Shown one piece after another: positions 1-64,000 of a stretch of DNA of 64,000 bases. The stretch lies in NCBI RefSeq assembly GCF_001047375.1, contig NZ_LFVU01000028.1:186001-250000 (forward strand), in the 5' to 3' direction. The translations under genes were made by a program, and so were the position numbers. A model generated the notes under the pieces. It had not been told where the DNA came from. It saw nothing but the letters and a program-made list of their open reading frames with translations, and ran no database searches. How positions within the stretch are numbered: position 1 is the first letter of the stretch; each line of letters starts with the position of its first letter. The DNA is from Clostridium cylindrosporum DSM 605 (GTDB taxonomy: Bacteria > Bacillota > Clostridia > Clostridiales > Caloramatoraceae).

Positions 1-303
1 TCATCATACTTAGGTGAAGTAGCACTTGTTCCCTATTCATCACCAATCAACTCCTGTGATATTGTGTTCTACTCCACATTATTTGATGAAAATGCCTCTT
101 GTCATTTTGCACTTGGAAGCTGCTATCCAACCAACATTAAAAATGGTGACAAGCTAAGTGATGATGAACTTTTATCCCTTGGGGCCAATGTTTCAATATC
201 ACATGAGGACTTTATGGTAGGATCTAAGGACCTTAAAATAAATGTTACTACTTACTCTAATGAAAGCATTACAATATTCGAAAATGGGGAATTTACTTTA
301 TAA
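1..303 (+). CDS. Aminopeptidase, peptidase M29 family (C-terminal fragment)
   Basis: Partial gene: the frame is open from the first base and ends at the TAA at 301-303, so only the last 100 residues are present. It carries the M29 (AmpS/PepS-type) C-terminal signatures: LGEVALVPYSSPI with the metal-ligand Glu, LFDENASCHFALG with the ligand His, and SHEDFMVGS with the ligand Asp. Family members are cytosolic dinuclear-metal aminopeptidases that remove N-terminal residues from peptides. An intrinsic terminator follows directly. Assignment is by motif recognition and is firm for the family; the exact specificity cannot be told. Confidence 0.9.
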   Translation, partial: SSYLGEVALVPYSSPINSCDIVFYSTLFDENASCHFALGSCYPTNIKNGDKLSDDELLSLGANVSISHEDFMVGSKDLKINVTTYSNESITIFENGEFTL

Positions 304-326
304 GTATATCTCACTTTAAGTATATT

Positions 327-364
327 AAAAAATGTTAGCCTTAAAATTTAAGGCTAACATTTTA
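327..364. terminator. Bidirectional intrinsic terminator
   Basis: Nearly perfect palindrome, AAAATGTTAGCCTTAA pairing with TTAAGGCTAACATTTT. It lies between the convergent aminopeptidase (+) and DMT transporter (-) genes and can serve both. Confidence 0.85.
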
Positions 365-365
365 G

Positions 366-1277
366 TTATGATTTAATTCTATTTACACTTGCAACACCAA
401 AGGCAACGCAAACTAAGGAAATAATAATATATAAGTTAAATATTTCACCTGGTATGAACATAGCTGAAAGTATTACCCCTGCTACTGGAATAACAAATCT
501 ATATATTGTAATTTCGCCTGCTTTGTTATATTTAAGCAAGGCGAACCAAAGGGAAAATGCTATTGATGATAATAGTGCAGAATATGCTAAAAGTCCAATA
601 GATAGTAGTGTAAACACCATTACTTCATAACCTTTAAACACAATACCTAATATGATTAAAATCAATGAACCTATCATCATCTGATAGGCATTTACTACAA
701 ATGGATGTATATCCTTACAAATTTCTTTGCAAAGTATGGTTGCAATAGCCCCTGAAACTGTAGATATAATCATAAATCCTTCACCAATCAAACTAAATTC
801 AAATCCTATTTCCCTACCCCAATTTGCAAATATTATTCCTAAGAATCCTAGAGCTAAGCCTAAAATTTTGCTATTTGTTATTCTATCATTTTTATATATG
901 TAGTGTGCTAATATTACTACAAAGAAATTTTCTGCAGAGGATAATATAGCACCTTTAACTCCTGATGTATTTGACAAACCAATATAAAAAAACAAATACA
1001 GTCCTGCTGTTTGAAATATTCCTAAAATACTAAACCTTTTTAATTCCTTTAAACTAACAGCTAAAGGCTCCTTTATAAATAACTTCAAAATTACAAATAT
1101 AATTGCTGATGCTAAGAAAAACCTCATTCCTGCGAGTAGAATTTTTGCCCATGTATCTGCTTCTATTCCCATTTCAAGATAACTAATCTTAAGTACTGGA
1201 AAGGCACTTCCCCATAAAATTGAACATATAATAGCTATAACTATTATCCATTTCTTCTCTGTTAAATACTTACTCAT
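366..1277 (-). CDS. EamA-type DMT transporter (drug/metabolite exporter)
   Basis: 303 residues with about ten hydrophobic segments in two repeats, the usual length and layout of EamA/RhaT permeases. The N-terminal GSAFPVLKISY and the mid-region SGVKGAILSSAENFFVVILAHY fit the first EamA repeat. Such proteins are inner-membrane exporters of amino acids or metabolites; the substrate cannot be predicted here. The start follows AAGGAGACGAA. It lies downstream of the cysK terminator with its own TATAAT-like sequence near 1310, so it is probably a separate unit, although export of cysteine-type compounds is a possible link to the neighbouring sulfur genes. Confidence 0.85.
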   Translation of the reverse strand: MSKYLTEKKWIIVIAIICSILWGSAFPVLKISYLEMGIEADTWAKILLAGMRFFLASAIIFVILKLFIKEPLAVSLKELKRFSILGIFQTAGLYLFFYIGLSNTSGVKGAILSSAENFFVVILAHYIYKNDRITNSKILGLALGFLGIIFANWGREIGFEFSLIGEGFMIISTVSGAIATILCKEICKDIHPFVVNAYQMMIGSLILIILGIVFKGYEVMVFTLLSIGLLAYSALLSSIAFSLWFALLKYNKAGEITIYRFVIPVAGVILSAMFIPGEIFNLYIIISLVCVAFGVASVNRIKS

Positions 1278-1340
1278 TTCGTCTCCTTAATTTTCTTTAA
1301 TCATTTTCAATTATAATCATCTTAATAATAAAGCACAAAT

Positions 1341-1378
1341 AAAAAGACTAACAATTATAAAAACTGTTAGTCTTTTTT
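1341..1378 (-). terminator. Intrinsic terminator after cysK
   Basis: Stem AAAAGACTAACA pairing with TGTTAGTCTTTT, with a T-run on the minus strand. It ends the trans-sulfuration/cysK unit. Confidence 0.8.
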
Positions 1379-1384
1379 ATATTA

Positions 1385-2326
1385 TTAAGCTTCTTCTGAT
1401 TGGAATAGTACTGTTGATAAGTATCTCTCACCAGTATCTGGAAGTATAACTACTATAGTTTTACCTTTATTTTCTTCTCTCTTTGCAATTTCTGTAGCTG
1501 CAAATAATGCTGCTCCTGAAGAAATTCCAACTAGTACACCCTCAGCCTTTGCAAGATCTCTTGCTCCTTCAAATGCTTCTTCATTTTTAACTTTAAATAT
1601 TTCATCAATTATAGATGTATTAATAACTCTTGGAATAAATCCTGCCCCAATTCCTTGAATCTTATGAGGTGATGGATTTCCTCCTGATAATACTGGTGAA
1701 TCAAATGGTTCAACTGCAATTATTTTGATATCTTTATTTTTTGCCTTTAGAACTTCACCTACACCAGTAATAGTTCCTCCAGTTCCAACTCCTGCAACAA
1801 CTATATCTACTTTACCATCTGTATCCCTTAGAATTTCTTCTGCAGTAGTTTTTCTGTGTATCTCAGGATTTGCAAGATTATCAAACTGGCTTAGAATAAT
1901 GCTATTTTCAACTATTTGGCTTAATTCAATAGCCTTTTCAATTGATCCCTTCATTCCCTTTTTACCTTCAGTTAAAACAATCTCTGCACCTAAAGCTTTA
2001 AGAAGATTTCTTCTTTCTATACTCATTGTATCAGGCATAGTTAGTATTATCTTGTATCCCTTAGCAGCCGCTATTGCTGCAAGTGCTATACCTGTATTAC
2101 CACTTGTTGCTTCAATTATAGTGCTTCCTTCCTTTAACTCGCCTTTTTTCTCAGCATCTTCTACCATTGCATAAGCAATTCTATCCTTAACACTTCCTGC
2201 TGGATTAAAATACTCAAGCTTAGCAAGTATTGTAGCTTTAACATCCTTTGCCTTATTATAATTTACCGTTTCTAGTAAAGGTGTATTTCCTATTAGTTCT
2301 GTAAAATTCTTTGCAATCTTTGTCAT
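1385..2326 (-). CDS. cysK: Cysteine synthase (O-acetylserine sulfhydrylase)
   Basis: About 313 residues, normal for CysK. It joins O-acetylserine and sulfide to make cysteine, using PLP. Visible signatures: [11 protein letters not shown] with the PLP-binding Lys, [10 protein letters not shown] (substrate/PLP phosphate loop), the glycine-rich VGTGGTITG loop and GISSGAAL. An upstream ATG at 2341 exists, but GGGGGG sits 7 bases before the ATG at 2326, which is therefore the better start. It is the last gene of the three-gene operon from 4727. A CymR-like operator at 2353-2373 lies just upstream, so cysK may also have its own regulated expression. A cystathionine beta-synthase-like (MccA) role is possible because two trans-sulfuration enzymes precede it. 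Confidence 0.92.
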
Positions 2327-2352
2327 TATTAATCCCCCCATTTTTAAATTAT

Positions 2353-2373
2353 CCTATAGGTTAACTAGGAATT
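2353..2373 (-). promoter_or_regulatory. CymR-like operator between the second trans-sulfuration gene and cysK
   Basis: On the minus strand it reads AATTCCTA-GTTAAC-CTATAGG, an imperfect palindrome. It matches four other sites in the window (15856-15876, 4842-4862, 20343-20363, 27255-27275). The resemblance to Rrf2-family CymR sites of Firmicutes sulfur genes is from memory of the motif; the sharing within the window is directly visible. No strong promoter is seen immediately before it. Confidence 0.55.
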
Positions 2374-2382
2374 AACCTGCAT

Positions 2383-3516
2383 CTATTCTAATGCTTTACT
2401 AAAGTCATTGATTATATCTTCCACATCTTCTATACCTAAGGATACTCTAATCAAGCTATCCTTTATTCCTCTTTTCTCTCTTTCATCACTTGGCATAGCA
2501 GCATGTGACATTTTCGCTGGATAAGAAATTATTGTTTCTACGCCACCAAGACTTACAGCTACTGCAGCATATTTTATCTTATCCATAAAGCTTTTAGCTT
2601 TTAAATAATCCTTTGCTTCAAAGGAAAGAACTGCTCCTGGACCAAAACTTTGACCTAAATGAATGCCTTTACCCTCGTGTGAATCTAATCCTGGATAATA
2701 TACCTTATTAACATTTTTATGGGACTCTAAAAAGTTTGCAATTTTAATTGCATTTGACTGCTGTATATCCAGTCTTGCTTTTAATGTTTTTATGCCTCTT
2801 AATGTAAGCCATGAATCCTGCGGTCCAAGTATAGATCCAAATCCATTTTGAATATAATATATTCTGTCTGCAAGATCTTTATTACTAGTAACTACAAGTC
2901 CTGCTACAACATCACTATGTCCTGCTAAAAACTTTGTTCCACTGTGCCATACTATATCTGCACCAAGTTCTAATGGTCTTTGAAGGTATGGTGACATAAA
3001 TGTGTTATCAACAACAGTTATTAAATTATTTTCTTTAGCTATTTTTATAGCTCCCTTTAAGTCTGTAATCTTTAATAAAGGATTTGAAGGTGTTTCTAAG
3101 AATATAGCCTTTGTGTTTTGCTTTATAGCTTCTTTAATGTTATTTAAGTTACCAGCATCAACAAAACTAAATTCAATTCCATATCTATTAAAAATTGAAG
3201 ACGCTAATCTATATGTCCCTCCATACAAATCATCAGCAAATATTAGGTGATCACCTGCTGAAAATATAGAAATTATAGATGCAGCAGCTGCGATTCCTGA
3301 GGAAAAGGCATATCCATACTCTCCCCCCTCAAGAGAAGCAATTGTACCTTCAAGTGCTTTTCTTGTAGGATTTTCTGACCTTGAGTATGTATATTCTCCA
3401 AGACTTTCTATATTTTCTTGATGATAAGTTGAAGTTTGATATATTGGAACACTAAGTGCACCTGTAGTTTTATCTATTGTGTATTCTCCATGCAAAAGTT
3501 TTGTACCAAACTTCAT
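2383..3516 (-). CDS. Trans-sulfuration PLP enzyme (cystathionine gamma-lyase, beta-lyase or gamma-synthase)
   Basis: 377 residues, full length for the Cys/Met metabolism PLP-dependent family. Signatures: YSRSENPTR, FSSGIAAAAS, the DNTFMSPY segment and HSGTKFLAGHSDVVAG with the Schiff-base Lys. These enzymes make or break cystathionine to move sulfur between cysteine and homocysteine. Sequence alone does not separate synthase from lyase; the GFGSILGPQDSWLTLRG segment is common in lyases of the MetC/MccB type. It lies 41-56 bases before cysK and 53 bases after the paralogue at 3570, so the three genes form one operon. Confidence 0.88.
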   Translation of the reverse strand: MKFGTKLLHGEYTIDKTTGALSVPIYQTSTYHQENIESLGEYTYSRSENPTRKALEGTIASLEGGEYGYAFSSGIAAAASIISIFSAGDHLIFADDLYGGTYRLASSIFNRYGIEFSFVDAGNLNNIKEAIKQNTKAIFLETPSNPLLKITDLKGAIKIAKENNLITVVDNTFMSPYLQRPLELGADIVWHSGTKFLAGHSDVVAGLVVTSNKDLADRIYYIQNGFGSILGPQDSWLTLRGIKTLKARLDIQQSNAIKIANFLESHKNVNKVYYPGLDSHEGKGIHLGQSFGPGAVLSFEAKDYLKAKSFMDKIKYAAVAVSLGGVETIISYPAKMSHAAMPSDEREKRGIKDSLIRVSLGIEDVEDIINDFSKALE

Positions 3517-3569
3517 TTAACCACATCCTTATTATTAAATTATAAGTCTAATCTTTATATTAAGATTCT

Positions 3570-4727
3570 CTATATAAGTGCCTGATTTAAGTCACTTATA
3601 ATATCATTTACATTTTCTATTCCAACAGAAAGTCTTAAAAGTTTATCAGTTACCCCTATTGCATTTCTAATTTCCTCAGGAATTGCACCATGGGTTTGAA
3701 CAACTGGATAAGTGATTAGAGATTCTACTCCTCCAAGACTTTCAGCAAAAGTTATTAGCTTAACACTTTTTAATACCTTTTCAACTGTTTCAACTTTCTT
3801 TACAGTAAAGCTTATCATTGCTCCAAATCCACTTGATTGTTTTTTCATCACATCATAGTATGGATTATCAGTGTCTCCTGTATAATATATCTTGTCCACA
3901 CTTTCATGATTTTTAAGAAATTCTGCGACAAGCTTTGCATTTTCCTCATGTCTTTCTAGTCTAACAGCTAGAGTTTTTATTCCCCTAATAATAAGATAAC
4001 AGTCAAATGGTGAAACCACAGCACCTTCTGATTTATGAATTAGTTTAATTTCCTCTGCTAACTCATCATTATTAACCACTGCAAGTCCACAAAGAGTATC
4101 ATTGTGCCCTCCTAAATATTTAGTTGCACTATGTACTACTACATCAGCCCCTAGCTCTAGTGGTCTTTGAAAGTAAGGTGTTAGGAAGGTATTATCTATT
4201 ATTAGAAGAACCCCAGACTCTTTACATATTTTAGATGCTTCCCTAATATCAGTTACCTTCATCATAGGGTTTGTAGGAGTTTCTATAAATGCTCCCTTTG
4301 TATTACTTTTTATTGCCGCCTTTAGATTATCTATACTACTAGTATCTACATATTCAAATTCAAGTCCATATCTCTTATATATTTCTTCACATATTCTATA
4401 TGTTCCACCATATAAATCATCGGATAAAATTATATGCTCTCCTGGATTAAATAGTTTTATTAAGGTTGTTATTGCGGCCATTCCACTTGAGAATGCAAAT
4501 CCATGCTTCCCATTTTCAAGAGATGCGATTGTTTTTTCAAGCTCCTCCCTCGTTGGGTTTTGTAGTCTTGAGTAATCGTATCCTGTTGTCTCATAAAGCC
4601 CTGGATGCCTAAATGTTGCACTTTGATATATCGGTGTAGTTATGGCTCCTGTTAGGGGATCAAACATACTATGTCCATGTACAACTTTCGATTCTATATT
4701 TAAACACTTTTCTTCCAACAAACTCAT
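3570..4727 (-). CDS. Trans-sulfuration PLP enzyme, paralogue, first gene of the operon
   Basis: 385 residues, same fold as its downstream neighbour. Signatures: DYSRLQNPTREELE, FSSGMAAITTL, DNTFLTPYFQRPLELGAD and HSATKYLGGHNDT with the PLP Lys. Having two such enzymes next to cysK suggests a synthase/lyase pair or a reverse trans-sulfuration route (homocysteine to cysteine). It starts after AAAGGGGATGAG and is led by a good promoter (4872-4900) and a CymR-like operator (4842-4862), which implies induction when cysteine or sulfate is scarce. I cannot assign metI, metC or mccB with certainty. Confidence 0.87.
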   Translation of the reverse strand: MSLLEEKCLNIESKVVHGHSMFDPLTGAITTPIYQSATFRHPGLYETTGYDYSRLQNPTREELEKTIASLENGKHGFAFSSGMAAITTLIKLFNPGEHIILSDDLYGGTYRICEEIYKRYGLEFEYVDTSSIDNLKAAIKSNTKGAFIETPTNPMMKVTDIREASKICKESGVLLIIDNTFLTPYFQRPLELGADVVVHSATKYLGGHNDTLCGLAVVNNDELAEEIKLIHKSEGAVVSPFDCYLIIRGIKTLAVRLERHEENAKLVAEFLKNHESVDKIYYTGDTDNPYYDVMKKQSSGFGAMISFTVKKVETVEKVLKSVKLITFAESLGGVESLITYPVVQTHGAIPEEIRNAIGVTDKLLRLSVGIENVNDIISDLNQALI

Positions 4728-4841
4728 CCCCTTTTACTATATTATATGTTATAGCATACACTATATTTCCTATATTTTTACTAGGCAATAAAATAAATTA
4801 AAAATATATTATTAACCTAAAGTCACAAATCTATCTATGCC

Positions 4842-4900
4842 ATTCCCTACTAATTCAATAGGTTTAGTACAAGTTTACACTCAAATCCACATATTGTCAA
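4842..4900 (-). promoter_or_regulatory. Promoter and CymR-like operator of the trans-sulfuration operon
   Basis: On the minus strand, -35 TTGACA (4895-4900), 17-base spacer and -10 TAAACT (4872-4877). Ten bases beyond the -10 is the imperfect palindrome 4842-4862, ATTCCCTA-N6-CAATAGG on the plus strand, shared with other sulfur promoters of the window. A repressor there would cover the transcription start. No S-box or T-box fold was recognised in the roughly 135-base leader. Confidence 0.7.
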
Positions 4901-4924
4901 TAATTTTTTCTAAATAAATTATAA

Positions 4925-4964
4925 GAAATAGACCTATAAGCAAAAGTTCTTATAGGTCTATTTC
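4925..4964 (-). terminator. Intrinsic terminator
   Basis: Perfect 16-bp stem, GAAATAGACCTATAAG pairing with CTTATAGGTCTATTTC around an 8-base loop. It lies just after the stop of the small acidic protein at 4972-5370. Confidence 0.85.
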
Positions 4965-4971
4965 CTTAGGT

Positions 4972-5370
4972 TTATGTAGTTTTAAGAAGCTTTGCAAGTT
5001 CATCTGCAGTTACTTCTAATCCGTCAAAGTTATTTTCTATATCAACGTTATAATCTTCTCTTAAAAATTCTATAAAGCTTAGCATATGAGATGCTGCTGC
5101 TTTTACTTCCTCATCCTCATCATGCTTATCATTCTTTTGTACCAATTCAAATTCAAATTCACTTGTACTAATATCCATTATTCCACCACTTAATTGGTTA
5201 TCATTTAGATATACCTGTAGTTTTTTACTAAGGATGTTTATCAAACTACCTTCAATAGAAAGTATAGCTCTTGCTTTAGAATTCTCCTCTTTTTCAGATT
5301 CTTCCCCTACTATTTTTATAACCCTAATAATAGTACTCTTAGAATTATTATCCGTACTGTGTTCTTTCAA
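4972..5370 (-). CDS. Small acidic protein of unknown function
   Basis: 132 residues, strongly acidic, no signal peptide or membrane segment. I do not recognise the family. The middle (ARAILSIEGSLINILSKKLQVYLND) looks like a mixed alpha/beta domain, and the end (ASHMLSFIEFLREDYNV...GLEVTADELAKLL) like amphipathic helices. The start is a TTG eight bases after AGGAGGG. It is a single-gene unit with its own terminator, transcribed away from the PucR-like gene. Confidence 0.65.
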   Translation of the reverse strand: MKEHSTDNNSKSTIIRVIKIVGEESEKEENSKARAILSIEGSLINILSKKLQVYLNDNQLSGGIMDISTSEFEFELVQKNDKHDEDEEVKAAASHMLSFIEFLREDYNVDIENNFDGLEVTADELAKLLKTT

Positions 5371-5584
5371 CTATATCCCTCCTGCCTACAGGCACACTTT
5401 AGTATGTTTTTGATAATTATATCTCTTTATTCATTCTATACAAAAGTTGTGATTATATCAAGTTTTAGAGATATTTCATTTTAATATAATAAAATATCAT
5501 TTAAGATAAATAGTAAATTTATTAAAAAATATTAATTTTTATATATTTATTACTAAAAGCTGGGGCGTTTTTCCACTTTTTACA

Positions 5585-5613
5585 TTTATAAATTTCACAA
5601 AGATGTGTATAAT
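5585..5613 (+). promoter_or_regulatory. Promoter of the stand-alone PucR-type HTH gene
   Basis: TTTATA (5585-5590), 17-base spacer, TATAAT (5608-5613). Transcription would begin near 5620, downstream of the upstream GTG at 5605, which supports the ATG at 5674 as the real start. Confidence 0.6.
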
Positions 5614-5673
5614 GGAACTAGGGAGTGTTTAAAATTTTACAATATATCACTAAGGGAAAAGGGGGATCTATCT

Positions 5674-6021
5674 ATGCTACTCCAAAGTAATAGTTATGCA
5701 CTTACTCAGGATGAGCTCACAAACATCTTATCACAATCTGTTAGTTCAAAGGAGCTTTTAAATTTCTCAAAAAAAATAATCGAACCTATAAAAAATTATG
5801 ATAAGGAAAATCATTCTGAGCTTTATCATACCTTGGAATCATATATTTTTTACGACGGAAATTATAAAAAAGTAGCTGAAGATTTGTTTCAACATGAAAA
5901 TACAATTAGATATAGAATAAAAAAAATTAAATCTATTCTTCATATGGAAGACTCTAACATAAAGTTTATTGAAAGTACTTCTATAGCCCTTAGAGTTTTG
6001 GGACTTTTAAATTCAAATTAG
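5674..6021 (+). CDS. Stand-alone PucR/CdaR-type C-terminal HTH protein
   Basis: About 115 residues from the ATG at 5674, which follows AAAAGGGGG. The last 70 residues match the C-terminal helix-turn-helix of PucR/CdaR regulators: TLESYIFYDGNYKKVAEDLFQH followed by ENTIRYRIKKIKSIL. Full-length family members have 400-550 residues with a sensory N-terminus; here only the DNA-binding end and a short helical lead exist. It has its own promoter, so it is either a functional mini-regulator or a remnant. The upstream 230 bases encode no visible remainder of a sensor domain. Confidence 0.7.
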   Translation: MLLQSNSYALTQDELTNILSQSVSSKELLNFSKKIIEPIKNYDKENHSELYHTLESYIFYDGNYKKVAEDLFQHENTIRYRIKKIKSILHMEDSNIKFIESTSIALRVLGLLNSN

Positions 6022-6119
6022 GAAACACTATTTAAATAAAAATAATTTAGTATTATTATAAAACAAATATTTTGAAATTTTGCAATAATATAAGTACCTA
6101 GTTACTAGGTACTTTTGTT

Positions 6120-7562
6120 CTACTCTTTTACAGACTCTAAGAAGCAGACAAATAAATTTCCAATACCTTTTTTTGAAAATAATCTTATAATTCCTCCATG
6201 CTGCTCAATAATGAGCTTTACTATACTAAGCCCAAGTCCTGTTCCTCCAGAGGATTGTCTTGACTGGTCATATTTGTAAAATGGTTTAAATATATTCCTA
6301 GCCTCTTCACTACCAATATACTCACCTTCGTTTTTTACTACAATAACTACTCCATTTTGCTTAAGTTCATTTATTTCTTCTCTAAATTCCCAATCAATCC
6401 AGTCCTTTAAAGAATAGTGCTTTGAGAAAGCTCCAACCCATATATTTTTACCTGCCTCAGTATTATTTATTGCATTACTTACAAGATTATCTATAACCCT
6501 TATCATTTCATTTACATTAACTCTATATTCTCCACTACACCCTATGTAGGAGTTAAAATTTATCCCCTTTAAAGTACACATATTATCATAGCCGTCAAAT
6601 AACATATCAAAAAACTCTTCGCCTTCAACTTTTACAAATTTCTTTGAATAACTTGAGGTTAATACTGTATACATTAATAAGTCATCTATCATACCCTTCA
6701 TATAATCACATCTATCTAAAATTACTTCTGTATATTTATTTCTAGATCTTGCACTTGTATCTCCTGAAAGAAGTTCAGTATATACTCTTATTGAAGTTAG
6801 TGGTGTTTTTAAATCGTGGGATATAGCAGCAACCATATATTCTCTAGCGTTTTGTTCCTTTTGAATCAACTTGTTTTTTTCTAATAATTCCGCTTTCATT
6901 TTATTAAAACCATTAACAAGCATTCCTATTTCATCCTTAGAAGAACACCTTATGTTTATGTCTTTTCCCTCGCCAAATTCTCTCATAGCAAATGTTAAGT
7001 CTTTTATTGGATCAATAATTTTATTATTTATTATCTTAGATATAATTCCGATTATTAGTAAAGTTACAGCAGAGAAGGCTAGAATAGCCATATTAAAGGT
7101 TTTCCTTGTGTATTCTAATGCATAACTACTTCTTAATGTTATTTTATAAATTCCAACAACCTCTTCTCCAACAAAAACAGGCTTTTTAATTGTATTTTTT
7201 TTATCACTTCTTCGCATATAATAAAGACCTTTATATAAAGCATTATTACTAATTCTTTGTCCTAGAGTTAACTTATTTTTTGATGAGTAAATTAAAACAC
7301 CATTATTTGAATATAATTCTATTAGTATGTCTTTTTTATCACTTTCATCTATTTTAATATTTATTTTACTTCCCTCTTTATAAAGCTTTGGATTATTTAA
7401 AATGTCTTCATATTTTTCAAACCTTTTGACATTATTAATCGAGACCCTATGTTCCTCTATTTCTGATTCTTTTTTAACCATGGCATAAAGAGAAAAGGCA
7501 GTTAAAATAGGTATGATTATAATAATTATATAGAAAATAGCCATCCAAGTTTTTATTTTCAT
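6120..7562 (-). CDS. Sensor histidine kinase
   Basis: About 480 residues. An N-terminal membrane segment, an extracytoplasmic region of roughly 120 residues, a second membrane segment (AILAFSAVTLLIIGIISKII), HAMP, then HisKA with AAISHDLKTPLTSIRVY (phospho-acceptor His) and HATPase_c with NLVSNAINN and GGTGLGLSIVKLII. It autophosphorylates and passes phosphate to the response regulator encoded just upstream; the ATG at 7562 overlaps that gene's TGA by four bases. A longer frame from 7601 is unlikely because GGAGAG precedes the 7562 ATG. The stimulus is unknown. Confidence 0.9.
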   Translation of the reverse strand: MKIKTWMAIFYIIIIIIPILTAFSLYAMVKKESEIEEHRVSINNVKRFEKYEDILNNPKLYKEGSKINIKIDESDKKDILIELYSNNGVLIYSSKNKLTLGQRISNNALYKGLYYMRRSDKKNTIKKPVFVGEEVVGIYKITLRSSYALEYTRKTFNMAILAFSAVTLLIIGIISKIINNKIIDPIKDLTFAMREFGEGKDINIRCSSKDEIGMLVNGFNKMKAELLEKNKLIQKEQNAREYMVAAISHDLKTPLTSIRVYTELLSGDTSARSRNKYTEVILDRCDYMKGMIDDLLMYTVLTSSYSKKFVKVEGEEFFDMLFDGYDNMCTLKGINFNSYIGCSGEYRVNVNEMIRVIDNLVSNAINNTEAGKNIWVGAFSKHYSLKDWIDWEFREEINELKQNGVVIVVKNEGEYIGSEEARNIFKPFYKYDQSRQSSGGTGLGLSIVKLIIEQHGGIIRLFSKKGIGNLFVCFLESVKE

Positions 7563-8269
7563 GACTTTTTCTCTCCTATAAATGTATATCCACTTCCCCA
7601 AATAGTCTTTATGTATTTAGGATTTTTAAGGTCATCCATTATCTTCTCTCTTAATGACTTTATATGAACTGAAACAGTATTATTGCCATACACATCCGCT
7701 TCTCCCCAAACACTTTCATAAAACTCTTTTTTTGTAAAAATCCTTGAAGGGTTTTTACAAAATAAAAGAAGCAAATCATATTCCTTAGAGGTTAATGATA
7801 CATACTTTCCATCCACCCTAACTTCTCTTACTTCAGGATAAATGATAAGCCCTCCATTATACTCAATATAATCATACTTTTCCTTCTCACCAATATACCT
7901 TTTATACCTCCTAATTTGAGAATCAATTCTTGCTTTAAGTTCTACTAAACTAAAAGGTTTTGTCAAATAATCATCTGCTCCAATTTCAAAACCTTTAACT
8001 TTATCTTTTTCTTCAAATCTAGCACTTAATATAATTATTGGAATGTCACTTTTAAGCCTTATGTTTTTACAAAGCTCAAATCCATCCATTTCAGGAAGCA
8101 TAATATCAATTATAGCAAGTTCTATTTTACTTCTATTTTTATTAAATTCTTCCATACCTTCTAGCCCAGTAGATGCCCATAGAACGCTAACGCTATTTTT
8201 CTCTAGATAGTCTTTAATAGCTAATGCTATTTCCTTATTGTCCTCGACTACAAGGATATAATTTTCCAT
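7559..8269 (-). CDS. OmpR/PhoB-family response regulator
   Basis: 236 residues: receiver domain with acidic pocket (VVEDN), phospho-acceptor Asp in IDIMLPEMDG and the conserved Lys in DDYLTKPF, then a winged-helix DNA-binding domain (LTSKEYDLLLLFCKN, VSVHIKSLREKI, IWGSGYTF). It is translationally coupled to the histidine kinase downstream. Target genes are not evident from the window; the divergent neighbour is an ABC-F ATPase. Confidence 0.92.
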   Translation of the reverse strand: MENYILVVEDNKEIALAIKDYLEKNSVSVLWASTGLEGMEEFNKNRSKIELAIIDIMLPEMDGFELCKNIRLKSDIPIIILSARFEEKDKVKGFEIGADDYLTKPFSLVELKARIDSQIRRYKRYIGEKEKYDYIEYNGGLIIYPEVREVRVDGKYVSLTSKEYDLLLLFCKNPSRIFTKKEFYESVWGEADVYGNNTVSVHIKSLREKIMDDLKNPKYIKTIWGSGYTFIGEKKS

Positions 8270-8475
8270 TTTTCCTCGCCTCCAGCCTCCTTAATTATAC
8301 AAAATTATACTATATTTTATAAACTTTGTAACATACTTTCCTATGATAACCTAATATTTTCTTAAAGTAAACTTACCCTTTACTTATATTTATAGAATTG
8401 TATTCATTACTAAACTACTATATAATTCATTATGTATATTTTCTTAATTACATTATAAAGTGAGGATTATTTAAC

Positions 8476-10032
8476 ATGAGTATACTAACAGTAAAAAACT
8501 TAAATCATGGATTTGGTGATAGGGCTATCCTTAATAACGTTTCTTTTCGTCTTCTTAAAGGAGAACATATAGGACTTATTGGAGCAAATGGCGAAGGAAA
8601 GTCTACATTTATGAATATAATCACAGGAAAACTTGAGCCTGATGAAGGAAGTATAGAATGGTCTAAGCATGTTAGAGTTGGTTACTTAGATCAACATACA
8701 ACCCTTGAAAAAGGACTTACTATTAGAGATGTACTTAAAAATGCTTTTAAGTATCTATTTGACATAGAAAATGAACTAAATGATTTATACGGTAAAATGG
8801 GAGATGTGTCCCCTGAGGAACTTGAGGTGCTAATGGAGGAAACAGGTACACTTCAAGACATACTAACTAATAACGACTTTTATGTTATAGATACAAAAGT
8901 TGAAGAAATAGCAAGGGGTCTTGGGCTTGTTGATATTGGACTTGATAAAGATGTACATGACCTTAGTGGTGGACAAAGAACAAAGGTACTTCTAGCTAAA
9001 CTTCTTCTTGAAAAACCTGATATCCTTCTACTTGACGAGCCAACTAACTACCTAGATGAACAACATATAGAATGGCTAAAAAGATATCTACTTGATTATG
9101 AAAATGCCTTCATCCTTATTTCTCATGATATTCCATTTTTAAATAGCGTTATTAACCTTATTTATCACATGGAACATGCTGAACTAACAAGATATGTTGG
9201 AAATTATGATGACTTCAAGAGAATCTACGAAGCTAAACAAAAACAAATAGAGGCAGCATACAAAAAGCAACAAGATGAAATTGCAGAACTTAAAGACTTC
9301 GTTGCTAGAAATAAAGCTAGGGTTTCAACTAGAAATATGGCAATGTCTAGACAGAAAAAACTTGATAAAATGGATGTTATAGAACTTCAAAAGGAAAAAC
9401 CAAAGCCAGAGTTTCATTTTAAAATAGCTAGGGCCTCAGGAAAAATGCTATTTTCAACTAAGGATCTAGTAATAGGATATGACTCACCACTTTCAAAACC
9501 TCTTAATTTAACAATGGAAAGAGGACAAAAAATAGCACTAGTTGGTGCTAATGGTCTTGGAAAAACTACTTTACTTAAAAGTATACTTGGTGAGATTCCT
9601 TCAGTTTCAGGATCTGTGGAACTTGGAGACTATTTACACCTAGGATACTTTGAACAGGAAATTAAGGAAGGAAACTATAATAGCTGTATAGATGAGCTGT
9701 GGGCTGAATTCCCTTCATATACTCAATACGAAATACGTGCAGCACTTGCAAAGTGTGGTCTTACAACAAAGCATATAGAAAGCAAAATATTGGTACTAAG
9801 CGGAGGGGAACAGGCAAAGGTGCGTCTATGTAAACTTATTAATAGAGAAACTAATTTCCTAATACTAGACGAGCCTACAAACCATCTTGATGTTGATGCT
9901 AAGGATGAGCTAAAACGTGCTATTAAAGAATATAAGGGAAGCGTTCTTATAATATGCCATGAACCTGAATTTTATCAAGATGTTGTTACTGATGTTTGGA
10001 ACTGTGAAGAATGGACAACTAAGTTAATATAA
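8476..10032 (+). CDS. yfmM: ABC-F family ATPase, YfmM-like
   Basis: 518 residues, two ABC domains in one chain and no membrane segment. First domain: GANGEGKST Walker A, LSGGQRTKVLLAKLLL signature, LLLDEPTNYLD Walker B. Second domain: GANGLGKTT, LSGGEQAKVRL, LILDEPTNHLD. The linker between them is charged and helical, as in ABC-F translation factors that act on ribosomes. The opening MSILTVKNLNHGFGDRAI and the length fit the Bacillus YfmM group. It may rescue stalled ribosomes or protect against antibiotics; specificity is not predictable. A terminator follows at 10087. Confidence 0.88.
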   Translation: MSILTVKNLNHGFGDRAILNNVSFRLLKGEHIGLIGANGEGKSTFMNIITGKLEPDEGSIEWSKHVRVGYLDQHTTLEKGLTIRDVLKNAFKYLFDIENELNDLYGKMGDVSPEELEVLMEETGTLQDILTNNDFYVIDTKVEEIARGLGLVDIGLDKDVHDLSGGQRTKVLLAKLLLEKPDILLLDEPTNYLDEQHIEWLKRYLLDYENAFILISHDIPFLNSVINLIYHMEHAELTRYVGNYDDFKRIYEAKQKQIEAAYKKQQDEIAELKDFVARNKARVSTRNMAMSRQKKLDKMDVIELQKEKPKPEFHFKIARASGKMLFSTKDLVIGYDSPLSKPLNLTMERGQKIALVGANGLGKTTLLKSILGEIPSVSGSVELGDYLHLGYFEQEIKEGNYNSCIDELWAEFPSYTQYEIRAALAKCGLTTKHIESKILVLSGGEQAKVRLCKLINRETNFLILDEPTNHLDVDAKDELKRAIKEYKGSVLIICHEPEFYQDVVTDVWNCEEWTTKLI

Positions 10033-10086
10033 ACTTTATTGATTAAAAAATTCTATTATTACATCAATTAATATACACATACTAAA

Positions 10087-10127
10087 CAAAAATAGGCTAC
10101 TGCTAATTTAAGCAATAGCCTATTTTT
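10087..10127. terminator. Bidirectional intrinsic terminator
   Basis: AAAAATAGGCTACTGCT pairing with AGCAATAGCCTATTTTTT. It lies between the convergent ABC-F (+) and DMT transporter (-) genes. Confidence 0.85.
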
Positions 10128-10165
10128 TAATTTTTATCAAAGGAATTCAAAAATAGAGTTATCTT

Positions 10166-11050
10166 CTATGACTTTTTTAATCTTAAGAGTTTTGTACCAT
10201 AAATCTCATATACAAATGTTGAACCAAGTATTAAAATGCCTCCTATTATTTGTGATAAACTCATTGCCTCACCAAAAAATATACTAGACATTATAATCGC
10301 AGATATTGGGTCAATATAGCTAAATGTAGCAATTGTTTGACTACTAAGTTTGTTTACAGATGAAAAATAAAGCAAATATGCAAACCCTGTATGAACTACT
10401 CCTAAAATCACCAATAATACTATTGACACATTATTAATTCCACTAAAATTTATTCCATCACTAAATATTAAATAAATAAATAGTAGTACTGATGAAATAA
10501 GTAATTGTGGCAAGGTTCTTTCCATCCCTGATATATCCTTTAGGAATTTATTTAATATAATTATACTGGCATAAATAGCAGCTGCTGAGAGTCCATAAAC
10601 AATTCCAAGTATGTTATTCACACCTGTCCCACTTTCTCCAACTCCTACAATACAAAACATACCTACCATTGCTGCTAATATACATAAAACCTTTATAATA
10701 TTCAGCCTCTCTTTTAAAATCAATGGAGATAAAAACATAACAATAATTGGTGCAAAATAATAACATATTGTAGCATTTGAGATTGTAGTGTATTTATATG
10801 CTTGAAATAACAAAATCCAATTTAAAGCAAGAACAATCCCAGACCCCCCAAGTAACCATATATTTTTATGTACCTTTTCCCAGGAAAACTTTTTCCTTGA
10901 TAAAATAACCACTAGAAATAGGAATAGACTTCCTAAAACTCCTCTTGCCAATGCAATTTCACTTGAAGTAGCATTAATATTCCTTACAAAAATCCCTATA
11001 CTTCCAAACAATGTCATGGCAGCTATTAAACTAACTTTAGCCTTATCCAT
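10166..11050 (-). CDS. EamA-type DMT transporter
   Basis: About 294 residues with ten hydrophobic segments. The second EamA repeat is clear (YASIIILNKFLKD through AIIMSSIFFGEAMSLSQIIGGILILGS). The ATG at 11050 is chosen because GGAGGG lies directly before it; the ATG at 11062 is part of that ribosome site. It is divergent from an XRE-cupin regulator, a common arrangement in which the regulator controls the exporter. Substrate unknown. Confidence 0.85.
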   Translation of the reverse strand: MDKAKVSLIAAMTLFGSIGIFVRNINATSSEIALARGVLGSLFLFLVVILSRKKFSWEKVHKNIWLLGGSGIVLALNWILLFQAYKYTTISNATICYYFAPIIVMFLSPLILKERLNIIKVLCILAAMVGMFCIVGVGESGTGVNNILGIVYGLSAAAIYASIIILNKFLKDISGMERTLPQLLISSVLLFIYLIFSDGINFSGINNVSIVLLVILGVVHTGFAYLLYFSSVNKLSSQTIATFSYIDPISAIIMSSIFFGEAMSLSQIIGGILILGSTFVYEIYGTKLLRLKKS

Positions 11051-11108
11051 AATACCCTCCATTCAAATCATAAATATTGTACAGTATTTTACTTGCCTTA
11101 TGGAAAAA

Positions 11109-11178
11109 ACATTTGTAAAATATAATGTACAATAGTTCACTATACTTTGTTAATGATATTTTACATTTGTAAACTATA
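11109..11178. promoter_or_regulatory. Direct repeats in the DMT/XRE divergent promoter
   Basis: Two near-identical 16-base direct repeats, ACATTTGTAAAATATA at 11109-11124 and ACATTTGTAAACTATA at 11163-11178, lie between the divergent genes. A GTACA motif also occurs near 11078 and 11127. These are candidate binding sites for the XRE-cupin protein; the link is inferred from position only. Confidence 0.45.
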
Positions 11179-11203
11179 TTTGTCAATGTAAGAGGGAGAT
11201 AAT

Positions 11204-11752
11204 ATGGATTTAAGTATTATAATAGCTGATAATTTAAAATTTTTAAGACAAGAGAGGAATTTAAGTCTTGGTCAATTAGCAGAGCTATCTGGAATAAGTA
11301 AAGTTATGCTTTCACAAATTGAAAAAGGGGAATCAAATCCTACTATTAATACAATATGGAAAATAGCCACTGGACTTAAAGTTCCTTATACTAGATTAAT
11401 TGATGAACCTAGTAATGATACTGTTGTTGTACGCAAATGTAGTATCAAAGAACAGTTTGATAATAATGATGTCTACAAGGTATATTGCTATTATACAAAT
11501 AACCCAAATAGAAACTTTGAATTTTTTAAAACAGAACTTTCTCCTAATTCTTCTAGCACCTCAGCTGGTCATTCATTAAAATCTAGAGAATACATTTTTG
11601 TTATAAAAGGAGAGCTAATCCTTAGGACTAGTAATGAGGAGTATATACTTCAAAAGGATGATTCTATAAACTTTGATGCTTCTTTACCACATTTTTATTT
11701 GAACAATCAAAATGATATAGTTGAGTTTATTGTTATAAACTATTATCCTTAA
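11204..11752 (+). CDS. XRE-family regulator with C-terminal cupin domain
   Basis: 182 residues. The N-terminal HTH_3 (LGQLAELSGISKVMLSQIEKGESNPTINT, roughly residues 20-50) is followed by a small beta-barrel cupin (about residues 105-180, SAGHSLKSREYIFVIKGELIL and LQKDDSINFDASLPHFYLNN). The cupin probably senses a small ligand. Such proteins often regulate an adjacent transporter; here the divergent DMT exporter is the likely target. It starts after AGAGGGAGATAAT. Confidence 0.9.
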   Translation: MDLSIIIADNLKFLRQERNLSLGQLAELSGISKVMLSQIEKGESNPTINTIWKIATGLKVPYTRLIDEPSNDTVVVRKCSIKEQFDNNDVYKVYCYYTNNPNRNFEFFKTELSPNSSSTSAGHSLKSREYIFVIKGELILRTSNEEYILQKDDSINFDASLPHFYLNNQNDIVEFIVINYYP

Positions 11753-11781
11753 ACAAACTAATCTAACATCTAAAAATAAAA

Positions 11782-11813
11782 GGGATTAGAGAACCAATCT
11801 TATCTCTAATCCC
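11782..11813. terminator. Stem-loop terminator between the XRE-cupin gene and cysA
   Basis: GGGATTAGAGA pairing with TCTCTAATCCC, between convergent genes. The T-runs are weak on both sides. Confidence 0.6.
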
Positions 11814-11830
11814 AATAATTAAATATGCTC

Positions 11831-12904
11831 TTATATTATATAATCTTCTGGAATAAAAACCTTAAAATCTTTAGGTTTTATGAATACTTCATCTCCAATG
11901 TTTAAATTAAGCTCCTTAAATTTTTCTCTTGATACCTCAGCTTCTAAGTATTCACCTATATCACTTCTTTTAAGTTCTATATATACTATACTACCGCCAC
12001 TTCTTATAAAGAACACCTCTGCCTTTATACTTCCTTCTCCGCTACTTTCCCTTGTGATTTCAATGTCATGTGGTCTTACATAACTTACAGCATCTGAGTC
12101 CTTAGCGTCCTTAAACTCTGGAGCGTCATATTCCACTTCCCCAATGTTAAGCTTTCCATTCTTTACTCTACCATGGAATAGATTAACATTCCCTAAGAAG
12201 TCGTATACAAAAGGATTGCTAGGGTTTTCATATACTTCTTTAGGAGTACCTACTTGTTCTATTTTTCCTTTATTAAGTATTACTATTCTATCAGCAACAT
12301 CCATAGCCTCTTCCTGATCATGTGTTACAAATACACTTGTTATAGGATAGTTATCATGTAAACGTCTAAGCCATCTTCTTAGTTCTTTTCTAACCTTTGC
12401 ATCAAGTGCTCCAAATGGCTCATCAAGAAGAAGAACTCTAGGCTCTACCGCAAGTGCTCTAGCAAGTGCCACTCTTTGTCTTTGTCCACCTGACAATTGA
12501 GCTGGGTATCTGTTTTTAAACTCTTTCATCTTTATAAGCTCTAAAAGCTCATCTACTTTATTATTTATCTCTTCCTTACTTGGTCTTAACTTTTTTGGTC
12601 TAATACTTAATCCAAAGGCTACATTATCTCCAACAGTCATATGCTTAAAAAGTGCATAATGCTGAAAAACAAAACCAACTTCTCTTTCTTGAACTTTTTT
12701 TGAAGTATTATCTTCTCCATTAAAAAATATACTTCCTTCATCAGAATTTTCAAGTCCTGCTATTATTCTTAAAAGTGTTGTTTTTCCTGAACCTGATGGT
12801 CCAAGAAGGGCTACAAGCTCTCCGGTTTTAACATCTAGATTTATATTATCTAGTGCATTAAAATTTCCGAAGTTTTTAGATATATCAACAACGTTTATAC
12901 TCAT
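11831..12904 (-). CDS. cysA: Sulfate/thiosulfate ABC transporter ATPase
   Basis: About 357 residues. ATPase domain with GPSGSGKTT (Walker A), [16 protein letters not shown] (signature) and [12 protein letters not shown] (Walker B), then a C-terminal TOBE-like regulatory domain ([25 protein letters not shown]). It powers the importer formed with the CysT/CysW permeases and Sbp. Start at ATG 12904 after AGAGGTG; a GTG at 12913 overlaps that site. Last gene of the sbp-cysT-cysW-cysA operon. Confidence 0.92.
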
Positions 12905-12931
12905 TTCAATCACCTCTACAGACTATTTTAT

Positions 12932-13837
12932 CTATTCTACTTCCTCATTAATTGACTCTTTTTTAATCTTCCATTCAATAACACTTTTAGCTATTAAGTT
13001 TATTAACGCTATAATTGTTAGTAATGATGCAACTGCGAATGCAGCTGAAAATTGATATTCATTATATAAAATTTCAATGTGTAAAGGTAGTGTAGTAGTA
13101 AGTCCTCTAATATGACCTGAAACTACAGATACCGCCCCAAACTCTCCAGCTGCTCTTGCAGCGGTTAATATTACACCATACAAAAGAGCCCATTTTATAT
13201 TTGGAAGAGTTATTTTAAAAAATGTTTTTAGTCCGCTTGCTCCAAGTGTCAGAGCTGCTTCTTCTTCACTACTTCCCTTTGACTGCATAATAGGTATAAG
13301 TTCTCTTGCAACAAATGGGAAAGTTACAAATACAGTAGCAATAATTATTCCTGGAGTATTAAATATTATTTGCATGTCATATTTAGTTAATATTTCACCG
13401 AATAATCCATGGGTGTCACTAAATAGCAAGACAAATACAAACCCTGCAATAACAGGTGATATTGCAAATGGCATATCAATAATTGTAATAAGTATATTTT
13501 TACCTTTAAATTCAAACTTTGAAATTAACCATGCAGCAACTATACCAAAAACTGTATTTAAAGGAACTGCTATTAAAATAGCTTTTAAGGTAAGCTTTAT
13601 AGCATCTAGTGCTATAGGATCTGTTATTGAAGCTATATATACACTATATCCTTTTTCAAGCCCCTTAACAAAAACAGCTACAAGAGGAAGTATAAGCACA
13701 GCAAAAACATAAATAAGTGCTATAGCAGTTAAAGTTATCTTAGCAATACTAATAGAAGATAAGTACTCCTTTACTAACTTTAAAATAGGTTTTTTATTGT
13801 AGTTTTTTTCATTTCTGATCTCTATCTTTGTACTCAT
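12932..13837 (-). CDS. cysW: Sulfate ABC transporter permease CysW
   Basis: About 301 residues with six membrane segments and the BPD inner-membrane signature EEEAALTLGASGLKTFFKITLPNIKWALLYG, which docks on the ATPase. CysW pairs with CysT as the membrane channel. GGAGG is better spaced from the ATG at 13837 than from the ATG at 13843. It follows cysT with a gap of about ten bases. Confidence 0.92.
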   Translation of the reverse strand: MSTKIEIRNEKNYNKKPILKLVKEYLSSISIAKITLTAIALIYVFAVLILPLVAVFVKGLEKGYSVYIASITDPIALDAIKLTLKAILIAVPLNTVFGIVAAWLISKFEFKGKNILITIIDMPFAISPVIAGFVFVLLFSDTHGLFGEILTKYDMQIIFNTPGIIIATVFVTFPFVARELIPIMQSKGSSEEEAALTLGASGLKTFFKITLPNIKWALLYGVILTAARAAGEFGAVSVVSGHIRGLTTTLPLHIEILYNEYQFSAAFAVASLLTIIALINLIAKSVIEWKIKKESINEEVE

Positions 13838-13848
13838 TTTCATCCCTC

Positions 13849-14709
13849 CTACCTAGCTTTGTGATAAGATGAAGTATACCACTGAAGTAAATTGATTATA
13901 AGCATTGCTACAAATGATATTACAAGCATTGCTCCAGCAATTACAGTTGCACCTTCATAATCGTATTGTTCCATTTTAGTCATTATAATAAGTGGTGCTA
14001 TTTCTGTTTTCATAGGCATATTTCCTGAAATAAATACAACAGATCCGTACTCTCCAACAGCTCTTGCAAAGGCTAAAGAAAAGCCTGTTAAAAGAGCTGG
14101 AAACACCTCTGGAATTATTACTTTAACAAAAGTTATAAAAGAATTAGACCCAAGACTTCGTGCAGCTTCCTCTACTTCTTTATCTAAATTCTCAATAACA
14201 GGTTGTACAGTTCTTACAACAAAAGGAATACTAATAAAACTTAAAGCAACAACAATACCTAAAAATGTAAAGGACACTTTTATTCCAAATATGCTTAAGT
14301 ATTTTCCTATCCATCCATCTTGAGCATAAAGAGTAGTAAGTGTTATTCCTGCTACTGCTGTAGGAAGCGCAAATGGAAGGTCTATTAGTGAGTCTATAAT
14401 TTTCTTTCCAAAGAAATTATACCTTACAATTACCCATGCTATTAAGAATCCAAAGACTGCATTTAATCCCGCCGCTAAAAAAGCTGCTAAAAAACTAACC
14501 TTAAAGGCAGAAATTACTCTAGGCTCACTTAGAATTTTTAATATATCGCTCATCCCAATATTTAAAGAGTTTATAAATATCATAGATAAAGGTAAAAGTA
14601 CTAATATACTAATATAACTTACTGTAAATCCTAAACTTAATCCAAATCCAGGTATAATGGTATACCCCTTTAATAACTTATTATTTTTTTTCTTAACTAC
14701 CGTGTTCAA
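13849..14709 (-). CDS. cysT: Sulfate ABC transporter permease CysT
   Basis: 286 residues, six membrane segments, EAA loop VEEAARSLGSNSFITFVKVIIPEVFPALLTG and the typical ARAVGEYGSVVFISGN segment of the CysT/ModB group. It starts at a TTG after GGTGGTG. It lies between cysW and sbp1 and is preceded by a strong intercistronic stem-loop. Confidence 0.92.
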   Translation of the reverse strand: MNTVVKKKNNKLLKGYTIIPGFGLSLGFTVSYISILVLLPLSMIFINSLNIGMSDILKILSEPRVISAFKVSFLAAFLAAGLNAVFGFLIAWVIVRYNFFGKKIIDSLIDLPFALPTAVAGITLTTLYAQDGWIGKYLSIFGIKVSFTFLGIVVALSFISIPFVVRTVQPVIENLDKEVEEAARSLGSNSFITFVKVIIPEVFPALLTGFSLAFARAVGEYGSVVFISGNMPMKTEIAPLIIMTKMEQYDYEGATVIAGAMLVISFVAMLIINLLQWYTSSYHKAR

Positions 14710-14760
14710 CCTTAATCACCACCCTATAAAATTTAAACAATTTGAAAACCAAATAAATTT

Positions 14761-14793
14761 AATGCCTTGTAGTACATGAAACTACAAGGCATT
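14761..14793 (-). terminator. Intercistronic stem-loop between sbp1 and cysT
   Basis: Perfect 13-bp stem, AATGCCTTGTAGT pairing with ACTACAAGGCATT, but without a strong T-run. It probably protects the sbp mRNA or partly terminates, so that more binding protein than permease is made. A closely similar stem follows the sbp paralogue at 18610. Confidence 0.65.
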
Positions 14794-14797
14794 TATA

Positions 14798-15838
14798 CTA
14801 CTTATTCGTGTATATTTGGTCAAATACCCCATTATCATTAAAATGCTTCTTTTGAGCATTATTCCATCCACCAAAAACTTTATTTATTGTAAACAAACTA
14901 ATGTTACCAAATTGTTTTTCATATTTCTTTGCTATTTTTTCATTTACAGGTCTATAGAAATTTTTTGCTGCTATTTCCTGACCTTCATCACTATATAAAT
15001 ACTTTAAATATTCAGTAGCGATTTTCTTAGTTCCCTTTTTCTCTGCAACTTTATCAACAACTGCAACTGGCGGTTCAGTTAATATACTTATACTTGGATT
15101 TACTATATCAAACTTATCTCCCATCTCTTTTTGAACAAGATAAGCTTCATTTTCCCAAGCTATAAGAACATCACCAACACCTCTTTCAATAAATGTAGTT
15201 GTTGATCCTCTTGCCCCTGAATCAAGAACAGGAACGTTTTTATATAACTTTTTCACAAATTCCTTAGCTTTATTTTCATCATTGTTATTCTTTTTTAGAG
15301 CATATCCCCATGCTGCTAAGTAATTCCATCTAGCTCCACCTGATGTCTTAGGGTTTGGGGTTACAACTTCTACGCCTGGTCTAACAAGGTCATCCCAATC
15401 CTTTATACCCTTTGGATTTCCATTTCTAACCAAAAATACAATAGTAGAAGTATATGGAGAAGAGTTATGTGGAAGACTCTTTTGCCATTCCTCATTAATC
15501 AAATGTTTCTTTTTATTAATAGAATCTATATCGTATGCAAGTGCTAGTGTTACAACGTCTGCTTTAAGTCCATCTGCTACACCTCTTGCTTGCTTTCCTG
15601 AACCTCCATGTGACTGGTTCACCTCTACCTCTTCACCTGTTTTATCCTTCCAGTGTTTTGCAAAGGCTACATTGTAATCTGTATAAAATTCCCTTGTAGG
15701 ATCATAGGATACATTTAATAATGTTTTTTTCTTTGAAGTCTCACCATCTTTAGAGGAACAGCCTGTAAATAAACCTATTGTAACTATTAAACTTAATATG
15801 ATGATTCCAAATTTCATTTTGCTTTTTCGCCTTTTCAT
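14798..15838 (-). CDS. sbp: Sulfate/thiosulfate-binding lipoprotein (sbp1)
   Basis: 346 residues with a lipoprotein signal peptide ([19 protein letters not shown]...LFTGC lipobox). The mature part carries the two sulfate-binding-protein signatures, [12 protein letters not shown] and [16 protein letters not shown]. It captures the oxyanion outside the membrane and delivers it to CysTW-CysA. First gene of the operon, starting after GGAGG. About 70-75% identical by eye to the second copy at 18648-19706. Confidence 0.93.
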
Positions 15839-15855
15839 TTGTAATCCTCCTTCCC

Positions 15856-15914
15856 AATTCCTACTTCTTCTATAGGTTTAATTATATTTTATTCACCATT
15901 TTTAAAAAAATCAA
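15856..15914 (-). promoter_or_regulatory. Promoter and CymR-like operator of sbp1-cysTWA
   Basis: On the minus strand, -35 TTGATT (15909-15914), 17-base spacer, -10 TAAAAT (15886-15891). Ten bases further lies the operator 15856-15876, plus strand AATTCCTA-CTTCTT-CTATAGG. Position and sequence match the sites before the trans-sulfuration, yezD and nif-like operons. Confidence 0.7.
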
Positions 15915-16141
15915 CTGTTTTTTTTCGACTTTTTTCTATTTTTTTATAAAAATGATTAATTTATTCATATTTGAAATAAAACTAAAGCAAAGAACATACT
16001 CTCCAAAACCACTTATTTACAAGGCTTACCCCCTCTTATTAATAAATTAAAATTTATTAATACATAAATTATTTCTATATATTTCATAATAAAAATATCT
16101 TTCTCCTTTACCCACTACATTAGTATGAATTAATACAAAAA
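15915..16141. other. AT-rich intergenic region between sbp1 and topB
   Basis: About 230 bases of very AT-rich sequence upstream of the sbp1 promoter. Apart from oligo-T/A tracts near 15918-15950 I see no gene, RNA fold or repeat. Confidence 0.5.
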
Positions 16142-16181
16142 AATAATAAGCACTTAAACTCGCGTTTAAGTGCTTATTATT
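16142..16181. terminator. Bidirectional intrinsic terminator after topB
   Basis: AATAATAAGCACTTAAAC pairing with GTTTAAGTGCTTATTATT around a 4-base loop, with T-runs on both strands. It ends topB about 100 bases after its stop. Confidence 0.85.
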
Positions 16182-16277
16182 TTTAGGTTAGGATGGAGGT
16201 AAAGGAAAATGATTTTTATTTCTTTAATATTATTGACCTATTGCAAAATCCTATACATAATAACTAAAAAATCATAT

Positions 16278-18455
16278 TTATTTATTAAAGTCCTTTAAAA
16301 GTTCAGCAAATGGATTGTTTATATCCTGTTCTGCTTCCTTTTTCATTTTTGCCATTATATTATGTACTTCTTTTTTATTTACTTTATCACTTTTGTTAAA
16401 CCTTTTCTTAAAAATAGATTCTTTTTCTCTAAAGTTACATTTTAAATTTGTACATGCATAGATCTTTCCGTCTCCGCTACCTCTTAACTCTAACTTTTTC
16501 TTACAATCTGGACATCTTGCATTTGTTAATATTGCAACGCTTTGTCTATGACCACACTCTCTATCCTGGCATACTAAACTTCTTCCTTTTTTTGTGTTAA
16601 CGCTTAGCATGTTCTTGCCACATTCTGGACACTTTTCACTACTTAAATTATCATGTCTATACTTATCTTCACTTGATTTAATACCTGAAACAATACTCTT
16701 AGTATATTCTATTATTTCTTCCATAAAGCTATCTTTATTTAATTTACCCCTAGATATTTCTTGAAGCTTTTGCTCCCATCTACCTGTAAGTTCAGGTGAA
16801 ACTAACTCTTTAGGAGCTAATTTTAATAGCTGTCTTCCCTTAGATGTAGTTATTATATCCTTACCTCTTTTTTCTATTAGGAAGCTAGAAAATAACTTTT
16901 CTATTATATCTGCTCTAGTAGCAACTGTTCCAAGTCCACCAGTTTCTCCAAGTGTTTTTATAATTTTTGAATCATTACTCTTCATATATTTTGATGGATT
17001 TTCCATAGCTGCTAAAAGAGTTCCTTCATTTAACAATGATGGAGGTGTAGTTTTTCCTACTTTCTTTTCAATACTATCTATATTAATACTTTCCCCTTTA
17101 TTAAATCCATTTATTATTTGGTTTTCTTCATCCTCATTTTCCTCATTATTGTCATAAACATCCTTCCAACCATTATAGATAACCTTCTTACCCCTAGCCT
17201 TAAATTCTTCACCTTTAATATTTCCTACTATAACAACTTCCTCGTATTCGCATGGCTTCATTAATGCTGCTAAAAACCTTTTTGAAACAAGCTCGTAAAT
17301 ATTTCTCTCTTTTACAGAAATATCTCTCCAAACAGGAGCTTCTTCCGTTGGAATTATAGCATGGTGATCTGATACCTTAGAATTATCTACGAAGCTTTTG
17401 TTAGCTTTAATACCAAGTGCTAATATTTCCTTAGCTGCATCTGGATTAACACTTCTACATGCTTTAACTCTATCCTTTAAAGTTTCAACTATATCATCTG
17501 ATATGTACTTAGAATCTGTTCTAGGATATGTTAATACCTTATGCTGTTCATATAGTTTTTGCATAATAGATAAAGTTTCCTTAGCGGAATATCCCCATAT
17601 TCTATTTGCATCTCTTTGAAGCTGAGTTAAATCATAAAGTCCTTGGGAATATAGCTTTTTAACTTTTTTATTCACTTCTTCTATATAAAGTTTTTCGCCT
17701 TTTATATTACCTACTATACTATCTATCTTATCTTCATTAAAACTTCTATTTTCTTTAGATTTTTTGTCTGTCCATTTCAATTTTACTCCCTTGGCTACAG
17801 CTTCAATTGAATAAAAGTTCTTTGGTTTAAAATCTCTAATTTCATCTTCTCTGTAAGATACCATCGCAAGTGTTGGTGTTTGTACTCTTCCACATGAAAG
17901 TTGTGCATTATACTTACATGTAAGCGTTCTCGTTGCATTAATACCAACTACCCAATCTGCCTCAGCTCTTGATAATGCAGATGCATATAGATTATTGTAC
18001 TCTCTACCATCGCGAAGTTTAGAAAACCCTTCCTTTATAGCCTTATCAGTAACAGATGATATCCACAAACGCTTAATTGGCTTTTTTACTCCTGCTTTAT
18101 ATAGTATAAGTCTTGCAACAAGTTCCCCTTCTCTTCCTGCATCAGTTGCTATGACAATCTCTTTAACATCATCCCTTGAAAGCTGACCCTTTACCGCATT
18201 AAACTGCTTTATTGTAGTTTTAATAAGGGAAAACTTAAAACTCTTAGGTATTATAGGAACATCTTCTATATTCCACTGCTTATACTTATTATCATATTGT
18301 TCAGGATCTGATAAAGTAACCAAATGACCAAGTGCCCATGTTACAATATATTTGTCCCCTTCCAAATACCCATTTCCTTTTTTACTACACTTTAATACTC
18401 TTCCTATATCTCTCGCCACAGAAGGCTTTTCTGCTAAAACTAATATCTTACTCAT
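16278..18455 (-). CDS. topB: DNA topoisomerase III (type IA)
   Basis: 725 residues. TOPRIM domain at the N-terminus (LAEKPSVARDI and TDAGREGELVARLI), central type IA domain with the nucleophile Tyr in LTYPRTDSKYIS, and two C-terminal zinc-finger-like Cys clusters (CPECGKNML..CQDRECGH and CPDCKKKLE..CTNLKCNF). The enzyme decatenates and relaxes DNA. It stands alone between the two sulfate-binding genes and looks unrelated to them in function. Confidence 0.93.
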   Translation of the reverse strand: MSKILVLAEKPSVARDIGRVLKCSKKGNGYLEGDKYIVTWALGHLVTLSDPEQYDNKYKQWNIEDVPIIPKSFKFSLIKTTIKQFNAVKGQLSRDDVKEIVIATDAGREGELVARLILYKAGVKKPIKRLWISSVTDKAIKEGFSKLRDGREYNNLYASALSRAEADWVVGINATRTLTCKYNAQLSCGRVQTPTLAMVSYREDEIRDFKPKNFYSIEAVAKGVKLKWTDKKSKENRSFNEDKIDSIVGNIKGEKLYIEEVNKKVKKLYSQGLYDLTQLQRDANRIWGYSAKETLSIMQKLYEQHKVLTYPRTDSKYISDDIVETLKDRVKACRSVNPDAAKEILALGIKANKSFVDNSKVSDHHAIIPTEEAPVWRDISVKERNIYELVSKRFLAALMKPCEYEEVVIVGNIKGEEFKARGKKVIYNGWKDVYDNNEENEDEENQIINGFNKGESINIDSIEKKVGKTTPPSLLNEGTLLAAMENPSKYMKSNDSKIIKTLGETGGLGTVATRADIIEKLFSSFLIEKRGKDIITTSKGRQLLKLAPKELVSPELTGRWEQKLQEISRGKLNKDSFMEEIIEYTKSIVSGIKSSEDKYRHDNLSSEKCPECGKNMLSVNTKKGRSLVCQDRECGHRQSVAILTNARCPDCKKKLELRGSGDGKIYACTNLKCNFREKESIFKKRFNKSDKVNKKEVHNIMAKMKKEAEQDINNPFAELLKDFNK

Positions 18456-18609
18456 TAAAACAATCCTTTCATCTGAAAATTACTATTGAATTCTAAAATA
18501 AATTTAAATCTATCAATTAAACCCTAAATAAAGTTAGAATATATTAATCAGTATATCATATTAAACATTTAGTGTAATTTTCAAATTACTGATTGTTAAT
18601 TGTATGAAT

Positions 18610-18643
18610 AAAAAGCCCTGTAGATACAAGACTACAAGGCTTT
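18610..18643 (-). terminator. Intrinsic terminator after sbp2
   Basis: AAAAGCCTTGTAG pairing with CTACAGGGCTTTT followed by TTATT on the minus strand. It resembles the stem after sbp1, supporting duplication of the whole sbp unit. Confidence 0.75.
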
Positions 18644-18647
18644 TATA

Positions 18648-19706
18648 TTATTTCTTTGTATAAATTTGATCAAATATACCATTATCATCGAAATGCTTCT
18701 TTTGAGCATTATTCCATCCACCAAAAACTTTATCTATTGTAAATAGATTAACAGGCTTAAATTGTGATTCATATTTTTTAGCTATAGCTTCATTTGTAGG
18801 TCTATAATAATGCTTAGCAGCAATTTCTTGACCTTCATCGCTATATAAATATTTTAGATATTCAGTTGAAGCTTCCTTAGTTCCTTTTTTCTCTGCAACT
18901 TTATTAACAACTGCAACTGGTGGCTCTGCTAGTATACTAACACTTGGAGTTACTATATCAAACTTCCCCTTACCCATTTCTTTCTCAACAAGATAAGCTT
19001 CATTTTCCCAAGCTATAAGAACATCACCTACTCCTCTTTCAACAAATGTAGTAGTAGAACCTCTTGCTCCTGAATCAAGAACAGGAACATTACCATAAAG
19101 TTTTTGTACAAATTCCTTAGCTTTATTTTCGTCATTATTATTCTTTCCTAGTGCATATCCCCATGCTGCTAAGTAGTTCCATCTAGCCCCACCTGAGGTT
19201 TTAGGGTTTGGTGTTATAACTTGTACACCTGGTTTTACCAAATCATCCCAATCTTTTATTCCCTTTGGATTTCCCTTTTTAACTAAAAATACAATAGTAG
19301 AAGTATACGGAGATGAGTTATTTGGAAGACTCTTTTGCCAATCCTTATTAATTAAAGGCTTTTTCTTATTAATTGAATCTATATCGTATGCAAGTGCTAA
19401 TGTTACAACATCTGCTTCAAGACCATCTAGTACAGCTCTTGCTTGCTTTCCTGAACCTCCATGTGATTGATTCACCTCTATATCTTTACCTGTCTTATCT
19501 TTCCAATGCTTTACAAATGCTTTATTATAATCTGCATATAATTCTCTTGTAGGATCATATGACACATTTAGTAATACCTGTTTCTTAGGAGTTTCACTTA
19601 CCTTTTCACTTTTATCTTTAGGTGCACATCCTGTAAATACCCCCAATGTAAGTGATAAACTTAATAAAATAACTCCAATTTTTACTTTTCCTTTTCCCTT
19701 TATCAT
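18648..19706 (-). CDS. sbp: Sulfate/thiosulfate-binding lipoprotein (sbp2), paralogue
   Basis: 352 residues with a lipoprotein signal peptide (lipobox VFTGC) and both family signatures ([28 protein letters not shown]). It has no permease or ATPase genes of its own, so it presumably feeds the CysTWA importer, perhaps with another affinity or substrate such as thiosulfate. AAAGGGG precedes the ATG. It follows the yezD pair and its stem-loop and no other promoter is obvious, so it is probably read from the promoter at 20372-20400. Confidence 0.92.
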
Positions 19707-19843
19707 ATATACACCCCTTTAAATTTATTTAACTCTATTGATTTTCTACTCTTCATTTACTACTTTTATATATTTACCCCTAATCTATCTCCCCCTTAAA
19801 TGGTTAATCACTGAATCTTTTGCTTTAGAAAACTATCCTCCTT

Positions 19844-19906
19844 ATAAAAAAAGGCTCTATGTATAATTACTAAGAGAATAATATTCTTAGCAATTTACAT
19901 AAAGCC
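19844..19906 (-). terminator. Stem-loop with T-tract between yezD2 and sbp2 (attenuator-like)
   Basis: On the minus strand GGCTTTATGTA pairs with TACATAGAGCC, an inner CTAAGA/TCTTAG stem caps it, and a run of eight T follows. It is a paralogue of the stem-loop in the nif-like leader (27140-27200): the outer stem is conserved while the inner stem changes on both sides. A ribosome-site-like AAGGAGG directly follows but no start codon uses it. Confidence 0.7.
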
Positions 19907-19929
19907 TCTAATTTTTTTAGTCAACTTTA

Positions 19930-20130
19930 TTACTTTATTCTAATTTTTTCATCTTTTTCAATACTAATGATTTTCCCTAAACTTAGGTTTATAGTTACAG
20001 TGCCATATTTTACACTTTCAACTAAGTTAATAATAAATTTAGTTTCATCACTAGATATTATATTACTTTTTTTTCTTTCTTCGATTAACTTAGCATTAAC
20101 AAAGATAGTCTCCAAAATTATATTTTTCAC
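19930..20130 (-). CDS. YezD/DUF2292-like small protein (second copy)
   Basis: 66 residues. The C-terminal half (LVESVKYGTVTINLSLGKIISIEKDEKIRI) matches the YezD/DUF2292 pattern of a short helix and beta strands ending in EKxR. The frame begins with GTG at 20130, overlaps yezD1 by 35 bases and lacks a good ribosome site, so translation is probably coupled to yezD1. In my recollection such proteins accompany sulfur-assimilation genes in Firmicutes; their function is unknown. The exact start is uncertain. Confidence 0.65.
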   Translation of the reverse strand: MKNIILETIFVNAKLIEERKKSNIISSDETKFIINLVESVKYGTVTINLSLGKIISIEKDEKIRIK

Positions 20131-20287
20131 TTAAGTTAAATTGAACTATATGACCATCTTGTTTAACAATAGTTAAACTTCCTTCATATATATCTTCCAC
20201 GTAATCATTTATTTGCTTCATTATACCTACCTTGGTCACATTGTTTGTTTTCTTTAAGTCACTAGAATTTAATTTCAAACTACCCAT
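20096..20287 (-). CDS. YezD/DUF2292-like small protein (first copy)
   Basis: 63 residues, starting five bases after GGAGGAG. Its C-terminal half (VEDIYEGSLTIVKQDGHIVQFNLSEKYNF) has the same strand pattern as its overlapping neighbour and the YezD family. It is the first gene after a strong promoter with a CymR-like operator and precedes sbp2, which puts it in the sulfur regulon. Function unknown. Confidence 0.7.
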   Translation of the reverse strand: MGSLKLNSSDLKKTNNVTKVGIMKQINDYVEDIYEGSLTIVKQDGHIVQFNLSEKYNFGDYLC

Positions 20288-20342
20288 ATAAACTCCTCCG
20301 CTAATATTTATATGCTATTCCTCGACCTCATTCCTTAGTTAG

Positions 20343-20400
20343 TCAATGTGTTTACTAGGAATTATATTAATATAATAACCACTTTATTCCATAATGTCAA
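20343..20400 (-). promoter_or_regulatory. Promoter and CymR-like operator of yezD1-yezD2-sbp2
   Basis: On the minus strand, -35 TTGACA (20395-20400), 17-base spacer, -10 TATTAT (20372-20377), then the operator 20343-20363 (AATTCCTA-GTAAAC-ACATTGA). The spacer GGAATAAAGTGGT and TTCCTAGTAAACACATTG are identical to those of the nif-like promoter at 27255-27312. Confidence 0.75.
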
Positions 20401-20502
20401 TATATTTTTCTATTAAGAACTTAATTTTTAAATTCCCCTATGCTATAATCATTTAAACCACTAGCCTTAGGATGTATATATATCCTAACTTTAAAGATAC
20501 TA

Positions 20503-20537
20503 AAAACCCTGTAGTTAATAAAACCACAGGGTTTTTA
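20503..20537. terminator. Intrinsic terminator of the nitrogenase-like operon
   Basis: AAAAACCCTGTGGTT pairing with AACTACAGGGTTTTT (minus-strand reading) with flanking T-runs. It separates the radical SAM gene from the yezD promoter. Confidence 0.85.
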
Positions 20538-20548
20538 ATGTAAAATTT

Positions 20549-21766
20549 TTATACTAGAACCTCTTCCTTTATTTCACTAAATATAGGGAGAAGTTCATCT
20601 TCAATCCTATAAATATCATGAACAAGTGTTACAGGTGCTGCATATGCATTATAAAGTTCCTCATATGTGTAACCGTTTTTTCTAAGAATTGCTGCATTTT
20701 TCTTAGCAAGATCTAAATGCCACTCTGGGTTTGGTGAATTATGCCCCTCAAGGGCTGACCCTGGATTAGGAACCCATCCAGGAGCTAGTGCTATTACTCC
20801 CTTTGATGCAAGGTATTCTATTCCAGCTAATGTATCAGACTTAGGTTCAAGTCCACCTACTAGATTAGATCTAACCTTTCCTCTTCCAAATACCTTAACT
20901 GCATATTCTAAGGCCTTAATCCAGTGGTCACGCCCACCACAAAGTTCTTCCTTACCTGGGCAGTAAGCCCTAAAGAAATGCTCATTCCAAACTTCTATAT
21001 TTATAGCAAGAGTACTAAATCCTGCTTCCTTATATTTTTCAATGACGCTAAGGTCTGTAGGAGCCCCTATGCAAGCTGTCCCATTAAAATTCTCAAGACC
21101 TGTATACTCCTTAATACTTTCAGCAACATCAAGATAATAGTCTACTTCTCTACGCTCTGGAATAAATCCACCACTAATAGTTACATGCCTTGATCCTTCT
21201 CTATAAGCCTGTGCTACAGTTTCACCTATTTGCCTTGGATACTTCCAACTTATGCATTGATTCTCTCCATAGGTATCCTTAGTAGCATTTATGTTGCAAA
21301 ATAGGCAATCCTTCCCCTTATCCCTTAGTGCACATTCATTACTATATGCAACAAAAACAACACCATGACCATTATATATAGCAACGGTTCTCATATCTGT
21401 TCCATCTGATGTTTTCTTTGAATAATAGTTAGGTCTTTTAGCAAATTCTAATGGAAAAAGCTCTTCTCCATTATTAAATAAAATAAACTCTCCATTAATA
21501 TAGTCTATAGAATATTTTGATTTCTTATTTGCCCTAAATTGAACATCAAGTCCTAGTGGAGTATAAAATGCTACTGGAAGATCATATGCCTTATGGGAAT
21601 CGGTATTATAATCAAACAAAACATGAACCTGCTCTAAATACTCTCCACCTAAATCTAGATTTTTAAATATATCTGGATTCTTAAATGATATACCCTCAGA
21701 TCCTAAATCACACTTTAGCTCTAAATCCTTATATAATTTAGCCTTTAACTCTTCTTTATAACTCAA
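20549..21766 (-). CDS. Radical SAM protein with unusual CX8CX2C motif, last gene of nitrogenase-like operon
   Basis: About 405 residues. The cluster motif is CALRDKGKDCLFC, spacing CX8CX2C, in place of the usual CX3CX2C; it still ends in the C-x-aromatic-C pattern. VTISGGFIPERRE looks like the GGE-type SAM-binding strand, and a TIM-barrel-like alternation follows (ACIGAPTDLSVIEKYKEAGFSTLAINIEVW). There is no NifB-like cluster motif or NifX domain. TTG at 21766 is preferred because GGAGGGG lies six bases before it; the ATG at 21781 overlaps that site. It lies 39 bases after the flavin-binding gene. It may mature the nitrogenase-like complex or process its substrate; specific function unknown. 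Confidence 0.8.
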   Translation of the reverse strand: MSYKEELKAKLYKDLELKCDLGSEGISFKNPDIFKNLDLGGEYLEQVHVLFDYNTDSHKAYDLPVAFYTPLGLDVQFRANKKSKYSIDYINGEFILFNNGEELFPLEFAKRPNYYSKKTSDGTDMRTVAIYNGHGVVFVAYSNECALRDKGKDCLFCNINATKDTYGENQCISWKYPRQIGETVAQAYREGSRHVTISGGFIPERREVDYYLDVAESIKEYTGLENFNGTACIGAPTDLSVIEKYKEAGFSTLAINIEVWNEHFFRAYCPGKEELCGGRDHWIKALEYAVKVFGRGKVRSNLVGGLEPKSDTLAGIEYLASKGVIALAPGWVPNPGSALEGHNSPNPEWHLDLAKKNAAILRKNGYTYEELYNAYAAPVTLVHDIYRIEDELLPIFSEIKEEVLV

Positions 21767-21805
21767 ACCTAACCCCTCCATTATTTTTTATATACTAATA
21801 GGAAC

Positions 21806-22258
21806 TTAAAGATTAATAACTTTTAGTCTTTCATTACTTTCCTTTCTGGAAAAATCAAGTAGTTTTATTATTTTTGGTGTTACTTTAAAGAATGTGTAAC
21901 TTTCTTTTCCTAAAGAATCTATCTTACTTTTTAGATGAGGACTTCTCTTAACTAAAAGCTCATATGCTGTTTCTATTTCCTGAATTTCTTCTATTTTATT
22001 TGCTATACCTTTTATAGTTATATTGAAGAAATTTATTAGCTCTTGATTTTCGTGTTGGGAAAACACACTAACATTAGAGTTCTCTTCAATTTCCTTAACC
22101 TTCGTACTTGTACTTAATGTAGCAAATATTACATCTAATCCACTTGCAACGAATCCTCCTAAACTTCTTAATGATGGAGAGTTATTACCTATTGTTGCAA
22201 GCACAATTGTTTTACCTTTATTTATATATTCCTCAACGAAATTTTTATCTAAAGACAT
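21806..22258 (-). CDS. Pyridoxamine 5'-phosphate oxidase-like FMN-binding split-barrel protein
   Basis: 150 residues. The opening FVEEYINKGKTIVLATIGNNSPSLRSLGG and the FATLSTSTKVKEIEENSNVSV segment follow the PNPOx-like split beta-barrel pattern that binds FMN or another cofactor. Its start ATG shares one base with the metK stop codon, so it is tightly coupled within the nitrogenase-like operon. It could be a flavin redox partner or bind a SAM-derived or heme-like ligand. Family assignment is good; role is inference. Confidence 0.75.
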   Translation of the reverse strand: MSLDKNFVEEYINKGKTIVLATIGNNSPSLRSLGGFVASGLDVIFATLSTSTKVKEIEENSNVSVFSQHENQELINFFNITIKGIANKIEEIQEIETAYELLVKRSPHLKSKIDSLGKESYTFFKVTPKIIKLLDFSRKESNERLKVINL

Positions 22259-23451
22259 TAAATCACCCCATTTACTTTTAGATATTTTCTAATATTATTA
22301 ACCTTGTTAAGCTCCTCCCATGGAAGATTAATATCACTTCTTCCAAAGTGACCATAAGCCGCTGTTTGTCTATAAATTGGTCTTAAAAGATCTAATTCAT
22401 TTATTATTGCATCAGGAGTTAAATCAAACTCATTTTCAACAATTTCAACTATTTCTTCATCACTTATTTTTCCTGTTCCAAATGTATCAACTGTTATAGA
22501 TACAGGCTTTGCAACACCAATTGCATAGGCAATTTCTATCTCTAACTTATCTGCTATACCTGCAGCAACTAGATTCTTTGCGATCCATCTTGCTGCATAG
22601 GCCCCTGACCTATCCACCTTAGTCGGATCTTTTCCAGAAAATGCTCCTCCTCCATGTCTTCCATATCCACCATAGGTATCAACTATTACTTTTCTTCCCG
22701 TTAACCCCGAATCTCCATGTGGTCCACCAATTACAAATCTTCCTGTTGGATTTATAAAATACTTTGTTTTACTATCTAAAAGATTTTCATCAATAACATT
22801 TTTAATAACATGATTAATTATATCTTCCTTAAGATTTTCATTTGTTATATCTTCTCTATGCTGAGCTGATACAACAATAGTATCTATTCTTACTGGCCTA
22901 TCCCCTTCATATTCAACAGTAACCTGTGTTTTCCCATCTGGTCTTAAATATGGAATAGTCCCATCTTTTCTAACCTCAGAAAGTCTTCTTGATAGTTTAT
23001 GTGCTAAGGAAATAGGAAGAGGAATATACTCTGGCGTTTCATTAGTTGCAAATCCAAACATCATTCCTTGATCACCAGCACCTGTACTTAATATCTCTTC
23101 ATCTTCACCTTCTCTAATTTCTAAAGAAGAATCTACACCTCCAGCAATGTCAGGTGATTGTTCATCTATTGATGTTAAAACAGCACATGTTTCAGCATCA
23201 AAACCAAATTTAGCCCTTGTATAACCTATTTCTGAAATAGTTTTTCTAACTATTTTTGGAATATCTACATATGTTTTTGTTGATATTTCTCCAACAACTA
23301 TAACTTGTCCAGTTGTAACTACGGTTTCACAAGCAACCCTTGCTTTCTTATCTCCTTTAATAATTTCATCAAGTATCGCATCTGAAACTTGATCACATAT
23401 TTTATCTGGATGCCCCTCAGTAACGGATTCTGATGTAAATAATCTTCCCAT
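22258..23451 (-). CDS. metK: S-adenosylmethionine synthetase
   Basis: About 397 residues with all family signatures: [28 protein letters not shown] and [16 protein letters not shown]. It makes SAM from methionine and ATP. The ATG at 23451 is preceded by GGGGGAAG; a longer frame to 23466 is unlikely. Its place between the K-like gene and the flavin-binding gene is odd for a housekeeping enzyme. It implies that the operon consumes SAM, either in the radical SAM step or because the substrate derives from SAM. Whether the genome holds a second metK cannot be seen here. Confidence 0.95.
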
Positions 23452-23488
23452 ATATCTTCCCCCCAATATTTATTTATAAATAAACATA

Positions 23489-24838
23489 TTAAAATTGACT
23501 TACTAACTTTCTAATTCCCTCTTCAGCCTTTAATCTTACTTTATTTTCTGTTACATAAACTTTATTTATTAAATCCTCTAAAAGACTAATTCCTCCATTA
23601 AATCCTGTATAGCTTTTACTTAAAAATATTTCTTCTAATGATGGCGTTGATACTATAACTAGCGGAGAAAATAATTCCTCTGATACATTTTTCTCTAGAG
23701 AACTTCCAAATATAATTTCAGTATTAGATCCTCCTAGTATGTCTTGTATCTGTCCTAGGTTATCTGAAAAATAAATATTTTCTCTTATGTCAATTGATAA
23801 ATCAGCTAAATACTCTAATAATCTTTCTTTTAAACTAGTATCTATAATATCGCTAACAATTAGCCTTTCAGGTATTATTCCAACTTCTTTTGTAAGGAAC
23901 TTTGTTAGCCCAACAACAGTACTAAAGTTACCTACTACAGAAAACCTTTTCCTATCACTATATTTTTTATAAATATTAATAGCTGAAAATGTATAGTAGC
24001 TTGTTCTTTTAATCTCATAATCTGTATATTCTTTAACTTTCTGAGTATCTAAGCTTAATTCAGAAGCTACCTTTAGAATAAACTCTTTAGTATCAACTTC
24101 ACCTACAGGAAGATAACCAAAATCTATAAATGGGACATTGTATCTTTCCTCTAAATGTTTTGCAATAGAGTGTCCCCAAGGAGACAAAACAATATTTAAA
24201 GCAGCCTTTGATGCATTTTCCCACTCATCTAAGCCTCCATGCAATCCTAAAAATGTATTAACCTTAAGTCCTATAGCCTCTAGTATGGCTTTTATGCTTT
24301 CTAAGCTACCTCTCCAATACAAATCTGAATTTGGAACTATTCCAAATATATTAACTAAATTTTTATTCTTCTCTACTATTTCATTTGTATTATTAAAATT
24401 ATTTAAAAGCTCAATTCCTGCTATTTCATATCCACTTTGACTATTACCTTTAAACCCTGGAGCATTTATATGAATAACATTATTCCCCTGATCTCTTGAC
24501 TCCTTTGCCATATAAAGGACATCGTCGCCTACTAACTCAGGAGTACATCCTGTTACTACAACATATAGCTTTCCATCAACTACTTGTAAGGTATTTTTTA
24601 TCTGCTCTCTTAACCTTGATGTTCCTCCAAACACAACATGTTTTTCTGTAATGTTGGATGATGGAATTTCAAGTGCATGTATTTTATCCCCTCCCTGAAA
24701 CTCCCTTCCTGAAAGATAGCTTTGAATGCTACATCCCTTTGTTGAATGAACAATTGGGATAACCCCCTCAATTGTGGATAAGGTTTCTATAACACCTTGA
24801 AAAAAGCATCCATTACGCGGTGACTCTACATATGTCAT
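23489..24838 (-). CDS. Nitrogenase component 1-like protein, K/beta-type subunit
   Basis: 449 residues of the oxidoreductase/nitrogenase component 1 family. It keeps three P-cluster-type cysteines: Cys11 (SPRNGCFFQG), Cys36 (HSTKGCSIQS) and Cys98 (VTGCTPELVGDD), aligned by motif with NifK Cys70, Cys95 and Cys153. The first two are 25 residues apart, as in NifK. It lacks the long N-terminal extension of NifK. It has no other cysteine that I can see. Its ATG follows the D-like stop immediately, so the two subunits are co-translated. It probably forms a heterotetramer with the D-like protein. Substrate unknown. Confidence 0.88.
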   Translation of the reverse strand: MTYVESPRNGCFFQGVIETLSTIEGVIPIVHSTKGCSIQSYLSGREFQGGDKIHALEIPSSNITEKHVVFGGTSRLREQIKNTLQVVDGKLYVVVTGCTPELVGDDVLYMAKESRDQGNNVIHINAPGFKGNSQSGYEIAGIELLNNFNNTNEIVEKNKNLVNIFGIVPNSDLYWRGSLESIKAILEAIGLKVNTFLGLHGGLDEWENASKAALNIVLSPWGHSIAKHLEERYNVPFIDFGYLPVGEVDTKEFILKVASELSLDTQKVKEYTDYEIKRTSYYTFSAINIYKKYSDRKRFSVVGNFSTVVGLTKFLTKEVGIIPERLIVSDIIDTSLKERLLEYLADLSIDIRENIYFSDNLGQIQDILGGSNTEIIFGSSLEKNVSEELFSPLVIVSTPSLEEIFLSKSYTGFNGGISLLEDLINKVYVTENKVRLKAEEGIRKLVSQF

Positions 24839-26236
24839 TTATTTCACCTCCTGCTTTACATACCAGTTTGGATTTTTCTTTAACCATCCATTTTTATATA
24901 TAAATTCTTCCTGTTTATATTTGATGTTATAGCTTAGTTGTCTCTTTATAGTTGATATAAGTCTTTCTAAAGCCCTATATCCATACTTACCAACTAAATC
25001 TAGCGAAATACTAGGAATTAATGTATAACTTTCAATTTTACTTTTATTTGAATCAGATATATAAATATCAGGACTTAGTTTTTGTAGTATATTAATCTCT
25101 TCAAAAACTTGTCCGTTTCCTACATGAATTTTAATTTCATTATTAAAACTTTTTATGTTTTCTAAATACTTAGTATCATCTTGATTAATATCCTTTACTG
25201 TTAGCCCTACAATTTCCCCTCCTAAGTTTTTAATAATGGTTAGAATTTCAATTGAAGTTGACTGACTTGTATTTACATAAACCTTAAAACCTTTTAATAT
25301 CTTCCTACTCTCAAGATGCTTATACTTATTAAGTAGCGTTAGATTATCAAGATCTATTATTCTATTTGCATTTTTTAATAATTCTTTAATATAATTCTCT
25401 ATTCCACTAACGCCAATTGGCTTCGAAATTCTAACAAATGGAACATTAAATTCTTCTTCTAAAACCCTTCCTACATATTCACCTTCACTTTCATTTAATG
25501 CAATACTAAATAAAGCATTAGCTGATGCCTTTAAGGAGTTAGCATTTGAAAACCTTGGTATTAAATTCACCTCTACTCCTAAGGATTTAGTTAGTGATAT
25601 AATCTCCTCAACATCCCTAAGGTCTTCAGATATAGAAATCAAATTTATATATCTTTCTTTTTCACCTATCTCACTATTATTAATAAGATACTTAGCTATT
25701 CCATGAAAGGCTAAATCATATCCATAGCTTGCTATTTTTGATTTAAATCCATCTGTATATATAGGTATAATTTTAGCCTCTACCTCTTCACTTAACTCCT
25801 TAATAACTCCTTCAATATCATCATTATTTATAGCTACAACTGGTGTAGTTAATATAAATATTAACTCTGGTGTATACTTTTTATATGCTTTCCTTATTGT
25901 TTCTTTTAACTTTCTATCTCCACCTAAGATAGAATCCTTTTCTAAAATATTAGATGAAAACCATACATTTTCTCTATTTCTAGAAAATTTCGATATACCT
26001 GATGCAAGACATCCCGATGGTCCATGGATTATGGAAATCGAATTTCCTATTGTCGATAGAAATTCTAATGCATATATGATTTCATCCTCCTCACCCTGTG
26101 AAAATGTTCTAAGCCTTTGCTTATGATTTTCTTCTTTTATTTCATTTAATAAAGTATCAATATCACCAAAATAAGAATTAATTGTATTTAATCTTTTCTC
26201 TCTTATTTTAGGGTACTTATTTCTAAGTAAGCTCAT
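24839..26236 (-). CDS. Nitrogenase component 1-like protein, D/alpha-type subunit
   Basis: 465 residues of the nitrogenase component 1 family. It contains IIHGPSGCLASG (Cys76, equivalent to NifD Cys88), LGGDRKLKETI (the NifD FGGDKKL motif) and NNDDIEGV (the GDDIEAV motif). The cysteines matching NifD Cys62 and Cys154 are replaced (RTFSQG and TTPVV), and no cysteine remains for a FeMo-co ligand such as Cys275; Cys76 is the only cysteine. It therefore cannot bind a nitrogenase-type P-cluster or FeMo-co in the known way. It starts 14 bases after the nifH-like gene, after GGGGG. Confidence 0.87.
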   Translation of the reverse strand: MSLLRNKYPKIREKRLNTINSYFGDIDTLLNEIKEENHKQRLRTFSQGEEDEIIYALEFLSTIGNSISIIHGPSGCLASGISKFSRNRENVWFSSNILEKDSILGGDRKLKETIRKAYKKYTPELIFILTTPVVAINNDDIEGVIKELSEEVEAKIIPIYTDGFKSKIASYGYDLAFHGIAKYLINNSEIGEKERYINLISISEDLRDVEEIISLTKSLGVEVNLIPRFSNANSLKASANALFSIALNESEGEYVGRVLEEEFNVPFVRISKPIGVSGIENYIKELLKNANRIIDLDNLTLLNKYKHLESRKILKGFKVYVNTSQSTSIEILTIIKNLGGEIVGLTVKDINQDDTKYLENIKSFNNEIKIHVGNGQVFEEINILQKLSPDIYISDSNKSKIESYTLIPSISLDLVGKYGYRALERLISTIKRQLSYNIKYKQEEFIYKNGWLKKNPNWYVKQEVK

Positions 26237-26250
26237 ATTATATCCCCCTA

Positions 26251-27123
26251 CTATATAAATGCTCCCTCTTTAACAACTCCTGTTTCGTTATCATATATTC
26301 TATCTCCCCAATCCTTAGCCCAATTTCTAAGGTCTGTTACATTTAATGGATTAGGTACTGCAAGATCATCACTTTCAGCTATATATTTTGCTAGATTTCT
26401 GTATATATCAGCATGTGGTGATCCTGGATTTGCCTCTATTACTGTCTTACCTAAAAGTTCACTTTGAGATACAACCAAAGATCTAGGTATATATCCAACT
26501 GTTTTAGTAGAAGTTTTTTCAGCAAAATCATCAACAAGTGCCTTTGAATATCCAGCTGATAATCCATTTGCTATAATTCCACCAAGTTTTGCACCTCCAG
26601 AGGGAGCATACTTATTAATAGCTTTAAATAAATTATTTGCTGCATATATTGCCATAAAATCCGAAGAGCTAACAACAAAGGCTCTATCTGTTATTCCATC
26701 ACGAATTGGTGCTGCAAACCCTCCACATACAACATCTCCCAAAACATCATAAAGTACATAATCAGCTTCAAACTCTTCAAAAACATTAAGATCTTGGAGT
26801 AAATTTACCGCTGCATTTATTCCTCTTCCTGCACATCCTACTCCCGGAACTGGACCTCCAGCTTCTATGCATAGCACTCCACCAAATCCTACTGTTGATA
26901 TATCTTGAAGATTTACATCTTCACCATCCCTTATAGTTTCAATTACCGTTGGAAGATAATTTCCCCCTCTTAATGTATTAGTAGAATCACTTTTAGGATC
27001 ACACCCTATTTGAATAACTCTATGACCAGCTTCCGCAAGCGCTGCACTTATGTTAGAAGTAGTAGTGGACTTACCTATACCCCCTTTACCATAAATAGCA
27101 ATATGTTTAACTCTTTTTCCCAT
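26251..27123 (-). CDS. Nitrogenase iron protein-like ATPase (NifH family)
   Basis: 290 residues. The P-loop [10 protein letters not shown] (residues 11-20) and the two cluster-ligand cysteines Cys97 ([12 protein letters not shown], with Arg100) and Cys133 ([16 protein letters not shown]) are intact, so it should form a homodimer with one bridging [4Fe-4S] cluster and pass electrons with ATP hydrolysis to the D/K-like complex. It is very close to true NifH in core motifs but stands in an operon without nif assembly genes. It starts after AAGGGGG and is controlled by a promoter, an operator and a leader stem-loop (27140-27312). Similar NifH types serve nitrogenase, methylthio-alkane reductase and other nitrogenase-like enzymes. 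Confidence 0.93.
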
Positions 27124-27139
27124 AAGATTCTTCCCCCTT

Positions 27140-27200
27140 AAAAAGAAAGGCTTTATGTATATTAACCAAGGTATTTCACCTTAGAAAAATACATAAAGCC
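27140..27200 (-). terminator. Leader stem-loop (attenuator-like) of the nitrogenase-like operon
   Basis: On the minus strand GGCTTTATGTAT pairs with ATACATAAAGCC, an inner AAGGT/ACCTT stem caps it, and TTTCTTTTT follows. It lies inside the 5' leader, about 17 bases before the nifH-like start, so readthrough is needed for expression. It is homologous to 19844-19906. Confidence 0.75.
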
Positions 27201-27254
27201 TCTAATTTATTTAGTCACCTTTATTATTTCACTATATTTTTGTTTATTAGTTAA

Positions 27255-27312
27255 ACAATGTGTTTACTAGGAAATATATGTATATATTAACCACTTTATT
27301 CCACAAAGTCAA
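27255..27312 (-). promoter_or_regulatory. Promoter and CymR-like operator of the nitrogenase-like operon
   Basis: On the minus strand, -35 TTGACT (27307-27312), 17-base spacer, -10 TAATAT (27284-27289); the operator 27255-27275 (ATTTCCTA-GTAAAC-ACATTGT) begins nine bases after the -10. A start near 27277 gives a leader of about 150 bases. The arrangement is the same as for yezD1. No NifA/sigma-54 (GG-N10-GC) promoter is seen. Confidence 0.72.
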
Positions 27313-27395
27313 TATATTTTATACTATGAATTTGATTTTTTAAGCTCTCTATGATACAATTCTCTGAAAAACTATCATTTAAGGGGGAGATATAA

Positions 27396-28703
27396 TTGGA
27401 CGATAGTTCCATTATAAGTTTACTGCCACAGATTTTGTTTATTTTAATCCTTGTCTTAATTAATGCATTTTTCTCGGCAGCAGAAATGGCTATAGTATCT
27501 GTTAACAAGAATAAAATCAACATTCTTAGTGAAGAGGGTAATAGAAAAGCTCTACTTCTTCAAAAGTTTCTAAAAGAGCCTAGTAATTTTCTAGCTACAA
27601 TACAAATTGGAATTACTTTTGCAGGATTTTTTGCAAGTGCTTCAGCAGCAACTAGTATATCTAGTTATTTTTCTAGATTTCTTAAGAACCTTAACATTCC
27701 TTATAGTTCTGAAATCTCACTTGTTGTAATAACTATTGCTATTTCATATATTACATTAGTTTTAGGAGAGCTTTTTCCTAAAAGGATAGCACTTCAAAAT
27801 TCAGAATCAATTGCAATGTTTACTGTAAAACCTATATTATTTATATCAAAACTTACAATTCCATTCGTTAGGCTTCTTTCAGTATCAACTAATTTACTTG
27901 TTAGATTATTTGGACTTAAAACTACTGATGCAAATGATAAACTTTCTAGAGAAGAAATAAAATATGTTCTTCTTTCGGGAAAAGAAAGTGGAGTTATTAA
28001 TGATACCGAAGAAGAAATGATTCATAGCATATTTGATTTTGATAATACTATAGCAAAGGAAATTATGACTCCTAGAACTGAGGTATTTTTAGTTAATGTA
28101 AAGACTCCTATTAAAGATATAGCGACGGCACTTGCTTTAGAAAAATTCTCACGGGTTCCTGTTTATGAAAATAATACTGATAATATTATTGGTATTTTAT
28201 ATATAAAAGACTTATTTGAAGCTTTTCTTAATACGGGAATTGAAAATATAGATATAAAAAGCATTATGCGTATACCTTACTTTGTTCCCGAAACTAAAAA
28301 TATAGATGATCTTTTTAAAGAACTTCAAGAAACTAAAAACCATATGGCTATACTAATAGATGAATATGGTGGGTTTTCAGGAATTGCAACTACAGAAGAT
28401 ATTATTGAAGAAGTTATGGGTAATATATTTGATGAATATGATGAACAAAAAAGTGAAATAAGAAAAATAGATGACCATACTTATATTGTTGATGGATTAC
28501 TACCTATAGATGAGTTTAATGAGTACTTTGATCTTAATTTAGAATCTCAAACAGCTGACACAATAGGTGGATTTGTTCTTAATTTAATAGGAAATATACC
28601 AACTGAAGGTGATAATTTCTCAGAAGAATTTGGAGGAATTATATTTGAAGTTTATGAAATAGATGAAAAAAGAATCCAATCAGTAAAGGTTACTTTCAAA
28701 TAA
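27396..28703 (+). CDS. CNNM/CorC-type membrane protein with CBS domains (HlyC/CorC family)
   Basis: 435 residues: an N-terminal CNNM (DUF21) membrane domain with about four hydrophobic segments (residues 5-150), a CBS pair (EIMTPRTEVFLVN, FSRVPVYENN, MAILIDEYGGFSGIATTEDIIEE) and a C-terminal CorC/HlyC domain (YIVDGLLPIDEFNEYF). Such proteins are linked to Mg or Co export and homeostasis. TTG start after GGGGGAGATATAA. It is divergent from the nitrogenase-like operon with a separate promoter. Confidence 0.88.
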   Translation: MDDSSIISLLPQILFILILVLINAFFSAAEMAIVSVNKNKINILSEEGNRKALLLQKFLKEPSNFLATIQIGITFAGFFASASAATSISSYFSRFLKNLNIPYSSEISLVVITIAISYITLVLGELFPKRIALQNSESIAMFTVKPILFISKLTIPFVRLLSVSTNLLVRLFGLKTTDANDKLSREEIKYVLLSGKESGVINDTEEEMIHSIFDFDNTIAKEIMTPRTEVFLVNVKTPIKDIATALALEKFSRVPVYENNTDNIIGILYIKDLFEAFLNTGIENIDIKSIMRIPYFVPETKNIDDLFKELQETKNHMAILIDEYGGFSGIATTEDIIEEVMGNIFDEYDEQKSEIRKIDDHTYIVDGLLPIDEFNEYFDLNLESQTADTIGGFVLNLIGNIPTEGDNFSEEFGGIIFEVYEIDEKRIQSVKVTFK

Positions 28704-28704
28704 C

Positions 28705-28739
28705 ATAAGAGGCTAATCCTAATGGTTTAGCCTCTTATT
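28705..28739. terminator. Bidirectional intrinsic terminator
   Basis: ATAAGAGGCTAATCC pairing with GGTTTAGCCTCTTAT between the convergent CNNM and CofE-like genes. Confidence 0.8.
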
Positions 28740-28746
28740 ATTTATA

Positions 28747-29937
28747 TTATTCTGTTGCGTAGTTATCAAAGTAACCTTGGATTAGGATTATAGGTGTTCC
28801 CTTATCTCCACTACCACTTATAAGGTCACAAAGACTTCCAAGAAGGTCTGTAATTTGTCTTGGAGTTGTTCCAAGTGCTTCATTACCTGCAACCTTTTTA
28901 TTTTCTTTTTCTTTAATTTTCTTTATCATTTCATCAGCAAGTGATGCTGAGTCAACATCCTTAAGATCATTATCAGCAATATACTTAAGCTTGATTTCGT
29001 TTGGAGTTCCAACTAATCCATCAGTAAATCCTGGTGATACTATTGGATCTGCAAGTTCCCAAATTTTACCTACTGGATCCTTAAATGCTCCATCTCCATA
29101 GATCATAACTTCTATATTCTTTCCTGTCTTTTCCTTAAGAGCTGCTTGAACCTCTCTAACGAATACATCACCTTCTCTTGGGAAAAGCTTAACTGTTTCT
29201 TCAGTAGCCTTATTTGAACCAAGTAGACCATATTCTGAATATCCACTTCCGTTAACTGGTGATGATGCTATATCATCTAGTCCATAAACAACCTTAGCTC
29301 CAGCTGCCTTTAATATTCTCTTAGTTCTATGTCTTTCATGAATATTAGCAACAAGTATTTGATCTGTATACTTTAGAGCTTCTCTTGGATCATTTGCAAG
29401 GTAAATTTCAACTTCTCCACCTACTTCTTCAACTATATCTCTATACATTTGAACATAGTCAATTCCAGTAAAAGGATGCTCAACCTTTGCACCAAATAAC
29501 TCTCTGTACTTAGCTTCTGTTAATACATCTTTGTAAGGGTTAACTCCCTTTTCATCCATTAGGTCAATATCCATTAAGTGATTTCCAACTTCATCTGATG
29601 GATAGTTAAGGAATAGATGCATCTTTCTTCCACTAAGTGCTATTGACTTAAGAATTAGTGAAAATCTATTTCTACTTAATATAGGGAATAAAACTGCTAT
29701 TTCTCCGTCGAATTTTGACTTGATATCTTCTGCAATGTTTTGAATTGAAATATAGTTACCTTGTGCTCTCGCCACTAGTGATTCAGTAACTCCAATTACA
29801 TCCTTGTCATTAACTTTTATTCCTTCAACTTCTATAGCATTTACTACTGAACTTACTACTATTTCAGCTAGGTTATCTCCTTCTTTGATAATAGGAGCTC
29901 TAAGTCCTCTTGCTGTTGTTCCAACTGCTCTTGCCAT
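28747..29937 (-). CDS. Coenzyme F420:L-glutamate ligase (CofE)-like protein
   Basis: 396 residues. The N-terminal half has CofE hallmarks: VGTTARGLRAPIIKEGDNLAEIVV, VIGVTESLVARAQGN and later YGDGAFKDPVGKIWE and SPGFTDGLVGTPNEIKLKY. True CofE adds glutamates to coenzyme F420-0. Clostridia of this kind are not known to make F420 and no other F420 gene is in the window, so this longer orphan homologue probably ligates or amidates something else. It is a single gene with GGGGGAG before the ATG and terminators on both flanks. Confidence 0.8.
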   Translation of the reverse strand: MARAVGTTARGLRAPIIKEGDNLAEIVVSSVVNAIEVEGIKVNDKDVIGVTESLVARAQGNYISIQNIAEDIKSKFDGEIAVLFPILSRNRFSLILKSIALSGRKMHLFLNYPSDEVGNHLMDIDLMDEKGVNPYKDVLTEAKYRELFGAKVEHPFTGIDYVQMYRDIVEEVGGEVEIYLANDPREALKYTDQILVANIHERHRTKRILKAAGAKVVYGLDDIASSPVNGSGYSEYGLLGSNKATEETVKLFPREGDVFVREVQAALKEKTGKNIEVMIYGDGAFKDPVGKIWELADPIVSPGFTDGLVGTPNEIKLKYIADNDLKDVDSASLADEMIKKIKEKENKKVAGNEALGTTPRQITDLLGSLCDLISGSGDKGTPIILIQGYFDNYATE

Positions 29938-30146
29938 TAATTTCTCCCCCTTAAATTTAATAATATTTTTAACTATTATGTAATATTTACTTTATTATTT
30001 ACTTTCTAATTTATTTTATACTATATTTCTTTAATTTTCTATGTTTTTTTGATTATTTATTAAAAAAAATTGATTTTTAATATTTTCCAAAGCATATAGC
30101 GAACTATTTTATATTTTTAAGGTTTTATTTTCCGATTTATGAAAAT

Positions 30147-30181
30147 AAAAATAGCATCAAAAACTTTTTGATGCTATTTTT
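30147..30181. terminator. Intrinsic terminator
   Basis: AAAAATAGCATCAAAAA pairing with TTTTTGATGCTATTTTT, directly after the stop of the ABC-F gene at 30187-32118. Confidence 0.85.
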
Positions 30182-30186
30182 AATAA

Positions 30187-32118
30187 TTATTTCTTTTTTG
30201 CTTCTAGTTTATTTCTTTCAATTTCTTCACTTAATTGGTTTAAATATTCCCATCTTTCATATTTTTCTTCAAGAAGCTTTTCTTCCTTTTCTTTCTTTTC
30301 TATTAACTCCTGAAGAAGTGAATAATCCGTGGCTGCATTCTCAATTTCTTTTTCTATTTTAGATATTTTCTCCTCTATCATTTCTATATCTTCATCAATT
30401 GTGTCAAATTCTCTTTGTTCCTTAAAGGAGAACTTCAATTTCTTGTCACTTGATTTTGGCGTCTTTATATCGTTTTTATCACTTTTATTTTCTACAACTA
30501 CCTTACTATTAGCTTCTTCTTTTATGTTTTCTATTTCTTTTCTTAAAATATAATCACTATAGTTTCCTGGATATTGTTTTATATACCCCCTACCTTCATA
30601 GGCAAATATTTTATCACATATTCTATCAAGGAAGTATCTATCATGGGATATTACTATAACAGCTCCATTAAATTCATCTAAGTATTCCTCTAATATTTTT
30701 AGTGTTTCAATATCAAGGTCATTTGTTGGCTCATCTAGCAAAAGTAAGTTAGGCGCCATTGAAAGTATTTTAAGAAGGTATAGACGTCTTCTCTCTCCCC
30801 CTGAAAGCTTGCCTATATGTGTATATTGAAGGGTGCCATCAAATAAGAACCTTTCACACATTTGAGATGCAGAAATCCTAACTCCTTCAGCATTTTCAAT
30901 AAATTCTGCTGCTTCTTTAATATAGTCGATTGCTCTCATATTTACGTCCATATGATCACTTTCTTGGGAGAAGTATCCTATTCTAACTGTTTCCCCTTTA
31001 TCTATACTTCCTGAATCAACTGACAAATCCCCATTTAGAATCTTCATTAAAGTTGATTTTCCCATTCCATTGTTACCTACTATTCCAACTCTATCATTTC
31101 TAAGTATAGTATATGAAAAATCATCTATTAATTTTTTATCACCATAACTTTTAGATATATTATTAATTTCAATTACTTTTTTTCCAAGTCTAGATGATGC
31201 AACAGAAATATCAAGTGTTTCTTTTCTTATTTCATCTACGCTACTTACAAGTTCATCAAACCTTTGAAGTCTAGCTTTTTGCTTTGTTGTTCTTGCCTTA
31301 GCTCCTCTTTTAACCCACTTTAACTCAGTTCTTATAAGACTTTGCTTCTTTTCTTCTCTAGACTTTTCATTTTCCATTCTTTCAAGCTTCTTTTCCAAAA
31401 ATACACTGTAATTTCCTTCATAGCTATAAAGGTTACCTCTATCAAGTTCAATAATCCTATTAGTAACTCTATCTAGAAAATATCTGTCATGGGTAATCAT
31501 AATAATAGCACCTTGTTTACTATTTAAGTACTCCTCAAGCCATGTAATAGTTTCATTGTCCATATGGTTAGTTGGCTCATCAAGTACTAAAATATCACAT
31601 GGTGTTATTAGAGCCGATGCAAGTGCTACTCTCTTTTTCTGACCACCTGATAAGTTAATTATTTTTTCATTGAAATTGCTTATACCGAGCTTAGTTAAAA
31701 CCTTTTTTGCTTCACTTTCCATTTCCCAAAGATTTAACGCATCTATTTTTCCTTGAATTTCTATTAACTTATCACTTACATCTTCGTTGTTTCTTGACTT
31801 TTCTAGATAGTATTCATAATCACGAATAAGCTTCATTTCATCTGAATTACCTCTAAATACTTGTCCTAAAACAGTATCACTTAATTCAAATTCTGGACTT
31901 TGAGACAAATATTCTATCCTTACCTTGCTTCCTTTAGTTATTTTACCTTCATCATAGTCCATTTTACCTGCTATTATCTTTAAAAGAGTAGATTTTCCTG
32001 TACCATTTACTCCTATAATTCCTATTTTATCCCCATCATTAATACCTAGGGATATATTTTCAATTAACTTTTTTTCTGAATAACTTTTAGATATACTTTC
32101 AAGTGTTATTAAATTCAT
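30187..32118 (-). CDS. ABC-F family ATPase with C-terminal coiled coil (Uup-like)
   Basis: 643 residues. Domain 1: GVNGTGKST, LSGGQKKRVALASAL, LVLDEPTNHMD. Domain 2: GNNGMGKST, LSGGERRRLYLLKIL, LLLDEPTNDLD. The last 90 residues (about 560-640) form a charged coiled coil typical of the Uup/ABC-F type that binds nucleic acid. No membrane segments. Likely a ribosome-associated translation factor. The exact subgroup is uncertain. Confidence 0.88.
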   Translation of the reverse strand: MNLITLESISKSYSEKKLIENISLGINDGDKIGIIGVNGTGKSTLLKIIAGKMDYDEGKITKGSKVRIEYLSQSPEFELSDTVLGQVFRGNSDEMKLIRDYEYYLEKSRNNEDVSDKLIEIQGKIDALNLWEMESEAKKVLTKLGISNFNEKIINLSGGQKKRVALASALITPCDILVLDEPTNHMDNETITWLEEYLNSKQGAIIMITHDRYFLDRVTNRIIELDRGNLYSYEGNYSVFLEKKLERMENEKSREEKKQSLIRTELKWVKRGAKARTTKQKARLQRFDELVSSVDEIRKETLDISVASSRLGKKVIEINNISKSYGDKKLIDDFSYTILRNDRVGIVGNNGMGKSTLMKILNGDLSVDSGSIDKGETVRIGYFSQESDHMDVNMRAIDYIKEAAEFIENAEGVRISASQMCERFLFDGTLQYTHIGKLSGGERRRLYLLKILSMAPNLLLLDEPTNDLDIETLKILEEYLDEFNGAVIVISHDRYFLDRICDKIFAYEGRGYIKQYPGNYSDYILRKEIENIKEEANSKVVVENKSDKNDIKTPKSSDKKLKFSFKEQREFDTIDEDIEMIEEKISKIEKEIENAATDYSLLQELIEKKEKEEKLLEEKYERWEYLNQLSEEIERNKLEAKKK

Positions 32119-32276
32119 TTATTTCCCACCTTCTGTGTTAGCCTTAAAAAAATTATATCATATATAATATAAATATTAAAAATAAAGAGTTTTTTATTAA
32201 ACACTAATTAACTTTGGATAAAAAACTAATTCTTTACATAAGATAAATAAGAAATTTTACTTATGGAGGTCTAGTT

Positions 32277-32507
32277 ATGAAGGGAAAAGTTTATTCTTTT
32301 AGAAATGAGCATGGTGAACTTGTTAAATTTACTGCAAAGGAATTCCTTACGCTAAACGGTAGCGACTACGTTTTAATGAGCCCAGAGGATAATACTTCTG
32401 AAATTGATGTTTATAAGTTTAGTATTGTTAACGGTGGAGAAGCACTTGAACTTATAGACAACGAAGATGAACTTACTAAAATCAAAGAAGTATCAAAGGT
32501 TATCTAG
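32277..32507 (+). CDS. DUF1292-like small protein
   Basis: 76 residues, acidic, with the short beta-rich pattern FRNEHGELVKFTAKEFLTLNGSDYVLMSPED...DVYKFSIVNGGEALELIDNEDEL typical of DUF1292 (YrzB-like) proteins of Firmicutes. It follows GGAGG and is a monocistronic unit ending in a strong terminator. No known function. Confidence 0.75.
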   Translation: MKGKVYSFRNEHGELVKFTAKEFLTLNGSDYVLMSPEDNTSEIDVYKFSIVNGGEALELIDNEDELTKIKEVSKVI

Positions 32508-32511
32508 GAGT

Positions 32512-32539
32512 AATTGTGCCCTAAAATTAGGGCACAATT
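32512..32539. terminator. Stem-loop after the DUF1292 gene
   Basis: AATTGTGCCCTAA pairing with TTAGGGCACAATT, a perfect stem seven bases after the stop codon. Confidence 0.75.
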
Positions 32540-32595
32540 GTATCTATCATTATCATCAACTTTAACCTAATAAATCTTCTTGTTATGGAGGTAAA

Positions 32596-33180
32596 ATGAA
32601 AAGTTTTAAATTTAACTACTATACAGTATTTATTACTTTGTTTAGAATTGCCCTAATAGTTCAAGGGATATATTTTTTAACATCTGGCAAGTTTCCACTT
32701 GCTTTATACAGCGCTTCGGCTCTTATAGCAACATTTTTAATCAACATAGTATATAGGATTACAGACATTAATCCTTCTATGTTTTTAAAGTTTTCAATTC
32801 AATTTTTAATTTTTCTTACGATGTATCTTGGACACTTAAATAGCTTTTATATTCTTATCCCAAGGTGGGATGACTTTACTCACCTTCTGTCTGGATTTAT
32901 TATTACATTTTTTGGATACTTAACTCTTGATAGATTTAATAATAAGAAAAAGGTTTTGACTTCAAACAAATATTTTGTCTCTATATTTATTATAATATTT
33001 GGTCTTTCAGCGGCAGCCCTATGGGAAGTATTTGAATTTTCTGGTGATAAGTTATTTTCAATGCAATCTCAAGGTGGTAGTTTAGATGATACTATGTGGG
33101 ATATTATTAATGGTACAATAGGCCCTATTATATTAGTTCTTATTTATCTAAAAAATCCTAAGTTATTTGATACAAAATAA
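32596..33180 (+). CDS. Membrane protein, YjdF/DUF2238-like
   Basis: 194 residues with about six hydrophobic segments. The conserved polar motifs WDDFTHLLSGFIITFFGYL, AALWEVFEFSGD and DDTMWDIINGTIGPI match the YjdF/DUF2238 family of integral membrane proteins, whose function is unknown. Start after ATGGAGGTAAA. Single gene, convergent with icd. Confidence 0.75.
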   Translation: MKSFKFNYYTVFITLFRIALIVQGIYFLTSGKFPLALYSASALIATFLINIVYRITDINPSMFLKFSIQFLIFLTMYLGHLNSFYILIPRWDDFTHLLSGFIITFFGYLTLDRFNNKKKVLTSNKYFVSIFIIIFGLSAAALWEVFEFSGDKLFSMQSQGGSLDDTMWDIINGTIGPIILVLIYLKNPKLFDTK

Positions 33181-33181
33181 T

Positions 33182-33229
33182 AAAAACCCTACAAAAACTT
33201 TTATAAAAGTTTTCTATGTAGGGTTTTTA
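33182..33229. terminator. Bidirectional intrinsic terminator
   Basis: AAAAACCCTACA pairing with TGTAGGGTTTTT, with an inner AAAACTTTTATAAAAGTTTT stem, between the convergent YjdF-like gene and icd. Confidence 0.85.
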
Positions 33230-33233
33230 TTTA

Positions 33234-34445
33234 TTAAGCTATTAACTTTTCAAGTCTAGTTTTAACTTCAAGTAAAAATTCTTCAGTACTTACTGACTTA
33301 GCATCTCCCTGTGCTATCATAGCAAGATCCTTTGTCATTATACCTTCTTCGATAGTTGCTATTGTAGCTTTTTCCATTACTTCTCCAAACTTAACTAAAT
33401 CACTATTTGAATCTAGTTCTCCTCTTTTCTTAAGAGCTCCACTCCAAGCAAAAATTGTTGCAACTGAGTTTGTTGAAGTTTCTTCACCTTTTAGGTGCTT
33501 ATAGTAATGTCTTTGTACTGTTCCATGAGCTGCTTCATATTCATAATATCCATCTGGTGAAACTAGGACTGAAGTCATCATTGCAAGTGAACCAAATGCT
33601 GTGGCTACTAAGTCTGACATAACATCACCGTCGTAGTTTTTACATGCCCAGATAAATCCTCCATTTGACTTTACAACTCTTGCAACTGCATCATCTATTA
33701 ATGTATAGAAATATTCTATTCCAGTTTCCTTAAATTTACTCTTATATTCATTTTCATAAATTTCTTCAAATATATCCTTAAAAGTATGATCATACTTCTT
33801 TGAAATAGTGTCCTTACTTGAGAACCAAAGGTCTTCCTTTTCCCCTAGAGCATAGTTAAAACAAGCTCTTGCAAAACTTTCAATAGACTTCTTAGTATTG
33901 TGCATACCCATAACTATTCCATCACCTTTAAAGTTATGAATAGTTTCCTTAGATATTACTTCTCCATCTTTAGAAGTTACAACAAGTTCTGCTACATCTC
34001 CATCTGTTACCTTAGCTTCTACTGCTTTATAAATATCACCATATGCATGTCTTGCGATAGTAATTGGCTTTTCCCAAGAACGAACATATGGCTTTATATT
34101 TTCCACTATAATAGGCTTTCTAAATACTGTTCCATCAAGAATAGCTCTTATAGTACCATTAGGGCTTTTCCACATTTCTTTAAGATTATATTCCTTTATT
34201 CTTGCTGCATTAGGAGTTATTGTCGCGCACTTTACTCCTACACCGTACTTTTTAATTGCTTCAGCAGCATCAAATGTTACCTTATCATCTGTTTGGTCTC
34301 TATGTTCTAAACCTAAATCATAATATTCTGTTTTAAGATCAACATATGGACTAATAAGATGTTCCTTAATTTTAGACCATATTATTCTTGTCATTTCATC
34401 TCCATCTATTTCAACTAATGGAGTCGTCATCTGTATTTTTGTCAT
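33234..34445 (-). CDS. icd: NADP-dependent isocitrate dehydrogenase, eukaryotic-type
   Basis: 403 residues. Signatures: [15 protein letters not shown] at the start, [36 protein letters not shown] (substrate loop), [21 protein letters not shown] and [26 protein letters not shown]. These belong to the dimeric subfamily common in eukaryotes and some bacteria, not the E. coli Icd type. It makes 2-oxoglutarate and NADPH, in a clostridium probably for glutamate synthesis. Start after GGGAGGAC. No aconitase or citrate synthase nearby. Confidence 0.93.
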
Positions 34446-34582
34446 TGATAGTCCTCCCCTAAATTAAATCTTCAAATATCTTTATTATAACTTGTAAAAT
34501 TGTTCTAAATCAATTCTTAATTTAGATAATCAATTTATTTTATCATGGGGGATTAGACTATACTAGTCTTTATATAAAAGTT

Positions 34583-34969
34583 CTAATTATTTTGATATGA
34601 ATCTATTATGCTATCAAGTATACTCTCTAGAGTAACCATACCTTTAACAATATCGTTAGCATCAACAACAGGTATTGATACTATATTATTTTCTCTAAGC
34701 TTTTTTGCAATGCTTATTTCACTTTCATCTTCCTTAGCTGTTATTACACTTTTTGTCATAACCCATTCTAAAGGACATGTATCAAAATGTCCTTTTTCCA
34801 TTAAAAATCTATACAAATCTGCCTTAACTATTATCCCTACAAGTTTCCCCTCACTATCAACAATTGGAGCTCCATTAACTTTATTTTCTGTTAGTGAATT
34901 TAAAGCTTCTCTTACTGTATTAAGTGGCATTAACTTTATAAACTCGGTAATTATAACATTATCTAACAT
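34583..34969 (-). CDS. CBS-domain pair protein
   Basis: 128 residues from the ATG at 34969, which follows AAGGTGGGG; a longer form to 35026 (147 residues) is possible but less well supported. It consists of two CBS motifs (VREALNSLTENKVNGAPIVDSEGKLVGIIVKADL and SEISIAKKLRENNIVSIPVVDANDIVKGMVTLESIL). Stand-alone CBS pairs bind adenosyl nucleotides and act as regulators; the partner is unknown. Single gene. Confidence 0.8.
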   Translation of the reverse strand: MLDNVIITEFIKLMPLNTVREALNSLTENKVNGAPIVDSEGKLVGIIVKADLYRFLMEKGHFDTCPLEWVMTKSVITAKEDESEISIAKKLRENNIVSIPVVDANDIVKGMVTLESILDSIIDSYQNN

Positions 34970-35193
34970 ACAAAACCCCACCTTACTCTTTTCTTTGCTT
35001 ATCGGTATTTTAAAGTAATCTTTCATACCCTCTACAGGATAATAAATCTATTAAATTAATTTTTTTACAAATATTATATTATAATACTTTTTATATTTTT
35101 ACTACAATATAAGCAAATATTTTATAATAATGTTATTATATAGTATTATTATAACTAGGATAAAACTACTAATCGAAAAGGATGGGTATTTAA

Positions 35194-35460
35194 ATGGTAA
35201 AAAATTATATGGAAGATGTAGTTGAAGACTTAGTTGATAAACTATGGAATGAGAATACTGATAAAGATTTTTGTAAATGTGAAAAATGTAAAAATGATGT
35301 AATTGCTCTTTCACTTAATAAGCTTCCCCCAAAATATTTTTCTTCAGATAAAGGCAATATATGGACTAAATTAATCTTTGCTGATAATCAAAAAATGACA
35401 GATGTAATGACGGCTGTAGCTGAAGCTATGAAAATAGTAAAAAGTAGTCAAAGACATTAA
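35194..35460 (+). CDS. ComFB-like late competence protein
   Basis: 88 residues with the ComFB pattern: YMEDVVEDLVDKLW at the start, CKCEKCKNDVIALSLNKLPPKYF in the middle. The paired cysteines suggest metal binding. ComFB was named from the Bacillus comF operon, yet here the gene stands alone; homologues elsewhere have been tied to nucleotide second messengers. Start after AAAGGATGGG. Confidence 0.82.
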   Translation: MVKNYMEDVVEDLVDKLWNENTDKDFCKCEKCKNDVIALSLNKLPPKYFSSDKGNIWTKLIFADNQKMTDVMTAVAEAMKIVKSSQRH

Positions 35461-35626
35461 GAGTGTTTTTAAATTTTATATTTCATATAAATAACATACT
35501 AACTACACATAAAACACACCTTAAAATTTTATTATTATTTTGAAGCCAAATCATGTATATGGACTTTAAAACCATACTGATTGCATATTCATTTAAACTT
35601 TTTACCCCAAATCATATTTACAATAA
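35461..35626. other. Untranslated stretch after the ComFB gene
   Basis: About 165 bases between the ComFB stop and the next terminator. I see no open frame with a ribosome site. It could be a long 3' UTR. Confidence 0.4.
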
Positions 35627-35663
35627 AACAAGCAGTTAAGTTTAACTCCCTTAACTGCTTGTT
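35627..35663 (+). terminator. Intrinsic terminator
   Basis: AACAAGCAGTTAAG pairing with CTTAACTGCTTGTT followed by TCTTTTTT on the plus strand; the likely end of the ComFB transcript. Confidence 0.8.
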
Positions 35664-35811
35664 TCTTTTTTAACAACTTTAAATATAAAATAAGTTTAAT
35701 ATTTAAAATTCTTTGAATATTTTCCATATTAATGTTATTATATTTATAATATGTATATACTAATATATATATATTAGATTTCTAAATACATAGTTATCAG
35801 GGGGTATTGAT

Positions 35812-36309
35812 ATGAATCCAATGTTAAAAAAGCTTGTTGATACAAATTTTATGACCGAAGCCTATGGCAAATACATTGAGGAAGCTATAATGAATAAAGA
35901 TTCCTTTATTATTTCCGGACACAAAGGCTGGGGCATCCTTCCTCTAATGGCAACAGTAAGTACTGTAGCTAAATCAAACTTCAAAATAAAGCAAGTAAAA
36001 GGATTTGAAGACTTAAACGATGAAGCTGAGTACTATATTATCCCAGATCTTAAGGATATAGATTTTGAAAAACTTGTAACTGATACAATTCAAATATCTA
36101 ACACATCAATGATAAGCATTAAAGACCCTGACCATCCATATTCAATACTAAAGATTCTTAGAGATGTTTATAAAATCAATCAAGACACATCAAAGGTTTA
36201 TCAAGTCCTAGAATGTGCTAAAATAAACGATGAAAAGAAATTAGCTAAAATTACAAAAATAACTATTGGTGAAAAAGGTAAACTTACTAAAGTAGATTTT
36301 GAAGGTTAA
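35812..36309 (+). CDS. Unknown protein with P-loop-like motif
   Basis: 165 residues, not confidently recognised. After a helical start comes DSFIISGHKGWGILPLMATV, which resembles a degenerate Walker A strand-loop-helix (the usual final GKT/S is replaced by GWGI). The rest (TSMISIKDPDHPYSILKILRDV) is faintly like the end of a type II/IV secretion ATPase. It may be a reduced, non-hydrolysing ATPase relative. GGGGG lies eight bases before the ATG. Single gene. Confidence 0.6.
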   Translation: MNPMLKKLVDTNFMTEAYGKYIEEAIMNKDSFIISGHKGWGILPLMATVSTVAKSNFKIKQVKGFEDLNDEAEYYIIPDLKDIDFEKLVTDTIQISNTSMISIKDPDHPYSILKILRDVYKINQDTSKVYQVLECAKINDEKKLAKITKITIGEKGKLTKVDFEG

Positions 36310-36375
36310 TATTTTCATACAGATAAAGTTTTTAGAGTTGCACATTTGCAGCTCTAAAAATTTTATAAACTATTT

Positions 36376-37407
36376 TTACTTATAACTACTATTAATCCAT
36401 GCTTTTATATGTTTACATGCGAAATCTATATTAGAATTATCTACTTCTAAAGAATAATTATAAATCTTATTTTCATATAAGGGGTCATAGTATTTTAGCA
36501 TAAGCTCCTCTATTACACCTTTATACTTACCATCTAAAATTTCTTTTTTATATTTCTCGATGTTTTTAGAACTTATATATTTACTTAGCTTATCTATATG
36601 CTCAATTAGCTCATCTACATTATTATGAACGTAATCCTCCATTATATTTGCTACTCTTGAAGATAAGTCAGCATTAATATTAATGTGATTACCACTTTTC
36701 ATTAAAGAGTATATATAATCTGGTATAATTACATGTCCAATCCTTTTACTTTCGGCTTCAACAAAAACTATATTGCCTTTTCTCTTCTTTAATGTGTTAT
36801 AAACAAGGCTTTCGAAGTATTTTTGAGAATTTTCATCTCCAAGTCCTATATCACCAAACAGTGATCCCCTATTATTTGCACATCCTTCTAAGTCTAAAAT
36901 ATCAAATCCCTCTTCACTAAGTCTTTTTAGAAGTTTTGTCTTACCAACACCAGTATTACCATGCAAAACTATAAATCTTACTTGTTCTACTTTTCTAGGT
37001 AAGTTTTCATTAATAAATCCTCTATATGCTTTGTAACCACCTAATAACTTAAAGGAGTTTATTCCAACTGTATATAAGAAAGATACTAGGGAACTACTTC
37101 TCATACCTCCCCTCTCACAAAAGAATATAATCATTTTATATTTTCTTTGAAGCTTTTGAATTTTATCATATATTTCAGGAAGCTTTTTTGAAGCAGCAAT
37201 TACCCCAAGATGTTTTGCTTTTTCAACAGAGTCTTTAACATATACTGTTCCTATTTCTTCTCTTTCCTCATCACTAAAAATAGGTATATTTATTGCACCT
37301 GGTATAGTTGCCCTCCTAAACTCCTTAGGACTTCTAACATCGATAATAACATAACTATCCTTTATCTCATCATCATCTATTTTTTTATAATCTATTGTTC
37401 TAATCAT
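36376..37407 (-). CDS. mnmH: tRNA 2-selenouridine synthase
   Basis: 343 residues. N-terminal rhodanese domain (YVIIDVRSPKEFRRATIPGAINIPIF, active-site Cys in FFCERGGMRS) fused to a P-loop domain (LHGNTGVGKTKLLKRL, then GSLFGDIGLG). This is the SelU/MnmH/YbbB layout and size. The enzyme replaces sulfur by selenium in the wobble 2-thiouridine of some tRNAs, via a geranylated intermediate, using selenophosphate. Start after AGAGGTAG. It implies a selenophosphate synthetase (selD) elsewhere. Confidence 0.9.
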   Translation of the reverse strand: MIRTIDYKKIDDDEIKDSYVIIDVRSPKEFRRATIPGAINIPIFSDEEREEIGTVYVKDSVEKAKHLGVIAASKKLPEIYDKIQKLQRKYKMIIFFCERGGMRSSSLVSFLYTVGINSFKLLGGYKAYRGFINENLPRKVEQVRFIVLHGNTGVGKTKLLKRLSEEGFDILDLEGCANNRGSLFGDIGLGDENSQKYFESLVYNTLKKRKGNIVFVEAESKRIGHVIIPDYIYSLMKSGNHININADLSSRVANIMEDYVHNNVDELIEHIDKLSKYISSKNIEKYKKEILDGKYKGVIEELMLKYYDPLYENKIYNYSLEVDNSNIDFACKHIKAWINSSYK

Positions 37408-37541
37408 ATTCTACCTCTACTTTTATTATATAAATAAGCTTCATTGCAATTTCTCAAAACTTATAAATAGATATATTCTATAACACAGCAATCGCACTAT
37501 TATATTTATCTATTTTAAATTATATACCTTTTTATAAAAAT

Positions 37542-37574
37542 AGAAAAAGCTAAGGTTAACCCTTAACTTTTTCT
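37542..37574 (-). terminator. Intrinsic terminator after the Crp/Fnr-type regulator
   Basis: AGAAAAAGTTAAGG pairing with CCTTAGCTTTTTCT followed by ATTTTTAT on the minus strand. Confidence 0.65.
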
Positions 37575-37647
37575 CACAATGCCCTTATGCTCATTTATTA
37601 TGATTAGCTTAGATTTTCTTTGCATATATAGTATTATCTATTATTAT

Positions 37648-38343
37648 CTACTGAATTATTTTTTTAAGACTTTCAATATCCTTAATCTTAAAGGTATTCT
37701 TATAGAAGTCTATTATATTTTCTTCTTTCATACGTGAAAGTTCTCTTGAGAGAGCACTTCTACAAACATTAAGATATTCAGCTAGTTGATTTCTATTTAT
37801 TTCAATATTAAAAGAAAAACTCCCTGTTTGTTTTTGTTTATTTAATAGAAATGTAGCTATTTTTTCTCTCATACTCTTCAATAGTAGTATATCTATTTTA
37901 TTATTTAATATATAATTCTTTTCTGCTATTGTAACTAATAAATTGTTAATCAAATTCACATGAAACCCACATGAATTATCACAACTTCTAATAATCTTAT
38001 CATATGAAATAAAAATTATTTTACTATTCTCAATCGAAGTAACGTTAACAGGACTAATTTTATTTTTTCTACAAACAATAGACTCTGCGAACATATCTTC
38101 ACTACTTAACATAGCAACAATTATTTTATTTCCTGCTACATTTTCCTTGCTAATTTCACAGGATCCACTTAATACAATACCTATATTATTTACAGTGTCC
38201 CCTGCTTGAAATATATTAGCTCCCTTATCAAAGGATTTGACTCTATAATCTAAACAAGGTATTATTTTTAAAATTTCTTCTCTTTCAATACCTCTAAATA
38301 AATTTACTTTAACTAATATATTAACTATTTCCTGTAAATCCAT
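37648..38343 (-). CDS. Crp/Fnr-family regulator, HcpR-like
   Basis: About 231 residues. Cyclic-nucleotide-binding-like beta-roll (residues about 20-130, FQAGDTVNNIGIVLSGSCEIS) and a C-terminal winged helix (EINRNQLAEYLNVCRSALSRELSRMKEENII). It is divergent from hcp with a perfect palindrome between them, the usual arrangement of HcpR, an activator responding to nitric oxide or nitrosative stress in clostridia. There is no Fnr-type N-terminal Cys cluster. ATG at 38343 is preferred to 38373 because AGGTAGGTG precedes it. Confidence 0.82.
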   Translation of the reverse strand: MDLQEIVNILVKVNLFRGIEREEILKIIPCLDYRVKSFDKGANIFQAGDTVNNIGIVLSGSCEISKENVAGNKIIVAMLSSEDMFAESIVCRKNKISPVNVTSIENSKIIFISYDKIIRSCDNSCGFHVNLINNLLVTIAEKNYILNNKIDILLLKSMREKIATFLLNKQKQTGSFSFNIEINRNQLAEYLNVCRSALSRELSRMKEENIIDFYKNTFKIKDIESLKKIIQ

Positions 38344-38396
38344 CTCTACACCTACCTTAATAAATTTAACCATTTTTGTAGTAAATTTTGTTTTTC

Positions 38397-38438
38397 GTTG
38401 CTATAGCAACATACTTCTAGATTTAGATATAGTATATT
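38397..38438 (+). promoter_or_regulatory. Palindromic operator and -10 of hcp
   Basis: GTTGCTATAGCAAC (38397-38410) is a perfect palindrome. With a -10 of TATATT at 38433-38438 and a start near 38445, its centre falls at about -41.5, the classic class II Crp/Fnr activator position. It is likely the binding site of the divergent regulator. Confidence 0.72.
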
Positions 38439-38476
38439 AAATCTACGATAATAAAACGTTTAAAGGAGATGTTCTT

Positions 38477-40111
38477 ATGGATAATAATATGTTTTGCTTT
38501 CAATGTCAAGAAACTGTAGGTTGCAGTGGTTGTACTATTAAAGGTGTTTGTGGTAAAACTCCTTCACTTGCAAGACTTCAAGATATGTTAATTTATACAA
38601 CCAAGGGTCTTTCTGAGGTTACTACTAATCTTAGAAAACTTGGAATTAAAATAGATACTAAAATAAACCACATGGTTGTTCTTAACCTTTTCTCAACAAT
38701 AACAAATGCTAACTTTGATGAAGAAGTATTTTATAATAGAGTAAAGGAAACTGTAAATGCTAAAGATTCTTTATTATCTCAATTAAGTAATGAAGAACTA
38801 AGTGAAGCGGCTTTATGGACAGGCTCATCTAAGGAAGAAATAGATGCTAAATCACCTAATGTTGGAATTCTTGAGGAATCTAATGAAGACCTACGTAGTC
38901 TTAAGGAACTTGTTATCTATGGTGTAAAGGGTCTATCAGCTTATATGAAACATGCAATAGAACTTGGACATGATAGTGAAGATATTCATGCATTTATGCA
39001 AAAGGCACTTGCAGCTACTCTAAATACAAATGTCGCTGAAGACTTAGTAGCACTTGCACTTGAAACAGGTAAGGTAGGGGTAGATGGTATGGCACTACTT
39101 GATACTGCAAATACATCAACTTACGGTAACCCTGAAATAACAAAGGTTAATATAGGAACAAGAAGCAATCCTGCTATACTTATTTCAGGACATGATCTAT
39201 ACGACCTTGCTCAATTATTAGAACAAACAGAGGGTACAGGAGTTGACGTTTATACTCACTCTGAAATGTTACCTGCTCACTACTATCCTGAACTTAAAAA
39301 GTATAGTCACCTTGCTGGTAACTATGGAAATGCATGGTGGAAACAAACTGAAGAGTTCGAAAAGTTTAATGGACCAATTCTAATGACTACTAACTGTATA
39401 GTACCTCCTAAGGCTTCTTATAAAGATAGACTATTTACAACAGGTGCTTCAGGGTTCGATGGATGTAAACATATTGATAAGGATGAAAATGGAAAGAAAG
39501 ACTTCTCAAGTATTATTGAACTTGCTAAAACTCTACCTGCTCCAACAGAAATTGAAACAGGTGAAATAGTTGGTGGTTTTGCTCATAATCAAGTTCTTTC
39601 ACTTGCAGATACTGTAATTGAAGCTGTAAAAAGCGGTGCTATAAAGAAATTCTTTGTAATGGCTGGATGTGACGGAAGACAAAAATCAAGAAGCTACTAC
39701 ACAGACTTTGCTGAGGCACTTCCAAAGGATACAGTAATACTAACAGCAGGATGTGCTAAGTACAAGTATAATAAGCTGAACCTTGGAGATATAGGTGGAA
39801 TTCCAAGAGTACTTGATGCTGGACAATGCAATGATTCATACTCACTTGCAGTTATAGCACTTAAGCTAAAGGAAGCATTTAACCTTGATGATATAAATGA
39901 ACTTCCAATTGAGTTTAATATAGCTTGGTATGAACAAAAAGCAGTAATTGTACTATTATCTCTACTATACCTAGGTGTTAAGAACATTCACCTTGGACCA
40001 ACTCTACCAGCATTCCTTTCACCAAATGTAGCAGCTATTCTTGTTGAAAACTTTGGCATTCAAGGAATTTCTGATGTAGAGTCTGATATAAAGGCATTTA
40101 TGAATAACTAA
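38477..40111 (+). CDS. hcp: Hybrid cluster protein (hydroxylamine/NO reductase)
   Basis: 544 residues. N-terminal [19 protein letters not shown] gives CX2CX8CX5C, the [4Fe-4S] type of anaerobes. Later hybrid-cluster ligands are in [38 protein letters not shown] and [10 protein letters not shown]. Hcp acts on NO or hydroxylamine in nitrosative stress. AAAGGAG precedes the ATG. It is presumably activated by the divergent HcpR-like protein. A second hcp lies at 52706-54358. Confidence 0.93.
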
Positions 40112-40115
40112 TTAA

Positions 40116-40150
40116 AAAAGGATAAGCAGCAATTTACTGCTTATCCTTTT
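40116..40150. terminator. Bidirectional intrinsic terminator
   Basis: AAAAGGATAAGCAG pairing with CTGCTTATCCTTTT between convergent hcp and bioA. Confidence 0.85.
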
Positions 40151-40151
40151 C

Positions 40152-41495
40152 TTATTCTAATATAGTTTTGATACTATCAATTGACTTTGAAACTACTGAT
40201 TCCATCTCATCTTTAGTTATAGTTAGTGGTGGATTAAAATACATAACATTACCAAGTGGTCTTAGAAGAACCCCTCTTTTTAATGCTTCTTTATAAATCT
40301 CATATCCTATTCTAAGGTTTGAATCAAAACCAGTCTTATTTTCCTTGTCCTTTACAAGTTCAATTGCATTTATAAGCCCTATTGATCTAATTTCCCCAAC
40401 ATAATTAAGATCAGATAAATATTCATTTATTATTTTATTAAAATAAATACTATTTTCCAGGGATTTATTTATAATATCATCATCTTCTAATATATTTAGC
40501 ACCTCAAGAGCCGCTGAAGCTGCAAGGGGGTTTCCACAATAGGTATGACTGTGCATAAAGGCTTTTCCTTCATTATAATCAGCATAAAATGCATTATAAA
40601 TTTCATCTGTTGTTATAGCAATAGCCATAGGCATATATCCACCTGTCAATCCCTTTGATATACACATTATATCAGGTGATATACCTGCATGTTCACATGC
40701 AAACATCTTCCCTGTTCTACCAAAACCTGTTGCTATTTCATCAGCGATTAGATGAACATTATATTGAGTACATATATCCCTAAGTTTCTTTAGATACAAG
40801 GATGGGTATATCCTCATACCCGCAGCTGCTTGAACAATAGGTTCAACTATAAATGCACTTATTTCTTCTCCCCATTTTTTAAATTCTTTCTCAACATTTT
40901 CAAAGCATTCTACATTGCATTCATTTCTGCAATTTCCCCATTTACACCTATAGCAATCAGGTGCCTCTACCCTCACTATATCCATTAACATTGGATTATA
41001 TATTTTTGAATAAAGGTCTACTCCACTAGCTGATAATGCACCTATAGTCTCTCCGTGATATGCATCTGTTAAAGCCATGAATTTTCTTTTCTTTGGATTC
41101 CCTGTTTGATAATGATACTGAAAACTCATTTTCATCCCTGCTTCAATTGCGGAAGAACCATTATCAGTAAAGAAAAACTTATTTAACCCCTTCGGAACAT
41201 ATGCTGCAAGTCTCGCGCTGAGGTTGATTGTTGGTATATTTGAAAAGTTGGCGAATATTACATGTTCTAACTTGTCTATTTGGCTCTTTACTGCAGAGTT
41301 AATTCTATCATTACAGTGACCAAGGAGGTTACACCACCATGAACTTACAACATCAGCATAGCTTTTACCTTCAACATCATAAAGATATATTCCCTTAGCT
41401 TTTTCAATTACAATAGGTTTTAATTCTTCATAATCCTTCATTTGAGAACATGGATGCCATATATGAAGTAAGTCCTTCTTAATTAAATCATTCAT
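40152..41495 (-). CDS. bioA: Adenosylmethionine-8-amino-7-oxononanoate aminotransferase
   Basis: 447 residues, class III PLP aminotransferase. WHPCSQMKDYEELKPIVIEKAKG opens it; the PLP Lys is in CISKGLTGGYMPMA; DEIATGFGRTG is the Asp motif. It uses an amino donor, typically SAM, to make 7,8-diaminopelargonate in biotin synthesis. An insertion near residue 180 holds five cysteines (CYRCKWGNCRNECNVEC), which could bind metal. Last gene of bioBDA; starts one base after the bioD stop. Confidence 0.93.
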   Translation of the reverse strand: MNDLIKKDLLHIWHPCSQMKDYEELKPIVIEKAKGIYLYDVEGKSYADVVSSWWCNLLGHCNDRINSAVKSQIDKLEHVIFANFSNIPTINLSARLAAYVPKGLNKFFFTDNGSSAIEAGMKMSFQYHYQTGNPKKRKFMALTDAYHGETIGALSASGVDLYSKIYNPMLMDIVRVEAPDCYRCKWGNCRNECNVECFENVEKEFKKWGEEISAFIVEPIVQAAAGMRIYPSLYLKKLRDICTQYNVHLIADEIATGFGRTGKMFACEHAGISPDIMCISKGLTGGYMPMAIAITTDEIYNAFYADYNEGKAFMHSHTYCGNPLAASAALEVLNILEDDDIINKSLENSIYFNKIINEYLSDLNYVGEIRSIGLINAIELVKDKENKTGFDSNLRIGYEIYKEALKRGVLLRPLGNVMYFNPPLTITKDEMESVVSKSIDSIKTILE

Positions 41496-41496
41496 T

Positions 41497-42183
41497 TTAA
41501 TTTAACTCCTTGTAATTACTACAAATATCTTCAAGTGTCATACTTAAGTTTCCGTCTTTTTCAACTAAGCCTATAACAGAAACCCCTGTTATAAATTCTA
41601 GAGCTTTTTTATTATCTACATGTACAAAATTATCACTGTCATAATAATTCATAATAATTCCTTTAACATTTATCCCTTGATTTCTTGCATATTCTACTGT
41701 AAGAACTGTACTATTAATAGTTCCAAGGTCTGAGGGTGCGACTACAATGATATCTAAATCTAGTAACTTTACTATATCTGTCAGCATAATTGTTTCATCC
41801 TCTAGACTTATAGGACAAACTATCCCTCCACTTCCCTCAACAGTAATATACTCATACTTTTCTTTAAGTCTGTTAAAGTCATCTTTTATTTTGTTTAATT
41901 TAATGCTTTTATTTTCAAGTCTTGATGCTAAATGAGGTGATACAGGAGTCTCAAAAATATATGAAACAAATTCTTCACATTCTCCCTTAATCGATGATGC
42001 ATCTAAAACATCTAAACAATCACACTCAATTACTTTATTGTTTTCTACCCTTGCTCCACTTAAAGCAGCCTTATAGTATCCTGCATTTATATTATTTTCT
42101 CTAAGCTTTTTTGTAATTTGTGTTGTTATATATGTTTTTCCAACATCTGTTCCAGTAGCAGTTATAAAAATCCCCTTTATCAT
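41497..42183 (-). CDS. bioD: Dethiobiotin synthetase
   Basis: 228 residues. P-loop FITATGTDVGKTYIT, carboxylation Lys in GYYKAALSG, and VEGSGGIVCPI. It closes the ureido ring of dethiobiotin with CO2 and ATP. Its ATG overlaps the bioB TGA by four bases. Confidence 0.94.
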   Translation of the reverse strand: MIKGIFITATGTDVGKTYITTQITKKLRENNINAGYYKAALSGARVENNKVIECDCLDVLDASSIKGECEEFVSYIFETPVSPHLASRLENKSIKLNKIKDDFNRLKEKYEYITVEGSGGIVCPISLEDETIMLTDIVKLLDLDIIVVAPSDLGTINSTVLTVEYARNQGINVKGIIMNYYDSDNFVHVDNKKALEFITGVSVIGLVEKDGNLSMTLEDICSNYKELN

Positions 42184-43145
42184 ATTTTTTTAACCTTGTA
42201 TCCACAGGATGTTATCATATCTATATCATCCTTTAAGGATATACCAAGAGTTGTAAGCATATCTCCTGATATTGCTGCATTTGCTCCTGATAAAAATGCC
42301 TTTCTTCCCATATCCTCAAGTAGTGCCCTTCCCCCAGCAAGTCTTATTGCACCATCTGGCATAATAAATCTAAATATAGAAATACTCTTTATTATCTCTT
42401 CTTGACTTAGTTTGCTTGCATTTTCAAGTGGCGTTCCTGGAATTGGATTTAAAATATTTACAGGCAAAGACTTTATTCCAAGTGCCTTAATATCCATTAC
42501 CATATCTATTCTATCCTCAATATCCTCTCCAAGACCTAAAATCCCACCTGAACAAACTTCAAGTCCTGCCTGCTGAGCTCTTTTTATTGCCTCTATCTTT
42601 TCATCATATGTATGGGTTGTACATATTTTTTCGAAGAACCTTCTACTAGTTTCAAGATTATTATGATATCTAGTAACACCAGCCTCCTTAAGTTTCTTAA
42701 ACTGTTCTAGAGAAAGAAGTCCATGGGAGGCACATAATGATATCCCACACTTTTTACCTATATCTTTATAACTTTCACAAACACTATTAATCTCTTCATC
42801 ATTTAAACTTCTTCCTGATGTAACAATTGAAAATCTTAAAACCCCACCTAAATGATTTTTCTCTGCTGCATCAACAATTTTCTTAGCTTCAAGTAATGGA
42901 TATTCATCTATATTAGTTTTGTAAAAAGATGACTGAGCACAGTACTTACAATTTTCAGAACACCTTCCACTTTTTCCATTAATAATCGTACACATATCAA
43001 ATGAATCTCCGCACATTTTTTCTCTGATTTCATTAGCAGTAGTAACTAAACTCTCTAATGGAAGCTTATAAAGTGAAATTGCCTCCTGCCTTGTAATACT
43101 ATATCCATTTAATATATCTCTTTTTAGAGATTTTAACATTTCCAT
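42180..43145 (-). CDS. bioB: Biotin synthase (radical SAM)
   Basis: About 321 residues. The radical SAM motif CSENCKYCAQSSFY (CX3CX2C) and the conserved Arg/Asn segments YHNNLETS and LNPIPGTPLE are present. It inserts sulfur into dethiobiotin. ATG at 43145 after AGGGGGATT; a longer frame to 43208 runs through the promoter and is rejected. First gene of bioBDA; no bioF or pimelate genes are in the window, so the operon may rely on imported intermediates or distant genes. Confidence 0.94.
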   Translation of the reverse strand: MEMLKSLKRDILNGYSITRQEAISLYKLPLESLVTTANEIREKMCGDSFDMCTIINGKSGRCSENCKYCAQSSFYKTNIDEYPLLEAKKIVDAAEKNHLGGVLRFSIVTSGRSLNDEEINSVCESYKDIGKKCGISLCASHGLLSLEQFKKLKEAGVTRYHNNLETSRRFFEKICTTHTYDEKIEAIKRAQQAGLEVCSGGILGLGEDIEDRIDMVMDIKALGIKSLPVNILNPIPGTPLENASKLSQEEIIKSISIFRFIMPDGAIRLAGGRALLEDMGRKAFLSGANAAISGDMLTTLGISLKDDIDMITSCGYKVKKI

Positions 43146-43194
43146 AATAATCCCCCTAAAACATTTTATATTTAATCCCTTTAATGTTATTAAT

Positions 43195-43256
43195 AAAATA
43201 GCATACAAAAAAAGATATTGTCAACTTTTTATTTATTATTAGTTAACAATATCTTT
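43195..43256 (-). promoter_or_regulatory. bioB promoter overlapped by BirA-type operator
   Basis: An inverted repeat with 15-base arms, AAAGATATTGTCAAC (43211-43225) and GTTAACAATATCTTT (43242-43256), with one mismatch and a 16-base spacer. This is the BirA operator layout (TTGT-AAC/GTT-ACAA). On the minus strand a TTGACA -35 (43219-43224) lies inside one arm, with a -10 TATTTT at 43195-43200, so BirA bound to biotinyl-AMP would block transcription. Confidence 0.85.
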
Positions 43257-43300
43257 CAATACCCACACTGGGTATATTATGTATAAAAAATCATATAAAA

Positions 43301-43624
43301 TTATCTTTCTAATGAACTAACATAGGACCCTGTTCCACCAAATACATTAATAACCTTATAACCTTTAGAAGTTAAGTCACTACATACTCTTTCACTTCTT
43401 TTACCAGACTGGCAAACTATATGATATTCCTTTGCTTTATCAAGATGCTTTTCTGTGTTTTCTAGTATTGTCCCCATAGGAATATTTGTAGCAGTAGGAA
43501 TGTGTCCTCTTTTATATTCTGAAGGTTCTCTAACATCTATAATTGTTATTTTTCCTAATTTATTACCTAAATCATTAACATTAATTGAGTCAAAATTACT
43601 TTTATTAAAAAAGCCAAACATCAT
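43301..43624 (-). CDS. Single-domain rhodanese-like sulfurtransferase
   Basis: 107 residues: a rhodanese fold with IIDVREPSEYKRGHIPTATNIPMG and the active-site loop CQSGKRSERVC (catalytic Cys first). It carries persulfide sulfur. It lies upstream of bioB in the same direction, but the BirA operator and a bioB promoter intervene. It could supply sulfur, though nothing proves a biotin role. Confidence 0.85.
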   Translation of the reverse strand: MMFGFFNKSNFDSINVNDLGNKLGKITIIDVREPSEYKRGHIPTATNIPMGTILENTEKHLDKAKEYHIVCQSGKRSERVCSDLTSKGYKVINVFGGTGSYVSSLER

Positions 43625-43771
43625 AATACCTCCATTGTAAATTGTTATAAAACTATTTTATAAACTAATTATGAATAATGTCAATTATAATGTAGCTTTA
43701 TACTTTGAAATTTTGCTACACTATGTGTATTCTATAATGTAGATAATATTAAGAATAAGGAGGAATTTCTT

Positions 43772-44431
43772 TTGAGAATTCTAGTAGCAGATGATGACGA
43801 AAGGATAGTCAGACTCATAACTGATTTTTTAACTCATCAAGGATATATCGTTGAAAGCGCTTCAAATGGCGAGGAAGCACTTGAATTGTTTGAAAAAGGA
43901 ACTTTTGATTTGATAATACTTGACATAATGATGCCTATTTATGATGGCTGGGTTGTTTGTAAAGAAATTCGTAAAACATCAAATGTCCCAATAATAATAC
44001 TTACAGCAAAGGATAGTGACCTTGATGAATTATTTGGTTTTGAAATAGGTGCAGATGATTATGTATCTAAACCATTTAACATTGCTTTGCTTGTAGCAAG
44101 GATAAAAAGACTCTTAAAGGACAGCTCTTCAAATAAATCTCAAGTTATCTTTAAAGATATAGAAATAGACCTTGAAAAGCATATAGTAAAAGTTGGAGGC
44201 ATAGTCACCCCTCTTTCCCCTAAGGAATACGAACTGCTAGTATACTTTATTCAAAATCTAGAAAAGGTTATTTCAAGGGATACTTTGCTTAGGGTTATTT
44301 GGTCAGATGACTACTTTGGTGATACCCGAACAGTTGATACTCATATTAATAGGCTTCGTAACAAACTTGGAAATTGTTCAAAGTACCTTAAAACAGTTCG
44401 AAGTTTTGGGTACAAACTTGGTGAATGTTAA
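43772..44431 (+). CDS. OmpR/PhoB-family response regulator
   Basis: 219 residues: receiver (ILVADDDERIV, Asp in ILDIMMPIYDG, Lys in DDYVSKPF) and winged helix (LSPKEYELLVYFIQN, VDTHINRLRNKL, VRSFGYKL). TTG start after AAGGAGGAATTTC. Followed with overlap by its kinase and then a small secreted protein, which may be its target or part of the sensing system. Confidence 0.92.
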   Translation: MRILVADDDERIVRLITDFLTHQGYIVESASNGEEALELFEKGTFDLIILDIMMPIYDGWVVCKEIRKTSNVPIIILTAKDSDLDELFGFEIGADDYVSKPFNIALLVARIKRLLKDSSSNKSQVIFKDIEIDLEKHIVKVGGIVTPLSPKEYELLVYFIQNLEKVISRDTLLRVIWSDDYFGDTRTVDTHINRLRNKLGNCSKYLKTVRSFGYKLGEC

Positions 44432-45912
44432 TGAAATCAATAAAGATAAAACTTGTTGTAGCAATCACCCTTATATTAAGTATTTTTTTCATGGGTATAA
44501 CTGTTTATTCTATACTTTTTAAACCATATTATACAAATGCAAAATTAAAAGAAATGAATCTTGTAACAAATGAATTAATTAAAACTCTACCAACTAATGA
44601 TAGTGATAAAATTTCATCCTATATTTCCGAGGTATCCATTAAATACAACTTTCAAATTGATATAATAGACACTCTTGATAATGAGAACATTACTTCATTA
44701 AATAAAAATGATAAAACAATGGGTCAATTTTGTTATAGTGGAATGAATCACGGTCAAAAAAATAGGTTTAAAATACAAAAAAACCTTGGAACCAAAGATG
44801 ATGCAAAATTATCTATATTAAGGGATATGCCTACAGGAGTTGATTTTTTAGCCTCTTCAAAGTCATTTAGTAAATACTTGATAAATATAAAAACTCCTAT
44901 TTCGGCTATAGATGATAGCCTAAAAAAATCTTTGACCTTACTTTTTGTTATTTTACTTCCAATAGGTGTTCTTGCATTAATTGCTACATATTATTTTTCA
45001 ACGAAGTTTACAAGTCCAATAATGGCAATAACAAGTAAAGCTTTAAATCTTCAAAATCTTAACTATACAAAACCTTTAGACATAAATTCCAAGGATGAGA
45101 TTGGAAACTTATCCTATACAATAAACTGTTTATCAGATAGGATAGAATCATCTTTACTTGAACTTACTGAAAAAAACCAAAGATTAAAAGAGTTAATTTA
45201 TAAAGAAAAGAAAAATGATGAACTAAGGCGTGAATTTGTAAGTAGCGTATCCCATGAACTTAAAACTCCAATAACAGTTATCTCCGGATATGCTCAGGCT
45301 TTAAATAGCAACATAGTTGTTAGTGATGATGATAAGTCTTATTATACAAATGTTATTTGTGATGAAGCTGAAAGGATGGAGGTTATAGTAAATGATCTTT
45401 TAGATCTATATAAACTTCAATCAAACACTTTTAAAATAACCCTTAAGGAAATAGAGCTTTCAACTTTATTAACTACTATAATAAATAAATTAGACTTTAG
45501 ATTTAAGGAAAATAATATAAAATTAAAAACGAATATAAACAATGCTATGGTTTTAGGTGATAAAGTTCGTCTAGAACAAGCTATTGTAAACTTTATAAAT
45601 AACGCCCTTCATCATGTAGACGATAAAAAGATAATAGAAATAAACCTAAAGATCACTGAATCAACTGCTGTAATTTCTGTATATAATAGTGGTCTTCCTA
45701 TACCAGAGGAAAACCTAGATACTATATGGTCAGGATTTGTAAGATTAGATAAGGTTAGAAACTATAAAGATAAACGCGTTGGCCTTGGCCTTGCTATAGT
45801 TGATCAAATAGTAAAACTACACAGTGGTGAAAAGGGTGTTATAAATAAATATTCAAATGATAATCTTTATTCTGGAGTAGAATTTTATATTACTCTCCCT
45901 TTAGTTAAATAA
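44425..45912 (+). CDS. Sensor histidine kinase
   Basis: 495 residues: membrane segment near residues 10-30, extracytoplasmic domain of about 130 residues, second membrane segment (LTLLFVILLPIGVLALIATYYF), HAMP, HisKA (VSSVSHELKTPITVISGYAQ) and HATPase_c (NFINNALHHVD, VGLGLAIVDQIVKLH). The ATG overlaps the end of the response regulator gene; an alternative ATG is two codons later. Signal unknown. Confidence 0.92.
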   Translation: MLMKSIKIKLVVAITLILSIFFMGITVYSILFKPYYTNAKLKEMNLVTNELIKTLPTNDSDKISSYISEVSIKYNFQIDIIDTLDNENITSLNKNDKTMGQFCYSGMNHGQKNRFKIQKNLGTKDDAKLSILRDMPTGVDFLASSKSFSKYLINIKTPISAIDDSLKKSLTLLFVILLPIGVLALIATYYFSTKFTSPIMAITSKALNLQNLNYTKPLDINSKDEIGNLSYTINCLSDRIESSLLELTEKNQRLKELIYKEKKNDELRREFVSSVSHELKTPITVISGYAQALNSNIVVSDDDKSYYTNVICDEAERMEVIVNDLLDLYKLQSNTFKITLKEIELSTLLTTIINKLDFRFKENNIKLKTNINNAMVLGDKVRLEQAIVNFINNALHHVDDKKIIEINLKITESTAVISVYNSGLPIPEENLDTIWSGFVRLDKVRNYKDKRVGLGLAIVDQIVKLHSGEKGVINKYSNDNLYSGVEFYITLPLVK

Positions 45913-46018
45913 ATCTTCTACTAAATGTTATAAATAAATTATTAACTTGTAACATTACTGTGACATTTAGAGGTTAGTATAAATATATAGCTTAATAACA
46001 TTTTAGGAGGAGATATAA

Positions 46019-46390
46019 ATGAAAAAACTAATCTTATCATTAGGAGCAGTAGGAATTTTAAGTCTTGGAATATTTAATATGGGAGGATTCCAAAGTGCAT
46101 CTGCAAGCGTAGCGGATAATGCACCTAAGACAGCAAGCTATGGTAACTGTGGTGGAGTTAAGTCTTATATTGACCAAGGACTTTCATTTGAAGAAGCAAA
46201 AAAGAAAATGCTTGATGTAAAATTTGCAAACATTGATAAATCTGTAAAAGAAGGAACTATGACAAAGCAGCAAGGGGATTACCTTAAGGCTAAAATTAAG
46301 GAAAGATCAAGTACTTGTACTACTCCAGGCCAAAACAAAGGTAAAGGAATGGGCCTTGGACAAGGCATGGGACTTTGTCAAAACAATTAA
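46019..46390 (+). CDS. Small secreted protein, DUF2680-like
   Basis: 123 residues with a signal peptide (KKLILSLGAVGILSLGIFNMGG...SASA). The mature part has helices (YIDQGLSFEEAKKKMLDVKFANIDKSVKEGTMTKQQGDYLKAKIKE) typical of DUF2680/YckD-like exported proteins, and a tail rich in Gly and Met with single Cys residues (GKGMGLGQGMGLC). It could bind metal. It follows the two-component system by 107 bases with its own GGAGGAG site. Confidence 0.75.
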   Translation: MKKLILSLGAVGILSLGIFNMGGFQSASASVADNAPKTASYGNCGGVKSYIDQGLSFEEAKKKMLDVKFANIDKSVKEGTMTKQQGDYLKAKIKERSSTCTTPGQNKGKGMGLGQGMGLCQNN

Positions 46391-46400
46391 TACTTTATAT

Positions 46401-46439
46401 AAAGAAAAACCACTAATATTATCTTAGTGGTTTTTCTTT
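46401..46439. terminator. Bidirectional intrinsic terminator
   Basis: AAAGAAAAACCACTAA pairing with TTAGTGGTTTTTCTTT between the convergent DUF2680 and azoreductase genes. Confidence 0.85.
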
Positions 46440-46452
46440 GTTATCTATTAAC

Positions 46453-47055
46453 TTAGAAGTTTTCCGCTAGTTTCTTTCCGCTAACTATTGCATCTTCCAT
46501 AGCTTTAGCTACATCTACCTTACTTGAATCTAGTCCTTCTGCAATTATAGTTTCTACATTGTATACTCCAAGGAAACCTAATAGAGCTTTCATATATCTT
46601 TCACCCATTTCGAAACTTTCTGCAGGACCACTTGAAAATACAGATCCTCTAGTGGCTACATATACTGCTTTTTTTCCTGTACATAATCCAACAGGCCCTT
46701 CTGATGTGTATTTAAATGTTATTCCTGAAACTGTTACATAATCCATGTATGCCTTTAAAATTGCTGGAAAACTTAAATTCCACATCGGTGCTGAAAAAAC
46801 AAACTTATCTGCTGACTTAAATTGATAGGCATATCTTAGTACCTTATTCTCAGTATTTTCATTATCCTTTTCAGAGAATAATGTATTTAAATCCTCCATA
46901 TTTAGAAAATCTATATCTTCATTATATAGATCTAAAGTTATAACCTCATCATTAGGGTTTAACTTCTTATACTCTTCAATAAATTTATCTGAAATTTCTA
47001 CTGTTCTAGAACCCTCTGGATTTGGATTTGCTTTAATATATAATACTTTGCTCAT
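46453..47055 (-). CDS. azoR: FMN-dependent NADH-azoreductase / NAD(P)H dehydrogenase (quinone)
   Basis: 200 residues of the flavodoxin-like AzoR family: YIKANPNPEGSRTVEISDKFI (FMN phosphate loop), FSAPMWNLSFPAILKAYMDYV, and ATRGSVFSSGP. It reduces azo dyes and quinones by two-electron transfer. It is divergent from an HxlR-type regulator, which probably controls it in response to electrophiles. AGGAGG precedes the ATG. Confidence 0.9.
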   Translation of the reverse strand: MSKVLYIKANPNPEGSRTVEISDKFIEEYKKLNPNDEVITLDLYNEDIDFLNMEDLNTLFSEKDNENTENKVLRYAYQFKSADKFVFSAPMWNLSFPAILKAYMDYVTVSGITFKYTSEGPVGLCTGKKAVYVATRGSVFSSGPAESFEMGERYMKALLGFLGVYNVETIIAEGLDSSKVDVAKAMEDAIVSGKKLAENF

Positions 47056-47124
47056 AATTTTGCCTCCTTTTATTTACATTTACCTTCTGATATAATTATA
47101 TCGACATGAAATATTTTTTAATAG

Positions 47125-47152
47125 TAGGTACTTTAATGTGGTATAGTACCTA
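47125..47152. promoter_or_regulatory. Inverted repeat in the azoR/HxlR divergent promoter
   Basis: TAGGTACT (47125-47132) and AGTACCTA (47145-47152), perfect 8-base arms with a 12-base spacer. The GTAC-containing arms are typical of HxlR-family operators. It lies close to the HxlR gene start, so autoregulation is likely. Confidence 0.65.
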
Positions 47153-47177
47153 AAAAGATACTATGGAGGAATAAAAA

Positions 47178-47549
47178 ATGGATCCTAGCCTATATCATAA
47201 ACAGTGCCATATGGAAGAAAGATGTGAAAAGTATGAAATGTGCCCTATGGTAATCGTTCATAGAATAATTTCAGGTAAATGGAAGATTCTAATATTATGG
47301 TACCTAAGTAATAAAACCCTAAGATTTAGTGATCTTAAAAAGAAGCTACCTGATGTAACACAAAAAATGCTTACTCAACAGCTTAGAAGCCTTGAGGAGG
47401 ATAATCTAATACTTCGAACAGTTTATCCTGTAGTTCCACCTAAGGTAGAATATAACTTAACCGACCTTGGTAAGAAAATCGTTCCTGTTTTAGAAATGAT
47501 GTATAACTTTGGAGTAGATTATTCAAAAGCATATAATGAAAACATGTAA
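47178..47549 (+). CDS. HxlR-family transcriptional regulator
   Basis: 123 residues: C-terminal winged helix with CPMVIVHRIISGKWKILILWYLSNKTLRFSDLKKKLPDVTQKMLTQQLRSLEEDNLI. A cysteine-rich N-terminus (CHMEERCEKYEMC) could sense electrophiles or oxidants, as in YodB/HypR relatives. ATGGAGG site before the start. Likely regulates the divergent azoR. Confidence 0.9.
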   Translation: MDPSLYHKQCHMEERCEKYEMCPMVIVHRIISGKWKILILWYLSNKTLRFSDLKKKLPDVTQKMLTQQLRSLEEDNLILRTVYPVVPPKVEYNLTDLGKKIVPVLEMMYNFGVDYSKAYNENM

Positions 47550-47589
47550 AATAAGAGGTAGACTTCCATTTTAAAGTCTACCTCTTATT
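47550..47589. terminator. Bidirectional intrinsic terminator
   Basis: AATAAGAGGTAGACTT pairing with AAGTCTACCTCTTATT between the HxlR gene and the ECF S component gene. Confidence 0.85.
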
Positions 47590-47598
47590 ATTCTTTTA

Positions 47599-48144
47599 TT
47601 AGGCTATGTTTTCTTCTACTTCATTTTTTACTACTATATTTTTAGTGGCCTTTTGTAATGCTAAGCTTATTGGAATAGCAACAACAGCGCTAACCCCTGC
47701 TTGTATTAGATTACCAATAACTGATCCTATAGCAGATTCAACTGAGAAAATAATTGATTCATATATAAAATACCCACATACCATAAATGCTCCTGCAATA
47801 ATACAGCTTATAGCTACAGATACTACGTTATTAACTTTTTTATTTAACTTTTCATATATAAGTCCGCATAGGAAACCTTCTATTCCCTTAATAATAAATG
47901 TTCCTGGAGCAAATATTGCATATCCAGTTAAAATATCTGCTAAACATGATCCAACTCCACCTGCTACAGCACCTTTTCTTTTCCCAAGTGCTATTGCAAC
48001 TGAAAATATCATTATATCTCCGAAATTAATAAATCCTCCAGTAGATGGAACAGGAATTTGTATTACCATCGTACATACTGTAACTAATGCTACTGCAAGT
48101 GCAGTAAATACTAGTGACTTTACTGATATTTTTTTATTTTCCAC
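47599..48144 (-). CDS. ECF transporter S component (vitamin uptake)
   Basis: 181 residues with about six membrane segments. ALAVALVTVCTMVIQIPVPSTGGFINFGDIMIFSVAIALGKRKGAVAGGVGSCLADILTGY has the S-component pattern, with a family feel close to pantothenate or similar vitamin S units. It works with a shared EcfAA'T module elsewhere. GTG start after GAGGGGGATGAAAA. No riboswitch seen; a palindrome lies in its leader. The substrate is not certain. Confidence 0.82.
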   Translation of the reverse strand: MENKKISVKSLVFTALAVALVTVCTMVIQIPVPSTGGFINFGDIMIFSVAIALGKRKGAVAGGVGSCLADILTGYAIFAPGTFIIKGIEGFLCGLIYEKLNKKVNNVVSVAISCIIAGAFMVCGYFIYESIIFSVESAIGSVIGNLIQAGVSAVVAIPISLALQKATKNIVVKNEVEENIA

Positions 48145-48162
48145 TTTTCATCCCCCTCACTT

Positions 48163-48174
48163 TGTATCGATACA
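48163..48174. promoter_or_regulatory. Perfect palindrome before the ECF S component gene
   Basis: TGTATCGATACA, a 12-base palindrome about 20 bases upstream of the start codon. Possible repressor site; the regulator is unknown. Confidence 0.4.
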
Positions 48175-48315
48175 TTTAAATACAATTAATATTATAAATA
48201 TAATACATTTTTTTCGTGAAATGTCAATAAAGTTTTATAAATAGCGTAATATACTGTATAAATATAAAAAAATAGTGTCTCTTAAATTAATAAAAAACAC
48301 TGCTCCTAAAAATTA

Positions 48316-48795
48316 TTAATATCCCATATCCTTTAAAATTCTTGAAAGAGTTCTTAAACGCTCCCCAATAAGTTCATCATCATCACTTAAAGCTTGATTA
48401 AATAGCTGGATATCCTCATTAATTTTATCATTATCTGTGCAAACAGAAACTGTCATCGCATCTCCCTGTAGACCTACTCTATCTATGTTAGGATTTTCGG
48501 TATCATATAAATTTTCATATCTATATGCATCTCTAAAATGAAGCTTGGTTCTGCAAATAAGAATAGCAAGATCTAATACTCTATGAAGTGGTAATTCTTC
48601 AGATTGTCTTGACCACTTTCCACCTGTATGTCTCCAAACCTTTGCTGAGACGTCAACTTTTCCTCTATCATTCCACTGTGCAAGTCCAAGTGAAAGTCCC
48701 TTTGCATCAGAATCATAGGCATATCTACCATCTACATTTTCATAGTTTTCTGAAACTATTACCGGCTTATGTTTTAAACTTGTTGGTATTTTCAT
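48316..48795 (-). CDS. DUF6530-like protein
   Basis: 159 residues, soluble. It contains VDGRYAYDSDAKGLSLGLAQWNDRGKVDVSAKVWRHTGGKWSRQSEELPLHRVLDLAILICR, which I associate with the DUF6530 group of Firmicutes proteins; function unknown. It begins after GGGAGG and is preceded by a marked inverted repeat at 48816-48840. Single gene. Confidence 0.65.
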   Translation of the reverse strand: MKIPTSLKHKPVIVSENYENVDGRYAYDSDAKGLSLGLAQWNDRGKVDVSAKVWRHTGGKWSRQSEELPLHRVLDLAILICRTKLHFRDAYRYENLYDTENPNIDRVGLQGDAMTVSVCTDNDKINEDIQLFNQALSDDDELIGERLRTLSRILKDMGY

Positions 48796-48815
48796 ATTAT
48801 TACCTCCCGATTATA

Positions 48816-48840
48816 TTTAGTAAATTACTAATTTACTAAA
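48816..48840. promoter_or_regulatory. Inverted repeat before the DUF6530-like gene
   Basis: TTTAGTAAAT-TACTA-ATTTACTAAA: perfect ten-base arms around five bases, 20 bases upstream of the start codon. Probably an operator. Confidence 0.5.
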
Positions 48841-49073
48841 CTACTAACTATATTGTATTATAATTAGTAAAAAATATCAATAAAAACCTAGTTAAATTTT
48901 ACACTTACCTAAATTTTTTAATATCATGTTTTCTTAGAAATATTTATAATTAACTACTACTCAAAATCATATAAAGTTTATTCTTGCTTATTTTATTAGT
49001 ATAAATATCCTGTATATGTTATTATTAATTGTCTTAAAATAAATAATAAGTTACTAATGAAAGGTTGTGTAAA

Positions 49074-50183
49074 ATGGACTTTAAGCAATTAGGAATTGAT
49101 GAAGATATAATAACTTTACTAAAAAAACAGGGCATTACTATTCCAACTGAAATACAGATGGAAGCAATTCTGCCTATAAAGGAAGGAAAGGATGTTATAG
49201 GCGAGGCTCAAACTGGAACTGGCAAAACCCTAGCCTTTTTACTTCCTATATTCGAAAATATTTCTACAAGTGTTAACTCCCCACAGGTTTTAATTATATC
49301 CCCTACTAGAGAACTTGCAATTCAAATAACAGATGAAGCAAATAAACTTGCCTCAGTAAAGGGTTTAGGGGTATTAGCAGCCTATGGAGGAAAAGATATA
49401 GGATCTCAACTAAAAAAACTTAAAAAAAATATTCATGTTATTATTGCAACTCCAGGTAGATTACTTGATCACATGAATAGAGAATCAATAGACTTTAGTA
49501 AATTAAAATCCTTTGTAATAGATGAAGCAGACCAGATGTTATTAATGGGCTTTAAAAATGAAGTAGAAAAAATAGCTTTAAAGTTACCAAAAAAGCGTCA
49601 AACTCTTTGCTTTTCAGCAACAATGGACTCTGATGTTAAAAAATTGGCCTGTAGATATACTAATAATCCTCTAGTAATATCCATAAAAAATAATGACATA
49701 ACACTAGAAAATATTAGACAGTTTGTAGTAGAAACCACTGATAGATGGAAACAAGACTCTTTATTTAAAGCTTTAGATGAAGATAATCCATTTATGGCTA
49801 TTATTTTCTGTAGAACAAAAAGACGTGCAGATGTTCTTGAGGAAGCTATGCATAAACGTGGATATAATTATGCTAAAATACATAGTGATATATTACAGTC
49901 AAAAAGAGAAAGAATACTTAAATCCTTTAGAAATGCAGATATACAATATTTAATAGCTACTGATGTAGCATCTAGAGGACTTGACATAACTGGAGTTACC
50001 CACATCTACAATTATGACACTCCTGAAACATCTGATACTTATATCCATAGAATAGGAAGAACAGGAAGAGCCGGGGAAAATGGCTATACCTGCTTATTTG
50101 TTGCTCCAAAGGATATGAGACTATTAAATGAAATTGAATCGAAAATTGGATTTAGTATACCTAGAAGAAATATCACACTATAA
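49074..50183 (+). CDS. DEAD-box RNA helicase
   Basis: About 369 residues, a compact helicase without a long tail. Motifs: Q motif (FKQLGIDEDIITLLKKQGITIPTEIQ), AQTGTGKT (I), PTRELA (Ia), TPGRLLDH (Ib), DEAD in VIDEADQML (II), SAT (III), RGLD (V), HRIGRTGR (VI). It unwinds RNA, probably in ribosome assembly or mRNA turnover, perhaps in the cold. ATG at 49074 is preferred to TTG at 49065. Terminator follows. Confidence 0.92.
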   Translation: MDFKQLGIDEDIITLLKKQGITIPTEIQMEAILPIKEGKDVIGEAQTGTGKTLAFLLPIFENISTSVNSPQVLIISPTRELAIQITDEANKLASVKGLGVLAAYGGKDIGSQLKKLKKNIHVIIATPGRLLDHMNRESIDFSKLKSFVIDEADQMLLMGFKNEVEKIALKLPKKRQTLCFSATMDSDVKKLACRYTNNPLVISIKNNDITLENIRQFVVETTDRWKQDSLFKALDEDNPFMAIIFCRTKRRADVLEEAMHKRGYNYAKIHSDILQSKRERILKSFRNADIQYLIATDVASRGLDITGVTHIYNYDTPETSDTYIHRIGRTGRAGENGYTCLFVAPKDMRLLNEIESKIGFSIPRRNITL

Positions 50184-50184
50184 T

Positions 50185-50230
50185 AAAGCCTCCTATAAGT
50201 GTTAAAATCACAACTTATAGGAGGTTTTTA
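50185..50230 (+). terminator. Intrinsic terminator after the DEAD-box gene
   Basis: AAGCCTCCTATAAG pairing with CTTATAGGAGGTTT and a T-run on the plus strand. Confidence 0.85.
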
Positions 50231-50544
50231 TAATATTAAATTAAATTATATTTAAATTAATATATGAATCGTTAACAGTTTATTCATTATTTATTAATTA
50301 TATTTTAACTTTTTACAAAATTAAAATAATATATTGAATTTTAAGAAAATTCATATATAATTAAATTATAACTTCTTATTAGACTATTTTAAATTTTCTA
50401 ACAAGGCAAAATTTTTAAATATTTTACTCAAAAACTTTTATAAATTATAGTTCTAACTATAATTACCTAAGAATATAATTAAATTGTATAACCAGTTAAA
50501 TATATTTACCCACATAAATATATTTACCTACAAACCACATTATA
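50231..50544. other. AT-rich non-coding region
   Basis: About 310 bases of extremely AT-rich sequence between convergent transcripts. No open frame with a ribosome site, RNA fold or repeat was recognised. Confidence 0.5.
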
Positions 50545-50574
50545 AAAATACCACTGGACCGTCCAGTGGTATTT
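50545..50574 (-). terminator. Intrinsic terminator
   Basis: AAATACCACTGGAC pairing with GTCCAGTGGTATTT, followed by T-rich sequence on the minus strand. It ends the unknown gene at 50629-51120. A second small hairpin (AAGTCCTTATTAAGGACCTT) lies between the gene and this stem. Confidence 0.8.
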
Positions 50575-50628
50575 CTATTTCTAAAACTTATCCTCTAAGG
50601 TCCTTAATAAGGACTTTTAGAATTCTAT

Positions 50629-51120
50629 TTATATTCCTAATTCTATAATAGTATTAAAATTAATGCTATTATTATGAACTGCTACACTTGTCTTTCTTTT
50701 CCCATCAGATAAAATTATATTATCTTCTGAATCTACAGCATCTATATTTGCTTCTTTTAAAAAAGCTTTTAGTTGATTATCAAATATAATTCCATGTTCA
50801 TCTTTGTTAAGCCCATCATCTGACATTTTCATTACTTTATCTATATTATAAAGCAATAAATTTATATCCATATTTTGCTCCTTAGATAAAAGAAAAGCTT
50901 TAAGTGACACCAATTTCTCTATTTTAATCACAGTATCGCTATTATTAATCTCTTCAATTATATTAACTAATATAGAATCTAATTCTACTCCTTTATAAGT
51001 AGTAACCCCTTCTTCTACTTTAATTATTTCATTTTCCCTATTAACACTATAAATATTCTTTAGCTCTTCAATAGCACTTTTTCTTCCATCAAATTTCAAA
51101 GTTCTAACTACTTTACCCAT
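50629..51120 (-). CDS. Unknown soluble protein
   Basis: 163 residues, no membrane segment or signal peptide; I do not recognise the family. It has charged helices (VRTLKFDGRKSAIEELKNIYS, SILVNIIEEINNSDTVIKIEKLVSLKAFLLSKEQN) and a beta-rich end (IILSDGKRKTSVAVHNNSINFNTIIELG). AGGAGG precedes the ATG. Monocistronic. Confidence 0.65.
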   Translation of the reverse strand: MGKVVRTLKFDGRKSAIEELKNIYSVNRENEIIKVEEGVTTYKGVELDSILVNIIEEINNSDTVIKIEKLVSLKAFLLSKEQNMDINLLLYNIDKVMKMSDDGLNKDEHGIIFDNQLKAFLKEANIDAVDSEDNIILSDGKRKTSVAVHNNSINFNTIIELGI

Positions 51121-51849
51121 AATATGCCTCCTATAATAATCAGTTAAACATATTATACTCTTTTTTTCTTATAATCCAAAATTATAATACTAACTTATAG
51201 CTAAATGTTAATTAAAAATTAAATTCATAACTTTTCATAAAAATCAAGTATATTTTGCAACATTCCGTATACTTGTACAAATTACCATTAAACTCTTCAT
51301 CCCTTTAAAATCAAGATGTCCAAGATCATTAATATTTTTTGGTACTTTTTTACTCTTTATATTTATTTACTTATAATGCTATACTCTAGTCAAGTAATCA
51401 AGAGCTCTCGGTTATTAAAATCATTAAAAGTAAAAATAGTTCTGCTAATTTAATATGAAATATGAACTCTAAATACTAATGGATAACTATATTGATAATT
51501 ATTATGATAAATTATTAATCCAGAAAATGTAGTGTTGTAATCTATAGATAAAATTCTACACTATAACTTACTTAGGAACATTTTTATAATAGAGTTCCAC
51601 CTTTCACTATGCATATAGTCAAGCTTGATAATGAGAATGGGGATCTCAAATCATTTAATCTAAAGTTTCTAACAAAATAGCAACCTAGGATTCAGCTTCG
51701 ACTTTAATGTCCAAGCTATGATTATATGTCTTATGATTACATGTTTTATCATTACTATAGTATTTAAGTATAGTTTACATTATTTATCTTAGAGTAAATT
51801 AGTATTCATGTAGCTTTTCAGAACTAGAAAATTCTAAGGAGGCTTACTA
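51121..51849. other. Long non-coding region upstream of the CAP-domain gene
   Basis: About 730 bases without a credible open frame. It contains tandem 15-base direct repeats ATGATTATATGTCTT and ATGATTACATGTTTT (51718-51747), a GGAAC/GTTCC hairpin near 51576-51597 and a TGAGA/TCTCA hairpin near 51631-51648. No known riboswitch core could be matched. It may hold a long regulated leader or a small RNA. Confidence 0.45.
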
Positions 51850-52587
51850 ATGAAAAATTCGATTAAAAAAATATCTGCAATGCTTATTGTAGGAACTACA
51901 CTTCTTGGTGCTGCAAGTACTGCACATGCTCAAACAATAAATTCAAATAACATAAAGACTACATTATCAAGTTACAATTGTAATCTTGCTAAAAACCCAA
52001 ACTTTAAGAAGAACATAATTTTCAATTTTATAAATAAAACAGGTGCTAACACAACTGTTAAAATTCCTAATTTTAATGTTCAAAAGCCTGTTGAAACTCC
52101 AGCGCAAAAACCTGCTGAGACTCCAGCACAAAAACCTGCTGAGACTCCAGCACAAAAACCTGCTGAAACTCCAGCACAAAAACCTGCTGAAACTCCAGCA
52201 AGCAGTGTATCAGCTTTAGAAGCTGAAGTTGGAAGATTAGTTAACGTAGAAAGACAAAAAGCTGGTCTTAAGCCACTAACATTAGATACTACTCTTTCAA
52301 ATGGTGCTCGTGCAAAATCTCAAGATATGGCAGATAAAAACTATTTTGATCACAACTCTCCAACTTATGGTAGTCCATTTGATATGATGAAAAAGTTTGG
52401 AATAAGCTACTCATCTGCAGGAGAAAATATTGCAATGGGACAACCTACAGCTCAAGAAGTTATGACTGATTGGATGAACTCACCAGGACATAGAGCTAAC
52501 ATACTTTCAGCTAAATTTGGAAAAATAGGTGTTGGATATGTTATTAAGAACGGTACTCCATACTGGACTCAATGGTTTACTAACTAA
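51850..52587 (+). CDS. Secreted CAP-domain (SCP/PR-1, YkwD-like) protein
   Basis: 245 residues: signal peptide (MKNSIKKISAMLIVGTTLLGAAS..AHA), a short lead, a Pro/Glu-rich repeat linker of five QKPAETPA units (residues about 78-117), and a C-terminal CAP domain (VGRLVNVERQKAGLKPLTLD, HNSPTYGSPFDMMKKFG, AGENIAMG, WMNSPGHRANIL, VGYV.NGTPYWTQWF). CAP proteins are extracellular; bacterial functions are mostly unclear. AAGGAGG precedes the ATG. Confidence 0.9.
   Translation: MKNSIKKISAMLIVGTTLLGAASTAHAQTINSNNIKTTLSSYNCNLAKNPNFKKNIIFNFINKTGANTTVKIPNFNVQKPVETPAQKPAETPAQKPAETPAQKPAETPAQKPAETPASSVSALEAEVGRLVNVERQKAGLKPLTLDTTLSNGARAKSQDMADKNYFDHNSPTYGSPFDMMKKFGISYSSAGENIAMGQPTAQEVMTDWMNSPGHRANILSAKFGKIGVGYVIKNGTPYWTQWFTN
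52081..52200 (+). repeat. Five tandem 24-base coding repeats
   Basis: Five in-frame copies of a 24-base unit encoding QKP(A/V)ETPA, nearly identical at the DNA level (CAAAAACCTGCTGA...ACTCCAGCA). It forms the wall-spanning linker of the CAP protein and is likely to vary in copy number by slippage. Confidence 0.9.
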
Positions 52588-52629
52588 TAGTTTTCAAATA
52601 AAAAACTTATATTTTAATTAATTCAAATA

Positions 52630-52701
52630 AAAATAGTCTGTGAAATCCTATGAAAATAGATATTAACTATATCTTCTTTCATAGGAAACACAGACTATTT
52701 T
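52630..52701. terminator. Large bidirectional terminator
   Basis: AAAATAGTCTGTG pairing with CACAGACTATTTT, continued by TCCTATGAAA/TTTCATAGGA, between the CAP gene and hcp2. Confidence 0.8.
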
Positions 52702-52705
52702 ATGT

Positions 52706-54358
52706 TTAATATAGTTGTCTTAAACTACTACTTAAATCTTCCTGTGGTGTACTTATAGGTTTTATATCAAAGGTATCCACTAAATATTGTAGTACATTTG
52801 GAGATATAAATGCAGGTAGACTTGGTCCAAGATACATACCCTTTATTCCAAGTGACAATAGTGCTAAAAGGTCTGCAACAGCTTTTTGCTCATACCAAGA
52901 AAGATTAATAGTTAATGGCAATGAGTTAACATCTGTCTCAAATGCATCTGCAAGTGCAGTTGCTATTCTGATTGCAGAATATGCATCGTTGCATTGTCCT
53001 ACATCAAGTAGTCTTGGAAGTCCTGCTACTGTTCCAAAGTCTAACTTATTAAATCTATACTTTCCACATGCTAGTGTAAGTATTACACAATCATCAGGAA
53101 CTAACTTAGTAAATTCAGTATAATAATTTCTACCTGGTCTTGCGCCATCGCATCCACCTACTAGGAAGAAATGTCTTATCTTTCCGTCCTTAACAGCCTT
53201 AACAATTTCCTCTGCATGTGATAATGTTGCATGATGCCCAAATCCAACAGTTATTTCATGTGGTTCTTCATCCTCTTCAAATCCACCAAGCTGTAGAGCT
53301 TTTTCTATGATTTCACTAAAGTCCTTAGTTCCATCTTCTAGTCTTCTTACATAATTAACGCCTTCCCAGCCTACAACACTAGTGTTAAATATTCTATCTT
53401 TATAACCTTCTCTAGGTCTCATTAAACAGTTAGTAGTCATTAAAATACATCCTGGTATTCCATCAAATTGTTTTTGTTGATCTTGCCAAGCACCTCCATA
53501 ATTACCTACTAAATGTTCATATTTATTTAGCTCTGGATATCCATGTGCTGGTAACATTTCACCATGAGTATAAATATTAATTCCCTTATCCTTTGTCTGT
53601 TCTAGTAACATAACCAAATCCTTTAAATCGTGACCAGATACTATAATAAAAGGACCCTTCTTTCTATGAGTGTTAACCTTATGAGGTGCAGGGTTTTTAA
53701 ATTCAGTAGTATTAGCTTCATCTAGTATTCTAATTGCTTCAATATTAGCCTCACCTGTTCTCATAGCCATACGTATTAATTCCTCAACAGACAGTTCATC
53801 ATTTACTGTTGCCTCAAGTCCTAAAAAGAAGAATTGATCTACTTGATCACTATGATATCCAAGATATCTTGCTTGGTGAGAGTAAGCACTTATACCCTTT
53901 AATCCATATAAAATAGTAGATCTTAGTGAACGTACATCTGCATCAAGATCTTGATCATACATAATACCTGCTATTACAGCATCTTTAAGCATCTCTTCCT
54001 TTGTACTTGGCAAATTGTATTCTGCTTCTCTTGAATATTGTCCTCTTGGAGCTTGATTTCTTATTGTTTCCTTTATTCTTTGTGACTCCTGTAGTAAATT
54101 AACATGTACTTCAGCGTCAAAATTTACATTTGTCAGTGTAGTAAACAAACTATTTTCAACAAAAGCTACTATAGACTTATCAATTAACTTTCCTTCTTCA
54201 ATCATGGCTCTTGCATAACTTGAAATACCCTTTAGCTGATAAATCAATAAATCCTGTAAGTTAGCAATTTCAGGTGTCTTTCCACAAACTCCACTTTTCG
54301 TACAACCTTTTCCACCTAATGTCTGTTCACATTGATAACAAAACATACTATTTTCCAT
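52706..54358 (-). CDS. hcp: Hybrid cluster protein, second copy
   Basis: About 550 residues. CYQCEQTLGGKGCTKSGVC gives the same CX2CX8CX5C spacing as the first Hcp. Hybrid-cluster ligands are in VSGHDLKDL, TNCLMRP, VGGCDGARPG, LACGKYRFNKLDFG and DVGQCNDAYS. ATG at 54358 after GGAGGTACATA. It lies 65 bases downstream of a hemerythrin gene in the same direction, probably one operon; that pairing suggests NO or O2 defence. Unlike the first hcp it has no GTTGCTATAGCAAC site upstream, so control differs. Confidence 0.93.
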   Translation of the reverse strand: MENSMFCYQCEQTLGGKGCTKSGVCGKTPEIANLQDLLIYQLKGISSYARAMIEEGKLIDKSIVAFVENSLFTTLTNVNFDAEVHVNLLQESQRIKETIRNQAPRGQYSREAEYNLPSTKEEMLKDAVIAGIMYDQDLDADVRSLRSTILYGLKGISAYSHQARYLGYHSDQVDQFFFLGLEATVNDELSVEELIRMAMRTGEANIEAIRILDEANTTEFKNPAPHKVNTHRKKGPFIIVSGHDLKDLVMLLEQTKDKGINIYTHGEMLPAHGYPELNKYEHLVGNYGGAWQDQQKQFDGIPGCILMTTNCLMRPREGYKDRIFNTSVVGWEGVNYVRRLEDGTKDFSEIIEKALQLGGFEEDEEPHEITVGFGHHATLSHAEEIVKAVKDGKIRHFFLVGGCDGARPGRNYYTEFTKLVPDDCVILTLACGKYRFNKLDFGTVAGLPRLLDVGQCNDAYSAIRIATALADAFETDVNSLPLTINLSWYEQKAVADLLALLSLGIKGMYLGPSLPAFISPNVLQYLVDTFDIKPISTPQEDLSSSLRQLY

Positions 54359-54422
54359 TATGTACCTCCGCAAATGAATATTTCTTAATATTATTGGTAA
54401 GTATTCTAGAAAATATTCCTAA

Positions 54423-54977
54423 CTAAATATATTTCTTTTCCAAATCTTCTAAAATAGCTATATATTTATTCTGGATATTTTTTTCACTAGTGCTTTTTTC
54501 ATAATCACTACATTCTCTATTAATTATTTCTAAAGTTTTTTCAGAAAGCTGTCTATTTGCAAATGTATATATGGTATTATCTTCTTTTTCTATATGACCA
54601 GTTAATAATTGAGTATAACCTATAGCATTTGCTATTACATCTAATCTACTTTCATCATCTCCATTTTTAACCCTCTTAAGTGCTTCTTCAAGATTCTTTA
54701 TATAAAGTCTTCCAAGATCATGTTCAATAAGCATACCGAAATTAATAAGCTTATCTGCAACTTCACCTATCTCATCTACCATACGATTAAAAAGAAACTT
54801 TTCTTCTTTTCCATGGTGATGATTATCAGCATAATTTCTAATAAATTCTATAACTTTTGTAAAATCTTCATAGTCTACACTACTACCATTTAAAATTTTG
54901 TAACAGGCACTTCTAACCACCTTAAGCATTCTAGAAATATACTTATGCTCTTCAACCATTATTTCAATTCCATTCAT
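54423..54977 (-). CDS. Hemerythrin-like (HHE) domain protein
   Basis: 184 residues. Iron-ligand motifs: MVEEHKYISRML (His/Glu), NHHHGKEEKFLF (HxxxE), LIEHDLGRLY and GHIEKEDNTIY. It binds a di-iron centre and likely O2 or NO. AAGGAG before the ATG. It precedes hcp2, which suggests joint function in nitrosative or oxidative stress. Confidence 0.88.
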   Translation of the reverse strand: MNGIEIMVEEHKYISRMLKVVRSACYKILNGSSVDYEDFTKVIEFIRNYADNHHHGKEEKFLFNRMVDEIGEVADKLINFGMLIEHDLGRLYIKNLEEALKRVKNGDDESRLDVIANAIGYTQLLTGHIEKEDNTIYTFANRQLSEKTLEIINRECSDYEKSTSEKNIQNKYIAILEDLEKKYI

Positions 54978-55244
54978 AATTTCATCTCCTTAAAAATATA
55001 TTATTTAGTATATAATCTTTGTAATTTTTATTTAATTATTCTTATATTAAAATTATCAGCTAAATTTTCAAAAACTTTAGAAAGTTCAGCTACCTATATT
55101 ACATATCCTAGTATTTCTATGTATTTAATACCCAAAATGTATTGACTTAGAAAATTTACTAAAGTATAATTTTTCCATACCATAAAATTACAAACAAACG
55201 AGATTCAAAATTGCTATATATTAATTTTAAAAAGGGGGGTTTAT

Positions 55245-56795
55245 ATGTATATTAATTCTTTTGTGCTTGTTATTTTCATCTTACTACTGTTAATCCTTAT
55301 ATTTGTACCAATAATAATTTTCTCAATTATTTCTAAGGACCTTAAAAGCATAAGCAATAAAATATTAAAAATGTCTCAAGGGGATTTAACCCAAAAGATT
55401 CATGTATCAGATAAGAGTATTTTCAAGGGGCTATCTAAAAATATAAATCTATTAATTTTGAAGATAAGAGAGCTTATAAATGAATCTACTAACATGACTG
55501 ATAAGCTAATTGATTACTGTAAGAATCTTGAGGAAGATGCTATAAAGGTTAAAATCTCTTCCACAGAAAATAGTCGTGTTGTAGATGTTGTTGCTGCTAA
55601 AACCTCTGAACAACTTGAGGATACCTCGGTTGTAGAGTCCCTGATTAAAGAAATTGCAATTGATCATGAAAATGTTCTAAATAATGCTCAGGAAATAAAG
55701 TCACTTTCAAGTTCTATGATGAATCTAGTTCAAAATGGAAATGAATTTTATAGTCAGCTAACTTCAAAGCTTACAGAATCCTCAGATTCTAATTTAAGAT
55801 TAGCTGATAAGATAACCTCTCTTAATGAAAGAGCATATAAAATACAGGAAATAGCTGATGCAGTAAGCGATATAAGCAAAAACACAAACCTTCTTTCACT
55901 AAATGCTTCCATTGAAGCTGCAAGATCAAGAGAAGGTGGAAATGGCTTTACTGTTGTAGCAAATGAAATTAGAAAACTTGCAAATATATCATCTGAGCAA
56001 GCATTAGAAATACAAAATATAATAAATGAAATAAAGAATGAGATCTTGGATATATCAAATTGGATGAATTCTGAAGTAGAAATTATAAATAAAAATATTG
56101 AATTCTCAAATGTTATAAAAGATAGTCTTAGTAATATATCTGATCAAAGTGAAAATACTTTAGAATCGGTTAAGAATATTAATGAGATTATATCTTCACA
56201 GGATTACAAAATAAATAAGATTGAGAATCTAATTAAGGAAACCTGCTTACTTTCTGAACATACAGTTAATGAAAGTAAACAATTAAAAATAGAATCAAAA
56301 CTTCAAGTTGATGCTATGAAAAGTACACTTTCTTCTATTAAAAATTTAACTGAAATGAATAAAGGTTTAAGAGAATCTGTAGCTTCATTTGCTAAAAATT
56401 ATGAAATCACAAGTGATACTAAAAGCTATATTGAAAACGGCATAAGAACACTTAGAGAACTTGCTAAAAATCCAATTTTATCACTTATGGATTATCATAA
56501 ATGTACAAAAACCCTAAATGAAAGTATAAAAAATCACCCTGAATTTGACCTATTTGCTATTATGCAAAAAGATGGCCTTAGAAAGGCAATTACCCTTGAT
56601 TATACAGAAAATCAAGTATACGTAAACTTTGCACACAGACAATACTTTAAAGAAAGTATTAGCGGTAGAGAATACCAGTCCCAGCCATATATATCAGATG
56701 ATACTTATAATTACTGTATAGCATTAACTGTTCCAGTGAGAGACCAAAAGGGGGCCATAGTTGGAATATTAATCGGTGACTTAATACTAGGCTAA
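55245..56795 (+). CDS. Chemoreceptor-like protein with C-terminal cytoplasmic Cache-like domain
   Basis: 516 residues. One N-terminal membrane segment (residues about 5-30), a HAMP-like linker (SISNKILKMSQGDLTQKI), a methyl-accepting signalling domain with the hairpin tip NTNLLSLNASIEAARSREGGNGFTVVANEIRKLA, then a C-terminal sensor of about 110 residues (HPEFDLFAIMQKDGLRKAITLDY..VYVNFAHRQYFKESISGREYQSQPYISDDTYNYCIALTVPVRDQKGAIVGILIGDL), which resembles a Cache/PDC domain. In classical receptors this module is N-terminal and extracellular; here it must be inside the cell. Confidence 0.85.
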   Translation: MYINSFVLVIFILLLLILIFVPIIIFSIISKDLKSISNKILKMSQGDLTQKIHVSDKSIFKGLSKNINLLILKIRELINESTNMTDKLIDYCKNLEEDAIKVKISSTENSRVVDVVAAKTSEQLEDTSVVESLIKEIAIDHENVLNNAQEIKSLSSSMMNLVQNGNEFYSQLTSKLTESSDSNLRLADKITSLNERAYKIQEIADAVSDISKNTNLLSLNASIEAARSREGGNGFTVVANEIRKLANISSEQALEIQNIINEIKNEILDISNWMNSEVEIINKNIEFSNVIKDSLSNISDQSENTLESVKNINEIISSQDYKINKIENLIKETCLLSEHTVNESKQLKIESKLQVDAMKSTLSSIKNLTEMNKGLRESVASFAKNYEITSDTKSYIENGIRTLRELAKNPILSLMDYHKCTKTLNESIKNHPEFDLFAIMQKDGLRKAITLDYTENQVYVNFAHRQYFKESISGREYQSQPYISDDTYNYCIALTVPVRDQKGAIVGILIGDLILG

Positions 56796-56820
56796 TATCT
56801 TAAATAAAAAATTATATACT

Positions 56821-56858
56821 AAAAAGGTTCCTAATTTATTTAAACTAGGAACCTTTTT
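56821..56858. terminator. Bidirectional intrinsic terminator
   Basis: AAAAAGGTTCCTA pairing with TAGGAACCTTTTT between the convergent chemoreceptor-like and DEAD-box genes. Confidence 0.85.
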
Positions 56859-56883
56859 ATAATTTATACCTTAAAACTTTAGC

Positions 56884-58182
56884 TTACCCTTTACGTGAAT
56901 AAGGTTTTTTTCTTGTAGATTTATCTGAGAATCTTCTTTCACTTTGAGACTTTTTAGCATCAGATTCCTTTTTACGTCGTGTTGTACTTTTAACTTTTAC
57001 CCTTTGGTCTCTATGAACTTTAGGAATTTCAATTATCTTTGTAATAAGCATTGGATATTGGTGATCTTTTACTTCAGGAACTTCTTTGCCTATTAATTTT
57101 TCAATATCTTTTAAGTTCTTTTTTTCCTCAATATCACAAAATGAAATTGCAATTCCACTATGTCCTGCTCTACCAGTACGCCCAATTCTATGAACATAGG
57201 TTTCAGGAACGTCAGGTAGATCAAAGTTAATAACATGGGATAACTCACTAATGTCAATCCCTCTTGCAGCAATATCAGTTGCTACTAGAACCCTAGTTTC
57301 TCCACTTTTAAAACTATTTAATGCACGTTGACGGGCATTTTGAGACTTATTTCCGTGGATTGCTTGAGCAGCAATCTTTGATCTTTCAAGTTCACGTACA
57401 ACACGGTCTGCACCATGCTTTGTACGTGTAAATACTAATACTGAACTAATTGATTTATCTTCTAAAATATCAAGTAATAACTTTCTTTTGTTTTCCTTAT
57501 CTACATAGTAAACAGATTGATTTATAGTATCAACAGTAGATGAAACTGGAGTTATTTCTACCTTTACCGGATTAACTAAGATAGAGTTAACCATCTTTGT
57601 AATTTCCTTTGGCATTGTTGCTGAGAAAAAAAGTGTTTGTTTCTTACTTGGTATTTTAGAAACAATCTTTTTCACATCATGAATAAATCCCATATCAAGC
57701 ATACGATCTGCTTCATCTAATACAAATATCTTTACGTGCTTAAGATCAACTAGTTTCTGATTTATTAAATCATTTAGCCTACCTGGAGTAGCTACAAGAA
57801 TATCAATACCTCTCTTTAGTACTATTTCTTGCTTTCTTTGTGGAACACCTCCAAATATAACACCTGATTGTAAATTAGTATACTTCCCATAAGCCTGAAG
57901 ATTTTCAAAAATCTGAATAGCTAGTTCCCTTGTTGGTGTTAAAATTAAAGATTGAATTTTTCTTGGTATATTTTTTTCACTCTTTTGCTCACTTAACAGC
58001 TGTAAAATTGGAATAGCAAATGCTGCTGTTTTTCCTGTCCCTGTTTGAGCACACCCTAGAAGGTCTCGGCCTTCTAAAACTGGTGGTATAGACTGTTCTT
58101 GTATCGGCGTTGGCATTGTGTAATTTTCATCAGCTAAAGCCTTTAATATTTTTGGACTAATGTTTAAGTCATTAAATTTCAT
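56884..58182 (-). CDS. DEAD-box RNA helicase (RhlE/CshA-type) with basic tail
   Basis: 432 residues. FNDLNISPKILKALADENYTMPTPIQEQ (Q motif), AQTGTGKT, PTRELAIQ, TPGRLNDL, VLDEADRMLDMGF, SATMP, RGIDI, HRIGRTGRAG. A strongly basic, Arg/Lys/Ser-rich tail follows (residues about 385-432), likely for RNA binding. Start after AAGGAGAC. It is followed upstream by cvfB in the same direction with about 55 bases between, perhaps one operon. Confidence 0.93.
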   Translation of the reverse strand: MKFNDLNISPKILKALADENYTMPTPIQEQSIPPVLEGRDLLGCAQTGTGKTAAFAIPILQLLSEQKSEKNIPRKIQSLILTPTRELAIQIFENLQAYGKYTNLQSGVIFGGVPQRKQEIVLKRGIDILVATPGRLNDLINQKLVDLKHVKIFVLDEADRMLDMGFIHDVKKIVSKIPSKKQTLFFSATMPKEITKMVNSILVNPVKVEITPVSSTVDTINQSVYYVDKENKRKLLLDILEDKSISSVLVFTRTKHGADRVVRELERSKIAAQAIHGNKSQNARQRALNSFKSGETRVLVATDIAARGIDISELSHVINFDLPDVPETYVHRIGRTGRAGHSGIAISFCDIEEKKNLKDIEKLIGKEVPEVKDHQYPMLITKIIEIPKVHRDQRVKVKSTTRRKKESDAKKSQSERRFSDKSTRKKPYSRKG

Positions 58183-58236
58183 ATTGTCTCCTTAATATAT
58201 AGGTAACCCTTAATTCTTCTATTATATCACTTTTAA

Positions 58237-59076
58237 CTACCAAGTTCTTCGAATACTTTTATCTGTTATTTCAATTGCACCTTCTTTTAAAAGCCTTCCA
58301 ACAGCTCTTTTAAAGGCACCTTTACTCATACTAAGTTTATTCTTTATATCCTCTGGATCACTTTTATCATTAAGCATAATCTCTCCTTTATTCTCTTCAA
58401 GAGCATCCATTATTCTTTTAGAATCACTTTCTATTTCCTTATATGCCTGTTTTCTTAAGCTAAGTTCAAGCTTCCCGTCATTTCTAACCTTTTTTACTCT
58501 AACTTCTACACTATCTCCTTCTTTATAATCACCATAGAACTCTTTGTTTAGAATTAAACCATGATATTTATCATCAACAGCTACAAATGCCCCTATTTCA
58601 TTGTTTATTTTGTATATAGTACCTTGAACCATATCATTTTCCGTGTATGGTGATTCAGAGCTTAACATATCATAAACCTTCATAGTCGCACATAATCTAT
58701 TGGCTTTATCTATGTAAAGTCCAACTAAATATGAATTTCCCTTTACAACTTTTTTCAATTGTTGTTTAAATGGTAAAAACAAATCTTTTTCAAGACCCCA
58801 GTCTAAAAATGCACCTATACTTGTATTGTCAACTACCTCAAGTACTGCTAAATTGTCCATAGTTATTTTAGGTTTTTTCGTAGTTGCTATAATTCTATCT
58901 TCTGAATCCCTATATACAAATACCTCTATTTCATCGCCTATTTCTATATTTTCAGGTACTTGCTTTATAGGAAGTAAAATATCTTCTCCGTTTGAATCTT
59001 CTTCAAAGTTTAGGTAAACCCCAAAGGATACCTCTCTAATTACACGCAGTTTTTGAATCTTTCCTAATTCTATCAT
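58237..59076 (-). CDS. cvfB: CvfB-like S1-domain RNA-binding protein
   Basis: 279 residues. Several S1-like beta-barrels (SFGVYLNFEE...LLPIKQVP; TSIGAFLDWGLEKDLFLPFKQQ; EIGAFVAVDDKYHGLILNKEFYGDYKEGDSVEVRVKKVRNDGKLELSLR) and a C-terminal winged helix (KNKLSMSKGAFKRAVGRLLKEGAIEI). This is the CvfB/YitL layout; CvfB of staphylococci influences virulence gene mRNA. AGAAGG before the ATG. Confidence 0.9.
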   Translation of the reverse strand: MIELGKIQKLRVIREVSFGVYLNFEEDSNGEDILLPIKQVPENIEIGDEIEVFVYRDSEDRIIATTKKPKITMDNLAVLEVVDNTSIGAFLDWGLEKDLFLPFKQQLKKVVKGNSYLVGLYIDKANRLCATMKVYDMLSSESPYTENDMVQGTIYKINNEIGAFVAVDDKYHGLILNKEFYGDYKEGDSVEVRVKKVRNDGKLELSLRKQAYKEIESDSKRIMDALEENKGEIMLNDKSDPEDIKNKLSMSKGAFKRAVGRLLKEGAIEITDKSIRRTW

Positions 59077-59173
59077 CTATATACCTTCTTCTCTAAGTAT
59101 TATTTTCAATTTAATTTTGTCCCATCTACCCATTATACATATTAACGTTATAAATTAAAATCTTTTATATTCT

Positions 59174-60136
59174 TTACTTTACGTAGGTAAGTAAATACTC
59201 ATACCCCTCAGCCTTCATTTCATCCTTTGGAATAAACTTAAGTGATGCACTATTTATACAGTATCTTTTTCCTCCAAGTTCTTTAATACCGTCGTCAAAT
59301 ACGTGTCCTAAATGTGCATCTCCAACTCTACTTCTTACCTCTGTTCTTAACATTCCAAATGATTTATCAACCTTATTATTTATAACATTTGGATCAATTG
59401 GCTTTGAAAAACTTGGCCATCCACATCCTGATTCAAATTTATCAGTTGATAAAAACAAAGGTTCTCCCGTAGTAATGTCTACATATATACCCTTATCATA
59501 ATTATTAAAATACTCATTATTAAACGGCGGTTCAGTTGCATTATTTTGGGTAACATTAAACTGCTCAGATGATAAATTTTCTTTAAGATAATTATAGCTT
59601 GGCAGTGAATACTTTGATTTATCTACAATTGCATTTTTTGCTTTTTCAAATAACTTTTCTCCAATATGACAATAACCGCCTGGATTTTTATCAAGATACT
59701 TTTGATGATATTCCTCTGCTATATAGTAGTTTTCAAGAGGTTTTACCTCAACAGCAATTTTATCATTGTATTTTTTTTGGAGGTTTTCAATGTAATTCTT
59801 AATAATAGCTTCATCATTTAAATTAACATAGTAAATTCCTGTACGATACTGAACTCCTATATCATTACCTTGAGCATTTACTGCGAAAGGGTCAATTACA
59901 TCAAAATATAAGTCTAATAAAAATTCAAGGTTAATTATAGAAGAATCATAAACTACATGAACTGCTTCTGCATGACCAGTATTTCTTCTGCACACATCCT
60001 CATAGCTAGGATTCTCACTTTTTCCATTAGCATATCCTACATCAGTTTTTACAACACCTTTAACTTCTTCGAAGTACTTCTCTACACCCCAAAAACAACC
60101 TCCTGCAAAGTAAATATCTAAATGTGTATTTTCCAT
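59174..60136 (-). CDS. msrAB: Bifunctional methionine sulfoxide reductase MsrA-MsrB
   Basis: 320 residues. MsrA domain at residues 1-165 with [14 protein letters not shown] (catalytic Cys) and [10 protein letters not shown]; MsrB domain at about 185-320 with [26 protein letters not shown] and the catalytic Cys in [12 protein letters not shown]. The MsrB part lacks the zinc CXXC pairs ([13 protein letters not shown] in place of the Cys form). It repairs both sulfoxide epimers. AAGAGGTGAT before the ATG. Confidence 0.95.
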
Positions 60137-60331
60137 AGTATAATTATCACCTCTTATTTAAACTTTATATATATTCTTTTTTTAATATAGTTAATTAAAA
60201 AAATTTTCTATTTTCCTACTAACATTATTATTTGTAAATATAAATGAAAAATTCATATTTTCACCTCTAGCATAATTCGAATTAATTTGGCAAATATAAT
60301 ATTAATTAAGAAATAGAAAGGGGAGATATTT

Positions 60332-62323
60332 TTGCCAAACAAACTTATACATGAAAAGTCTCCTTATCTTCTTCAGCATGCTAATAATCCTGTTGATTGG
60401 TATCCCTGGAATGAAGAGGCTTTTACTAAGGCAAAACGCGAAGATAAACCAATTTTTCTAAGTATTGGATATTCAACATGTCACTGGTGTCATGTTATGG
60501 AACGTGAATCATTTGAAGATAATGAAGTTGCAGATTATCTTAATAAACATTTTATATCTATAAAGGTAGATAGAGAAGAGAGACCTGATGTTGATAGTAT
60601 ATATATGAGTGCCTGTCAAGAATTTACAGGTTCAGGTGGATGGCCCCTAAGTATTTTTATGGACACGGATAAAAAACCTTTTTATGCTGGCACATATTAT
60701 CCTAAGAAAGATACTGTAGGTATGACTGGCTTTATGACTCTACTTGAAAGCATTGTTTATTATTGGGAAAATAAACGTGATGATCTAATGGAGCAGGCAA
60801 ATGACATTGCGAATTCAATAAATCAATCTAATAATGAATTAAAATCTATTAATAACTCTATCCCTGAAATAACATACAAACAACTTTCTAGAAACTTTGA
60901 TAGTATATATGGCGGTTTCTCCCACGCGCCAAAATTCCCTTCTCCACATAATCTATTCTTTCTATTAAAGTATTCTAATATATATAAGGAGAAACATGCT
61001 ATAGATATGTGTATCAAAACACTCGATGCTATGCAAGCAGGTGGTATGTTTGATCATATTGGATATGGTTTTTCAAGATACTCAACAGATGATATGTGGC
61101 TTGTTCCTCACTTTGAAAAAATGTTATATGATAATGCCCTTTTATGCATGGCATATTCTGAATGCTATGACATAACAAAGGACGAGAAATATGCGGAGAC
61201 TGCTGATAAAATAATCCAATATCTAACTCGAGACTTATATAGTAGCGATGATGTATTCTTTTCTGCAGAGGATGCTGATTCAGAGGGTGTTGAAGGAAAA
61301 TTTTATGTATTTAAAAAGGATGAGGTTATTTCAGTTTTAGGAGATAAAGCTGTTGAGTTTTGTAAATATTATAATATTACAGACCGTGGTAACTTTGAAG
61401 GTAAGAATATTCTTAACCTAATAAAAAGCGAAGTACCTGAAGATAGAAAAGAGTTTGTTGAAGAGTGTAGAAAAGCCCTTTTTAATTATAGAGAACAGCG
61501 TACACGTCCTGCAAGAGATGAAAAGATTCTAACATCTCAAAATGGTCTGGCGATTGCAGCTTTAGCTATTGCTGGTAGAGTAATGAAAAATGAAGAATAT
61601 ATTTCCTATGCTGCTTCTGCTGTGGAGTTTATACTCAAAAACATGCAAACTAAAAATAATAAGCTTATTGCCCGCTACTGTGATGGTGAAGCAAAATATC
61701 TTGGCTATGCAGAGGATTATGCATATTTTATTTGGGGGCTTATAGAGTTATATACTTCTACATTTAATGAGTTCTATTTAGACAAGGCTTTATCTTTAAA
61801 TGAAATTTTTATAGAAAGCTTTTTTGATAAGGAAGGTTATGGTTTTTATCTTTATGATAAGGACTCCGAGTCACTTATTATGCGTCCAAAGGAAATTTAT
61901 GATGGTGCAACGCCTTCTGCAAACTCTGTTGCTGTTCATAATATTCTAAGACTTTCAAGGCTTACGCATAATATGGAACTCGAAGATTTAGCTAAAAAAA
62001 CCCTTGAGGCTTTTATGTCTACTATTGAATCTATCCCAATAGGACATACATTTAGCTCCATGAATATTCTTTGTCTTCAAAGTGGAAGCACTGATGTTAC
62101 TTTAGTTGGTGACTCTATAGAAGAACTAAGTGATATGATTAATACTTTAAGAGATCAGTATCATCCCTTTATTAATATTAGAGTTATTACTGATTCTAAA
62201 AATGAAAAATATAAAAAGGTTAGTGGATTAGCCACTGCATATGTATGCAAGGACTTTTCATGTTCTCCTCCTATCACTTCTATAGATAAATTAAATTCAC
62301 TTTTATCCAAAAATAAAAATTAA
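60332..62323 (+). CDS. yyaL: YyaL-like thioredoxin-domain/DUF255 protein
   Basis: 663 residues. N-terminal thioredoxin-like domain ([74 protein letters not shown]), then a six-hairpin glycosidase-like barrel ([34 protein letters not shown] is typical, [14 protein letters not shown]). Matches the YyaL/SPATA20 family, whose activity is not established. TTG start after AAAGGGGAGATATT. Single gene with a terminator. Confidence 0.9.
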
Positions 62324-62327
62324 CTAT

Positions 62328-62360
62328 AAAGACCACCTAGAACTTAACTAGGCGGTCTTT
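62328..62360. terminator. Bidirectional intrinsic terminator
   Basis: AAAGACCACCTAG pairing with CTAGGCGGTCTTT (one A/C mismatch) between the YyaL gene and the riboflavin operon end. Confidence 0.75.
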
Positions 62361-62361
62361 A

Positions 62362-63012
62362 TTATAATATATCTTTTATTTCTAGGATACTATCAATCTT
62401 AACATCTGCAGATTTTAGTTCCTCTAAACTTCCAAATCCATATGTACATCCAATTGAATATAAACCATGGGTTTTGGCAAGTTCTATATCTACATCTCTA
62501 TCACCAACTACTATAAAATCTCCTAGATACTTTTCTTTAATTCTATTAAATATTTCATATTTTGGCTTAAAATCAAACTCTTCTGTACAATAAAAATCAT
62601 TAAAATACTTATCAAGCTTAAAGATACGTCTATGTTCATCCATATACTTTATCTTACAGTTACTTAAAAATATTAAATTATAACCCTTCTGCTTTAGATA
62701 TTCAAGAATCTCAATACTACCATCATAAAGTTCAGCTAAACTATTGGCCATACATTCAATCATATAGGAACCAATTATACTGCTACACTTTTCCTTTTCT
62801 CCTTGAGGTAACTCTGGCATAAAATTATTCCACATATCTTTACTACTATAACCTAGCCATATACTTATCTCATCATCTTTCCATTCCCTATGTTTAGCAT
62901 ATCCTTTTTTAACCAAGTATTTATAAGCCTCTCTAAATGCTGGTGAATATATTTTTATGCTATTGTGAAGGGTGCCATCATAATCAAATATTATATTTTT
63001 AGAACTACTCAT
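62362..63012 (-). CDS. HAD-family phosphatase at the end of the riboflavin operon
   Basis: 216 residues, HAD subfamily IA: motif I FDYDGTLHNS, motif II FLSNCK, motif III Lys in FKPKYEIF, motif IV VVGDRDVDIELA. It starts four bases after the ribH stop, so it is probably co-transcribed with ribBA-ribH. It may be the phosphatase that removes phosphate from 5-amino-6-ribitylamino-uracil phosphate, a step often supplied by HAD enzymes; this is inference. A phosphoglycolate-type activity is an alternative. Confidence 0.82.
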   Translation of the reverse strand: MSSSKNIIFDYDGTLHNSIKIYSPAFREAYKYLVKKGYAKHREWKDDEISIWLGYSSKDMWNNFMPELPQGEKEKCSSIIGSYMIECMANSLAELYDGSIEILEYLKQKGYNLIFLSNCKIKYMDEHRRIFKLDKYFNDFYCTEEFDFKPKYEIFNRIKEKYLGDFIVVGDRDVDIELAKTHGLYSIGCTYGFGSLEELKSADVKIDSILEIKDIL

Positions 63013-63016
63013 TTTA

Positions 63017-63478
63017 TTAAAATTTATTTAGTAAATTAGCCATTTCAATTGCAGCTACTGCAGCATCAAAACCTTTATTTCCTGCCTTAGTTCCAGCTCT
63101 TTCTATAGCCTGTTCTATTGTATCTGTTGTTATTACACCAAAAATTACAGGCTTTTCGCTTTCTAAAGATACTGATGCAACCCCCTTTGATACCTCTGCA
63201 CAAACATAGTCAAAATGTGGAGTCGATCCCTTAATAACTGCTCCTAAACATATTACTGCATCATACTTACCACTCTTAGCCATTTTCTTAGCTAGTAAAG
63301 GAATTTCGAAAGCTCCTGGTGTCCATGCAAGCTCTACATTATCTTCACTAACACCATGTCTTTTAAGCCCGTCTAGTGCACCACTTATTAATTTTGAAAC
63401 TATAAATTCATTAAATCTCGCTGCTACTATTCCGATTTTTAACCCTTCTGCTACTAAATTCCCTTCAATAATTCTCAT
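63017..63478 (-). CDS. ribH: 6,7-dimethyl-8-ribityllumazine synthase
   Basis: 153 residues, complete. Signatures: [55 protein letters not shown] and the catalytic His therein. It makes lumazine from the pyrimidine and the four-carbon phosphate produced by RibBA. AGGAGG before the ATG; 29 bases after ribBA. Confidence 0.95.
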
Positions 63479-63507
63479 TTTTATTCCTCCTAAATCTTTA
63501 AATTATT

Positions 63508-64000
63508 TTAATAAGAAAGCATGTGATTTAATTTTTCTTGCTTTGTTTTTAAGTAAAATTCATTAACTTCATTATGATTCATTTGAATAGGTACTCTTTC
63601 TACTATTTCTATATCATAACCCTCAAGTCCAGTAATTTTTCTCGGATTATTAGTCATTAGCTTAAGTTTTTTAGCTCCTAAATCCTTTAGAATTTGTGCT
63701 CCTATTCCGTAATCCCTCATATCAGCTGGAAAGCCTAATTTAAGATTAGCTTCAACAGTATCAAATCCCTGGTCTTGAAGTGCATATGCCTTAAGTTTAT
63801 TTATAAGGCCAATTCCTCTACCTTCTTGTCTCATATATAATAGTATTCCACGACCTTCACTTGATATTTTCTTCATAGCTGCATCATACTGTTCACCACA
63901 ATCACATCTTTTAGAACCTAGTGCATCTCCAGTTAAACATTCTGAGTGTACCCTAGTAAGTATTGCTTCATCTCCAGAAATATCACCTTTAACTAATGCA
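63508..64000 (-). CDS. ribBA: GTP cyclohydrolase II / DHBP synthase (C-terminal part)
   Basis: Partial: the minus-strand frame is open to the window edge. What is seen is the GTP cyclohydrolase II half: [20 protein letters not shown] with the three zinc cysteines, [24 protein letters not shown], and [12 protein letters not shown]. The N-terminal (RibB) half, if present, lies beyond the window. It starts the flavin pathway from GTP. Operon order is ribBA, ribH, HAD. Confidence 0.93.

Follow-up and report, generated by a model that had tools for sequence, protein, structure and literature searches.

IsrBHDK of Rhodobacter capsulatus has been described as an isethionate reductase (Morimoto et al. 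2024, mSphere, PMC11423573). Anaerobic growth of this organism on isethionate as sulfur source requires isrB, isrH and isrDK together with an SsuABC transporter, the isrDK mutant is rescued by an isethionate lyase, and the IsrDK protein co-purifies with an FeS-like absorbance at 410 nm (PMC11423573). IsrD has Cys74 as the sole remaining one of three Cys, carries Pro or Ser at the Cys154 site and is without the Cys275 and His442 ligands, while IsrK has Cys12, Cys37 and Cys99 (PMC11423573). IsrDK was already likened to the NB cluster of DPOR in that work, and the single-cluster interpretation of IsrDK is thus published and not new here (PMC11423573).

The solved structures closest to the H, D and K proteins discussed below are those of MarHDK (9FMG, 9D9U; PMC12552129), which likewise performs reductive C-S cleavage. 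MarHDK has a full six-Cys P-cluster, an [Fe8S9C] cofactor with the ligands Cys270 and His429, and a NifB-like MarB; in the solved MarDK complex MarK Cys32, Cys56 and Cys121 and MarD Cys91 are P-cluster ligands (PMC12552129). In DPOR (BchLNB) the ligands of the NB cluster are Asp36 of BchB and three Cys of BchN (PMC12518044). COR (BchXYZ), which belongs to the group V branch and acts on tetrapyrrole substrates, has one [4Fe-4S] in its catalytic component. This cluster is reportedly held by three Cys of BchY and one Cys of BchZ, the subunit with three Cys being the NifD-type one.

The window analysed here is the whole stretch of 64,000 nucleotides of Clostridium cylindrosporum DSM 605 (NZ_LFVU01000028.1, positions 186,001 to 250,000). 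It carries an operon (20549-27123) composed of the genes for H, D, K, MetK, a PNPOx-like protein and a radical-SAM protein (Table 1). The NifH-type gene lies upstream of D and K, and its product has Cys97 and Cys133 as cluster cysteines. K starts in frame immediately past the stop codon of D, and the two open reading frames had been placed correctly, both on the minus strand (23489-26236), in an earlier note made from the sequence alone.

Table 1. Genes, cysteine codons and other sites of the locus, in positions of the window
Feature	Position	Strand	Evidence or remark
IsrH-like (NifH family) ATP-dependent reductase, 290 aa	26251..27123	-	PF00142 E=4e-94; best PDB match MarH 9fmg_D E=5e-116
IsrD-like (NifD family) catalytic subunit, 465 aa, single Cys	24839..26236	-	PF00148; MarD; IsrD clade 98/98
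D43-48 RTFSQG, in place of NifD Cys62 region	26093..26110	-	R43 and T44 invariant, 80/80
D Cys76 codon, proposed fourth cluster ligand	26009..26011	-	position of MarD Cys91, BchB Asp36, BchZ Cys37
D130-134 TTPVV; Pro132 at NifD Cys154/MarD Cys158 site	25835..25849	-	Pro 75/80, Ser 5/80
D Asn248, at FeMo-co/L-cluster ligand site MarD Cys270	25493..25495	-	alignment to MarD
IsrK-like (NifK family) catalytic subunit, 449 aa, 3 Cys	23489..24838	-	PF00148; MarK E=1.8e-68
K Cys11 codon, proposed cluster ligand	24806..24808	-	position of MarK Cys32, BchN Cys21
K Cys36 codon, proposed cluster ligand	24731..24733	-	position of MarK Cys56, BchN Cys46
K Cys98 codon, proposed cluster ligand	24545..24547	-	position of MarK Cys121, BchN Cys103
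MetK, second (dedicated) S-adenosylmethionine synthetase of the genome	22258..23466	-	TIGR01034 608 bits
PNPOx-family small flavoprotein-like gene	21806..22258	-	PF01243; near 23/81 homologous loci
IsrB-like variant radical-SAM enzyme, not NifB	20549..21781	-	NF045502 462 bits; motif C150-x8-C159-x2-C162
Sulfate/thiosulfate-binding protein, adjoins operon	18648..19706	-	NF008022/TIGR00971
Sulfate ABC transporter genes (CysA-, CysW-, CysT-, Sbp-like), same sulfur island	11831..15838	-	ORFs named by sequence

On the published description of Isr, the clade and the gene content, the window locus is assigned as a new member, from an anaerobic firmicute, of the IsrHDK branch of the group IV nitrogenase-like proteins. 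D has its sole Cys at the NifD Cys88 site and Pro132 at the Cys154 site, K has the three NifK P-cluster Cys, the FeMo-co ligands are missing (Asn248 at one site, and the site of MarD His429 lacks a His), the gene cluster includes a radical-SAM gene which is not NifB (NF045502, CX8CX2C), and D belongs to a separate IsrD clade, close to MarD within group IV (98/98), MarD being also its best solved relative. The locus thus shares with R. capsulatus Isr the 1+3 distribution of Cys, the lost ligands, the non-NifB radical-SAM partner, the context of sulfur assimilation and the position near MarD. It differs from it by the additional MetK and PNPOx-like genes, by the position of the radical-SAM gene, downstream of H and not directly before it, and by adjacent transporter genes of the sulfate type instead of the sulfonate type.

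Homologues of D were searched with a five-sequence D profile against 11.3 million contigs, which gave 80 loci in taxa including Clostridia, Lachnospiraceae, Paenibacillus, Spirochaetes, Chlorobiaceae, Geobacter and Anaeromyxobacter. In a tree with 19 Mar-like paralogues and BchN the IsrD sequences were monophyletic with a support of 98/98. Among 398 sampled genomes of Pseudomonadota there was no further Isr beyond the starting Azoarcus MAG, and the plasmid collection contained no clear one, all matches there being below 60% identity and the best (unclassified component 1 proteins and NifE) at most 27%.

The D-K pair contains exactly four Cys, Cys76 in D and Cys11, Cys36 and Cys98 in K. The closest solved relatives are MarD for D (E=3e-34 with the single sequence, 1.5e-66 with the D profile) and MarK for K (E=1.8e-68; 9d9u, 9fmg), and in the alignments to them the four Cys map one-to-one on P-cluster sites of MarDK, so that by homology they would be grouped around one site at the interface. 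These alignments agree in detail with the earlier note, which had put the three Cys of K at the NifK P-cluster positions (now MarK Cys32/56/121) and the single Cys of D at that of NifD Cys88 (now MarD Cys91), had found RTFSQG and TTPVV filling the Cys62 and Cys154 sites (here D43-48 and D130-134), and had seen no FeMo-co-ligand Cys in D, where Asn248 occupies the site of MarD Cys270.

Conservation was determined by a census of cysteines in 80 D and 78 K homologues, compared with 19 pairs of paralogous clostridial (Mar-like) proteins as outgroup. Cys76 was present in 79 of the 80 D homologues, and not one of them had a Cys at the column equivalent to Cys62 or at that equivalent to Cys154 (0/80 each). 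Among the K sequences with letters at these positions Cys11, Cys36 and Cys98 were retained in 77/77, 76/77 and 76/77, respectively. All outgroup paralogues (19/19) have Cys at each of the D and K P-cluster columns concerned, and the four-Cys pattern is far from chance. Retention of the four Cys and loss of the others in homologues, which the earlier note had named as a check of its reading, are therefore both found. At the D cofactor column, corresponding to MarD Cys270, a Cys is present in 8/80 sequences, all from one branch of Chlorobiaceae and Geobacter, and the sister sequences carry Ser.

Profile-profile alignment with the Chlorobiaceae proteins brings K Cys11, Cys36 and Cys98 onto BchN C21, C46 and C103 (Chlorobiaceae numbering) and D Cys76 onto BchB Asp36 and BchZ Cys37. 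The likeness to DPOR consists in 3+1 ligands at the same four positions. The differences are in the fourth ligand, which is Asp36 of BchB in DPOR and would be Cys76 of D here, and in the subunit providing the three Cys, which is the NifD-type one in DPOR and the NifK-type one here. As K is in overall similarity closer to BchB than to BchN, the three-Cys side is swapped relative to DPOR. COR, with one [4Fe-4S] in its catalytic component, is an even closer analogue than DPOR, because it has a Cys at the fourth position. Membership of the pair in DPOR or COR can be dismissed, the scores being far under the NCBIfam cut-offs (e.g. DPOR_BchB 69.8 bits for D and 108.3 bits for K against 490 bits).

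The genome of C. cylindrosporum, which is 96% complete, has no NifB (radical-SAM domain), and including it NifB is absent from 10 of 28 distinct Isr genomes, where either NifX-like fragments only or nothing was found. Several of these ten genomes are from isolates (Pseudobutyrivibrio, Lachnospiraceae NC2004) and some were binned from metagenomes. The known route to [Fe8S9C] and FeMo-co is closed to a genome that lacks NifB, and the NifB-less Isr genomes argue against FeMo-co or L-cluster independently of the cysteine argument. The P-cluster of MAR and nitrogenase has six Cys and only four exist here. From the four Cys and the missing NifB we infer one [4Fe-4S] per DK half, and its replacing P-cluster and FeMo-co is the best-supported reading of the sequences. 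A single [4Fe-4S] in place of these two clusters, with a 3+1 pattern recalling the NB cluster of DPOR, had been predicted in the earlier note, which re-derived the published interpretation from the sequence; ligand mapping, census and absence of NifB speak for the former, and the latter holds at all four positions of the profile alignment, with inverted polarity.

These data bear also on the assumption that the enzyme is a methylthio-alkane reductase (MAR) with P-cluster and [Fe8S9C], feeding methionine salvage. Such a role would account for the MetK gene in the operon, and for each of the three subunits the best solved relative is a Mar protein (MarD, MarK and MarH). It is hardly credible, given that two of the three P-cluster Cys of MarD and both cofactor ligands are missing across the clade, that neither NifB nor MarB occurs in the C. 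cylindrosporum genome or in nine further Isr genomes, and that IsrD forms a separate clade. The locus itself is excluded from the MAR family by its four instead of six P-cluster Cys, the missing Cys270 and His429 ligands and a genome free of a NifB-type MarB. Two other assignments were rejected as well: a scaffold role of the NifEN type, since the genome has neither NifB nor a second DK pair, and CfbD, which is homodimeric without a K partner.

It is very improbable that the four Cys hold a larger cluster, 8Fe or other, with non-Cys residues as the remaining ligands. Ligation of this kind is known in the superfamily from Asp36 of BchB; however, the Cys154 site has no conserved acidic or Ser residue (Pro in 75 and Ser in 5 of 80) and the Cys62 site is never Cys in any member.

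The D-K pair was modelled with AF2 as one chain in which the stop codon of D was read in frame as Gly. Both halves of the model were good, with a TM of 0.88 for K against MarK and of 0.79 for D against MarD. The placement of D and K relative to each other was not native-like (27 Å rmsd of the whole chain to the NifEN fusion 9i0g), and the cysteine loops had pLDDT values below 50.

The sole full-length locus which deviates from the pattern is that of Pectinatus haikarae (L129), where D Cys76 is replaced by Thr, K Cys36 by Leu and K Cys98 by Val, K Cys11 being kept and the genes otherwise intact. No second Isr pair was seen in the P. haikarae genome, nor any other among 189 genomes searched in the order of Pectinatus. 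The joint loss of three of the four Cys, in both subunits, supports the four Cys forming one unit. The operon of P. haikarae looks intact despite the three missing proposed ligands, which is a puzzle and counts against the single-cluster reading.

In the proposed mechanism IsrH, with its [4Fe-4S] and ATP, would deliver electrons of low potential to a tetramer of the form IsrD2K2. In this tetramer each half (DK) would hold one interface [4Fe-4S] ligated by K Cys11, Cys36 and Cys98 and by D Cys76, with no P-cluster and no FeMo-co or [Fe8S9C] in DK. Together with the radical-SAM partner IsrB, DK would cleave an organosulfonate taken up by the cell, either isethionate or a closely related compound, at its C-S bond, and the sulfite released would feed sulfur assimilation. 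Taken as a whole, this explanation, an IsrHDK member with a single-[4Fe-4S] DK and IsrB-aided C-S cleavage of an organosulfonate, is considered highly probable; the cluster type, the substrate in the host and the division of labour between IsrB and DK are the parts of it which we infer. Isr would accordingly be a nitrogenase-like enzyme which may cut sulfonate C-S bonds without a complex cofactor and, if one ordinary [4Fe-4S] suffices, the simple end of a fold whose complex end fixes nitrogen. The Isr genomes devoid of NifB provide a clean test of the simple-cluster idea.

The contribution of IsrB is made directly testable by the gene neighbourhoods. In the contiguous same-strand run with D at 81 loci were found H (73), radical-SAM (59), SsuB-type ATPase (53), SsuC-type permease (49), MetK (42), SsuA-type (35) and MTA/SAH-nucleosidase-type genes (22). 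The radical-SAM family has the motif CX8CX2C (C150, C159, C162) and a conserved C274-P-G-K, and the model of the IsrB-like protein (pLDDT 94) has LipA, PylB, BioB and ThiH as nearest folds and is weakly like NifB. The Chlorobiaceae loci L084 and L085 each have at least six radical-SAM copies around a single HDK. MetK is near 45 of the 81 homologous loci, and MTA/SAH-nucleosidase-type genes are present at 24 loci, 21 of those with MetK. The housekeeping MetK copy of C. cylindrosporum is elsewhere in the genome (C1:146452), and an additional MetK copy was likewise present in all checked genomes in which MetK is linked to Isr. The dedicated second SAM synthetase, the nucleosidase-type genes at 24 loci and the multi-copy variant radical-SAM genes are, with the Pectinatus exception, new here; words for SAM synthetase, nucleosidase and Clostridia are absent from the main text of the Isr paper (PMC11423573).

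The second MetK, the nucleosidase-type genes and the multiple radical-SAM copies suggest that IsrB consumes SAM in turnover rather than acting as a one-time maturase. They bear on the possibility that the radical-SAM protein produces or inserts another cofactor of unknown kind, which DK would hold in the former FeMo-co cavity next to the interface [4Fe-4S]. The essential role of IsrB in R. capsulatus (PMC11423573), the use of radical-SAM maturases by other nitrogenase-type systems, and the D residues T44, N137 and N138, invariant and specific to the clade, would all be in keeping with such a cofactor. It is nonetheless improbable, as no conserved Cys remains as an anchor, neither motif nor fold of IsrB is of the NifB type, and an enzyme acting in turnover accounts better than a maturase for several IsrB paralogues per HDK and for the dedicated supply of SAM.

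Within the preferred explanation, the cleavage itself might be done by IsrB, which would break the C-S bond by radical chemistry with stoichiometric SAM, while IsrHDK would be an ATP-gated low-potential reductant or would reduce an intermediate made by IsrB. This version is held as a tentative possibility. The second MetK of the operon, besides the other MetK copy of the genomes concerned, the nucleosidase-type genes mostly accompanied by MetK, and the SAM riboswitches located ahead of isrH in L059 (C. luticellarii) and L137 (C. tyrobutyricum) are in its favour, but about half of the loci are without MetK within 10 kb (some contigs end early), most have no nucleosidase gene, and MetK might merely respond to sulfur starvation. 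Elaborated to a two-enzyme machine, in which the CX8CX2C radical-SAM protein would use one SAM per sulfonate, MetK would renew the SAM, the nucleosidase-type partner would clear 5'-deoxyadenosine, the single-cluster DK would supply or complete the reduction and the radical-SAM paralogues would widen the range of sulfonates, the scheme is speculative and rather unlikely to hold in full. An Rfam search of the window found nothing, riboswitches included; T-boxes are present in L058 and L137.

The locus probably serves to free sulfite from an organosulfonate under anaerobic conditions and so to supply sulfur for assimilation, which bears on the sulfur supply of anaerobes, many of which come from rumen, gut and sediment. 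Transporter genes of the SsuABC (sulfonate) type in the run with D, with SsuB at 53 and SsuC at 49 of the 81 loci, speak for such a role. SsuABC genes are not adjacent to the window locus, and three SsuA-type proteins over the cut-off are encoded elsewhere in the genome, which also has sulfite/nitrite-reductase domains. Taken with the sulfate transporter genes by the operon, these make a path from sulfonate via sulfite to sulfide plausible in the host. A run of Sbp-CysT-like genes adjoins the Isr genes in C. tyrobutyricum L137 too.

A second, dedicated MetK gene is linked to Isr (IsrHDK, the isethionate-reductase-type nitrogenase relative) in the window and in about half of the homologous loci, and MTA/SAH-nucleosidase-type genes are found in 24 of the 81 loci; together these genes point to heavy use of SAM. 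SAM riboswitches precede isrH in two Clostridium species. In one of these, the gene for a sulfate-binding protein adjoining isr also has a T-box upstream of it. Neither element was detected within the window. In two Chlorobiaceae MAGs at least six paralogues of the radical-SAM partner IsrB are grouped about one HDK set, an unexpected multiplicity which is not what a cofactor maturase would predict. The firmicute window also encodes a CofE-like protein (F420-0:gamma-glutamyl ligase family), scoring far under the equivalog cut-off.

Features and their coordinates
Locus	Feature	Position
Window	MetK	22258-23466
Window	CofE-like protein	28747-29937
L059	SAM riboswitch	5056-5162
L137	SAM riboswitch	1223-1330
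L137	T-box	12903-13135
L084, L085	IsrB-type paralogues	1-14000
L129 (NZ_WIQM01000016.1)	Pectinatus haikarae DK	9962-12681

Clostridial nitrogenase-like DK pairs are numerous and varied (L042-L057), with at least three per genome in several genomes, and combine complete P-cluster triads with the Mar-type (methylthio-alkane reductase) cofactor Cys. Some Chlorobiaceae/Geobacter IsrD (L060, L061, L062, L066-L070) have Cys in the column of window D Asn248, the Mar cofactor position, without any other Mar ligand; their near sisters carry Ser.

The DK of Pectinatus haikarae has jointly lost three of the four cluster cysteines in otherwise intact genes, within an intact operon that also holds MetK, a pair of radical-SAM genes and two sets of SsuABC genes, and is either a decaying system or a variant without the cluster.
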